Part shown: positions 1 to 64,000 of the stretch, in pieces | How positions within the stretch are numbered: the first letter of the stretch is position 1 | How the letters are laid out: each line of letters opens with the position of its first letter | Assembly: GCF_000004075.3 (NCBI RefSeq) | Contig: NC_026660.2 | Location: 5,456,001-5,520,000, forward strand | From: Cucumis sativus | Taxonomy: Eukaryota; Streptophyta; Magnoliopsida; Cucurbitales; Cucurbitaceae | Direction: 5' to 3' | Length of the DNA stretch: 64,000 nucleotides | Program-made: the position numbers and the translations under genes | Notes under the pieces: model-generated | The model's database searches: none | What the model was told of the DNA's origin: nothing | What the model saw: the letters and a program-made list of their open reading frames with translations, nothing else

Positions 1-1281
1 ACTGTTGCCTCAATCAGTATATATAAAAAGCCTCTAACAAAGAATTCTTGGAACTTATTCCCTAGGGGGAATTACCTCAATAGAGAATAACATGAATGGC
101 ATTGGTATAGAAGCAAGACTCTCAGTCATCCTGCATAAGATACAAATAGAGATATCATTAAAAGATAAAATATCCAAGTAAATATTGGAACATAAAACAA
201 CAAATATGGTTAATGGTTGGTTTCAATATGACTTTTTTTTTTTTTGTCTTTTCTTTCGTTCCTCCCTCCCTTACAAAGTTCATACAGTTACACTTTCAAG
301 AGATGCCTTCTTTGGTTGTTTGCCTACTTTACTTAGTTGGATCTAATCGGATAAAATGGGGCATTGAAACTGCAGGCGGAACCTATTATGTCATTCTCAG
401 AATTCTTTGCAGTCCCAACCGATGGTCTAATACAGCACCTAGTAACAAAGGGCATACAAAAAATTTGACTACACTCGTCATTGACAAAAATCACATAATG
501 AGCCTTGGCCAATTACAACAGCAGGAAGAAAAAAACATAAAAATACAAGCCTTGCAGTGAAAAAAAAACATAAAAATACAAGCCATGCGGTGAAAAACAA
601 CATAAAGTTCTTCTCTGAATCATCTCAAGGCTAAACAAATTCATCCTGGATTTAATTACAGTTCTACAAGTAACAATTCAGGAAATGGGAAATGAAACGA
701 GAGTAATAAAAACTCCACAATTAACTATATTTAAGCATGCCTTTCAAATTCATGCTTTTCTACATCAATAGTTAAACTTCTCAAACTAACATTACATGGT
801 TTGATGTGAAATCATATTCCTCACTGAAAGTATCATACATGTACACCAAATATGTATATGAACCTCAAAAACCTTTACATCACAGACTTGAGCATCAACC
901 TGATGATAAGGGTGCCTTTAGGACAGAGGGCACATCACATGCATCTAGAGTTAAACTGCAATAGCTAGTTATTCAATTTCCAACATTATCGACGGTATAA
1001 GAATTCTATATTTTGAACACAAAAAATACGCAGCCAAAAGATGTTTTTTCATCTCTCATTGAGCATTTATTTCTATGCACATAAATTACAGCAACCATAT
1101 GTAAAATGACTATGATAAAGCATGTTTTACCGGTCGGTATTAAAAATTCCATTGGATAAATTTTCTTTCTAATCCAAAAGAAGTTTACATAAAGCTTTAA
1201 GTTCATAATTCAAAATCTTGGTATCCATCCCTTCTCAATTTTGAAGGTGGTAGTGCTCTATATGTCCCGAAACATGCCCAA
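1..1281. other. 3' flank of the UMP-CMP kinase gene
   Basis: No convincing coding region is visible. On the minus strand an AATAAA-type polyadenylation signal (TTTATT on the plus strand at 1066-1071) lies about 210 nt beyond the kinase stop codon and may end its transcript. A two-copy, roughly 33-nt direct repeat sits at 529-594. The rest is AT-rich non-coding sequence. Confidence 0.5.
529..594. repeat. Two-copy tandem direct repeat
   Basis: A unit of about 33 nt (A-run, CATAAAAATACAAGCC, then TGCAGTGAAA or TGCGGTGAAA) occurs twice back to back with only a few mismatches. It lies in the non-coding flank and has no evident function. Confidence 0.7.
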
Positions 1282-3073
<1,792 letters not shown>

Positions 3074-4395
3074 GCTCCCCAACTAATATGGTTCAATAAG
3101 AAGGATCTGCAGACATTAAATTTGGGGGTAAGTGTGAAAAAATCATAGTTGTCCAATTCTTAAATTACATGCAATAAGACACAACACAAACAATTATTTC
3201 GAAACTTCATAAGCTTAAATTGACCGTCAAAGAGAAACATCTTCTAAAATTTCAATTATTTCCTCACATTTAGCACATGGGCAACTGCAAATAGAAGAGC
3301 AAATTAAATTAAATCAATTTCCCAAATTTTCCCCACCATTTTTGTTCACGGAGTAACCCAATTCGAAACCTTTTGCAATTCATCGAGAATTTAAAGTACA
3401 CCCAAGTCAGAATTTATCAAACGAATGCAAGAAAAGTAAAGAATTTACAACAGTAAAGAACACATGGCATAAATCAGAAGAGGAAAGAAGGTGCTCACTG
3501 TTGAGAAAAAAGGTGAAAAGTGATCAGCGAAAGAGAGAATGCCGCGAAATTCAATGTGCAGAGAAGAGGAATAAATAGAATAGGGGTAGCAAAAGAAAAT
3601 CGTGTGGAAAGCCGCTGAGAATGTTCATATCTCTTGTAAAATTGTTTCAATTCTTGGGCTATTTTCATAATTCTTCATACAATTGGTGTATTTTTCAAAT
3701 TTTGTTTTAAGACAAAAATAATGTATCCATAAACTATTTTTCTAATTTTCAAAGTTTGAAAAGTAATGAGAATTTATGTTATTAAATCAATATTTAACCT
3801 TTGACTTCTTATATGTATGCATATATCATTAGAGCATTTGTTGAATTGTTATTGTGATTTTGAATATTATCAAACAATTGGATTTGGAAAATGAAGTAAA
3901 AAAGAAAGGAAAAAAAAAAAGGAATAAATGCAATTTTGATAAGGAGAGAATGAGAATCCAATTCTCAATCACTAAGTTAATGAAAGGCAAGAGAATCCAT
4001 CATTACGTATGATCACAAATGTTCCGTCCTAAAATCAAATTCCTATTTTACAAAAGAAAAAATCATATATTTTAAGTTACACGTTAAAACTCACGAAATG
4101 TAATGAATCAATCGTAATTTAAAGTGTGACTCTTTTCTATATTACATACAACTTTATTTACATTTTGTAGTTATAAGCAATCTAACATTATTTAGTTTTG
4201 TGATCCATTCCAAAGATTAATTAATTATATTTACACCATTTTTCATCGAGATTTAGTTAGTAACGAAGAACTATATGCATACTTAAGGGAGAGGGAGAGG
4301 GAGAGGGAGAGGGAGAGGGAGAGGGAGAGGGAGAGAAGGATTGAGTGAGTATGAAGTGAGGTTTGTGGTTCACACATTAATTCAAAACAAAAGCA
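3074..4395. other. Intergenic region between divergent UMK and Sgpp-like genes
   Basis: About 1.3 kb holding the 5' untranslated exon and promoter of the minus-strand kinase (a possible leader exon upstream of about 3499) and the promoter of the plus-strand phosphatase. No other coding potential was seen. It contains the GGGAGA microsatellite at 4287-4336. Confidence 0.6.
4287..4336. repeat. (GGGAGA)n hexanucleotide microsatellite
   Basis: About eight perfect GGGAGA units, a pure purine run, end about 60 nt upstream of the phosphatase start codon. The array lies in its promoter or 5' UTR, so length variation could affect expression; that is inference. Confidence 0.95.
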
Positions 4396-5119
4396 ATGCA
4401 ATCTCTTCATCATCCCACTGTTATCCCTTTACCATTTGCTCCTCATCCCCAGTCCCACACTCTCCATTTTTTCAACAAACAACATATCTCCTCCTCCATT
4501 TTTAGTACTCGTTCATATCTCACCCGCACCCGCTGTTCTCCGCCATCTCCCGCCACCACCGTAGTCTCCACCAGCAGGTACTCAACTCTCTTCACCTGCT
4601 CTCCCTTTACTTCATTACATCCTTAGTGTGTGCTGTGTTTGTATAGGATGTAATAATTTATGAAGAAATTGAAAAGGGAAAGATGAACTATATGTCATTA
4701 TTATTATTATTATTGTCACACAGCTTGTGGGAGAAGGGGCCTATTGAAGGTGTTCTGTTTGATATTGATGGAACATTATGCGATTCTGATCCTCTTCACT
4801 TCTATGCCTTCCGCCAAATGCTTCAACAGGTCTTATCCATCCCCCACCACTTTTCTTTTCTTTTACAAAAAGTAAACTATAAATGAATTAACATCCAATT
4901 AATTAACATATTCAGAATCAATTAATAAAAAGAGAAATGGGGTAGTGATATATGCAGGTTGGATTCAACAATGGAGTCCCAATTAGTGAGGAATTTTTCA
5001 TAGAAAACATAAGTGGAAGGCACAATGAAGACCTTTGTGGCATTCTCCTCCCAGATTGGGACCTACCTAAAGCTAGAAATTTCTTTCAACATAAGGAAGC
5101 TTATTTTTGCAGGTATATA

Positions 5120-5150
<31 letters not shown>

Positions 5151-5942
5151 CATCACTCAGCTCAACCAATAATTCAGTTCGGTTTGATAATCATATATGT
5201 AGCAGTTACCAAACGTGTATGTATAGACTTTTTTTTTAATTGTCAATTTTAATAAGAAAAAAGTATGAAGATTGCAAAAGAGAAAAAAAAAATCTCTATA
5301 ACTAAACACACACATAATAATATAGATTGGCAGAAGAGCAGTTGGAAGCCATAGAAGGGCTGGACAAGGTCTGCAAATGGATAGAGGAGCGTGGGATTAA
5401 ACGCGCTGCCGTGACCAATGCTCCAAGACCGAACGCCGAGCTGATTTTGTCGATGCTTAAACTTACGGATTTCTTTGAAGAAGTGATCATAGGGAACGAA
5501 TGTGAACGTGCAAAGCCATTCCCTGATCCTTACTTGAAGGCTCTTCAAGCTCTTCAACTCTCTCCTCAACGTTCTTTTGTCTTTGAGGTTCACTTCTACC
5601 TTCTCATTACTGATTTGTTGAAGTGGATCATAAAAAAGTGGTTTGAGAACACAATTCATAAAGTTTTTACTACACCGTGAACTCAGAAACTTCTAAACTA
5701 CAAAACCATGCAAACGAATGAAAAGTAAATAATGCAAAGTAAAAGATTAATACTATATTGAAATCTTTAGATTGGGATGAACACAGGATTCGGTATCAGG
5801 AATAAAAGCAGGAGTGGGAGCTGGAATGAGAGTGGTTGGTGTGGGAAGAAGAAACCCAAAAGAATTATTACAAGAAGCTGGAGCCACTTTTGTAATTCAA
5901 GATTTCAATGATCCAATTCTTTGGACCCAACTACTCTTTTAA
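4396..5942 (+). CDS. SGPP: Sgpp-like haloacid dehalogenase (HAD) phosphatase
   Basis: HAD-superfamily small-molecule phosphatase related to plant Sgpp proteins (sugar/glycerol phosphate type). Five exons join in phase: 4396-4577, 4724-4829, 4958-5112, 5326-5587 and 5787-5942, giving 286 aa. The catalytic set is complete: DIDGT (nucleophile Asp74 and Asp76), T178-N179 in VTNAPRPN, Lys211 in ERAKPFPDPY, and E235-D236 in FEDSVSGIKAG. The first 60 residues are rich in Ser, Thr, Pro, His and Arg with almost no acids, which looks like a plastid transit peptide and differs from the shorter cytosolic Sgpp type. Intron 1 ends in a (TTA)n tract just before the acceptor, and intron 3 starts with a long (TA)n run. 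The start is the first ATG downstream of the GGGAGA repeat. The true substrate cannot be told from sequence. Confidence 0.93.
5114..5150. repeat. (TA)n microsatellite in intron 3 of the HAD phosphatase
   Basis: A TA dinucleotide run with one GTG interruption starts directly after the intron 3 donor at 5113. Confidence 0.9.
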
Positions 5943-8428
5943 TTTTATATTAATTCATTGATCCTGATCTCATTTTCTTCCTTTTAATATACTGTTCTTA
6001 TTTCATGCACTTCATCTGTTCTTATTCTCCATTTATATCATTATCTAAACATAATATAATCTGATAATCAAATTCATGATATCAACAGATTCAAATTTAC
6101 CCTATATGGATATATATATAACTTAATTTCAATGTGTTTATTTAGAGTTGTTAGGAGATTAACATCCATCTCTTTTGTTTGTTGGTTTAGCTGTTGTTTT
6201 CAATCAATACAGATTTTAGTTAGGTGTATAGCACTTTTGTGATTGGATCAGACAAGACTATTTTATTGTAATTTGGATCATCTTGATCAATTTGTGATTG
6301 GTGGGTATTGTTATTTTTTTTAGATGTATATCAACATTAATATCACTTATATAAACTTCAATGATAATTCAAATCTTCTTCACTTTCACTTCACATTTAA
6401 CCAATAAGTAAATAAATCTTATAGTTTTTATTTGAAGCTATGTATGTTTTTCATTTATGGAAAATAAATATCTGACAGACTGACATTAATATCATAATTG
6501 ATGCTGTAAATGGTGTGTAGTAAAAATTAAATTGTGGGCACAAACACAAGTCTAAAATTTAATACATAACATTGATTAATACATTTTTAATATCAATTAT
6601 TTTATAGGTGTAGAATTTATTACTTGAGGATGGATGTATCAAATTCAAAGGTATTTTTCACACAAAAAATACAATAGGGAATTACAATGTTTTAACTTAG
6701 CCTCTTGTTTTAATAATCTTACAATCATTTTCGTCACACTATAGAAAATATAAGTCGGCCTATATATATCTCAACTCTTAGATCTTAGTATTGATATAAT
6801 AGAATTTTTAATAATCAAATTATTGTTCAACAGTGTAATTAATTATTGGTTTTATAGAGAATCGATTTAAATAGGAAAAGTGTTGGCCAATTTAAAAATC
6901 ATTAAGAAGTCAAAGATTTTTAATCAAACTTTAATATTTTAAAATTTTAAAATTTTGAATTGTTGATTTGATTTAGTAATTAAAGAATAAATTATCATAA
7001 AAAGTTTCAAAAACTCAAATAATTGTGTTTTTAATTACTTGATTATTGACCTAATCCTATTTTACAATAACAACAATGGCATTACTTGTACGGATTCTTA
7101 ACTAAGTTCATAATCAATTAGGCCATTTTAATATTCATGTTTTAATTTATCTTTTGCTTCTAATTTTATTTATTTATTTATTTCAAGACAAATAATAAAA
7201 ATAATAACAACAAAGACTTCATTTATGAATGAAATATTAATGTATACATTATTTTTACTTATAATTTGAATTCATCTTCATAGTTTGTTAAATCTAATTG
7301 CAGTTTTAAAAAAAATCAATTCAATTTTTTTTAAATTTTATTTTGAGAAATTATATTATAACTAATATCTAATTTCTTTCATTATTCTTTCACAAGTTAG
7401 AAAAATTTGCAACTTCTTTGGATCAAATGATAAAGACAATATTCCATTTCTTTCATGTCTAAGATATAATATAATATATTTTTACCCTTTTTGCTTTTTT
7501 ACTTGATGTGATTCTTCACTCAAATTAATTTTACATATAAAAATGATCTAAAACTAAATTACATTTTTAATTATATTCCAAACATGGAGAAAAAAGAATC
7601 TAGCAAATTAGCATACGACAAATGAATTTCTAACTCATGTCAAAACAATATACAAAAGTGTTAAATTTTGAAAAGTTATATATGTTCATAAACATTGAGT
7701 TCAATCCACATATAATTAAATATATTATATGATATTTTACTTCACCCTCCACATTACATATAAATAAATAAACATAACAATTTCTTTTTATTATTTTCTT
7801 TAAAAAAAATCAATTTTAATACTAAGCTTCCTAAATCGGGATAATTTCAACCTTAAACTTAAATAAGTATATATGTCATAATTTTGAAATTCTCGATTCA
7901 ATTTTAACTAATTTGCTCATTATTATTTTTCAAATGAAAACTATATACCATTTTCATTAACTCATTAATAAAGGTTCTTTATTTTCACCAAAGAAATCTT
8001 TAACCAATGTTTAAATAAATTTCATTTCAACCGAAATTGTTTTAGCTTTAATTATTAATGCCCATTTTTCATCCCTAGATTAATTTGATGGAGTTCATAA
8101 CCTACATAGGCTTTTAATTTTCTTGAGCTTATAAGAGAACTTCTTAACAACGTTTGAAGAGAAACTTATATCAAAAGAGATAAAACCACACCTTTAGGTT
8201 GAGACTATATATTTGACAAGTACTTTAGATTACAAATATTATTTATTACTATTTTTTTTATTTTTTGAAGAAAAATATAATGGTATTTTTTTAAAAAGAA
8301 GGAAATGAGAAAACTAATATATTTTGATTGGAGTTGGTGCATTTTCAAGTCAATCAAATCATAGCTCCCCACCCCTCTCTCAAACAAAAAGTTTTTTTTA
8401 AGAAAGGTAATATAATAATTATAATAAT

Positions 8429-8480
<52 letters not shown>

Positions 8481-11400
8481 GCCACAAACACTACCCAAAA
8501 AAGGTCAACTCTATGTTCTTTGATGGAAAAAAAAAGTCAATTCCAAAGCTTCTAATCAATGAAATTACTAAATCATCGGGACGATGAGATAAAACTTGCC
8601 TATGATCTATATAACAATTAGTTGAGAATTTTCTAAAGTAATGTTGATTGAATTTAAGAGTTTTGTTGTTTTTTTAGAAAAAAAATAAAGTAATTTGAAT
8701 GAAGAAGAATTTCGTAGAGAATCCTAAAACATTCTATGCCTCAAATTAAACTCTATAAAAGTTTAGGAAATTAAATTTTGTAGTGATAGAGAATGAAATA
8801 AGTGAATAGTACGTTATAGGAGGAGACGAAAATGGAGAAGTTATCATCATTATTCCTCCGTCCTACCACGATAACATTGTCATCCCCACTTTTTATGGTC
8901 ACAACCTTAAACATTAAACAAAAAGACAAATTTGTTTAAGAGAAGATAAAAATATCAAACGATTACTAAAGATATTGAGTGAAAATCAACTTCAAGCAAA
9001 ACAAAAAAATCCAATTGAAAAAAAATCATTCCACCCATAGTGAGAATTATTTCTCCCTCCACACAGCCCATATTCGAGCTATGCCATCAACCATAAACAC
9101 CCAAGTTATAAGAGAGTCGAATATGTCAAATTTGGATCACTCGTTGTGCTTTATCATGAATCAAAAAATCTTCATGAGTGGACAAAAAAAAAAAACTTGT
9201 TTAATATTAATATTAAAGGAGTGATCAATAGAGTCATTTACTAATTGTAACTTTACAAAAAAAAAAAAAAAAAAAACTAATTTAACACGAAAGGTGACAA
9301 TTATTCATCCAAGATTTTAAATTCTAAATTTATATTGGTTCGACAATATACTTAACTAATTTATTCTCGAAAACTTTCTTTTTGGTATTTTATTGAGAAA
9401 TGCGCTCTTGCAAGTGGGAACAAAGTCAACAATAACATTTTTTAAAACCTAAAATAAAAGAAACTCATGTCATTTTTGTTCGAGACCTAATCTTTTTTTT
9501 TTTTTTTTTTTTACAACACAATGTGCATCCACACCTTAATACCAAAATCCAATATAAGAATTGAAAATAAAAATAACACCTCTAAATGGGAAATATTGAA
9601 AAAGTGAGCTCTAAAAATAAAATCTAAAGTGGGTTATTGTGTTATTTCTAATCTTTATGATTGATTGATTTCATTTGACACGTGTGGCATATTCAACAAT
9701 CTTTTATAGGAAGACAGCAGATATTATATAATAAATACACTAAAAAATGTTTTTAAAAAATATCTCTAACGCTTCAATAACATCAACTACATTTGTAGCA
9801 ATAAAGAAAGATCGAAAACATGATTTTTTGTGTAATGTAAATATGTGGACTTAAAAATTGCATAAGAAAAGAATAGAAAAGGATGGAAAAAAAGAATAAT
9901 ATTTTTTTATGGAATATTGTTGACCGTAAAAGTTTGGATCATCGTCATTATTGCATTCTTTAAAAAATATTTGTTAGATAACAAATAAGGGTTAGAAAAT
10001 AAGTTAGTGTTTTATCTTATAAATGTTTTTTTTTTCTATTTTTAAAAAATTATCTTCCTTGTCGAAAATCATTAAAATAAATTAAAATTTAGAAAGAAAT
10101 TTAACATTTGGTAAAAGAAATTTATTAATGTTAGAATAAAATTTATTTTGTGACCATTTAGAAAAAAATGATTGAGATTTAGAGTAAAAACAAAATTTAA
10201 TATAACTACAATAATTAATATTAAAATATAAAAATAGATAATTAACAAAAAAAAAAAAAGAGAGAGAGAAAAAATGAAGAAGTGAAGAAGTGAAATTGGA
10301 AAATGAAGAATTAAGAGTGATGAGGTGTGAAGGATAGATTTAAAGAATCCAAAGTGATTGGTGGAGGAAGGGACCCATGGGATGTGGTGTCAGCTGTCTC
10401 ACGTTCCTTTATATTTAGCGAAGATTCCAAATATTCTTTTAACCTTCAAATTCCACTAAACGCCAATTAATATACATTACATAAGACAACTTTTCTATTA
10501 ATTTCTAATCATAATTCAACTATTCTATTCTTTTTTTTTTTTTTCTTCTAAATTATATTTTCACTTCTAATCTTTTCAAATACTTTTATTTTACTTTTTT
10601 ATTTTACATACGTACATACATACATACCTTCCTTTAATTTAATTTCTTATTCACTTTGTCTATCTACTTACTTTATTATTATATTTTCAAAATATAAAAC
10701 ACAAATTTAGCTTTTTATTTTAGGTATTTTACAAAATATAACACAACCTTGTAGAACAATTTCGAAATTGAAAAAAGTCTAGAAGACCCACAATAGAAAA
10801 TACAAAAAAATGTCTTGTCATTAATTGACATCCGACGCGTCTAATATATTTTGAAAAATGATGTTTAAATTTGGCTATTATGTTAATCTAAATGATTTTT
10901 TTTCAATATTTTTTGGTATGTGATCGTTTATATTTGAAATACGATTGTTTAGATTTGACTATTTTTTTGTTGTACAAAATCGTTTACATTTAACTAGCAC
11001 GATATTAAATTAAATAACAGTTTGAAAAATTACATAAGAGAAAAAAAAGACAATAATGACATAATAAAGAATATGAAAAAGAAAGACAAATAGAAACAGT
11101 TAAAAAAACTACAGAGTGAAAAAAAAAACAATAAAAAAATATATAGCAGAAGAGAAAAATGAAAAATATCGCATAAAGATGGAAGGATATTTTTTTTAAA
11201 TGATGTTCATTTTGGTATACCTACCACGAATATTTAGTCGGTTTGTTATATTTATAAATATTAACTTTTTTATTTTTACTTTTTATTGGGGGAAGGAATA
11301 ATTAATACTTTTTTAAAACCAAAACAAAATATACGTAAGAAAATTGGGTTTATTTTAAAGTTTGACTAAGAATTAAATAACTATGAAAAAGAAATCATAA

Positions 11401-12506
11401 GATAATAATAATAATAATAAGTAGCATTATTATAAATTAAATTTAAGCTCCTTGATTTCATCTATTCATAGCTTAATGGGAATTAATCTTAAAAGAAGAA
11501 TTTAATTTATCCCCCTTTTTTTTTTTAACATTATCATCTTTTCATCAACTTAATTTTCTTAATTCAAATATAAAATATTTCATTCTCGATAATCTTATAT
11601 ATTCTTAATTCATATACTTTAATCTTGTTTTCTTCTTACATGTTTGATTGAATGAATCATAAATATTTTAATTTAACCTAAAATTTAATCATTTGACCAA
11701 ATAAATTATATGATTAAAAACCATTTTCAGAAAAGTAAAGGAGACCTCCAACTAATATAAATTAATTAATAAATAACACATCTAATTAGTATAAATTAAT
11801 AAACAAATGAATTCAAACAACCCTTTCAAGTGTGCAATGCCACATTTTGTGATCTATTATTAAATCTCATTTAACTTTCCCCTCTCACAGAAAAATATTT
11901 TTTGTCATATATATATATATATATACCAACCTATCTTATCATTATCATGTGTCTGAGTATCTCTTAATTACATCATGATTATGTTATAATTATAAGGTTA
12001 TCTCAATATATCTCAATTTATCGTACTGTCTTTCAATGCTACTAATAGAAGCATATCAGTTGATAGAATCTAAAATTTTGCTATATGTTGTAAATGTTTT
12101 GTTAAATTTGCTATATTTTAAAACAAACCTAAATTATATAAAAGTTAAATTAGTGTTAATTAGGATGAAAAAATGGAAAGTGGTATTTTGATTGGGGAGG
12201 AGGATGATAATGATATTTTAATGTTGGAGAAGATTTGTATTATAATAGAATTGCAATAATTAAACTGCTTCTATTATTTTGTTCACATATATATAAACAC
12301 ACACACACATATTAATTACACATGTTAATTAGCTATCACCCCCGAAAAAGAAAAAAATAAATATAATAAAAAAGCACACCAAACTCAAATATAGAAAATG
12401 AAAAGGCAAAGAGTGAAACAAAATTAAACAAATAATAATATTAATAATATTAAAAAAGAAGAAAAAGGAAAGAAAAAAGTAAATTGTTAATTTAAGAATA
12501 AAGAAA
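5943..12506. other. Gene-free AT-rich intergenic region
   Basis: About 6.5 kb with no supported gene on either strand. Open frames here are short or come from homopolymer or TAA-repeat sequence. Contents are poly-A and poly-T tracts, the TAA microsatellite at 8407-8480, a short CATA repeat near 10609-10625, and a slightly more complex block at about 10250-10440. One copy of the dispersed TTTGCTATATTTT-type repeat lies near 12074-12122. Confidence 0.6.
8407..8480. repeat. (TAA)n trinucleotide microsatellite
   Basis: A slightly imperfect start is followed by a long pure TAA/AAT run. It yields artefactual poly-Ile and poly-Tyr reading frames on the two strands. Confidence 0.97.
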
Positions 12507-12516
12507 TATATAAATA
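12507..12516 (+). promoter_or_regulatory. Candidate TATA box of the Cys/His-motif gene
   Basis: TATATAAATA lies about 310 nt upstream of the ATG at 12823. A start about 30 nt downstream would give a leader of roughly 285 nt, which is strongly pyrimidine-rich. Confidence 0.4.
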
Positions 12517-12548
12517 TATTAGTAAGTTGATGTCTCTCTCAAAAACAT

Positions 12549-12800
12549 ATGATAAGAGTGATATTACCTTTTTATTCCCCTCGGAGACAAAAGAAGAAGA
12601 CAAACCTTCTCCTTTTCATCCTCTCTTCCTTCTTCCTTCTTCCTCCTCAGATCTCTTCCAATTCTCCAAAATGCTTCTCCATATCCAAATTCATCTTCAC
12701 TCCTCTTCTGGCTTTCTATTTCTTTCTTGATTTCTTCTTTCAATTTTATCCTTTTTTTTTCACTTTTGCCTTTCCTTTCGGTTTCACTCCATTCTTTTGA
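12549..12800 (+). other. Upstream ORF in the leader of the Cys/His-motif gene
   Basis: An ATG-initiated 83-codon frame ends 22 nt before the main ATG at 12823. A second frame, starting at 12530 or 12671, ends at 12730. They lie in a C/T-rich leader, and their composition reflects that rather than a recognisable protein. They could lower translation of the main ORF if transcribed; that is inference. Confidence 0.35.
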
Positions 12801-12822
12801 TCTTCTCCTCCGCCGCCGCGGA

Positions 12823-13830
12823 ATGAGGTGCAAGAAGCATCTCTCTGACGTCACCAGCGCTGTCGGAGTCTGCGCTACTTGTCTCCGGGAGCGTCTTCTC
12901 TCTCTCATGGCTGCTCAAGCCAGGGCCGAGGCTCACCAATTGCAACTATCTCGACTTCGTTCCTCTACGGCGGCGGCGGAGGATTTACCAAGGAAGTCCG
13001 ATCCTCTTCCACCTCCGCCTCTCGTGTTTCCTCGTTCTGTTTCTCCCTACGTCTCCCGGCGGAAAGTTGAGGATTCCTCGTGGAGCTTTCAGAGTCCGTT
13101 GGATGATCGACATCGTCGATTTCATCATCGCTTCTATAGTACTCCACAGGTTGGACCTACTTACTACGCCGGCGGTATTTCTACTTCTTCTTTTGTTACT
13201 ACCGGCTCCGTTAGTAGGAAACAGAGGAGTAGATTTTCGTTTTTCTCTAGTCTTTTCAGGTCCAGATCCGAGAAATTGGATTCAGTTCCTCACGATTTTT
13301 CTCATTCTACTTGTGAACCCGTACCTTCTTCCTCTTCCACTTGGTTTTCATCAATGTTCTCCCGTCGGAAGAAGAAGCAATCGAAGTTTTGCTCTATTGA
13401 AGAACAAATGGATCAGAGGAAGAAGCCACCCCCATCGCGATTCTTCTCTCGTGGAATGTCGCCAGCTGGTGGAGCGAGTGAGGCGGACGGAGATTGCGAT
13501 GATCGCCGAGACGGATCTCCATCCGCGAGCGGTTACTCCTCTGAATCATCCAAGTGGAAACCGTCTCCGGCAGCGTCTCATGGATCGACAGCGAGACGAG
13601 GAAGACAAGGACTGAGTCGGAATGTGTCTAGTCTTGCGTTTTGCTTGAGTCCACTAGTGAGAGCTAGCCCTAACCACCGTCACTGGAACCAGAAAGGACT
13701 GCCACCGGAATTCGTGTATTCCGGCGATGTTAGGGTTCCGAACAAGCCTCATATCTCCGAAGCGGCGTCGTTTTGCGCGAACCGGTCTCGAAAACTAGCG
13801 GATTTCGGAAGAGTCAATGCCAACCGTTGA
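12823..13830 (+). CDS. Basic serine-rich protein with N-terminal Cys/His motif (OCTOPUS/DUF740-like N-terminus)
   Basis: Single-exon gene of 335 aa, clearly GC-richer than its surroundings. The N-terminus has a C-x2-H ... C-x2-C arrangement (Cys3, His6, Cys16, Cys19) followed by LRERLLSL, resembling the start of plant OCTOPUS/DUF740-type proteins. The rest is low-complexity Ser/Arg-rich sequence with several basic FSRRKKK-like patches, and a more ordered C-terminus (NVSSLAFCLSPLVRASP, then a GLPPEFVYSGD segment) that may be family-specific. The start at 12823 is the first in-frame ATG; the open frame upstream has none and begins in the pyrimidine-rich leader, so the hydrophobic upstream stretch is unlikely to be translated. 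No catalytic domain is visible. OPS proteins are polar plasma-membrane proteins of phloem, but this one is much shorter and the function is unknown. Confidence 0.8.
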   Translation: MRCKKHLSDVTSAVGVCATCLRERLLSLMAAQARAEAHQLQLSRLRSSTAAAEDLPRKSDPLPPPPLVFPRSVSPYVSRRKVEDSSWSFQSPLDDRHRRFHHRFYSTPQVGPTYYAGGISTSSFVTTGSVSRKQRSRFSFFSSLFRSRSEKLDSVPHDFSHSTCEPVPSSSSTWFSSMFSRRKKKQSKFCSIEEQMDQRKKPPPSRFFSRGMSPAGGASEADGDCDDRRDGSPSASGYSSESSKWKPSPAASHGSTARRGRQGLSRNVSSLAFCLSPLVRASPNHRHWNQKGLPPEFVYSGDVRVPNKPHISEAASFCANRSRKLADFGRVNANR

Positions 13831-14596
13831 TTTTGAAGACCGTTGACATCCTCATTAACGGTGATGATTTGATCTTCTTTCACACTTACGGTTTTGCCCT
13901 TCCTTCCTCTCTACACCAATTGTTTATTATTACTATCTTCAGCTCATTCCTCAGTGTAAAAGTTGGAAAAAGAAAAAAGGAATTATAAGATTAAAAATAG
14001 TTTGAAAAAAAAGAAAAAGAAAGAAAAAGAAAGAATTAAATTTTTTGTTATTTCTGTATATTAATTAATTAATGTTCATGACACAGAAATGAAAAGGATT
14101 TTTCAGTTTATATTTGGGTTTGGATTTGGATATCAAATTTTCAAATATGGAATCTAACTCTCTTTTTTTTTAAAAAAATTGATTCTAAGATATTTAATTT
14201 AAACAATCAAATTAAATGCTCTTTGGCAAATGGGTTGTGGTTTGGTCCGGTAGTTGAAGATTTGATCGAGTGGATGTATCCTCTCCACGTGTACGGCCAT
14301 TAAATTTCATTACATATATATATTTTAAAACGATCATATTTCTAAAATTCTCGTTTTGTTTCCACTAATTTTGTGTGGTGAATTAATTTTTTTCGAAACT
14401 CAATTGGATAAAGCTTCTTTTAATTATTTGAAGAAATGCCATTTTTTGTCACTTAGAATCTATTTGGTTAAATGTACCTCTTGTCCTTTTACTTTTATGA
14501 TTTTTGTTTTTGTATTTTTCAAATTTTTCATTATCATTCCTTTGTACTTTTATTTCTTTTTTAAAAAAATTAATGGGTCTGAAAAAAAGAATCATT

Positions 14597-14617
14597 CTCT
14601 CTCTCTCTCTCTCTCTC
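14597..14617. repeat. (CT)n microsatellite
   Basis: A pure CT dinucleotide run in intergenic DNA. Confidence 0.95.
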
Positions 14618-17600
14618 GACATTTGAGGATTTTTAAAAATTTAATCCTAATTTGGTGGACACATTGCTATTACTAGTGGGAATTCATAAAAATTCAATGC
14701 CATAGAGTTATTATTATTTGTGGTTTTGGTTTCAATCCAAAGTAGGAAAGAATCCAACAACATCTTGGTAGTTCTTAATTTTTTGAAATTCACTTCTAGT
14801 GTTACGTTTTTACTGTTGGTTGATAGTAATAATTAAACACAATAAATTAGGCTAAACTGAAACTAATAATAAGACCAAAGTATGGACGTTCGTTGATTAT
14901 TAATGTAGTCAGCTTAATTACATTAGTGTAGTATCAAAGTCACGTATTAATTACATATAATTAAGAGGAATTATATTTTGTTTAGAAGAAATAGTTAAAA
15001 GTTAATTAAAAGGTTTGAACTAATAGAGACAAAGATTAACAGAAGCATGCGTGAAAGCATTAACAGAAAAATCTTTACTTTTCATTTTCTTTAATCATTT
15101 AGTCTTTACAATTGGAGTTTCTTTTTTGCCAATTTGGTATTTAATTATATTAGTTGGGTTATGTTTTATAGTCTCTCACTTTTTTTCTTCCTCTTTAATT
15201 CCTTACTATATGGTCCTAGAAATTCATGACATGTAATCAATTAATAAAGATCTAGTCAAACTGCTACACTCCCAGTCACAGTGTTCACATTACTATACAT
15301 ATTATTACAAGTCTAATGTCTTAATTTAAGTTGTTACCAATCCTAATTATTATAATATCGATAACGACAATGTTAACATAGCTCATATAGTCGGGTGGTA
15401 AGGTTAACGTTATTTTATAATTGAAAGTTTATCATTTTGATATCTCTTTTATTTGAATTGTGTAATGTATCGTACGTGTTAAAAAGTCGGCGGGGAACGG
15501 GATGGTGGCGGAGTAGGGTGGTTGGTGGAGGCAACCACCGCATAGGGAGTTGAAAAATAGGAAGACTAAGAGTGGGGAGTGGGGTCAAAAAAATATCGTC
15601 CATCAAACCATCTAATGTCCTTTAATTTTTGGAATCTCTCCATTCCTCACTTTTTTCTCTCTTCTTCTTCTTTTTTCTGTCTGATTTTGGCTTGGATTTT
15701 AGCAAAAGATTCAATGCCCGTTTGGGATTTTGTTTAAACTTAGCAACTTTATGAAATGATAGATAGACGAGAAATTTGAAAATGATTTCAAGTAACTATT
15801 ACATTTCATATATATATTTGATTTTCGAAAGAGTTCAATATGTATTGCAAAGCATTGGGAAAGGGAATTAGGAACTTTGTTCCAAAAGTTTGTTTCCAAA
15901 ATAGTAAGTTTCATCTTATTTGAGTGTATTTACTTTTAAATATATAAACACGTCTTTAAAATTAATTAATCATGTTGTTAGGAACATACACATTGCTAAC
16001 AATAACGATTATTTTGTACAAAATGAACATTTTAACAAAGGAAAAACATTTTCTCACATGTACAACTTACAAGATTATGATAATTATGAGAAATTTTTAC
16101 TATAAAATATAGTAAGAGAAAAGTATCTAGAGAAAGAAGAATAGAGTATAAATACATAAAATGAATAGACTTATAAAGTTGAAAAATTCAAATGTTACCA
16201 ATTGAATATATAATATAATTACAAGTAGGAAAAAAGAAGTACTTTTGTCTCTTGCATTCAAATATTTCTGATTGTTTAAAAATTTAAACACATTTACCTT
16301 TTCCAACGTTAACTGAAGCAAAGAAAAAGAAGAGTTCTTTGCTTAGAAACCTTCTTGGGTTTCTCATCTAAGAAACTCAGTTTGATTTCCTTTTTTGGGT
16401 TTTCTTTTTGGCTTTAGAGCGGTTTGTTGTTCAACTTAAAGTCACTGATCTCAAAACACAGACTTGTTTCATGTGGCCTTCTTTTTCTTTTCTAAATTTT
16501 GTTGTTTATGATAGTTTTGTGTAAAAATAAATGTTACTTCAAAATTGTATCAATTTCCCATGTGTAGAAATGATTTGTGCTATTTGAAGTAGTGATGTAT
16601 TAATATGTAATGAGAAGTGATTAGTATTTATTTTATAGGTCTAGTTGAATGACACATGTCCTCTTCAATAGGGTTTCAATGTTTTATAAGGATTATTATC
16701 ATTTGTCCACTCCAAGGATCGGAGTCCACCCGTTTGAGATTGTAGGGTCGATCTTAATTAGTCAAGAGCGGCCTAGCACCTTCCCCTAAGTTCATTTTTG
16801 ATTCTTTAGACTGAATCGACATATGCAAGGCGTGAACTCAACATCGCATGTTGGCTAATAGACTAAAACCTAAATGTTTAGAGACAAAAAGTTGGGATGT
16901 TAATGCTAATTCCTTATTCCAAAACCATTAACTTTTTTTATGAAGGCAATTCTCAAAAAAGTTCTCTTTGAAAAAGAAGTTTTTAAAAAGTGGAAAGAAC
17001 AACATTTTAAGCATCATTATTCCCAAATAACAACACATTATCTCCACTTCTTTTTTTCTTTGGGAGATAAAGAGAGAAAGAGAGAGGAATTAAACAGTAA
17101 ACCCAGTTGTCAAGAATTATCATAATGGATGGTTTTGATGAAGTTTCAACAACACATTAAACATATAATAAGCAATTGCAAGCCATGTGAAGAATCCAAT
17201 TGAATAATAAGAATTTGAAATGAACAGATTTCTACCAAATTTAATAACAACAAAACAATATTATTATCATTATTATATGTCACCTTTTCTTTCCCCCACT
17301 ATCTCCACTTCCACACCCATCTCTCATTTCCAACCATTGCATTCAATTCCTCTTTCCCTTTTCCTTTAATGTTTCCTTTCCAAAAATCAATTTTCTCAAT
17401 TCCTCTCTTCCAATAATCTACCTGTTCACCATCTTCATTCATTCACTAGCACAAACATATCATTCGATCAAGTTAAAAAAATATAAGATGTTGGATGTTC
17501 AATCTTCCATCTCTACCAATTTTGTACCAAAGGAAAAGGAAAAACATAACTATAGTAGGTGTGATATTGTTCAACTCTCTTTATTATTGTATGTACTGAG

Positions 17601-18639
17601 GAACTTCTAACTAGACCTACCCCATTTTCTTGCCTTACAATTTGTTTGTGGTTCTCCCAACTTTTAATTTAACGCGTTTATTGCATGAAATAATATTCTA
17701 AAGTATTAGATTCGAGAATAATGGTTGTCGAAGGACTTCGACGTATCTTTTTTTAGGCAGAACAAAATTGTTCTTATTCATTGGTTACTTTTCAAATATA
17801 AATTAAAACCGTAAATTTTCTATGACCTTCAAATTAAATTTCAACAACATTTATCAATGAAAGAGTGGATTTTTCTTTTTGTTTTGGAATGATATATGAA
17901 GAGTTGATATGTATGGAAATTAATTATTGAGTGTGTGGTACGAATACGGTGTCGTCTGGGTAAAGCAAAGCAAACAAAATGAAAAGGAATTGGCAACTCT
18001 GAATTTGCTTATTGTTATTTGTTTTTATATTATCATCCTCTTTTAGAAAGTGGGTAGATTTTGGAATCATTTACATTTTGAATTACCAAACAAAGTTTTT
18101 AATTTCTTTTATAACAATAACAATAACAATTTGTATTGGGTAAGATTCAATTTCTTTAATTAGATGTGGAACCCATACATAGGACTTAGGTCTTGTTTGT
18201 ATTTATTATTGGCATTTGATGCACTATGTTACCTACTACTTCACATTAAATCCACTTAGTGTAACATGCACACCCACTACCAACATCATCTGCCTATCTT
18301 ACATTCAATTTCCTCACTTATGTGCCAATCCATGAAATGTGAATTACTTCATCCTTGGATTTTTCTTCTTTAGCTTTTGACTGTGTTATATATCTTCTGA
18401 TGTACGAACTGGTAGACTCTAATTAATGTTATTGTATGTATAAGTCAAATGGGTCAATTCACTAGGTTGATTAAAGAAAAAGACATTATAAAAGCCATTT
18501 AAAAGCAAATGGTCACTTAAGAAGAGACATTTCATCCCATTTTACGCAATTTGGAGTAAGAAGACTACGAGAATGAGTTCAAGCCATGCACGTGGCTACC
18601 TAAGATCCCTAAGATCTAATGTTAACTTGTAGAAAGTTC

Positions 18640-18900
18640 TTTAAATTTCATTAACAACTAAATGTAGTAGGTTTAGATTGTTGTGATCTTGTGAAAATAG
18701 TTAGAAGAACACATGAGTTGTTTTGAATAGTCATCGATAACAATATATTTAAATTAAGTGATTCTTGAAGTCATACACAGCTGGCTTTAGAGAGGACAAC
18801 AGTGACCATAGTAACCAAAATATATTGAGAATAGGTGAACTCAGTTTGAATAAGAAACTTTTCAAAGGTTTACTCTTTGAAATCTTATATATTATAATTA
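18640..18900 (-). mobile_element. Degraded Ty1/copia-like integrase fragment
   Basis: The minus strand around 18711-18755 reads KYIVIDDYSK, resembling the integrase-core FIDDYS motif of copia polyproteins. Preceding residues (LKSQLC...) loosely fit the expected upstream segment but carry stops and frame changes. No LTRs were recognised. The relic is short and decayed, so this is tentative. Confidence 0.33.
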
Positions 18901-19296
18901 AGAATTATTCCAAAATTACTCCCAAACATGTCTAAGTTCTACCAATAGGAAAATGTAAGCTTTAAAAATTTTCGACATGGTGTTGGCTGTCACAAACTCA
19001 AAATGCTACAGATTCATAAGTTTTCATGGTGTCATGAAACTAAGTAAATCAATGGGCATCATGAATGCCACAGATGAGTAATGGTTCAAGACTAAGCTAT
19101 TTTGATAACAAAGGTTTTGTATGAAATGAATGGTCTGACGTACCTGTGTACCGAGAGACTTCGTCCACGGCTTCTGTTTATCTAGAATTTGTTAACTAAG
19201 CTTATTGTAAAAAAAAAATGGAGACTTCAGATAATCTGTGCGCAAAAACTACTAAAAAATCATGAGCTATATATTGTGGCTGCATCAGAGGGTCTA

Positions 19297-21727
19297 TCAA
19301 CAAAGGGATCTCTCGTCACGGGGTTCAGCAGTTGTGTTTCGCCTTCTTTGTGCCTTGGATTCATCAATATAGTTTTGGTATAAATATGTCACAAAACCCC
19401 ATATGGCGAGCAGCAAAGCAATGATCTTCACACCATTCATCTTGTCATGGAAAACTACAAGAGCTGCAAGGGGCGTAACAGCTAAAGAGACGGTACTGAT
19501 TGCATTGGAGAACAGAGAAGACACGATGAAAATCAAGCCAACAACACCGACCGAACAAGTCTGCCAAGCAACGGCTGTCCCCACCAATGTCAAAACATAT
19601 GAAACTCGACCTGTACCGAAACTTGCCATTTCCTGAGGCAAACTCTTCCATTCCCCACTACCGAAAAGAGCAATGACAGATACAATCGTGGCAACCAAGG
19701 ATGTATAGATTTGCATTTCCAAGACCACAGAAAAGGTCTCCCTCTTCAAAACCTTTTGAAAGGTAAGCTGCATGAGAGAAAGCAGTAAAGAGTATAATGC
19801 TGAAGCTCCAAGGGAGCTAATGAATCCAATGAAATATTTCGACTTAGAGACTCCAGGAGGACGTTCTGAATCGTCGTTCACAGCTAAAAGTGCAGAAGAC
19901 AAGGAAAGAATAACGACAGAGTTCGAAATTAAAATGGTGAACTTTTGAGAGTTGATGAAGTAGGAAAAAACTGAATTGAAAGCTAATTGGCTGGCACAAA
20001 TAAGTGAGTAAGTGGAGGCAGAAAGGTATAAAAGCCCAGTTGAATACATCCAGTTATCGAGAGCTATAAGGGATCCAAGTGAAAAATAAATCAACAAAAG
20101 AAATAGAATGGAAGGCGGGTTAGTGGAAGTTGAAGTATCCTTGGTGGAACGGAAAAGGAAGAGCGGGATAAAGAGAACTGGGAAGGCAGCAGTTTGAACA
20201 ACAGTTGCCATCCATTTACTGTTTCCACCTTTATCATAGTAAAATCTCCCAAGTAAAACAGCAGCAGCTTGACCCACAACGAGGAAAATGATGTTGAGTG
20301 ACACCAAGAACCACCATTGCCAGCGTTTTAGATTAGCTAAAGGCAGTTCATCAACAGAAGCTACCTCTTTATCCAATATTGGTTGTTGGTTATCTGTTTT
20401 TGATATCAGAAAAAACAGTTACTCCAAGAAAGTTCCCAAACAAGAAACTTGGTTGGTTGAAGTCAAATCAAAAGAAGAATGGAATTGATATTGCAAACTA
20501 TGATATTTTGGGTAAAAGGAACAGTCATTGAGGAACTATTTTAAGCTTCAACTAAGACATCAAAGTCTAAGGCAAAGCAGCACAAGTATGGGCACGAGAT
20601 ACAAACATGAATATGATACAACATAGACATGATAATGAGTTATTTTTAATCAAATCTGAGATACAGACACAATAAGGACAAGAAGGAAGTTTAAAGTCCA
20701 TAAACCTACATACTTATCTGCTTAAAACATTCAAGATTGATGTATTTCCCTCTATTATTTTAATCTATATCACTAATTATGTCTATTTATTACGTTCAAT
20801 AAATGTGCAATGTGCGTGAAACAAGTACTATACCTGTATTCAATTTGTACAACTACTGTTAAACACATGTTTAATGCACCAACATGAACCGGAGTGTCAA
20901 ACTAAAGTGTCACTGTTTCATTGAGTCAAATGGAAGAAGGCAGTATCAACAAAGTGAAAAAATTTCAAAGAAATATCATCAGTGAGGCAGAATTGGAGAT
21001 GTTAAAACAAAATAATAATAAAACTCTCGCACATGAAGGCAACGGGAATACAACGAGTTGCAATCTTTTCATAGTTCAACAATTGTAGAGATAGCGAATC
21101 CAACCATCAATCTTCGAGATAGTAACTAGTGTCTTTATCCACTTAACTATGCTCGGATTAACATTTCAATCTCACTCTTTTGAAAAAAAAAACAGAGAAA
21201 GGCCTTCCATTTAATTCAGAAGCCAAGATGTATTGCCTTATGGCTAAGTGAATAAGTCTGCTTAGCATCACAAAGGAACAGTGTAAAACCCAAAAGGAAT
21301 CATTCTTCATATAAGAATGAAGAAATTGCTAACAGAGCTGCTTTGATAAAATCATTGAAATCTCTCATCAGGAATTAATTATAAATGGAAGAGAAACATG
21401 AATGGAGTGTCACTCCAAACAACTCAAACCCAGAATCCCTAACACACATACACACACGAGAAAGAAAAAAGATAACCCATGAAAGTCAAGAACCCAACGC
21501 AAAGACCCAAATGTAAAAGAAGGCGAATTTAAACTCAACTGGGCTTCAGAATCATACCCATAAAGAGAAAAAGTGAAATCTAAACTTGGGAATTCCCCCA
21601 AACGATATCTTAATTTCTCGATTATTTTAAGCCAACCCAAGTAACAACCATTATACTAAATGAAAAAAAAAGAGAAGAAAAAGTGAATCAAATAATCGAG
21701 AGAGAGAGAGAGAGATAAACCTGTCAT
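19297..21727 (-). CDS. Purine permease (PUP family transporter)
   Basis: Proton-coupled plasma-membrane importer family for adenine, cytokinins and related bases, in the drug/metabolite transporter fold. Two coding exons: exon 1 is only 7 nt (21721-21727, ATG ACA G) and exon 2 is 19297-20393, separated by a 1327-nt intron. Together they encode 367 aa beginning MTDNQQPILDKE. About ten hydrophobic helices are visible, with the family signature GGNSKW...VQTAAFP at about residues 58-74 and a basic C-terminal tail. The tiny first exon is required because the exon 2 frame has no ATG before the conserved N-terminal region, and CAG|AT at 20394/20393 is a good acceptor in the right phase. A (TC)n run follows the donor on the coding strand. 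The substrate and exact paralog cannot be assigned. Confidence 0.93.
21076..21167 (-). repeat. tRNA-related (SINE-like) element in PUP intron 1
   Basis: On the minus strand the stretch contains a box-A-like CATAGTTAAGTGG, then about 40 nt later a degenerate box-B-like GGTTGGATTCG. Order and spacing suit a tRNA-derived pol III promoter or SINE head. It does not fold into an obvious intact tRNA, so it is called a relic. It lies in the same orientation as the host gene. Confidence 0.35.
21698..21716. repeat. (GA)n microsatellite beside the PUP exon 1 donor
   Basis: A GA dinucleotide run; on the coding strand it is a TC tract a few nt inside intron 1. Confidence 0.9.
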
Positions 21728-23808
21728 GCTGCTGAAATTGAAAAGCTCTGCCTCTGAAAGAAGAAGATGGAAAGCACATTAGAGAGGGAGAGAAAAAGAC
21801 TATAAAAAGGTATTTTAATGTCAAATGTAACAAAGAGAGGTTTTTCTTTATTCTCTTTTTTAGAGAAATAAATTTAATTTTGTGGTTTTGTAAAAAATAA
21901 CAAAAAGACAAAAATATTTATGAAATTAAAAAATACATCATGATTGATTTCTATTGTTATATATCATATAATATAGTTGAAAATATGGTTAGATATTTGT
22001 ACACGATTGTATTTATTTGAGATATCAAAGTTATTTGCAAAATTTGAATGTTGTTTGCAAAATACATTTTTTTAATAAAAGAGACATAATAAATTAATTT
22101 TTTTAATAAAAATCAATCAAGTAAGTGTACAAATTAAAATAACTATGTATGATCTAATAAAAATTTTAAAAATAATTTAAAATATAAATCATATGAAAAT
22201 AGTGGATTAGTGATTGTCATTGTTGTAGGGTTTAGATTTCATAATATTTGAATTTAAAATACAATCAAACCTAAGGAAAGAGGAATAGTTGAAAATCTTT
22301 TAACAATTTTTAGAGGAAATATTTATTAAACATAAATTTTATGAGTTAAATAAATAAACGTTAATTAATTTAATTTAAATATTAAAAATCCAAAAATTTG
22401 TTATGAATTTATATATTTAGGAGATATTGAAAAAATATTGTCAATCTTGAAAATATTTTTCAAAAGTTTACAAATAATATGTGTTTTACTTGTATTTGCA
22501 TCATACAAAATAATGAGATCAAATATCATATCATATAGTGTATTTACATAAAGAGATATAATACACATATTATACTTCTTGATTATACATGCATAACAAG
22601 GATGATTGAAACTAAAACGTCTAATTAAAATAAATATGAATATTAATGTAATTAAAAAACACAACGTGAAAAATAATTATCTGATACAAGAGGCACAATA
22701 AATTATTTTTTTTTAATAAAAATCAATCAATATAAGTGTATAATCATAATTAGCACGATTGTAGGGATGATAAAACTTTGTTTTTAAATTATTATTAACC
22801 ATACATACTATATAATATCTTATAATTTTCTTTAAATAACTTGAAATATAAATAATACAAAATGTTTAATTTATGCATGCCATTAGGGATATTTTAGGAA
22901 TGGTTGAAATTCTCGTAACCATTTATTATGTATAATCATATGAAAATAATGAAGTAGTGATTGTCATTGTTTTAGGGATTAGATTTGAATTCAAAATATT
23001 ATGAAATCTAATGAACGAGGTTAAAAATCTTTTTCCAATTTTGTAGGAAAAATCTTTATTAAACCTGAAATAAATAAATAAATATTAATTAATTTGATTT
23101 AAATACTAAAAATCCGAAAATTTGTCATAGGAGTACAGATGAAATCTTGTTAATCCAAATTAGTTAATATTTTTCAAAACTAAATAGTTTGCAAATACAA
23201 TGTATTTGTGATTGTGTGTTATTTGGAAAATGGACTGTATCTTAAAACACATATTATCCTACTTAACTTAAAAGGGTTTAGGGTATGTGAAAATAGATAG
23301 TGTGTTATTTGCTATCTCACGGTTATCTCTAAAAAAAATAGGGTTTAGGGTGTAAAGCTAACGGTAAATTTAAAAAATAGCTTATGATTAATTGATATCA
23401 CTCATATAATATATTTGGAAAATAATCTGAAAAAATATAAAAAAAAGTAATGGAAAAAGATGATGAAAAGAAAAGGAAAACAAATGGGAAGGAAAAGAAA
23501 AATTACACACAGAATATGAGAATGAAGGAGAAATAGAAATATTTAAAAAAGTTGTAGAAGAAGAGAAAATGAGGGTGAAAAGAGAAAATATGATACAAAG
23601 AGAAAAATAAAAAAAGATCACAAAAGAGAAAAGAAAACGATGATAATGAATGACAATCGTTTATTCTATATATAATATCTGCTCAAATAAAAAAAGCAAA
23701 GTATGTATTTGATTGCTTTAAAAGTTGAAAGAAAAAATGTAAAACGCTTATTATTACAAAATGGGTGATATGTATATAACTCACATCAGATTTTGTATCC
23801 TCCATTTG
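21728..23808. other. Intergenic region upstream of the PUP gene and the RLP cluster
   Basis: Contains the PUP 5' leader and promoter, then AT-rich DNA with an imperfect duplication of about 0.35-0.45 kb (22083-22410 and 22685-23135). Two GGGTTTAGGG telomere-type motifs occur near 23274 and 23340. No gene is supported. Confidence 0.55.
22083..23135. repeat. Imperfect tandem duplication (two diverged copies)
   Basis: Copies at about 22083-22410 and 22685-23135 share ordered landmarks: AATAAAAATCAATCAA, then TAGTGATTGTCATTGTT, then AGGGTTTAGATTT or AGGGATTAGATTT, then TTAAATA(C)TAAAAATCC. They are separated by unrelated AT-rich sequence and differ by many substitutions and indels. Origin unknown; no coding capacity. 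Confidence 0.65.
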
Positions 23809-26800
23809 ATGATGTACTGCTACTTCTTTCTTCTCTTTCTTCTTTTCACTTACTGTGAATTCCCAACAACATCATATCATCATGTACCAGTGTGTGATCC
23901 TAATTAAAGCTTAGCATTACTTCAATTCAAGAATGACTTTTCCTTGGACACACTATCAAGTTCTTGGAGTGAGTGGTATATACATCCACGAACTTTCAAA
24001 TGGAATCAGACCACAGATTCCTAGCTTGTTCATGGGATGGTGTGGAGTGTGATGACAAAAGAGAAGGCCATGTTGTTGGTCTTCATCTTGGCTGCAGTTT
24101 TCTCAATGCAAGTACTCTTCATCCCAACAACACCCTTTTCACCCTCTCCCACCTCAAAACCTTGAATCTTTCTTACAATCATTTGGCAGGATCTCCATTT
24201 TCACCTCAATTCGGAATGCTTTCAAACTTGAGAGTTTCTGGATCTTTCGGGGTCATCTTTCAAAGGTCATGTTCCATTACAAATTTCACATTTGTTTAAA
24301 TTGGTTTCCCTCCATCTTTCTTATAATTCTGATCTCAGTTTTTCAAACCTGGTTATGAATCAACTTGTCGATAACATAACCAATCTAAGGGAACTTGGGC
24401 TTGCTGAAACCAATCTTTCATGCATCCTACCCACTTCTACTTTCTTGAACTTCTCTCTCTCTTTAGAGTCTCTTGATTTTTTTTCATCTGAGTTGTCCGG
24501 GAATTTTCCAGACCACATTTTTTGTCTTCCAAATTTGCGCGTCTTAAAGCTTCGTTGGAATACTGAGTTGAATGGACATCTGCCCATGTCTAATTGGAGT
24601 AAATCCCTTCAAATTTTGGATCTTTCTTTCACTAATTTTTCAGGAGAGATTCCCAACTCCATTGGTGAAGCCAAGGCATTGAGGTACTTAGACTTTAGTT
24701 ACTGTATGTTTTATGGTGAAATTCCTAATTTTGAAAGTCATTCTAATCCTATGATCATGGGTCAATTAGTACCCAATTGTGTTCTGAATCTCACCCAAAC
24801 ACCTTCTTCATCTACATCATTTTCAAGTCCTCTTCATCATGGAAATATTTGTTCAACAGGACTTTCAAATCTTATCTATGTGGACTTGACACTTAACTCA
24901 TTCACGGGTGCTATACCCTCTTGGCTATACTCCTTGCCTAACTTAAAGTATTTGGATCTCTCTAGAAACCAATTCTTTGGTTTCATGAGGGATTTTAGAT
25001 TCAACTCATTAAAGCATCTCGATTTAAGTGATAACAATTTGCAAGGTGAAATTTCAGAGTCTATTTATAGGCAACTCAATCTTACATATTTAAGATTGAA
25101 TTCCAATCATTTGAGTGGGGTTTTGAATTTCAACATGCTGTCGAGAGTCCCAAATCTATCGTGGCTTTACATTTCCAAGAACACCCAACTTTCAATATTC
25201 TCAACTACACTTACGCCTGCACATCTTCTTGACATAGGAATAGATTCCATCAAATTAGAAAAAATCCCTTACTTCTTGAGAAATCAAAAGTACTTGTCCA
25301 ACCTAAACCTTTCAAATAATCAAATTGTAGAAAAAGTTCCTGAGTGGTTTTCTGAATTGGGTGGTTTGGTTAAACTAGATCTATCTCATAATTTTTTGTC
25401 CTTAGGAATAGAGGTGCTACTTGCTTTGCCTAATCTGAGGAGTCTCTTTCTTGATTTTAACTTGTTTAATAAGCTACCTGTTCCAATGTTGCTATCATCG
25501 TTTATGGAAGATTTTATTGTTTCAAATAATAAGGTTAGTGGAAATATCCATCCTTCAATCTGCCAAGCCACCAAACTCACTTTTTTGGATTTGTCCAATA
25601 ATAGCTTAAGTGGTGAACTTCCACCTTGTCTCTCCAACATGACTAATCTATCCCATTTGATATTGAAAAGTAACAATTTGTCTGGAGTTATTACCATACC
25701 TCCAAAGATTCAATACTATATTGCTTCAGAAAATCAGTTGATTGGAGAAATCCCTCTTTCAATTTGCCTTTCACTTGACCTCGCCATCCTCAGTCTGTCA
25801 AATAATCACATGAATGGAACAATTCCACCATGTCTCACAAACATCAGCACTTCTCTTTCAGTATTGAATTTAAAAAATAACAACTTTAGTGGTTCCATTC
25901 CTACATTTCCTTCAACGGGATGTCAATTGAGCAGCGTTGATTTGAAGAACAACCAAATCGAAGGAGAATTTCCAAAGTCATTGCTGAACTGTGAATATCT
26001 TGAAGTTTTGGATATTGGAAATAACAACATGACAGTTTATGTGTAATTCTCACTTAAACCCATAAAACCACAAATAGATTCATGCCTTACTTAGTTTTTT
26101 TCTCTTATATAATTTAAATGGAGATATCGATCGCAATAAATCTGAGATTTTATTTTTATTCTATTTTGACAGGATACTTTCCTTATTGGTTAAAAACTGC
26201 TTCAAGTTTGCTACTTCTCATCCTTTGATCCAATCAATTTTATGGTGATCTTATCAACAATTCCAGCTTCAATAAAAATTCTTTCTGAAACCTACAAATT
26301 ATTGATCTTTCTCACAACTATTTCAGTGGACCATTGCCTTTAAATTTTTTTAACAACATGAGAGCCCTCCAGGAAATGGAAATCCAACCCAACTCTTTTC
26401 TTGAAAATGTTTTCTATCAAGATTCAATTGGGATATCATTAAAAGGGATAGAACAACAGTTGGAAATAAATCTTTTGATATTTAAAACTATTGATCTATC
26501 ACCCAATGGTATTAATGGAGAGATACGGAAGGAAATTGGAATGTTGAAGTCTCTTGTAGGTTTGAACCTTTCACACAATAAGCTTACAGGTGGGATTCCT
26601 ACATCACTTGGCAATTTAAACAGTCTAGAATGGTTGGATCTTTCATGAAATCAATTGTTTGGTAATATTCCTTCTGAGTTGGTTGATCTTACGTTCTTGT
26701 CTCATTTGAATCTTTAATTCCCAAAATCATCTGTCCGGACCAATTCCTAAAGGCAAGCAATTTGATACTTTTGAGAGTTCTTCCTACCTTGGAAATCTTG

Positions 26801-27077
26801 GACTCTGTGGAAATCTTCTACCAAAATGTGATGCAGATCAAAATGACCATAAACCTCAACTGTGGCATGAACAAGAAGAAGACAACAGCTTGGAGAAAAG
26901 AATTTGGGTGAAAGCTGTGTTCATGGGTTATGGATGTGGAATGGTATTTGGAGTATTTATTGGATATGTTGTTTTCAAATGTGGGAAACCGATGTGGATT
27001 GTGGCAAGTGGAAGGCAAAAAAGTTCAAAAGATCCAAACATCTAGGAGACGTTGTAAGGCTATGAAAAAAAAATGAT
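23809..27077 (+). pseudogene. Full-length RLP (Cf-9-type LRR receptor-like protein) pseudogene
   Basis: The unit covers the whole RLP layout from signal peptide to cytoplasmic tail, but it is broken many times. Its ATG (23809 or 23812) is followed by a stop at the CDP motif (CCTAATTAA where intact copies have CCTAAACAA). A frame shift lies near DCC/WDG and another near 24235 (AGAGTTTCTGGAT for AGAGTTTTGGAT). The exon 1 donor is lost at 26036 (CAG|TT instead of CAG|GT). Exon 2 has stops at about 26226 and 26646, indels near 26710, and a 2-nt loss near 27005. A long open stretch of LRRs remains at 24292-26046, much of it near-identical to the intact gene at 42034. It cannot make a normal receptor, but may donate sequence to its neighbours. 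Confidence 0.93.
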
Positions 27078-27779
27078 TCAAATTCATAGTTATTACTTCT
27101 ATCTATTAGTTTATATTTATTTTGCGTTGTGTCTAGATTTTATTCTGCAAAACTTTCTCATCATTCTCAAATGGAATTGGAAAACATAAACTCTCTTGAA
27201 ACCTTATTTCACCTGACTTAAACCCTTCTCTAGTAAACATAAGACCCTTTTAAACATTCAAGTAATCATGATATACTGATATATATGTATCAACCTTTTT
27301 AAAAGTCACACACACTTGATTTCCATTCAAAGAACCTTGAGCTTTTGCTAAATGGCTAAATCAAGGAATATTCAAGTAATTTACCTTCCTTAACTTCCAT
27401 TGGTAGTTACAAACTTATAGAACACAACTACCAGTCTACTACTAATTTTCATCTTTCCGAGTCTTTTTCTTGAAACAAAAGCCCAAAAAGAAAGTTTAAA
27501 TCCTTGGATTGAATAAAACTTTATTGGGGACTACTTCCAATGCTCAATTCCTTCTTCTAAAAACGTTGTATTCACAAAAAGGGGTCCTAAGATTTGAGCT
27601 AACCTAAAGCAGTTCAGTGAACATTAGCTATTTCTTAGATTAATTTCCATTGTTTATGGGTTTTGGAGTGAACTAATTTACAAATCATGAATTTAGTAGA
27701 TATATATATATAAAGTTTTCAAATTTTCTTCTATATTTAATTTCATCCAAAAACTATATTTAATTTCTTCATCTAAAAA

Positions 27780-28080
27780 GATAATGCCTAAGAATCAGTC
27801 TTCTTCTTCTTCCAACTACACTGATGTGTGTGGTGCACTATAAAGTGATTGTAACGAATTTAGGTTGTTTGTTTGTTTTAGTAATAAAGAGATTATAGTA
27901 AATATAAGGTTTAAGATGATTGTTTATACTAGGAGTTACTCAAAGAAACCCTGCAACTGAACAAATTCAACCAACTAAACTCAAAAGTATACAAGGATTG
28001 AGTTAATTGTAATATTAGTTATGTTTAATTAATTTTGGTTGGGTTGAATTTCAATTTTTTTAGAAAAGGATATTAACGGT
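27780..28080 (+). other. Orphan RLP upstream module
   Basis: This stretch matches the sequence upstream of the RLP gene at 37080 (about 36360-36780) in many ordered blocks: AAGAATCAGTCTTCTTCTTC, TGATGTGTGTGGTGCACT, TAAGGTTTAAGATGATTG and AAAGAAACCCTGCAACTGAA. No RLP coding sequence follows it, so it is probably the remains of a deleted cluster member. Confidence 0.75.
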
Positions 28081-28379
28081 GGGTCAGTAGGTGCACCCAA
28101 ATATTCCCACTAGGTGGACACCCTTTTAGCACCCCCATCATACCCCATATATATGCATTCATGAAAGTGTAGGGTACAAAAAGTTCAAGGGCTAGAGATA
28201 AGCCCATAACACTATAACAAAGTATTGATATTTAGAGAGACAACGGAGGGTGAGTAAAATTGACAAAAAGAATTTGCTTTCCGATGTCCATAGGCTTGTA
28301 TTATTGCATATATATTATCATAACTTGATAGGACTTTGACAGCAGTTGTTGAAGACTCTTTTATTTCTTTTCAACCATA

Positions 28380-29400
28380 TGACTCATATAGAACAACAAC
28401 CACAAAATTGAGTTGAATAGTAACTTATTTTGTACTTGGGTTGTTGGAAAGATTATTTGGAGGAGCTGTGATGCTTTGTAATCCTTGTGTAATATCAGCC
28501 TTGTTCCAAAGATATTGCGTCGTAGGACACTGGATGAAGAGATGCTCAATAGATTCATTATTTGATTTGCACATAACACACCAACTTGAGCTTAAACACA
28601 TTGTAATTTTGATTCTTTTTTGAATCAAATCCAACGACAAAACATCATTATATGCAGTAAAGTCCATAAAAAAACTTTACATATTTTGGGATTTTGGATT
28701 TCCATAAATGCCTGTAGAGTGATGTTTATGTAAGCATTATTTGTTTGAAAGAGTGGATGACTTCTTTAACAGACATGGTAGAGAAAGCCCCATGTTTGTT
28801 TAACTTTCATTCGAGCTTGTTTATACCTTTATGGCTAGATATCTATTAGGAAAAGATGCTTTTATGGAGTTCCAAAGCATTGTTTTTCCTATCGTTAAAA
28901 GGTTCTTCTTTGGCTTGATATCCCAATCACCAATATCCTCATTTCATGCATCTACGATTGTTCCATTCTTGATCATTGATAGTGCAAAGAATCTAGGAAC
29001 CTTAATTTTAAGTGGTATTTCATAATTCCATACTCCATGCCAGAAAACTATGTATTTACCATCATTCACTTTCCATTTCATTTTGCTATTATACCACTCA
29101 ATCCCTTTACATATAGATCTCCCAAGGGCATTTTGAGCTGTTATGTTTTCCTCATTTTGAGCTGTTATGTTTTCCTTATAGTGGAAATTCTCCCAATGAG
29201 TTTGGAATATTTAGCCATAGAGATTTTGGCTCACACTGATATCTCCATAGCCATTTGGTTAGTAGAGTGAAATTTGTGTTTGAGATTGATGTAATGTCAA
29301 GACTACCTTTGTCTTTTATAGTTGTCCATTTAATCGGAATTAGCCATTTTTTGGATTTTTTATTAACACATAAGTTGTCGTAATTGCCTTTCCACAAAAT
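28380..29400 (-). mobile_element. Degraded LINE (non-LTR retrotransposon) ORF2 C-terminal fragment
   Basis: The minus strand carries two recognisable pieces of a LINE polyprotein. Near 29300 is GSLDITSISNTNFTLLTKWL followed by W-RYQ and EPKSLW, matching the linker after the reverse transcriptase. Near 28480-28580 is CVMCKSNNESIEHLFIQC, the C-x2-C...H-x4-C zinc-binding motif. The part between reads in interrupted frames with stops. The 5' part including the endonuclease and RT core is missing. It is a truncated, inactive copy. Confidence 0.8.
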
Positions 29401-31695
29401 ACTTTAACTTTATGAAGACGTCTAAGCTAATTATGAAAATTAAGCTTAATTAGTTACCAAAAGTTAATTTCATGAGCACTCTTTTTATCTCTAATTTTCT
29501 AATTTTTTTTTAAATTTTGTTGATCTATTTTCTATCATGTATTTGATTAAAAAATCAAGCTAAATGATAGAAACTAAAAAAAATACTTTCAAAAACTTTA
29601 TTTTGATTTTTTAAAATTTTTTTTATTAACAATTAATTTTTTTTTACTAAAGTAAGAAGAAAACTACAGTAAATTACAGTATGGGTATTAAATTGGGACT
29701 TTCGATTTTTCGATTTTTTCTTTTTTTAGTTCTACACATCTTAATCACTTACTTGACTTTTGAGCTAGTTTGAAGATTCCAAGCCTCTTTCATTTTGTTT
29801 TTGAATAAAAATACTAAAACATTTAAAATGGATTATGTATATATAAAGAATTTTGTACACCCCAAACTATACACAGAGATGATGGTGTACGAAATAGTTT
29901 ATATGAATTGAACTTGACAATGGTGCTTTCTAACCCAACCTTGTGTCTCCAACGTTGATATCTTCAACAATTTTTTCCCATATCTAATTGTTTATCAGTT
30001 TCACTTATGCCAATATGTTTCTTAATTACATGTTGATTTAGAAGTGATATCAGTTAAAAACTATCATTCATTAATCATATCGAACTATCACCGTGTATGT
30101 AAGATGTCTCCAGCTTTTACGTCAGATTTAAATTAAGGTTGGAGATAAACCATCATTAGTTCATCATAGCCAAACTGTCATCATATCTCGATGACATCCT
30201 TATATAGATCACAGTTTGTAATCTATCATCAGATGTATATAAAGGTTGGAGATGGTAAATAAAAACACTATTAGTTTCCCCTTTGTATAGTTCAACAAAG
30301 AAGGCATTATGTCCTCTTCCACCTCTCTCCTTTACCTTTCATTCTTTCCACTATTTACATGACATTAAAGGGTAAATAATATCCAAAATATTTTGAGAAA
30401 TTATTGTAAATAACCGAATTGTATAAAATATTTACGAAATATAATATAATTTTGTATTTTATCAATAATAGTAGACACGGTTAGGCTTTTATGACTTCTT
30501 ATCATTGATATAATTTAAAATTTTGCTTTATTTTATAAATATTTTGGTTCATTTTGCTCCAAATATTTTCTTTATCTTCACACTTTACCTCCAGGTCAAT
30601 TCTCCTTTAAATATATATTTGTCGATAAAATTTTTGAAAAGAAGAAATATTGTTGAAGAGTTCAAATTGAGTTGGAAGTGATTGTTTTTGGTTGTTTCCT
30701 TATTCTATAAATACATCCAAATCATTTACTTGACTTGACTTAAAAAAGATGTCCAAACTTTTTAGGTCTTCTTCTTTTCATTTTTGGAAAAAAAAAAAAG
30801 TTAGAATTACAAAGATGCTCCTAAAATTTGTAGTTCGTGTAAAAATACCTTAATCGTTAAAATTTTGTTTGAAAAATACCCTTGATCTATCGAAAAGTTT
30901 TATAAATACTCTTAAGCTTTTCTCACCAACCAAAGTTTTAAGTTAAAATCATAGTTTTAAATTTATTTGACTATTAACAGAGAGTGATAGAATATGTATT
31001 ATATCTAATACACATAATATTGTGATGGATTTATCAGTGTGATATTTTTTTGACTAATTATTATTTTAATATGTTTTATGGAGAATATTTTATTTTGAAA
31101 TTTTGTGAGATTTTATATTTTAACCAAGGTTTAAAATACGATTATGAAAAGATTATAAATAAATAAATAAATTTAAGTTAGTAAATAAATATTTTATTAT
31201 TTTCAAATAAGTAAACAAGTCTAATATTTCTATTATTTTCATTTTGATGTTTATTTCTCGTAATTTGTGTATTAATATCGATATATGGATTCAAATTTAA
31301 ACTATGGTTTTCACTAAAAAGAATTGGTTTTCAGTTTTGGATGGTAAGAATTTGATGTAAAAATTACGTTTCTAGCTTTTTTTTTTTTTAGTTTAAGTGT
31401 ATTTATGAAAGTTTAAAATAGAGTATATTTTAAACAAAACTTTAATAATTTCCGTTCAAAACGCGTTAAAGGTATTTTCTTAAAAGCCTTTTTGAAAATT
31501 CATGGATATTTTTTATACAAACTAGAAAGTTATTTTTTATTTTTGTAATTTAGGGAAAGAGATTAGAAATGAAGTTTGGTGAAGTTGATGGCGTCTTTCT
31601 ACACCATATCCTTCCCTAGCTGTCTACATGCATGTGTGTCGTTAACTCACTATTCAAAGTTGAAAAGGTAAAAGAAAGAAAATTGTTAGAATTAT

Positions 31696-31702
31696 TATAA
31701 GA
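31696..31702 (+). promoter_or_regulatory. Candidate TATA box of the intronless RLP gene
   Basis: TATAAGA about 68 nt upstream of the ATG, followed by the AACTCACATCAGAT leader element that other cluster members also carry. Confidence 0.4.
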
Positions 31703-31763
31703 GGCTCTTAACTCACATCAGATTTTGCAAACCACTATCTTGTATGAATTACAGCAAGTAGTG

Positions 31764-34700
31764 ATGATCATCATGTTCTACTTCTTTCTTCTCTTTCTTT
31801 TCCTCTCTAATATTTCACTTACTGTTAGTTCCCAACATCATCATCATCATCTTCTACTGTGTCATCCTCAACAAAGCTTAGCATTACTTCAATTCAAGAA
31901 TGCTTTTTCCTTGGGTGCGCCATCAAGTTATTGCAGTAAGTCGTATCCAAGAACAACAACATGGAATGAGAGCACAGATTGCTGTTTATGGGACGGCGTG
32001 GAGTGCGACGACCAAGGACAAGGCCATGTGGTTGCCCTTCATCTTGGTTGCAGTTTACTCCAAGGAACTCTTCATCCTAACAGCACCCTTTTCACTCTTT
32101 CCCACCTCCAAACCTTGAATCTTTCTTCTAACAATTTTTCAGGATCTCCCTTTTCACCTCAATTTGGAATCCTTTCAAACTTGAGAGTTTTGGATCTTTC
32201 CAGGTCCTTTTTCAAAGGCCACGTTCCATTACAAATATCACATTTGTCTAAATTGGTTTCCCTTCATCTTTTTTATAATTTCGATCTCACTTTTTCAAAC
32301 ATGGTTATGAATCAACTTGTTCTTAACCTAACCAATCTAAGGGATCTTGGGCTTGCTCATACAAATCTATCACACATCATACCCACTTCTAATTTCATGA
32401 ATTTCTCTCTCTCTCTAGAGTCTCTTGATCTTTCTTATTCCTACTTGTCTGGAAATTTTCCTGACCACATTTTCAATCTTCCAAATTTACATGTGTTAGC
32501 ACTTCAATATAACCTTGAGTTGAATGGACATCTGCCCACGTCTAATTGGAGTCGATCCCTTCAACTTTTGGATCTTTCTTTCACTAATTTTTCAGGAGGG
32601 ATCCCAAGCTCCATTGGTGAAGCCAGAGCCTTGAGGTATTTGGACCTTGGATCCTGCAACTTCAATGGTGAAATTTCTAATTTCGAAATCCATTCTAATC
32701 CTTTGATCATGGGTGATCAATTAGTACCCAATTGTGTGTTCAACATCACCAAAAGAGCACCTTCTTCATCTAATTCATTTTTAAGTACTCTTCTTCCTGG
32801 AAATGTTTGTTCAACAGGACAGCTTTCAAATCTTACCCATTTGAACTTGGCAAGCAACAATTTCACTGGTGTCATCCCCTCTTGGCTATTTTCATTACCA
32901 ACCTTAAAATTTCTGAATCTATATCATAACAATTTCTCTGGTTTCATGAGGGATTTTAGGTCCAACACATTGGAGTATGTTGATGCAAGTTTTAACCAGT
33001 TCCAAGGTGAAATCCCCTTGTCCGTCTATAGACAAGTGAACCTTAGAGAGTTAAGATTATGCCACAACAATTTGAGTGGGGTTTTTAATTTAGACATTGA
33101 GAGAATCCCAAGTCTAACATCTCTATGTGTTTCCAACAATCCCCAACTCTCAATATTCTCATCCAAACCTATCTCCTCAAATCTTGAATTCATTAGTATG
33201 TCATCCGTCAAATTAAACAACAATGTCCCCTACTTTTTAAGATATCAGAAGAATTTGAGCATTCTAGAACTTTCTCATAATGCTTTGTCCTCAGGAATGG
33301 AGCATCTCCTCTCTTTGCCTAAGTTAAAGAGATTGTTTCTTGATTTTAATTTGTTCAATAAGCTACCAACTCCAATATTGTTGCCATCAATTATGGAATA
33401 TTTTAGTGTTTCAAATAATGAGGTAAGTGGAAACATTCATCCTTCAATTTGCGAAGCCACCAATCTTATATTCCTTGATTTGTCAAATAATAGCTTTAGT
33501 GGTACAATTCCACCTTGTCTCTCCAACATGTCTAATCTAAACACTTTGATATTGAAAAGTAACAACTTTTCTGGGGTTATTCCCACACCACAAAATATTC
33601 AATACTACCTTGCTTCAGAAAATCACTTCACTGGAGAAATCCCATTTTCAATCTGCTTTGCAAACAACCTTGCAATCCTTGGTCTTTCCAATAATCACTT
33701 GAGTGGTACACTTCCACCATGTCTCACAAACATAGCTTCTCTGTTAGCATTGAATCTTCAAGCTAACGACATTTCTGGAACCATTCCCTCAACATTTTCA
33801 ACATCATGTAAGTTAAGAAGCCTTGACTTGAGCAACAACAAACTAGAAGGAGAATTGCCAACCTCCTTGTTGAACTGTGAGGATCTCCAAATTTTAGATG
33901 TTGAAAATAATAATATAACAGGTCACTTCCCCCATTGGTTGTCTACTCTCCCGTTACGAGCTCTTATCTTTCGATCAAATCGATTTTACGGTCACCTCAA
34001 CAACTCATTCAACACATACTCTTTTTTCAACCTACGAATCCTTGATCTATCTTTCAATCATTTTAGTGGCCCATTACCATCAAACTTGTTTCTAAACTTG
34101 AGAGCCATAAAAAAATTTGATTTGATACCTCAATTTGATGATTACCTTTATCCTGAATGGTTTTTCTTCGGCTCCTCGGATAATTACCAAGATTCCTTGT
34201 TATTAACACTAAAAGGATCGAACCAAAGGGTGGAAAGAATACTGAAGGCATTCAAAGCTATGGATTTATCAAGTAATGATTTTAGTGGAGAGATACCAAG
34301 TGAAATTGGGATACTTCGGTTTTTGGGAGGTCTCAACATTTCCCACAATAAGTTAACAGGTGAAATTCCTACGTCGTTGGGAAATTTGACAAACCTCGAA
34401 TGGTTGGATCTTTCTTCAAATGAACTCAGAGGTCAGATCCCTCCTCAGTTGGGTGCTCTTACATATCTCTCTATTTTGAACCTCTCACAAAATCAATTGT
34501 CAGGACCAATTCCTCAAGGAAAACAGTTTGCTACTTTTGAGAGTTCTTCATACGTTGGAAATATTGGACTCTGTAACTTTCCTCTGCCAAACTGTGGTGG
34601 GGATGAAACAGGGAATAGCCATGAATCTCAATTAGTAGATGATGATGATGAAGATGATAGTTTATCAAAAGGGTTTTGGTGGAAAGTTGTATTCTTGGGG

Positions 34701-34835
34701 TATGGATGTGGAATGGGCTTTGGAATTTTTGTTGGATATCTTGTTTTTCGAATTGGAAAACCTGTGTGGATTGTAGCAAGGGTGGAAGGCAAACCAAGGA
34801 GGAACAACTACAGAGCTGCTGGAAGAAATAACTAA
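31764..34835 (+). CDS. LRR receptor-like protein, Cf-9/RLP type (intronless member)
   Basis: Plasma-membrane LRR receptor without a kinase; this class signals through adaptor kinases such as SOBIR1, often in pathogen recognition. It encodes 1023 aa in one exon. Order: signal peptide (about 1-23), His-rich linker, LRRNT with CHPQQSLALLQFKNAF and TTTWNESTDCCLWDGVEC, a long run of about 24-residue LRRs with an interrupting island, the LSGPIPQGKQF ... GLCNFPLPNC cap, an acidic stretch (VDDDDEDDS), a membrane helix with GxxxG spacing (YGCGMGFGIFVGYLVF), and a short basic tail after GKPVWIV. ATG 31764 is the first in-frame ATG. Unlike the three intact paralogs it has no intron at the ITG codon (about 33931) and lacks one LRR unit near 33250. 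Ligand unknown. Confidence 0.95.
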   Translation: MIIMFYFFLLFLFLSNISLTVSSQHHHHHLLLCHPQQSLALLQFKNAFSLGAPSSYCSKSYPRTTTWNESTDCCLWDGVECDDQGQGHVVALHLGCSLLQGTLHPNSTLFTLSHLQTLNLSSNNFSGSPFSPQFGILSNLRVLDLSRSFFKGHVPLQISHLSKLVSLHLFYNFDLTFSNMVMNQLVLNLTNLRDLGLAHTNLSHIIPTSNFMNFSLSLESLDLSYSYLSGNFPDHIFNLPNLHVLALQYNLELNGHLPTSNWSRSLQLLDLSFTNFSGGIPSSIGEARALRYLDLGSCNFNGEISNFEIHSNPLIMGDQLVPNCVFNITKRAPSSSNSFLSTLLPGNVCSTGQLSNLTHLNLASNNFTGVIPSWLFSLPTLKFLNLYHNNFSGFMRDFRSNTLEYVDASFNQFQGEIPLSVYRQVNLRELRLCHNNLSGVFNLDIERIPSLTSLCVSNNPQLSIFSSKPISSNLEFISMSSVKLNNNVPYFLRYQKNLSILELSHNALSSGMEHLLSLPKLKRLFLDFNLFNKLPTPILLPSIMEYFSVSNNEVSGNIHPSICEATNLIFLDLSNNSFSGTIPPCLSNMSNLNTLILKSNNFSGVIPTPQNIQYYLASENHFTGEIPFSICFANNLAILGLSNNHLSGTLPPCLTNIASLLALNLQANDISGTIPSTFSTSCKLRSLDLSNNKLEGELPTSLLNCEDLQILDVENNNITGHFPHWLSTLPLRALIFRSNRFYGHLNNSFNTYSFFNLRILDLSFNHFSGPLPSNLFLNLRAIKKFDLIPQFDDYLYPEWFFFGSSDNYQDSLLLTLKGSNQRVERILKAFKAMDLSSNDFSGEIPSEIGILRFLGGLNISHNKLTGEIPTSLGNLTNLEWLDLSSNELRGQIPPQLGALTYLSILNLSQNQLSGPIPQGKQFATFESSSYVGNIGLCNFPLPNCGGDETGNSHESQLVDDDDEDDSLSKGFWWKVVFLGYGCGMGFGIFVGYLVFRIGKPVWIVARVEGKPRRNNYRAAGRNN

Positions 34836-35079
34836 GCTTTGTATTTGATCATATATTCAATTACCAATAATGCTAATGTTAAGTTCTACTGCACCCACGT
34901 TTTTTTTTCTTTCATTTAACAAATAAATGTTTACTTCTATTTCATAGTTGTAAATTGATGATTGCAATATATCATAGGGTTTGAAATACATTTTTTTTTT
35001 TTTTTGTATTTTATAAATATTTTCATAAGTTTTGTATTCTTTCTTTCTATTTCTACCTTTCAAATCCTATATATAAATT

Positions 35080-35235
35080 ACTTGACTTTGAAGATGACTA
35101 AGTTTGAGTCTTCTTCTTTAATTTTTGGAGAAAAATAGCTAACGCATTTAAAATCTATATAGAGAAACTTCTACACCCATAAGTACACGAACATGTGGTT
35201 TGATGGCACTTTCTACACGCCATCCTTTGCAGTAA
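35080..35235 (+). promoter_or_regulatory. RLP-type upstream block before the deleted RLP fragment
   Basis: Strongly matches the block at 41265-41425 upstream of the RLP gene at 42034: GACTAAGTTTGAGTCTTC, GGAGAAAAATAGCTAACGCA and ATATAGAGAAACTTCTACAC occur in the same order. It is a retained promoter-side duplicate; regulatory role inferred only from repeated conservation. Confidence 0.6.
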
Positions 35236-35282
35236 AACATACAGAGTGCTCTCCTAATTTTTAGTAGGGGCTTTTAGTCTTT

Positions 35283-36103
35283 TGATTATAATTATGTTCT
35301 CAGTTTTTCAAATGTGGTTATGAATCAACTTGTTCGTAGCTTAACCAATCTAAGGGATTTTTGACTTACTGAAGTAAATCTTCATGACCTTAGTCCCACT
35401 TCAATCCTCAACTTCTCTCTCTTTTTACACTCTCTTGATCTTTCTTCAAGTGGCTTGTTTGAGAATTTTCCAGACCACATTTTCAGTCTTCCAAATTTAC
35501 ATGCGTTAATACTTAAAGATAACAATAAGTTGAATGGACATCTACCCATGTCTAATTGGAGTAAATCCCTTCAAATTTTGGATCTTTCTCAAACTAAATA
35601 TTCAGGAGGGATTCCCAGCTCCATTGGTGAAGCCAAGGCATTGAGGTACTTAGACCTTTCGAAACTAATTTCATGGGCCAACTAGTACCCAATTGTGTTT
35701 TTAATCTCACCCAAGGACCTTCATCATCTAATTCATCTGTTGCAAGTTTGCGAGTTCTCATCCTTGGATCCAATCAATTTTATGGCCATATCAGCAATCC
35801 CTTCAACGGAGGATTCTTTCTTAAGCCTACAAATTATGGATCTTTCTCACAACTATTTCAGTGGACCATTGCCTTCAAACTTTTTTTAACAACATGAGAG
35901 CCATCCAGGAAGATGTCAAAAACCAACCCAACACTTCTCGTGAAAGTACTATTTACTATCAAGATTCAATTATGGGATATCATTAAAAGGGATAGAACAA
36001 CATTTGGAAAGAAATCTTTTCATATTTAAAACTATTGATCTATCAAGCAATGGTTTTAATGGAGAGATACCAAAAGAAATTGGAATGTCGAAGATGTTTT
36101 AGT
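35283..36103 (+). pseudogene. Internally deleted RLP pseudogene fragment
   Basis: Begins inside the LRR region (CTCAGTTTTTCAAATGTGG), lacking the signal peptide and LRRNT, and ends at the KEIGM motif before the C-terminal LRRs, so it has no membrane segment. It carries an in-frame stop (GATTTTTGA where RLP4 has GATCTTCGA), a small deletion near 35665, and a large internal deletion near 35740 that joins LVPNCVFNLTQGPSSSN directly to SLRVLILGSNQFYGH. The missing part corresponds to about 1.45 kb of the gene at 42034, including its intron. Sequence is closest to that gene. Not functional. Confidence 0.9.
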
Positions 36104-37079
36104 TAAAGAAAGTTTATTGATTTAGGTAGCGTGGTTCCAGTAATTACAATTTTATATAGAAATTTTTATATCATATAGTTTTATATTTTATATAAAAGTA
36201 TAGGAACATATCTACACCAGTCTTTGGCCCACTATAATTAAATTCCTAATAAATGAAAAAGTTAAAATATTGACCCACCTTATCTGCATGGAGAAATTGA
36301 ATTCTCTTCTATATTTAATTTTTTCATCTAAATTCTTTAATACTTGACTTTGACTTTGAAAATGTGTAAGAATCAGTCTTCTTCTTCTTCTTCTTCTTCT
36401 TTAATTTTTGGAGAAAAAATATCAAACATTTAATATCTACATAGAGAAATTTCTACACCTAACTACCCTGATGTGTGTGGTGCACTTAAGAGATTATTAA
36501 TGAATTTAGGTTGGCCTCACTCTCTACACCATCGCCCTGTCTCCAAGTTTCGAAAACATTTATTTATCTGTTTGTTTTGGTAAAGAGATTACAGTAAATA
36601 TAAGGTTTAAGATGATTGTTTATATTTTCATTTTGCATATAGTTTATACTGGGAGTTATTATTCAAAGAAACCCTGCAACTGAAAAAATTCAACCAACTA
36701 AACTGATCAAAAGTATATAAGGATTGAGTTGACTGTAATATTAGTGTTATGTTTAATTCGGGTTGGATTGGATTTCAATTTTGTAGGAATTGATCGGTTT
36801 GATTATGTTTTTGAATTCAAAGAATTAAAAAGTTGCCAGTTTCCAACTTTAATTGAATCTGCTCTCTCTCTCACTTTGAAAATTTTCTCACTTAATATTT
36901 TTCTACATTTTAAGAGCTAGCTTAAGTGGACAAAGATAAAATATTGAAATTATTTACCAAATATAGCCAAATCTATGGAAACTCTATTTAGTCTATCCCT
37001 AACAATTCCCCAACTATTAAAAGAGTCAATAACTCACATCAGATGTTGTGTAAACGGCCATTACATATCCTCCATTAGC
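36104..37079. other. Upstream region of the RLP gene at 37080
   Basis: Shares several blocks with other RLP upstream regions: a (TTC)n tract at 36377-36401, then GGAGAAAAA, CTACATAGAGAAATTTCTACACC, GATGTGTGTGGTGCACTTAA, and finally the AACTCACATCAGAT leader near 37030. An in-frame ATG at 36975 would add 35 residues, but that stretch covers leader sequence conserved among paralogs and is unlikely to be coding. Confidence 0.6.
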
Positions 37080-40000
37080 ATGGCATTGTTGTTGTATGAA
37101 TTAAAAGTAGTGTGCATCTTCTTTCTTCTCTTTCTTTTCCTCTGTAATTTCGTTGTAAATTCCCGTCATCATGATCATGTGTGTGATCCTAAACAAAGCT
37201 CAAAACTACTTGAATTCAAGAATGCCTTCTCCTTGGAGATGACATGGCCATCATTCTTTTGCATTGGGTTGTCTCCACCAACAACCACATGGAATGAGAG
37301 CACGGATTGTTGTTTATGGGACGGCGTGGAGTGCGACGACGAAGGACAAGGCCATGTGGTTGGTCTTCATCTTGGCTGCAGTTTACTCCAAGGAACTCTT
37401 CATCCTAACAATACCCTTTTCACTCTCTCCCACCTCCAAACTTTGAATCTTTCTTATAACTATATGGATGGATCTCCATTTTCGCCTCAATTTGGAATGC
37501 TTACAGACCTGAGGGTTCTGGATCTTTCTCGGTCTTTCTTCCAAGGGAACGTTCCTTTGCAAATATCACACTTGACCAACTTAGTTTCACTTCATCTTTC
37601 TTATAATGACGGTCTCAGTTTTTCAAACATGGTTATGAATCAACTTGTTCATAACCTAACCAATCTGAAAGATCTTGGACTTGCTTACACAAATCTTTCT
37701 GACATCACACCCTCTTCGAATTTCATGAATTTCTCTCTCTCTTTAGAATCTCTGGATTTGTCTGCATCTATGTTGTCTGGGTATTTTCCAGACTACATTT
37801 TAAGTCTTAAAAATTTTCATGTGTTAAAACTTTATCATAACCCTGAGTTAAATGGACATCTGCCCAAGTCTAATTGGAGTAAATCCCTTCAAGTTTTGGA
37901 TCTTTCTCAAACTCATTTTTCAGGAGGGATTCCCAACTCCATTAGTGAAGCCAAGGTCTTAAGTTACTTAGACCTTAGTGACTGCAACTTCAATGGTGAA
38001 ATTCCTAATTTTGAAACTCATTCTAATCCTTTGATCATGGGTCAATTAGTACCCAATTGTGTTTTGAATCTCACCCAAACACCTTCTTCTTCTACTTCAT
38101 TTACAAATGACGTTTGTTCTGATATACCATTCCCAAATCTTGTTTATTTGAGTTTGGAACAGAACTCATTCATTGATGCCATACCTTCTTGGATATTTTC
38201 ATTGCCTAACTTAAAATCTTTAGATCTAGGTAACAACAATTTCTTTGGTTTCATGAAGGATTTTCAATCCAACTCATTAGAGTTTCTTGATTTCAGTTAT
38301 AACAACTTGCAAGGTGAAATCTCAGAGTCTATTTATAGACAACTCAATCTTACATACTTAGGATTGGAGTACAATAATTTGAGTGGTGTTTTGAATTTGG
38401 ACATGCTGTTGAGAATCACAAGGCTTCATGACCTTTTCGTTTCCAATAATAGCCAACTTTCAATACTATCAACCAATGTTAGTTCCTCGAATCTTACATC
38501 CATTAGAATGGCATCCCTCAATTTAGAAAAAGTCCCCCACTTTTTGAAATATCATAAGAAGTTGGAATTTCTAGATCTTTCAAACAATCAAATTGTAGGA
38601 AAAGTTCCAGAGTGGTTTTCCGAAATGAGTGGTTTGAATAAACTGGATCTATCTCATAATTTCTTGTCCACGGGAATAGAGGTGCTCCATGCTATGCCTA
38701 ATCTGATGGGAGTCGATCTTAGTTTCAACTTGTTCAATAAGCTACCTGTTCCCATATTGCTACCATCAACAATGGAAATGCTTATTGTTTCTAATAACGA
38801 GATTAGTGGAAATATTCATTCTTCAATCTGCCAAGCTACCAACCTTAATTATCTTGATTTGTCCTATAACAGCTTCAGTGGTGAACTTCCATCTTGTCTC
38901 TCCAACATGACTAATCTACAAACTTTAGTATTGAAAAGTAACAACTTTGTTGGACCTATTCCCATGCCGACACCAAGTATTTCGTTCTATATTGCTTCAG
39001 AAAATCAGTTTATTGGAGAGATCCCTCGTTCAATTTGCCTTTCAATTTACCTCAGAATCCTCAGTATTTCAAATAATCGCATGAGTGGAACAATTCCACC
39101 ATGTCTTGCAAGCATCACCTCACTTACAGTTTTGGATTTAAAAAACAACAACTTTAGTGGCACGATTCCAACATTTTTTTCGACAGAATGTCAACTGAGC
39201 AGACTTGATTTGAACAACAACCAAATAGAAGGAGAATTGCCACAATCATTGTTGAACTGTGAATATCTTCAAGTTTTGGATCTCGGAAAAAACAAAATCA
39301 CAGGTTATATAAATCTCTCTTGCACATAAATTTATAGCTTTCTTAGGAAAAAATGCTTTTCAAGATCATTATTGTTTATCATTTGATAAGAAATGTGTAA
39401 AATCCACTGTAGAAGTGTTTCAGAAGCTTACCTCATTTTTCTTAAATCACTTATTTTCAAAGTTAAACGTAAAATCAAACACACCCTTAATATTTTATTA
39501 ATCTGTTATGCAATAATACTGATAGGATATTACATCTATAGGTTTGACTATATTTAGATTCTTTCTCTTATATAATTTAAATCTATATATCACAATAAAT
39601 TCTGAAATTTTATTCATGTTCTTAACAGGTTATTTTCCTTCCCGGTTAAAACCTGCTTTGTATTTGCAAGTTATCATCCTTCGGTCTAATCAATTTTACG
39701 GTCATATCAACGATACCTTCCATAAAGACTCTTTCTCAAACCTACGGATTATCGATCTCTCTCACAACAATTTTGATGGACCATTACCTTCAAATTTTAT
39801 AAAGAACATGAGAGCCATCAGGGAAGTGGAAAACAGACGTTCCATCTCTTTTCAAGAACCAGAAATCCGCATTTACTACCGGGACTCAATTGTGATATCA
39901 TCAAAAGGAACCGAACAGAAATTTGAAAGAATTCTTTTGATATTGAAAACCATTGACTTGTCCAGTAATGATTTTAGTGGAGAGATACCAGAGGAAATTG

Positions 40001-40536
40001 GAATGTTGAGGTCTCTAATAGGTTTGAACCTTTCACACAATAAGCTGACAGGTAGGATTCCTACATCAATTGGCAATTTGAACAATCTGGAATGGTTGGA
40101 TCTTTCTTCAAATCAATTGTTAGGTAGCATTCCTCCTCAGTTGGTTGCTCTTACATTTCTCTCATGTTTGAATCTCTCACAAAATCAGCTGTCAGGACCA
40201 ATTCCAGAAGGCAAACAATTTGATACTTTTGAGAGTTCATCCTACCTTGGAAATCTTGGACTTTGTGGGAATCCTCTACCAAAATGTGAACATCCAAATG
40301 ACCATAAATCTCAAGTGCTACATGAAGAAGAAGAAGGTGAGAGTTGTGGAAAAGGAACTTGGGTGAAAGCTGTGTTTATTGGATATGGATGTGGGATTAT
40401 ATTTGGAGTATTTGTTGGATATGTTGTTTTTGAGTGTGGGAAACCTGTGTGGATTGTGGCAATTGTGGAAGGCAAGAGATCTCAAAAGATCCAAACATCT
40501 AAGAGCTCTAGGGGTTATAGGAAAAGAAATAAGTAG
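37080..40536 (+). CDS. LRR receptor-like protein, Cf-9/RLP type (RLP3 of this cluster)
   Basis: Two exons, 37080-39303 and 39629-40536, joined at ACA G|GT with a 325-nt intron, give 1043 aa. Layout: signal peptide MALLLYELK...NFVVNS, LRRNT with CDPKQSSKLLEFKNAF and TTTWNESTDCCLWDGVEC, tandem LRRs, the intron falling in the LRR codons NKITG|YFPSRL, C-terminal LRRs ending LSGPIPEGKQFDTFESSSY, cap LCGNPLPKC, acidic EEEEGES, a GxxxG membrane helix (YGCGIIFGVFVGYVVF) and a short basic tail. ATG 37080 was chosen over the in-frame ATG at 36975 because it begins the signal peptide directly, at the same place as in the gene at 47274. If the intron were kept, translation would stop nine codons into it, giving a secreted partial ectodomain. 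Likely a pathogen- or peptide-sensing receptor; ligand unknown. Confidence 0.93.
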
Positions 40537-41264
40537 GGTTTGTCTTCTTGAATTTCTGAAAAAAAGTTAAGTTTGTGTAAATATCTTGAAAATATTCATG
40601 TTGTTTGTAAACACATCAATACAAGGCTACTGCTTGGAGTACAAAATCCAACGAGGAAGGTGTAAGTAATATGTAACTATCCTACTTCACATATTCTCCA
40701 GCACTCTTTTAATTCTCTCTGGTCTATTTCTTAACAGAAAAAAAGTATCTAAATGTGATTATGACATAATTAATTAATTAATTAGCTGCAACAATGATGT
40801 TTGAGTAATGGTTTTAATTATGCAGAAACCACCATTTGTAATATTTATCAACATAGAAATCATTTCCTACCCACCATTTATTAGATATTGTACCATGCTC
40901 ATTTTTCAATGCAATACACAATATATATATACACACAAAAGTCTAGGTCGTCCATTACAATTTTTTTTCCTTGAAAAACTACTGACAAAACGAACAACAT
41001 TCCATTAAATATCAATTCTCAAGAAGCGGGGAGCATACGTAATATAATGAATATCGTCAACTAACGAACGAGACAGAAACACCACATAATATAAACTAAA
41101 TAAATCAAAATATTTATAAAATATAGTAAAATTACCGTGTATCTATAGATATTCTATCGTGATACTTTGCTATATTTTATAATTTTTTTAATTAAAATAA
41201 TTTTCTACTTGAATTTTCTCTTCTTCTTTTTTTTCTATCTATTTCTACATCTCAATCCTTTGAA

Positions 41265-41425
41265 TTACTTAGACTATGACTTTGAAGATAGACTAAGTTT
41301 GAGTCTTCCTCTTTACCTTTTGGAGAAAAATAGCTAACGCATTTAAAATAATCTATATAGAGAAACTTCTACACCCCTAACTATACGACCACATATGTGG
41401 TTGATGGCCCTTCAGTAACAAATTC
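41265..41425 (+). promoter_or_regulatory. Conserved RLP upstream block
   Basis: Near-identical to 35080-35235 and recognisably related to 36340-36480 and 47030-47110. The distance to the ATG is about 0.6 kb. Conservation may reflect recent duplication rather than function. Confidence 0.55.
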
Positions 41426-41974
41426 CTTCACCTCAAACCACCATACCAAAAACAGAAACCAAAGGGTAAACCTGGAGGGATTAGAATGATTCTGATATGT
41501 TAAATTATTCAACAGTTTCCCATCAAACTGATAAGAAAAGCCTGTTTTAGAGTGATTATAAAGTTGGTCTCAAATATGCCCCTGCTTACCTTACATAAAG
41601 GTTAGAAAAAGAACTGTAATACGATATGCCAACCATCTTCAAGTTATGCTTCTTTAACTCTCATACTAAAAGACACTAATTATAAAAAGGGTCGATAACT
41701 CAGTCCGTAAGTTTCTCTATCCAATGAGATTCAAAATATTAGTATATAATAACATTTTTAAGAAATAAAACACACAGTAAAGTAAACTATAAACTACCTG
41801 ATGGATTATATCGTTGGTGGTTTACCACAAATAGATCGAATCATACATATAGAAGTCTATCGTGCAGTCTAACCATAGATAGATTATGATATTTTATTAT
41901 ATTTGTAAATATTTGAGTTTGATTTTGTTATATTTGAAAAGAGAGAAAGAAAAAAAGGAATCTAAGACTTCAAC

Positions 41975-41981
41975 TATAAAA
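41975..41981 (+). promoter_or_regulatory. TATA box of RLP4
   Basis: TATAAAA in the context CAACTATAAAAGGC, about 59 nt upstream of the ATG at 42034; a good plant TATA match at a sensible distance. Confidence 0.55.
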
Positions 41982-42033
41982 GGCTGAATAAGTGAAGCCA
42001 GATTGTGTAAACCAGGCTAACTGTCGTGTCCAA

Positions 42034-45000
42034 ATGGCAAGGTTGTATGAATTAGAACAAGTAGTGATGATGATGTGCTACTTCTTTCAACTTCTCTTTC
42101 TTTTCCTATCTAATAATTCAGTTGCTGTGAATTCCCAACATCAACATCATGATGATAATGTACTGTGTGATCCTAAACAAAGCTTAGCATTACTTCAATT
42201 CAAAAATGCATTTTCCCAAAGGATATTCTCAGAATACGGGGAAGCTTATTATCGAACTTCTACATGGAATGAGAGTAGAGATTGCTGCTCATGGGATGGC
42301 GTTGAGTGCGATGATGAAGGACAAGGCCATGTGGTTGGTCTTCATCTTGGCTGCAGTTTACTCCAAGGAACTCTTCATCCTAATAACACCATTTTCACTC
42401 TCTCCCACCTCCAAACCTTGAATCTCTCTTACAATGATTTTTCAGAATCTCCAATTTCCCCTCAATTTGGAAGGCTTACTAACTTGAGGGTTTTGGATCT
42501 TTCCAAGTCTTACTTTAAAGGGAAGGTTCCCTTGCAAATATCCCACTTGTCTAAATTGGTTTCCCTTCGTCTTTCTTATGATTATCTTCTAAGCTTTTCA
42601 AATGTGGTTATGAGCCAACTTGTTCGTAACCTAACCAATCTAAGGGATCTTCGACTTATTGAAGTAAATCTTTATCGCCTTAGTCCCACTTCATTCTACA
42701 ACTTCTCTCTCTCTTTACACTCTCTTGATCTTTCTTTCTGTTACTTGTCTGGGAAATTTCCAGACCACATTTTCAGTCTTCCAAATTTACATGTGTTAAT
42801 ACTTAAAGATAACGATAAGTTGAATGGATATCTACCCATGTCTAATTGGAGTAAATCCCTTCAAATTTTGGATCTTTCTCGAACTAGATATTCAGGAGGG
42901 ATTCCCAGCTCCATTGGTGAAGCCAAGGCTTTGAGGTACTTAGACTTTAGTTACTGTATGTTTTATGGTGAAATTCCTAATTTCGAAAGTCATTCTAATC
43001 CTATGATCATGGGTCAATTAGTACCCAATTGTGTTCTGAATCTCACCCAAACACCTTCTTCATCTACATCATTTTCAAGTCCTCTTCTTCATGGAAATAT
43101 TTGTTCAACAGGACTTTCAAATCTTATCTATGTGGACTTGACACTTAACTCATTCACGGGTGCTATACCCTCTTGGCTATACTCCTTGCCTAACTTAAAG
43201 TATTTGGATCTCTCTAGAAACCAATTCTTTGGTTTCATGAGGGATTTTAGATTCAACTCATTAAAGCATCTCGATTTAAGTGATAACAATTTGCAAGGTG
43301 AAATTTCAGAGTCTATTTATAGGCAACTCAATCTTACATATTTAAGATTGAATTCCAATAATTTGAGTGGGGTTTTGAATTTCAACATGCTGTCGAGAGT
43401 CCCAAATCTATCGTGGCTTTACATTTCCAAGAACACCCAACTTTCAATATTCTCAACTACACTTACGCCTGCACATCTTCTTGACATAGGAATAGATTCC
43501 ATCAAATTAGAAAAAATCCCTTACTTCTTGAGAAATCAAAAGTACTTGTCCAACCTAAACCTTTCGAATAATCAAATTGTAGAAAAAGTTCCTGAGTGGT
43601 TTTCTGAATTGGGTGGCTTGATTTATCTAGATCTATCTCACAATTTTTTGTCCTTAGGAATAGAGGTGCTACTTGCTTTGCCTAATCTGAAGAGTCTCTC
43701 TCTTGATTTTAACTTGTTTGATAAGCTACCTGTTCCAATGTTGCTACCATCGTTTACGGCATCCTTTAGTGTTTCAAATAATAAGGTTAGTGGAAATATC
43801 CATCCTTCAATCTGCCAAGCCACCAAACTCACTTTTTTGGATTTGTCCAATAATAGCTTAAGTGGTGAACTTCCATCATGTCTCTCCAACATGACTAATC
43901 TATCCTATTTGATATTGAAAGGTAACAACTTGTCTGGAGTTATTACCATACCTCCAAAGATTCAATACTATATTGTTTCAGAAAATCAGTTCATTGGAGA
44001 AATTCCTCTTTCAATTTGCCTTTCACTTGACCTCATCGTCCTCAGTCTGTCAAATAATCACATGAATGGAACAATTCCACCATGTCTTACAAACATCAGC
44101 ACTTCTCTTTCAGTATTGAATTTAAAAAACAACAACTTTAGTGGTTCTATTCCGACATTTCCTTCAACGGAATGTCAATTGAGCAGTCTTGATTTGAATG
44201 ACAACCAAATAGAAGGAGAATTGCCAGAATCATTGCTGAACTGTGAATATCTTAAAATTTTGGATATTGGGAATAACAACATAACAGGTTATGTAATTCT
44301 CACTTAAACCCATAGCCATAAATATATTCATGACCTCACTTATATTTCATCTCTTTTATTTATTATTTCAAAAATTTATTAATTAAGTATTACACACAGC
44401 TTTGACTATGTATAGTTTTTTTCTCTTATATAATTTAAATGGAGATATCGATGACAATAAATCTGAAATGTTATTCATATTCTATTTTGACAGGCTCCTT
44501 CCCTTATTGGTTAAAAACTGCTGCAAGTTTGCAAGTTCTCATCCTTCGATCCAATCAATTTTATGGCCATATCAACAATTCCTTCATCAAGAATTCTTTC
44601 TCAAACCTACAAATTATTGATGTTTCTCACAATTATTTCAGTGGACCATTGCCTTCAAACTTTTTTAACAACATGAGAGCCATGAGAACCACGAGAGTCA
44701 TCAGCCTTAATACATCCGAACGCAAATATTTTTCAGAAAATACTATTTACTATCAAGATTCAATTGTGATAACATTAAAAGGTTTTCAACAAAAGTTGGA
44801 AACAAACATTTTGATTTTTAGAACTATTGATCTGTCAAGTAATGGTTTTAATGGAAAGATACCAAAGGAAATTGGAATGTTGAGGTCTCTGGTAGGTTTG
44901 AACCTTTCACACAATAAGCTTACAGGTGAAATTCCTACATCACTTGGCAATTTGAACAATTTGGAATGGCTGGATCTTTCATCAAATCAATTGTGCGGTA

Positions 45001-45410
45001 ACATTCCTCCTCAGTTGGTTGGTCTTACATTTTTGTCCTATTTGAATCTCTCACAAAATCATCTTTTTGGACCAATTCCTAAAGGCAAACAATTTGATAC
45101 TTTTGAGAATTCTTCCTACTTTGATAATCTTGGACTTTGTGGGAATCCTCTACCAAAATGTGATGTGGATCAAAATGGCCATAAATCTCAACTGCTACAT
45201 GAAGTTGAAGAAGACAGTTTGGAAAAAGGGATTTGGGTGAAGGCTGTGTTCATGGGATATGGATGTGGGATTGTATCTGGAATATTCATTGGATATCTTG
45301 TTTTTCATTATGGAAAACCTGTGTGGATTGTGGCAATTGTGGAAGCCAAAATAGCTCAAAAGATCCGGTCATCTAGGAGGAGTTACAGGCCTAGGATAAG
45401 AAATAACTAG
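42034..45410 (+). CDS. LRR receptor-like protein, Cf-9/RLP type (RLP4 of this cluster)
   Basis: Two exons, 42034-44287 and 44494-45410 (206-nt intron, join ACA G|GC), encode 1056 aa. Order: N-terminal MARLYELEQ, hydrophobic signal segment, His/Asp-rich linker, LRRNT with CDPKQSLALLQFKNAF and STWNESRDCCSWDGVEC, LRRs, intron inside NNNITG|SFPYWL, terminal LRRs with HLFGPIPKGKQF, cap LCGNPLPKC, acidic EVEEDSLE, GxxxG membrane helix (YGCGIVSGIFIGYLVF) and basic tail after GKPVWIV. ATG 42034 is the first in-frame ATG; the open frame extends upstream without one. About 700 nt (42913-43620) are almost identical to the pseudogene at 23809, while flanking parts differ more, suggesting conversion. Retaining the intron adds only a few residues before a stop. 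Role inferred from family: surface immune receptor. Confidence 0.94.
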
Positions 45411-47273
45411 GAGGTATGTTTTGTTTTTTTAATTTATGTAAAACTTAAGTTCCTTCCACACAAAATGTATGCACTTCATAGTTATATTACTTCCATCTCT
45501 ATTAGTTTATATATATTGGGTTGTCTCAATTTTATTAAGTATGAACTTACTTTTGTTTTTAAACACTTGCTAGTAATTAATTCAAATGTTTGTGTATAAA
45601 ATATGAAAACCGTGTGAGGGAAGAAATGGTATTAAGTGTATTTATGCTGTGTGATGCATATATAGGGGTCTGATTGTGGCTGAGAAGCTCAAAATCCGTA
45701 ATCCAATTGACTGTTTATGAAGACAGCTCATTACAAATGGTTACTACGTGGAGTACAAAAGCCAGTCCCAATACACAGCAGATACAAAGCTTCTCGTGTT
45801 TTGGGTTCTCAGCTATCTTGTTTGTACACAATATTCACTTTTGTTTTGAGCTTAATTATCTCCAGCTCAATGACTCCTTTGTAAACGTTTCTTGGTACTG
45901 TATGATACTTTTGGCTTAGGGAGTGATGAGGGTGACAAAACTATCTATGTTTACTTAGTTGAGATATTCAATCTTTTCTTAAATATGCATGATTGGAAGA
46001 GAGACTCATAGCATAACCATAACCTGTTGAGTCCAATGATCGACAAATCCTTAAGAATCAATACCTATAATTTTTCAGATAAGGAAAAAAATTCCAAATA
46101 GGAATTGCATAATGTGAGACATGATGCGTAAAACATCACAGAACAAGATGACAAACATTTCATGAGACAAGATGAAGAACAAGGTTATCCAAGAGTCACG
46201 AACCACACTTCAATTGAAAAAATATAGCCAAGTACACCAAAGCTCTAACAATATTGTAGTACAATAGGGTGGAGAGATTTAAATCATTGACTTTTTGATC
46301 GCTATATATGCTAGGTGGCTGATCAGTCAATTCGCTATAGTTTTTTAGATAGTGCATTTAAATCTTTTGAATTCAAAGTGGTGTCAATTAATGTGATAGA
46401 AAGACGTTTTCATATTGTTTGGTGAAGAAATTAAAGTCCTCAAAATTCAAAAGTTAAACTATTTAAATTAAATTCGATTGCTCCCATACGTAAATTAAAT
46501 TCTCATATATCAGTTACACATTATGGGCGCTCATCAATCAGGCAGCGTCAGTTTTGGGATCAAACCGTTGTCTGCTATGACCTCTAATATGAATAAGTTG
46601 GTCGTTCTTCATTGGTTTTACCAGCTTCAATAGTTCAAGCTTGATCTTTCAGATTGCCTTATTCACCCGTAAGGTACATAAGTCGTGAAACAATCCACTT
46701 TAGAGTGAGTCGTCATTGGTAGGTCCACTTAATATCTCAACAAGGTTGACATCTTCGATGAGTTCACATTATTAAATAGAGAGAACTCTTGATGGGGACA
46801 ACAAAACCTTTGAAATCTATAGAGATTCAAATCCAATTGATGGGGACAACAAAACCTTCACATATTTTCATAGAATCATAATGGTTTTATATCTTGTCCA
46901 CCTTGGACATAAATTTATTTCTTTGGTCATCAATCTTCTTCTTTGTTTCTTTCTGTTTATCTAAGAAAAATACCAAACATTTGAAATCTATAGATGAGGG
47001 TAACAAAGGATGTGTGAACTTGGTTGAAACATCTTTTGATCCCTCCATATATAGAGAAATATTTACACCCAACTACCCTGCAGTGCATTAAAGAGATTAT
47101 AAATGAATTGGGTTGATGGCAGCTTCTGGACCATCGCCCTATCTCCGTGTTTTGAAAACATTATATCAGTCACAATTTTATTTTTAGATTTTTCATTGTA
47201 TAGTATAGAATTTGGAGATTAAAACATATTCTCGGCTAACAATTGTAAGCGACTATCTGTGTCCTACATTAGC
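45411..47273. other. Intergenic region within the RLP cluster
   Basis: Contains the RLP4 3' flank, a GC-richer unidentified block at about 46520-46790, two copies of a 22-nt direct repeat (46787-46862) and the RLP5 upstream block from about 46970. Short open frames here have no family motifs. Confidence 0.5.
46787..46862. repeat. Pair of 22-nt direct repeats
   Basis: TTGATGGGGACAACAAAACC followed by TT occurs twice about 49 nt apart, around 46790 and 46839, with different sequence in between. Unknown origin. Confidence 0.8.
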
Positions 47274-50200
47274 ATGGCATTGTTGTATCAATTACAAGTG
47301 TGCATCTTGCTTCACTTTCTTTTTCTCATTTCAGTACTTGTGAATTCCCATCATCTGTGTCATCCTAAAGAAAGCTCAGCATTGCTTGAATTCAAGAACA
47401 CCTTTTGGAAACAAGACTTGGGTGATGAGTTTGTGGGGCAACCTTCTTATCGACCTTATTCCACATGGAATGACAGCACAGATTGTTGTTTATGGGACGG
47501 TGTGGAGTGCGAGGACGACGAAGGAGAAGGTAGCCATGTTGTTGGCCTTCATCTTGGCTGCAGTTCACTCCAAGGAACTCTTCATGCTAACACTACCCTT
47601 TTCACACTCTCCCAACTCAAAACTTTGAATCTTTCTTATAACAATTTTTCAGGATCTCCATTTTCACCTCAATTTGGAATTCTTACTAACTTGAGGGTTT
47701 TGGATCTTTCCTACTCTTCCTTCCAAGGTCATGTTCCATTACAAATATCTCATTTGTCTAAATTAGTTTTCCTTGATCTTTCTTATAATTACGATCTCAG
47801 TTTTTCAAATGTGGTTATGAATCAACTTGTTCATAACCTTACCAATTTGAGGGATTTTGGGCTTGCTGAAACAAATCTTTTAGACATCACACCAATTTCT
47901 AATTTCATGAATCTCTCTCTCTCTCTGGCGTCTCTTGATCTTTCTTCATCTTACTTGTCCGGGAATTTTCCAAACCACATTTTGGGTCTTCCAAATTTGA
48001 AGGTGTTAAGGCTTGATGATAACCCTGATTTGAATGGACATCTATCCATGTCTAGTTGGAGTAAATCTTTAGAAATTTTAGATCTTTCTCGAACTAATTT
48101 TTCTGGAGAGATTCCTAGCTACATTGGTGAAGCCAAAGCCTTAAGATACTTAGACCTTAGTTTCTGCAATTTCAATGGTGAAATTCCTGAATCAATTGAA
48201 AACCTTACACAGCCTCCTAATCTCCAAATCCATTCTAATAGTTCCCATTGTTTTCTCAACCTCAACCAACAAGTTTCATCTAATCCATTTCAAAATAATG
48301 TTTGTCTTCACACACTTTCAAATATTATTCATTTGGACTTGAGAAATAACTCATTCATTGGTGGCATACCCTCTTGGCCATATTCTTCCCCTAGCTTAAA
48401 ATATTTGGATCTCTCTAATAACCAATTCTTTGGTTTCGTGAGGAATTTTAGATCTAACTCGTTAGAATATCTTGATTTAAGTAATAACAAACTGCAAGGT
48501 GAAATTTCAGAGTCTATTTATAAGCAACTCAATTTTACATATTTAGATTTGGGGTCCAATAATTTAAGTGGGGTTTTGAATTTGGACATGTTGAGAATCC
48601 CAAGTCTATCGTCGCTTGACATTTCCAATAATCCCCAACTTTCAATTTTCTCAACTACAGTTACCCCTGCAAATCTTCTTTTCATACGAATGGATGGCAT
48701 CAAATTAGAAAAATTCCCTTTCTTTTTGCAAAATCAAAACAACTTGAGCTACCTAGACCTTTCAAATAACCAAATTGTAGGGAAAATTCCTGAGTGGTTT
48801 TCTGAATTGGGTGGTTTGAGTGTTCTGCTTTTATCTCATAATTTTTTGTCTTCAGGAATAGAAGTGATCCACACTATGCCTAAACTGATGATGGTCTATC
48901 TTGATTTTAACTTGTTCAATAAACTACCTGTTCCCATGTTGCTGCCATCTGTAACGACTTACTTCAGTGTTTCAAATAATGAGGTTAGTGGAAATGTTCA
49001 TCCTTCAATTTGCCAAGCCACCAATCTTAACTACCTTGATTTGTCACATAATAGCTTGAGTAGTGAACTCCCATCTTGCCTCTCTAACATGACTAATCTA
49101 GACACTTTGATATTGAAAAGTAACGACTTTTCTGGAGTTATTCCCATACCACCAAGGATTAGAAACTATATTGCTTCAGAAAATCAGTTTGATGGAGAAA
49201 TTCCTCATTCAATTTGCCTTGCACTTAATCTTCAAATTCTCAGTTTTTCAAATAATCGAATGAGTGGAGGAACAATTCCATCATGTCTCACAAACATCAC
49301 TTCTCTTTCAGTGTTGGATTTGAAAGGTAACAACTTTGTTGGTATGATTCCAACATTTTTTCCTACAGGATGTCAACTGAGCAGCCTTAATTTGAATGAC
49401 AACCAACTAAAAGGGGAATTGCCACAATCCTTACTCAACTGTGAAAATCTTCAAGTTTTGGATTTGGGGAGTAACAAGATAACAGGTTATGTGTTAAATT
49501 TCATCTTTCATTTATTCTTTAATAACAATAATTGGATATTACATGCATATAACTTTATTTTCTGATATAGTTTGAATGGATAGATCACAATAAATCTGAA
49601 ATTGTATTCATATTCTATCTAAGCAGGCCACTTTCCTTATTGGTTAAAAGCGGCTTCAAATTTGCGAGTTCTTATCCTTCGATCAAATCGATTTTATGGC
49701 AATATCAACAATTCGTTCAACAAAGACTCTTTCTCAAACCTACGGATTATTGATCTCTCCCACAATAGTTTTAGTGGACCATTGCCTTCAAACTTTTTTA
49801 AGAACATGAGAGCCATCATGCAAGTGGAAAACAAAAAGTACAGTTCTTATGATGAAAATGAGGTAGGTGATTATTATCAAGACTCAATTGTTATATCGTT
49901 AAAAGGGTTGGATCAAAAGTTAGAAAGAATTCTTTTGATATGGAAAACTATTGATCTGTCATGTAATAATTTTAATGGAGAGATACCAAAGGAAATAGGA
50001 ATGTTGAGGTCTTTAGTAGGTTTGAACCTTTCACACAATAAGCTTAAAGGTGGTATTCCTACATCACTTGGTAATTTGAACAATTTGGAATGGTTGGATC
50101 TTTCTACAAATCAATTAGTTGGTAGAATTCCTCCTCAGTTGATTGGTCTTACGTTTCTCTCCTATTTGAATCTCTCACAAAATCAACTCTCAGGACCAAT

Positions 50201-50534
50201 TCCTCAAGGAAAACAATTTGGTACTTTTAGAAGTCATTCATACTTAGAAAACCTTGGACTCTGTGGGTTTCCTCTAGCAAAATGTGATGCACATCAAAAC
50301 GACCATAAATCTCAACTGCTGCATGAAGAAGATGTGAGTAATTTGGAAAAGGGGATTTGGTTGAAAGCTGTGTTGATGGGGTATGGATGTGGGATGCTAT
50401 TTGGAATATTCATTGGGTATCTTGTTTTTCAATGTGGAAAACCTGATTGGATTGTGAGAATTGTGGAAGGCAGAAGAGCTCAAAAGATCCAAACATGTAG
50501 GAGGAGTTACAGGCATAGGAAAAGAAATAACTAG
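47274..50534 (+). CDS. LRR receptor-like protein, Cf-9/RLP type (RLP5 of this cluster)
   Basis: Two exons, 47274-49485 and 49627-50534 (141-nt intron, join ACA G|GC), encode 1039 aa. Order: signal peptide MALLYQLQVCILLHFLFLIS, LRRNT with CHPKESSALLEFKNTF and STWNDSTDCCLWDGVEC, LRRs, intron inside NKITG|HFPYWL, terminal LRRs with LSGPIPQGKQF, cap LCGFPLAKC, a short acidic segment (EEDVSNLEKG), GxxxG membrane helix (YGCGMLFGIFIGYLVF) and basic tail. The tail motif reads GKPDWIV where the other intact members have GKPVWIV. ATG 47274 is the first in-frame ATG. The intron is open for about 26 codons before a stop, so a retained-intron product would be a truncated ectodomain with a hydrophobic end. 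Last intact member of the array. Confidence 0.94.
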
Positions 50535-51553
50535 AGGTTTATGTTCTGTCAATTTTATGAAAATGACTTCAATTTTAATTTGATCTTTTCTGATTCCTTT
50601 CTATCTTCCCTCCTCTCTCTCCCCTTTCTCTATCAATGATTTCTTCCAAGAAAACCAACGTTTCCTACATATTTAAGGAAACAAACTCTTTCTTTTTCTA
50701 ATTTCTTGTTTAAACTTTGAACATTTCAATGGGAGTTTGGTGAGCCTACATGCTGAATTTGCAAAATCCTGTCTCTAAGTGATCAAAGTGATCTTAAAAA
50801 CTCAAACGATGTCTTAAAAACTCCTCTTGGACTTGGACCTGATAGCAAGTTTGGATCTTAAAAACATTTTTTTAGGGTCAAGGGTGGGTTAGACGAAAAT
50901 AATGGGCGATCATATCCATTTCATTTAAGAATTATTGGTCACTTTCCTAGAAACGTCTGTTGTGATAAAATGATAGGGAACTTGATGATATATATCACAT
51001 AAAGGAAGAGGAAAAGTTTGCTTTGAAGAATGAAGGTTGCAACAGTTGAAGGTTTATATTAGAAGTCACTCTTTGTTGAATATGGAAAAGCTTTTAAGCA
51101 AAGAAAAACAAAACTTTATTTTAGATTTATATTTATATAAAGCTACATATTTAACAACTATTTTAGATTTCTAACATAATATACAAACACATAAAAATTA
51201 TTGGTGTTGTTTTAAAGGTTTCATTTGAGACTAAAAATGATAATTAACAAAATAGCCAATATAGTTTCATAATTAACAACCCTACTTGAATTTTTACAAA
51301 CTATAATACAAAACTAACAAGAAGTAGTTTATAGTATAGCTATTTGAATTTTGTAGTACTAAGTTGCGTGATCACTTGAAAATTTTTTAGGTTACGTCCA
51401 TTTTTCTTATTGATGAAAACAAAGAGACAAATTATTGTGGCATAGTTTCCAAAAAAAAGATCACCTTAATTTAAAATTTATTGAATGAAGCCACCACAAT
51501 CTATATCTTTCTCGTTCATGGTGTGGCAGTCACCTTGAATTGTTTATTGTGTT
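50535..51553. other. Intergenic region between the RLP cluster and the inhibitor genes
   Basis: About 1 kb of convergent 3' flanks with a pyrimidine-rich patch near 50580-50640. No coding potential or recognisable repeat was seen. Confidence 0.5.
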
Positions 51554-52117
51554 TTACGGATGCATATTGATGATTGAAAGAGCTATGGCAGCCAATTGAA
51601 ACATGTCCTTATTCCACTTTGTCAATGGAGAGGAGACACCTTCTTTTTCCCTAAACCCATCTTCACAAACCCTAGCAGAATCCATCACTGCGCTCACTTT
51701 GATGTTAGCATCATCATAATGTTTTTCTTTATATGCTTTCTTTCCTTCTTCCACAGTAACAATGGCATCCGAATAGACATCTAGACAATCATTTAAACGA
51801 ACCCTTTTATAAGAATCTATTTCTTTGTTTTGTAATAGCTTTTCCACATACTCAAATGAGCTGCTTAAATTTCTTTGAATCAAACTCAATGAGATAGCAC
51901 CGAGTTTTCGAAGATCGGTCGAATCACTTCCCGAGTGAGCACGAAAAGATGAAGTGCAGAAGTTGTAGTTGATGTTTGGATCGTCAATTTCACATTTTTT
52001 ACAAGCTTTTTGGACAAGATCAGCAACAACAAATGTGGTAGAGATGTTGAAGATAATTATGAAGAGGAGGAGACAAGGGAGAGGAGTGGTCATGAAAGGG
52101 GAGAATTTGGGCTTCAT
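51554..52117 (-). CDS. Plant invertase/pectin methylesterase inhibitor-family protein (copy 1)
   Basis: Small secreted four-helix-bundle inhibitor family (PMEI/invertase inhibitor, Pla a 1-like branch), expected in the apoplast. Intronless, 187 aa. A hydrophobic signal peptide (PCLLLFIIIFNISTTFVVA) is followed by LVQKACKKCEIDDPNINYNFC. The four canonical cysteines are at about 39, 54, 111 and 151, forming the family's two disulfides; Cys42 and Cys15 are extra. CEDGF and the LAAIALSIIN C-terminus are typical. The start is ATG 52117; Met9 is an alternative that leaves the signal peptide intact. It heads a tandem trio on the same strand with copies at 55094 and 58169. Whether it targets invertase or pectin methylesterase cannot be read from sequence. 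Confidence 0.9.
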   Translation of the reverse strand: MKPKFSPFMTTPLPCLLLFIIIFNISTTFVVADLVQKACKKCEIDDPNINYNFCTSSFRAHSGSDSTDLRKLGAISLSLIQRNLSSSFEYVEKLLQNKEIDSYKRVRLNDCLDVYSDAIVTVEEGKKAYKEKHYDDANIKVSAVMDSARVCEDGFREKEGVSSPLTKWNKDMFQLAAIALSIINMHP

Positions 52118-55093
52118 ATGATGATCTTAATTATTCTTTCTTTGCATGAGTAAAATTTGAAGTGATTCTTTTCTTATTGGGATCACTTTGGGGAGTAATT
52201 TATAAAGTTTTGAAATTGAGAAGTATATGACAATATTAGGTGGGTTTTAGTGGTCAATTTTGAATTAGTTGTAATGCTTTTCCTTCAAACAACTTCACAC
52301 TACTTTAATTAAGGGTAAAGTGAAATCTTACAAATTCAACTATATAAAAAAAAAAAAAGTGATTACAACCAAATAGCAACCCTAAATAATTGGACCAATT
52401 ATATGACACCACGTGTCAATGCAATCTTTTTAAAATTTCTTCCTTTTTATCTTTTTATATATATATATTCCGAATAAATTTACCCTACCAACAATAGTCA
52501 CTTTTTTTTTTTTGAAAAAGATAGTTTAGATTAGCAGGTGCATCGGAATATATCTCCATTTATACAAACTAAACTAAATATAAGTGAACATACGTTTAAG
52601 AAAATAAAAAATAAACAACAAAATATCATTCATTCTTTCTTTAAAAACCAAATTATTATTTTAAATAACAAAACCACTTAAAATATTTTTAAATATTACA
52701 AAATATCAATATATGTGAATAAATTGACTCTTTTTTTTTTTTACATTTCAAGAAAAAAAATAATGAGAAATGAGAAAATTAAATTAATATTATATTAGTA
52801 TATAGAAATTGACGAAAATACCCTTTAGATACAATGGTATATGATATACAAAACAAAAGAAGAAAAAGAAAGAAAAAAAACTCTTAGCTTTATTTATGGT
52901 TCTCAAGAAACCGCACTTGAAATTTATAAAAAAAAAATTAAGGAAAAAAATACCAATTTGATTATTACTTCAATTGATAATGACATTTTAGTCAAGAATA
53001 TATAATAAACCAAATATATATATTATCAAACGAAAATTAATGAAAAGGTTTATTGGAAAAAATTATATAAAAGGAAGGAGAGAAGACCATAATTAAGTTT
53101 CTGTTTCCCTAATCTTCAATGTAATAATTATAATGAAGATTTTCTTATATATATATATATAATCTAATATTCCATAATTGAACAAAGTAGCAAATGAAAG
53201 ATGGAATTTCCAAACCAAAATGATATTAAAAAATTTAAATGCTCTAATTCTAGTCCATCCTCATTCGTCTTACAAAAAATTTGTTTGATTCTCTAAACTT
53301 TACACAAGTTCAAGATGTTTTAATCATCATCATTAAATCTAATTAATATTACACGATATGCTTCTCTTTTTATATAAACAATCTATTTAACTTTGTAAGA
53401 GATGATATCTTTTGGAATAATATCATTTACTAATTAAGAAGGTAAATATAACAATAATAAGAAGAATAAATGATGGTATTAAAGTAGTGATAAGAAGTTG
53501 GAATAATATAGTATGGTGTTGTTTGTAAATAAAAGAAGAGGCAAATAAAAAGAAAATCAAAAGTGAGAATGAACAAAAATGGAGAAGTTTCATCCATGAG
53601 TTTTTTAGTAGTTTGGAAGTCAATTTCTTGATTTTATGAGTGATGAATTTTGCTTCAATTTAATGTAGAGGAATAAGACAATTCACAATCATATCTTTCC
53701 TCCAATACAACAATTTCAACAATTTCATATCATAAACATCAAATTCAATGGTACCGACAATATCATCAAAATTAAATTAAATTAAATTAAATTTTGTATT
53801 TTTAAAAAAATATATTCATTATTCTTAAGACATTAATTTTTTGGACTAATTAACAAATATATATATATATTATATAATGTATCTTAGAGGCCTCATTCAT
53901 CACCAAACTTAATTATTCATTAGCATAAACCTACCAATGAAGCAAATTTGTTTTTCCAACAAGTTGTTATCATGTTCTTGATTAAAATGTCACCACAACT
54001 ATAGACAATCCTACTTACTTTGGCTTTTCTAATAATTTTGTTCCATCTAATCTTTTATTTCTTCACGGTCGAAATATTTGTCGATGATATATTTATGAAA
54101 GATACGTTTAGAACGGAGGATCTAACGTCTTTTATAAATACTCGTAACTTTTTTTTTAAACATAAATTCTAATATGAATATATGTCTAAGCTTTATTTTT
54201 CATTAAAGTAAATATAGATCTTAGAATTTCTAATAACACTACTGAAACATTGACATAGATAGTTATGTATTAAAAGTTAGAAGATCTATAATTTTAAATC
54301 TGATTCTAATTGTTCATTTACTAATAGAAACTAAAACGTCCAATTAATATACCATAGAAAATTTACCTAAAAAATCATAAACATAAAAATTTTGATTATT
54401 TTATTAATTCTCTCTTTAATAACATCAAGTCGAAAATGACCCAAAAGAAAAAGAAGATTGTTACGTTGGTTTTCTTGTTTAAAAGTGAAAAGGAAACATG
54501 TTTTAAACAAAGGGAATTTTAATATTTTTGATACTACTAATTATTAATAATGCTTTTGTGATGAGAAAGGATGTAATTGGATGAAAGAAATGTGGTTAAT
54601 TAAAGAAGAATGTTACGTTATTTAAAAGTAATAATTTACATAACCTTCTTGTTTAGAAGTAATTGGAAGTTCAATCCTTGAATGAAGTCATACTAAAAAA
54701 AACCCTACCATGTCAAATATTTAGATATGTATTCTTCCCATTTTTTCTTCAATTTTCACAAAACAAAAACTAACACCACACATATTATGGAAAATAGATA
54801 CACCTCTTTATTACATATCATTGAATAAAAGTATCATTTTTCTATTTTTACAATTTTCCTCAACATTATTAGATAGATAGATATAGAAAAATGGTACAAA
54901 TTAAAAGTATAGTGAATATAAGATATAATATATCAATAGGGTGTGGAGTGTTTTCTTATTACAACATATCTACTTTTGCTCAAATCTTTAAATAAAATTT
55001 GAAAAAAAAAAAGAGGTAAATTTAATGAAATTATCTCTTGCTATAGTTCTTTTTTTTTTTTTTTTTTTTGTTTTGTTGGGGGGAGGGAATTTC
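52118..55093. other. Intergenic region between inhibitor copies 1 and 2
   Basis: About 3 kb of AT-rich sequence with poly-A/T tracts and TA runs (for example 53148-53161 and 53860-53875). One 66-codon minus-strand ATG frame at 53423-53623 encodes two hydrophobic segments and is only a weak candidate. Confidence 0.5.
52198..52204 (-). promoter_or_regulatory. TATA box of inhibitor copy 1
   Basis: TATAAAT on the minus strand, about 80 nt upstream of the start codon. Confidence 0.5.
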
Positions 55094-55675
55094 TCAACAA
55101 AGCATATTGATAATGGACAGTGCAATAGCCGACAATTCAAAGGCATTATGATTTCTATTAGTCAATGGTGAAATCACCCCATCTTTCTCCTTGAACCCCT
55201 CTTCACATGTTGAACAATCATCCATAACTGAGCTGATCTTCAAGTTCGCATCCGCGTATCGCCCGGCCTTGTAGTCCTTCCTTGCTTGCTTCACCGTCGG
55301 GATCGCATCGGAATAAAGTTCCAAACAATCAGTCAAACACAACTTAACGAACGGGTCACGGGGGCCTTTGTTTTTATGCAAGTACTTCTTGATATGGTGG
55401 CGCGTGTTACTCATGTTGTGTCGAATCAAGTAGATGGTAATGAGGCCTAGGCGGCGGAGACTGGTGTCACCGTGCCTGTGCTTGGTTGCCGCTGGTTTGA
55501 GAGATGTCACGCAGAAATTGAAGGAGATGTTGGGGTCTTGCTCAGAGCTAGCTTTGCAAGTTTTGTAGATTAGGGAAGATGTATTGTTGTTGTTGGAAGA
55601 TTGAGTGATGGGGAAATTGGAGAAGAACATGAACAAGAACAAGCAGGGAAGAATTGAGTGAGAAAGGGAAGACAT
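55094..55675 (-). CDS. Plant invertase/pectin methylesterase inhibitor-family protein (copy 2)
   Basis: Intronless, 193 aa. Signal peptide (ILPCLFLFMFFSNFPITQSS), Asn-rich linker, then LIYKTCKASSEQDPNISFNFC. Canonical cysteines are at about 40, 55, 117 and 157; Cys113, Cys154 and a C-terminal Cys193 are extra and could alter pairing. The central part is unusually rich in His and Arg (KHRHGD, TRHHIKKYLHKNK). The motifs CLELYSDAIPTVKQA and LSAIALSIINM are shared with copy 3, to which it is closer than to copy 1. ATG 55675 is the first in frame. The coding region is noticeably GC-richer than its surroundings. Likely apoplastic; specificity unknown. Confidence 0.9.
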   Translation of the reverse strand: MSSLSHSILPCLFLFMFFSNFPITQSSNNNNTSSLIYKTCKASSEQDPNISFNFCVTSLKPAATKHRHGDTSLRRLGLITIYLIRHNMSNTRHHIKKYLHKNKGPRDPFVKLCLTDCLELYSDAIPTVKQARKDYKAGRYADANLKISSVMDDCSTCEEGFKEKDGVISPLTNRNHNAFELSAIALSIINMLC

Positions 55676-55747
55676 GATTTCTTTTTTTTGTGTGTGTGTG
55701 AAAGATCTTTGTGTATATTATGTTTGTTCATTAAGTGGGAATGATGG

Positions 55748-55754
55748 TTTTATA
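55748..55754 (-). promoter_or_regulatory. TATA box of inhibitor copy 2
   Basis: TATAAAA on the minus strand about 75 nt upstream of the start codon. Confidence 0.5.
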
Positions 55755-58168
55755 AGGCTTTGGGATAATCACATGAATAATAAGATTTGAATAGGAAAGA
55801 GTTAATCATTGTATATATATTAAGATATTTCTTTAAAGTTTTAACTTCATTTAATCATGAATCTTCCTCTTCTAACATACCTCAAATGGTCAAATCCAAT
55901 ATATATATACTTAGCTAACTCCTAGTTATTTTTTTATTATTAATTAAACCTTGTACTATGCTCAATTATTCCATCAAATTATTAAACTTATTTTGTTGAG
56001 TTTAAACATCTAATTAAATGCTCACTTTTGTAAACACTATTGCAAGTTGAGTTTTCAAGAGCTATATAAACAATAAATAAATGCTTACTTTAGTGAAAAT
56101 GAGGACATTATTTAAAATCTAAATTAATGTACCTTTTTGTCTTGAGAAAGAGAGTCATTTTCTTCAAATGAAGAGACAAAGTAATTTAGTGGATAATTTA
56201 TGAAAGTTGCCATGGGAGAAAAAGAGTACTAGAGGATGCATATGGTATCTTTGTGCAAAGAGAGAGTGAATTTGTTTGGTAATAAAAAGTTTTTTCAATT
56301 TAATATCAACAATAATTTTTAAAAAGTTGGATATAAATCCCAAAAAAAGGTTAAAAGTACACTTACCCTATGTAGGCAGTACTTTTATGACCCTAATACC
56401 AAAAATAACTCAAAAATACCTTTGGAGAGAGTATGTACAATTACAAAATACTTATAACAGGTTATCAAAATTGTGTGTTTAATGATATTCAACATCTAGT
56501 AATTACTTTTTTGTATATTGAACTATTTAGACTCTATATAACAATACTAAAAAAACTAAATTCATTACACTTAATTATAACATATTGCAATATTATAACA
56601 AAAACACCCTCTCTTTAATGTGGCAGTTGAAAATTAAATGCTTGGATTTAATTGTGATGTTCTATTTTGAAGAAAATTGGAAAAGAGAAAATCAAATCTT
56701 GTATTTGATGGTTTGGTTCATGAATATATTATTCTAATCTATAGCTTTGAAAAGCTATATGATTTTTTAAAGCAATATTAGGTGTGTACTCTTTAGCTAA
56801 CTCATCAAGAATGAAGGAGATAAATGTTATTTGAAAAACAATTAATTGTTTCCATATCAAAAGAATAATCACCATGGTTAAAGAAGTCATGTTATCCTCT
56901 TTTAGAATATGACAAAAAATTAGGGTTATTAACATAGCTATATATATAATTTCACTATACTTAAACCTAAAGGCCTTCACTAGAACTTGAAGTTATAATT
57001 AATGCTGCTTTATTGAAAAATATAGACATTTTTTCCTTAATTGTGTTGTATCATTGTGTTGAAGAAAGGGGTCATCTTCCCCAAATGAATACCAAATTTT
57101 ATGGTGTGACTCAATTATGGAGTTGAAAAGACTAGACTATAGAATGGTATATAGTGCAAATAGATAGTGAAATTGATTGGTGATAAAAGGATAAAGGAAA
57201 GGTAGCAGTAAATTAATTGATCAGAGTTGGGAATATAGGATAATGTGTTGTCATTTAATATACCCATCATAATTCTAAAATGAATTAGGTCAAGAATAGC
57301 TACCTCAATCCATTAATTAATCACCTATATTTACAAACCTTTAGGTTAATATATTTGAATAAACTAAAGTTTGCTTTGTACTTTTTATTTTATTTATTAA
57401 AATATAATATTAAATATGGAGTGAACGAAAGAATTAGACATTTCGATAGATATTATCAATGTCTTAGTCGTTAAGAGTTATAGACATATATAGTTGTGAG
57501 TTAAATATAACGAGAGGGACCTTATATTATATATGATTAAGAGACCTTAAAAGATTTTTTTTTCTTCTATATATGGTTTGTTTTTCATTATTTAATAGAA
57601 TGTAGGTCTCATTTTCTACTTCATCATGTCTTTATCATAAGGGGTTTTAATGCTTTTTTTCTTAAGGAAAAGAACTTTAGGGGTTGGTGAGGCAATTGCA
57701 CTTAATTAATTCTCTTAATTAATTGACATTTACTGATTTTTCATATGTTAAGTCTCAACCCTTCGAAAAAAAAAATAATAATAAAATAAAATTGCTTCTA
57801 AGATTTGAATTTTATGTCTAATATGGTATGGATTCTTTTCGAGTTTTAGGAGACATGTATGAACCAAAAGGGTTTTCGATTAGAACATGAATATTAAAAA
57901 CTACGGTCTTGCTATCTTTTGAAAATTTTTCTAAAACGTTTGTTTGTGTGGAGACTACTATAAGGCGAAAAGTCATGAGGTCATCAATGATGGAACTCTG
58001 ATTTCGAATCATAAGTGTAGGACGTTTGTAAAAAGCATTACAAATCTTGAAGTGAGCTTTTTAGGAGAAAAATGTTGAAGGTGAATCTTTAAATACTAAA
58101 CAAAAACATAAAAATTAGATTAGAACGTTTAATTACACAAACCTAAGTCATGAAATATTTGAATTGAC
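55755..58168. other. Intergenic region between inhibitor copies 2 and 3
   Basis: About 2.4 kb, AT-rich. Two stretches (about 56140-56290 and 57050-57190) look like diverged copies of one another. No gene motif was found. Confidence 0.5.
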
Positions 58169-58735
58169 TCAACCAAGCAAACTCATAATTGACAATGCAA
58201 TGGCTCCCAATTCAAAAGCATCTCCATCCCTCTTCTTCAATGGTGAAGCTACCCCTTTCCTCTCCTTAAACCCATCCTCACAAGTCGTTGCTGCATCCAT
58301 CACCGAACTAATAGCTACATTCGCGTCGTCGTATCTCTTCGACTTATAATCCTTCATCGCTTGCTTCACCGTTGGTATCGCATCGGTATAAAGCTCCAAA
58401 CAATCATCCAAACATAACTTAACAAAAGGGTCGAGCTTCTTGTTCCTCACCAACTTTGTGATATGGTGGTACGTGCTGGTCACATTCCTACATAAGAACC
58501 CGATCGAGAATAGGCCGAGGTGGCGAACGTCGGTGCATCGGCTATGGTTGGCGGCAAGTTTTAGAGATGCTAAGCAAAAGTTGAAGGAAACGTTAGGGTC
58601 TTCTCTTGAGATTTTCTTGCAAGTTTTGTAGATTAGATCAGCTGTTTTGATGGTTTTGGAGGATTGTATAATGAGGAAGTTGGAGAAGAAGAAAACTGAG
58701 AGAATAAAAACAGATGAATAATGAGGTATGGCCAT
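58169..58735 (-). CDS. Plant invertase/pectin methylesterase inhibitor-family protein (copy 3)
   Basis: Intronless, 188 aa from ATG 58735, the first ATG in frame. Signal peptide (FILSVFFFSNFLIIQSS), then LIYKTCKKISREDPNVSFNFC. Canonical cysteines at about 39, 54, 112 and 152, with extra Cys67, Cys82 and Cys108. Shares CLELYTDAIPTVKQAMKDY, ISSVMDA, CEDGFKE and LGAIALSI with copies 1 and 2. Together the three form an evenly spaced same-strand tandem array (about 3 kb apart), each with its own TATA box about 75-90 nt upstream, so they are separate transcription units. Expected to be secreted; target enzyme unknown. Confidence 0.9.
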   Translation of the reverse strand: MAIPHYSSVFILSVFFFSNFLIIQSSKTIKTADLIYKTCKKISREDPNVSFNFCLASLKLAANHSRCTDVRHLGLFSIGFLCRNVTSTYHHITKLVRNKKLDPFVKLCLDDCLELYTDAIPTVKQAMKDYKSKRYDDANVAISSVMDAATTCEDGFKERKGVASPLKKRDGDAFELGAIALSIMSLLG

Positions 58736-59905
58736 TGGCAATTGTTGGAGTTCTTTTCTTTTTCTTTTCCCTTAACCAACTCCTTGTGGATGTTTCTTTA
58801 GTTTGCTCAATCAAATTCACTTTTATAGATGGGAATAACAATGCAGATGAGAGAGAGAGAGCTTTAAAGGATAGTTTAGAATATTGCATCAGTAGTAATT
58901 AATTAAATGGTTCTTTTCTATGTTGCTTTTGTTGGTTGTTTGCATATGGTGTGTGGGAATTACAATGTTGGAGGGAGATTTAGAAATAATAAAATCAATT
59001 TTATATTTCTTTCTTTGAAGCATTTTCAAATATAGAAAGATAAACCATTTCCAAATAGTTTGGTGCATTTCCTATCATCATGTATGAGGTTGGTTGGCAA
59101 GATAAAGAAAATAATTGAAAAAATTAAATTTCTTTTGGATTGAAACATAGGAGAAATTACATTAAGAGATTTGGAGTTAATTTTCATTTAGTTCCAAGTC
59201 ATTTTAGTTTTAAATGTGTTAAAATATAATTTTAAAGGGTGTTAAACAATCTTTCCCCTCTTTTCAAAAGGATAATAAGTACAAAAGTTAGATAATTAAG
59301 TAATTCTCACCAACCAAATTGATTCTAAATAATTTTCATTAGTTGGTATAGTAGTATATGCATACGAATTAAACGAATAATGAAAGATAAATTGCCTTTT
59401 AAAAAGTTGTATGAATTTTCTCATTAAATTTAATAGGTTATATGATAAGTTTAGTCCATTTTATAGGATCTTCAACTTTGAAATAAATCAGCCAACAAGA
59501 GACAACGAGCAAAGCTATTTGCCGATCCATCTCGTCTCTAACGTTAATCACTTTAGATTCAAACATTAATAAAGAATACATTTATTACCATTCTAGAGGA
59601 AGATTAGATACAACACAATTGTTGAACCCAATAACAGGTACATTTTATATTGGTTTCATTATGTTTTGTTGTCTATAGTGTTGATAACACATTAACTTTA
59701 GTTTTGGAATTCAAAGTTTTACCATTGAGAAATCAAAATTCTATAAATTAGTGAAAGCAGACTGAATATCTTTTAGGCTGAGAGAAATAGTATCTCCATG
59801 GAACTGAGTCAGAGACTTCAAAAATATATAATATTCAACTACATTTTGTAGCCACAGCAATGAAAAATCCTTCTGCCTTACAAAAGAATAAGGGTAACCT
59901 AAAGC
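58736..59905. other. Intergenic region between inhibitor copy 3 and the chaperonin gene
   Basis: Promoter of copy 3 and the 3' flank of the chaperonin gene. A short GA run lies at 58851-58861. No other gene is seen. Confidence 0.5.
58820..58827 (-). promoter_or_regulatory. TATA box of inhibitor copy 3
   Basis: TATAAAAG on the minus strand about 85 nt upstream of the ATG. Confidence 0.55.
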
Positions 59906-62300
59906 TTACTCAACTACAGCCAGTAAATCACTTGCTTTGCAGAAGACGTGTTTTGCATCTGTGCCTAAATCCACCTGTGAATTAATGCATGCAAGTGTTA
60001 AAATGAAAGCAATAGTTTATGTGGGCTTCACCTTCAATACAGAAAAGCAGTCATATTCTAAAATGTTGTCGTTCCATTGGTATGAAAGTCAGTCAATTAG
60101 ATCTAACAATATAACAAATAATAGTTCCCCCTGATGGTAAGGTGTTGAGTTCAAACCTTAGATCTATAGGGAATGTTAGTTTCTTGTTTCTTTAATCGAA
60201 GTTTCAATTTGGTCCATGTAATATTGAACACGATATGGTAACTACTAGTTTCAAAAGGAAAATGATGGACTGTAATGCAAATTTCGAAGTATAACTGCTG
60301 AAATGAACAAGGAATCTTCAAACTAATGTGGCTTACCTCATAAGCACTTATGTCTGAGAAAAGAACCTGTAACACAAGAAAAATTCTCCTCTTAAGAAAA
60401 GATACGAACAAAATTTTTCGCTTTTTTTTTTTCCTTCCAAGAGTTACAGATTCATCGGAAAAGGATTGCAGTATTCAATAATATCATTAGAAAATCATCA
60501 GGCCAAACAAAAAGTCAAATCCTAACCTTCTTTCCTTGCCCCAAATCCCCGGCATCAGCACCTGTAGAGAGGATCTGAAAAGGGATGCAAACTCAGCATA
60601 GCACGAGTAAAGTAACAAAAAAAAAAAAAAAAGAGAGAAGTTTCGATCCATTTCCAATTATAGCAGATAAGAAAAAAGGAAGGAGTTTTGCTTACCTCTC
60701 CTAAAAGATAACGCTCGAATTTAACAGCTGACTTGGGAAGTAGAACTCCTCCTGCTGATTTCTGTGACATAAAATGATTGAAGAATCACTTCAGATGAAG
60801 CAAACATATATTTCCAGAACATAGAGCTTAAAACGATTAGCATTGTCCTTCATACATATTATATTTCTAGGTGGTTATTCGATTGGTATACACAAAGAGC
60901 ATGTCAAATATCTCGGCCAAGTTTTAGAGCCTCTAAAACAGATTTGGCAGGCATCTCCAATTGTGACCCTGTTTTCAAATTTGTCTCTCCAAAAAGCAGA
61001 GGTTTAGCTGTAGTAAGCACCAATTCTCAAAGCCTCAACATGGAACAACTACTAACTTAGACATTAACGCAAAATCACAAGAGTATCAGAGTCAGATAAT
61101 TATTTCTGTAGTGTATAGGGCATTGCCTTCCCACAACCAAGAAATTCATTTATCTAGATGGGTAGTTCCTTAGCAATATGAAATGCCACTAAAGAGAATA
61201 CAAAATCAAAGTTGAGTTATTATACATTCATACAAATTAACTGTGTAAGTTAATGTTTTTGGTTTTTGATTTTTGAAAATTAACCTTTTAGATATTCTTC
61301 ATTTTGTTGCTACCTTTTAGGGGTGTTTTAAAAACCAAGAAAGTTTTGAAAACTTAAAAAAAAAATTGTATAAACACTTTCGTTTTTTGGAGCTTTGCTA
61401 TGAATTCAAATGTTTTATTTATTTTTTGAAACATAATTCAAATTTTTATTAAGGAAAAATGAAACCCATTGTTAAGGAATTGTAAAAAGACAACCACAAT
61501 TTTCAAATACCAAAAACCAATACCAAGTGATTATCAAATAGAGTCTTACAAATTAATGTTACAAACTCAATTAAAGATTAAAAGTTTCAAGTCTTTTTCT
61601 TTCATATTGGACGGTTTGAACCCATTCCCCAAATTCCATTTACATTTCTCTTAATAGTCTCAATGCCACTAGTACTACCCATGCTTGATTAAATTATGAT
61701 GCAATGAAGGATATGGCGGAAACTAAAGAAAGAAAGAAACTAATTTCAGATAATCTAGTTAAGAACTTGAACAGGATAACACAAAAAAAAAAATACAAAA
61801 GCAAGAAGATTGAAGAACGTGGAATTCATGGATTATCAAAATTCCCACCTCAGGAAGCTCCTCGAGCCGAATGAGAACTCTATCCCCTTGTGGAACAACC
61901 TGCAAATCACAAAAAACAAAAGCTAAACCATTAATCATAAACTCACGACCCAAAATCTCCAACCCCATTAACTCAAAACAGACAATGAATCTCAAAAACG
62001 AGACCAAAATCTGCAGAACTTAATAGAAACCCCACAAAAGGGGGAGACAGTCACAGACCTTGGCGGGTTCCAATTTCTTCCCCACTGCACAGACTTTAAG
62101 GGAAATTCTCCGAGTGCCTGTCAAGAACCAATGCGAACAAAATCAAAGAAGAAGAAAAGAAAAAAAACTGAGATTCGAGCAGAGCTGAAGGAAGAAGAAG
62201 AAGAAGAAGAAGAGAAATTACTGTGTAATCTCTGATTAGAGAAAGTGGGTGTTTCAAATTTGTTCACAAAAGGCTTCACAGTCAAGAACATAGACGCCAT
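59906..62300 (-). CDS. CPN10: 10 kDa chaperonin, chloroplast-type (Cpn10/GroES)
   Basis: Co-chaperonin that caps the Cpn60 folding chamber. Seven exons assemble in phase: 62222-62300, 62059-62117, 61849-61899, 60696-60761, 60527-60574, 60337-60366 and 59906-59974, giving 133 aa. The first ~35 residues (MASMFLTVKPFVNK..., Ser/Thr/Arg-rich, no acids until Glu16) look like a plastid transit peptide. A single GroES domain follows: VVPQGDRVLIRLEEL, the mobile loop around LPEKSAGGVLLPKSA (about 61-75), GEILSTGADAG, KKVLFSDISAYEV and DLLAVVE. It has one domain, unlike the double-domain plastid Cpn20. All introns have GT-AG ends. Several exons are only 30-66 nt, so automated annotation could miss some. 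Plastid targeting is inference from composition. Confidence 0.95.
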
Positions 62301-63325
62301 GGATAAGGTAGTAAGCTAAACGGCGGAGGCAAGAGGTTTGGAAGAAGCTGCAGAGGCAACGGAAATGGAAATGCGTTAAACCCGTCCAAGTGGAAGAGAT
62401 GGGTAGAGATTGTGTAACGATAAAATGGATTATCAATCTAGAATGTTCTATAAGATTCTAAACCCTAAACCCAACATCTATTTTATTTGGTAGAGAAAGG
62501 AATTAATTACAATACTAATTCCTACCCATTTCAATTAATTAATAATATGATTAGACCTTATACTTCTAAATATTGTACTAAAAGATTTGCTATGACAAAT
62601 TTACTCAAGGTGGAGATTTAGAACTTCTCTATATTTGGTACATTGAAAAAGCCAAGTTAAGAGGGTAAAAAAGTAGTAAAATTATGAGTACAAACTTGGT
62701 CTATACATGTTATAAGGGACCCAATAAAATCTAAGAAAAATGTGACAAATCTAAAAGAAGTGTTAGTTTGTGTTTTTAGAGTACTATCTCATTGGAAACA
62801 ACGTTTGTTTAATGTGCATTCTACATCAATATGTAATTAGCAACATTGATTGAAGTTTAAACAAATCATAATTGAAAGGTTAATAACATACCATTTGTAA
62901 ATTGAACAACGAAAATCCAAGAAGTGCTGCAAATTGGTGTTTGGGCCATGCTAGAGTTAGCTGGAGAGGGCTGGCTCAATTAACAAGGCAGCAGAAACTG
63001 GACCATGAATGAATTATGGACCTACTCCAAAATCCCTTCTTTTTTTGTTTGAAATTTCTTTAAAGAACATTAAACGGCTACTTGGGGCCACCACTTTCTT
63101 GTCCTTTCCCACAATCTCTGCAACAATTTGATCAATAAATCTTTCTTCCTTTCTTTTTTTCTCAGAAAGTTTCCACTCCCCATTACACCCTTTTCCCCAA
63201 CTAGCTAGGGTTTCTTTCTTTCTTTCATCCACTGTAAAGCAAACCCCTTTTTCTTTTCTTCTTCTTCTCTTTTATTGCCTTTTTATCTTCTCTCTTTCTT
63301 TGTACAGTCATTTTTTGTGGTAATA
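62301..63325. other. Intergenic region between CPN10 and the terminal gene
   Basis: Holds the CPN10 promoter and the leader of the following plus-strand gene. Near the end a C/T-rich run with TTTGTACAG at 63299-63307 could be a 5'-UTR splice acceptor. A CTAGGGTTT motif (63205-63213) resembles plant telo-box-type promoter or leader elements. Confidence 0.45.
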
Positions 63326-63407
63326 ATGATGAGGAAGCTCTGTGCCTTTGAGTGCTTCATGCTCTGTTCTTTTCTCTCTGCTGTTCTTGTTTCCTCCAAG
63401 TTCCATG
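63326..63407 (+). CDS. First coding exon of a signal-peptide protein (partial, runs out of window)
   Basis: ATG ATG at 63326 begins MMRKLCAFECFMLCSFLSAV, continuing LVSSKFH, then a good donor CCATG|GTAACT at 63407/63408. The peptide has a basic start, a hydrophobic core and a small-residue end, so it looks like a secretory signal peptide. The following 590 nt read as intron and no second exon is recognised before the window end. Plants often begin LRR receptor kinases and other secreted proteins with such a short exon, but the family cannot be named here. Confidence 0.5.
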
Positions 63408-64000
63408 GTAACTTTCTCTCTTGTTTTAGTTCTTCCTTTTCCTTTGTTGAATCTGCATTATGGATTGTGATGGGTTCTTCTGTCCTGTGCTTGATGGTGT
63501 GTTTTGATATTAGTTTTCAGGAGTGTTGTGAATGTGTTGAAGAGGTTAGTGTGAGAGGCTAGTCAGAGATACATTAGGATTATTGGTTGACATTAGTAAG
63601 CCACATTATGTGCAATTAACTAGTGGTGTCAGGAGTTGGGCAACTTAGTGGATCATTTTGGTAGGAACTTTCATGATGGGATATTTAGGGAGAGATCTTG
63701 TGCTTGAACCTTTTCTGTTGCTTCCCATTCTATAGTCCGGTTGTGTGGATTATAATCTTCATTTCTTTAGGGAATTGCACAAACTAGTCAAGATATATAC
63801 TGAAGTTATTACAACTTGAAAGTCGATGAGAATTGTTTGATTTTTCCACTATTTATGAAGTTTGAGTCACTAGTCCAATTACACCTATGAATTTGTATCG
63901 AACTCCTTTGCCAAAACCAACTAGCCTAAAAATGGATGACATTGAAGTACATGACCTGTATGTGGCTGCCTTGATGAGTAGGAAGGTCGAGCAGAATAGG
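63408..64000 (+). other. Presumed intron of the terminal gene
   Basis: T-rich sequence after the donor at 63408. No acceptor with a recognisable coding continuation was found before the end of the window. Confidence 0.4.

Follow-up and report, generated by a model that had tools for sequence, protein, structure and literature searches.

Probable gene conversion from an intact LRR receptor-like protein gene into a broken neighbour in a cucumber gene cluster

A tandem cluster of receptor-like protein genes

The window analysed here covers 64,000 nucleotides of Cucumis sativus contig NC_026660.2 (5,456,001-5,520,000) and contains a cluster of LRR receptor-like protein (RLP) genes at 23.8-50.6 kb. 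Six tandem units of this family, all on one strand, follow each other in the order A, B, f35, C, D, and E (Table 1). Units C, D, and E are open after splicing of a phase-1 intron, and B is open without it. Two further family copies, L5 and L8, lie on the same contig ~21-35 kb beyond the end of the window, and a dispersed copy, L6 (L041, C2:6896500-6903500), sits on contig 2, another chromosome, and is broken by frame breaks of its own. Outside the cluster, the minus strand of the window carries a 359-aa ORF at 19297-20376, which we take to resemble a purine permease, and three small related ORFs at 51554-58741, which presumably resemble plant invertase/pectinesterase inhibitors.

The ORF of unit D runs from a GTG at 41992, with the first in-frame ATG at 42034. 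Its Pfam matches comprise LRRNT_2 (5.8e-10), LRR_8 (1.8e-37), and LRR_1 (1.9e-35); unit B likewise matches LRRNT_2 and LRRs, and no kinase is found among the Pfam matches in any of the four scanned stretches (threshold for D exon 2: E 0.001). By eye, the translation of D has a hydrophobic N-terminus, a putative signal peptide, and a hydrophobic stretch followed by a short basic tail, the former being a putative membrane-spanning segment. With an LRRNT_2 cap, many LRRs, a short tail, and no kinase, D would be classed as a Cf-type RLP. Among solved structures, the matches of D exon 1 are generic plant LRR receptors, with GSO1 (6s6q, 9.3e-96) as the best, and an LRR receptor-like protein (7drb, 1.8e-60). 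These structural matches add nothing on exchange between A and D.

Table 1 RLP units and shared A-D tracts, in window coordinates.
Feature	Position	Strand	Basis
Unit A, broken RLP gene	23812..27060	+	aligned to D, C, E, and B; intron remnant 26036-26172
Unit B, intact RLP gene, no intron	31725..34835	+	single ORF; Pfam LRRNT_2 + LRR
f35, internally deleted RLP fragment	35286..36093	+	matches to D and A
Unit C, intact RLP gene, intron 39304-39628	36975..40536	+	open spliced frame
Unit D, intact RLP gene, intron 44288-44493	41992..45410	+	spliced frame with terminal stop only
Unit E, intact RLP gene, intron 49486-49626	47259..50534	+	open spliced frame
Young near-identical tract in A, probable recipient	24657..25364	+	5/708 mismatches to D
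Young near-identical tract in D, probable donor	42909..43616	+	same A-D alignment; 99% in genome search
Older A-D block on A, intron remnant included	25365..26366	+	75/992 mismatches to D (7.6%)
Lesion-free part of A	24239..26035	+	lesion list; ORF 24292-26046 of 584 codons, open frame checked

Unit A is an unprocessed (duplicated) pseudogene that combines several disabling lesions with a retained intron. Alignment to its paralogs places in-frame stops at 23905, 26226, 26286, and 26646 and frameshifts at 24022, 24238, 26714, and 27008, while a changed base at 26036 removes the intron donor. All nine of these clear lesions fall outside 24239-26035. None of them is common to B, C, D, E, L5, or L8 in the alignment; L6 has indels of its own near A positions 24022 and 26646. 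The count of nine omits two compensating indels at 23845 and 23876 (12 bases together), with which it rises to eleven, and neither count takes in the indels at 23812 and 27073, the two ends of the alignment.

Mosaic divergence between units A and D

In a self-comparison of the window, D 42095-44359 matches A 23825-26110 at 89.4% overall. A binned mismatch profile taken from the six-sequence alignment of A, B, C, D, E, and f35 resolves this value along the unit. Mismatches between A and D number 13-28 per 100 columns in the eight bins of 23858-24656, 0-2 in the seven bins of 24657-25356, 3-9 in the seven bins of 25357-26056, and 9-27 in the ten bins of 26084-27060. Maximum-likelihood segmentation of the A-D mismatches, for which BIC reaches its minimum at seven segments, the largest number tried, yields successive segments at 23840-23943 (18.3%), 23989-24656 (19.5%, 128/656), 24657-25364, corresponding to D 42909-43616 (0.7%, 5/708), 25365-26366 (7.6%, 75/992), and 26403-27060 (14.7%, 96/651), together with two short and doubtful ones at 23944-23988 (68.6%) and 26367-26402 (58.3%). 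The binomial probability of five or fewer mismatches in 708 is 3e-41 at a rate of 14.7% and 3e-18 at 7.6%.

The original prediction had boxed a near-identical tract with about five mismatches at 24661-25370. The tract itself is confirmed, lying between flanks of 19.5% and 7.6%, and the box extends 6 bases beyond its 3' edge; it holds 7/710 mismatches, since the overrun adds those at 25365 and 25369. The contrasts given for the flanking repeats, FTNFSGEIPN against RTRYSGGIPS upstream and SSFMEDF against PSFTASF downstream, are as stated. The downstream rise in divergence had been taken as background and proves otherwise, as 25365-26366 is itself an older shared block at 7.6%, intron included. 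It had also been proposed to follow divergence along the unit, and in the RLP alignment the A-D profile is far from uniform and is not that of a simple duplication.

The near-identity is particular to this pair. In a DNA search of the genome (226.6 Mb in 88 contigs) that scores its best candidates only, the tract is present at 99-100% only in A and D among the matches listed, where the next full-length match reaches 79%. Among the nine pairs segmented, A-C is flat at 19.7%, and apart from an identical run between D and C, no segment below 10% occurs in any pair besides A-D. Our own GENECONV-type permutation test, the kind of test that the original prediction had called for, used seven paralogs (A, B, C, D, E, L5, and L6; L8 was aligned and excluded), 2695 ungapped columns of which 1236 are variable, and 5000 permutations. 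The A-D fragment at 24659-25932 heads the 21 pairs with z 40.2 and a global P of 0.0002, which is the floor of the test (1/5001). Five of the 20 other pairs fall below a global P of 0.05, with z of at most 8.1 (B-C 0.0012, A-B 0.027, A-L5 0.029, D-L6 0.039, and E-L5 0.042), which makes further, smaller exchanges within the cluster plausible; no patch comparable to that of A-D occurs in any of these 20 pairs.

Synonymous sites follow the same mosaic. Between A and D, dS is 0.434 in the 5' flank, 0.028 in the tract, 0.094 in the next block, and 0.300 in the 3' flank, and this collapse is confined to A-D among the 11 pairs computed. Within the tract, dS between D and the other copies stays at 0.42 (C), 0.30 (E), 0.40 (L5), and 0.55 (B), so constraint is not the cause of the A-D identity, nor does this part of the gene evolve slowly. 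A high-identity tract between flanks that are diverged on both sides, synonymous sites included, is the pattern of interlocus (ectopic) gene conversion, and conversion is the best reading of the A-D patch. The earlier proposal that a pseudogene and an intact receptor gene recently underwent conversion is supported by the sharp patch, the synonymous collapse, the diverged flanks, and the 20 pairs that have no similar patch.

Origin and direction of the shared tract

Similarity between A and D comes in two tiers, with 5/708 mismatches in 24657-25364 against 43/670 in 25365-26034 (Fisher P 2.6e-9). The lower tier extends through the intron, where A and D differ at 15/134 positions; among the six copies compared that carry the intron, the remaining 14 pairs differ by 16.8-31.5%. 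These counts include exon base 26035. Two exchanges between the same pair explain this profile most simply. In the simplest history, an older exchange covers at least 25365-26366 and a younger one 24657-25364, and the younger may have overwritten the left part of the older. Within the older block, seven A-D differences cluster in 23 nt at 25495-25517, and D agrees with E at 6/7 of them; the cluster hints at a further small exchange, and both a micro-exchange and selection at exposed LRR residues are possible causes. Overwriting of the whole of 25365-26034 by a third paralog was considered and rejected, the E-like sites (6/7) being too few for 43 differences. With a plant substitution rate of ~7e-9 per site per year, the young tract would date, as a rough estimate, to half a million years ago by its 0.7% divergence and to about two million by its dS of 0.028.

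The positions of the lesions in A bear on when it died. With nine lesions placed at random, the probability that none falls in 24657-26034 is 0.0066, that none falls in the 708-nt tract alone 0.107, and that a gap this large appears 0.0063; with eleven lesions these values become 0.0021, 0.065, and 0.0014, all of these lesion tests being post hoc and designed once the lesions were known. Given the lesion density outside the tract, the probability of finding none within it is 0.079 with nine lesions and 0.045 with eleven. The stops offer a separate clock. Substitutions in A that postdate the sharing number at most five in 708 nt, and the calculation was run at 3, 5, and 7 per kb, with 3.4-4.8% of random changes to this coding sequence creating a stop codon. 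For the 2371 exonic nt lying beyond the tract, 0.24-0.79 stops are expected and four are seen (P 0.0001-0.009). These are more premature stops than could have accumulated since the sharing of the young tract, and A was thus probably dead before it. The lesions at 26036, 26226, and 26286 lie inside the older block and so presumably postdate the older exchange.

Because A was probably already dead when the tract was shared, D is the probable donor, and a tract taken from an already dead gene would tend to carry lesions. Once conversion is granted, transfer from D to A is likely, though not proven. The f35 fragment contributes one site: of the eight sequences aligned at 24678, none but f35 shares the base of A, and D has the same base as L6; such a single site may be homoplasy. 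Upstream of the tract, f35 has 31/333 mismatches to D versus 69/333 to A, and at the 72 sites there where A and D differ it agrees with D at 53, with A at 15, and with neither at 4. Inside the tract, where f35 covers only 120 columns, it has 14 mismatches to D, 16 to C, and 19 to B, numbers that favour neither direction. Measured against other paralogs in flanks and tract, neither A nor D clearly switches partner at the edges. Direction had been called unknown in the original prediction; lesion positions, the timing of the stops, and the f35 site now make D to A likely, short of proof. The same prediction saw in the patch a route for reshuffling LRR surfaces, which is not supported for the live gene, since the evidence leans from D (live) to A (dead) and such a transfer changes the pseudogene only, leaving the live receptor unaltered.

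We thus consider it probable that a stretch of ~0.7 kb encoding LRRs was copied by ectopic conversion from the intact D into an already dead A. D and A are direct-repeat paralogs ~18 kb apart, and a break in A would have been repaired with D as the template and without exchange of the flanks. In this non-reciprocal step A would have been overwritten, and D, the live receptor, would have remained unchanged. The 7.6% block would derive from an older A-D exchange, and the high-identity island that it left may have eased the later strand invasion. A preference of the non-adjacent A and D for each other, with repeated conversions that skip B and C, is rather doubtful. In that case the identity island of the earlier exchange would have made the next one likelier, and the dead A, kept partly fresh by the live D, would be a stored copy open to later read-back into the cluster.

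The divergence pattern is symmetric and by itself compatible with either direction, so that a tract of A could also have been copied into the live D, altering its LRR surface. The lesion-free state of 708 nt in a dead A could have arisen by chance (P 0.045-0.107), but A was probably dead before the sharing, a dead donor would tend to pass lesions on, and at 24678 A has the state of f35, a relative of D; we regard this reverse transfer as improbable. A third paralog, unsampled or since lost, might instead have been the source of the tract in A as well as in D, or the exchange might have been a double crossing-over in place of conversion. Clusters do gain and lose members, and the weaker signals in five of the 20 other pairs (global P <0.05) would fit such traffic; both scenarios need more events, however, and no third copy at ~99% is present among the genome-search matches listed, which makes them more improbable still.

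Misplacement of D reads or polishing into A is a technical explanation to which we give very little weight. If the sequence is that of the cucumber 9930 v3 assembly, it was corrected with Illumina reads (PMC6582320), which would permit such an error. The same source, however, describes an inbred-line assembly with a PacBio sub-read N50 of 10.8 kb, against which a 0.7-kb tract in diverged flanks is short, and the older 7.6% block around the 3' side of the tract is independent of it. The absence of any exchange has next to no probability. Recent simple duplication is ruled out by the non-uniform divergence of A and D, and strong purifying selection on the tract by a collapse at synonymous sites that is limited to A-D among the 11 pairs computed; A, moreover, is broken. 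Conversion from D into A accordingly stays the preferred reading.

Related systems and possible smaller exchanges

Parniske et al. 1997 reportedly described sequence exchange among tandem Hcr9 (Cf-4/Cf-9) RLP genes of tomato. Those genes, like the cucumber units, are tandem kinase-less LRR receptor-like protein genes that exchange LRR patches. The title of that paper ties exchange to new resistance specificities, whereas the likely recipient in the A-D case is a pseudogene and the cucumber cluster is known here from its sequence alone.

Resistance-type genes of plants that lie in clusters, and the pseudogenes among them, are well known to undergo conversion (PMC3113787, PMC3924837, PMC4581296). 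In the coffee SH3-CNL genes, nine conversions between clustered paralogs were detected by the RDP method, with lengths such as 977 and 1258 nt (PMC3113787), close to the 708 nt here; those genes belong to the intracellular NBS-LRR class, and in the parts of the paper considered the conversions are not singled out as live-to-dead. Reviews of MHC and plant R-gene clusters report, in the sections drawn on, conversion between pseudogenes and functional members (PMC3924837, PMC4581296), so that broken members share tracts with working ones as A does with D. The stress in those sections is on benefit to the functional genes, whereas the A-D evidence leans to a pseudogene recipient.

Among the open-licence papers listed, none is on this cluster, judged by titles and abstract openings. 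The A-D pair is a clean example of what is probably live-to-dead conversion among clustered plant receptor genes, and a near-identical patch between a pseudogene and a receptor is by itself no proof of receptor diversification. Trees built from whole genes of the cluster would be misleading, and genotyping with short reads would risk confusing the A and D loci at 24657-25364 and 42909-43616.

Other members of the cluster show irregularities of their own. Towards the N-terminus, C and D do not differ at any of 68 aligned columns (A coordinates 24057-24127), and the permutation test ranks B-C, at 23991-24128, second in strength after A-D; perhaps these similarities reflect another small exchange. 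Unit B is without the phase-1 intron at the exact site where C, D, and E carry one, and L5, L6, and L8 also appear to carry it. The 3' half of B is far more diverged, A-B mismatches rising from 16.2% up to 24855 to 27.3% after it. B may have lost its intron or drawn its 3' half from another lineage; as a source of that half, nothing outside B exceeds 65% protein identity among the matches listed (of 274 found in the genome search).

In the window self-comparison, f35 matches D 42576-42948 at 91% and A 26197-26549 at 86%, and in its 5' part f35 is the closest relative of D. Just upstream of f35, 35037-35211 is 84% identical to the region upstream of D (41229-41412). Because this stretch resembles the upstream region of D, f35 looks like a decayed relative of D.
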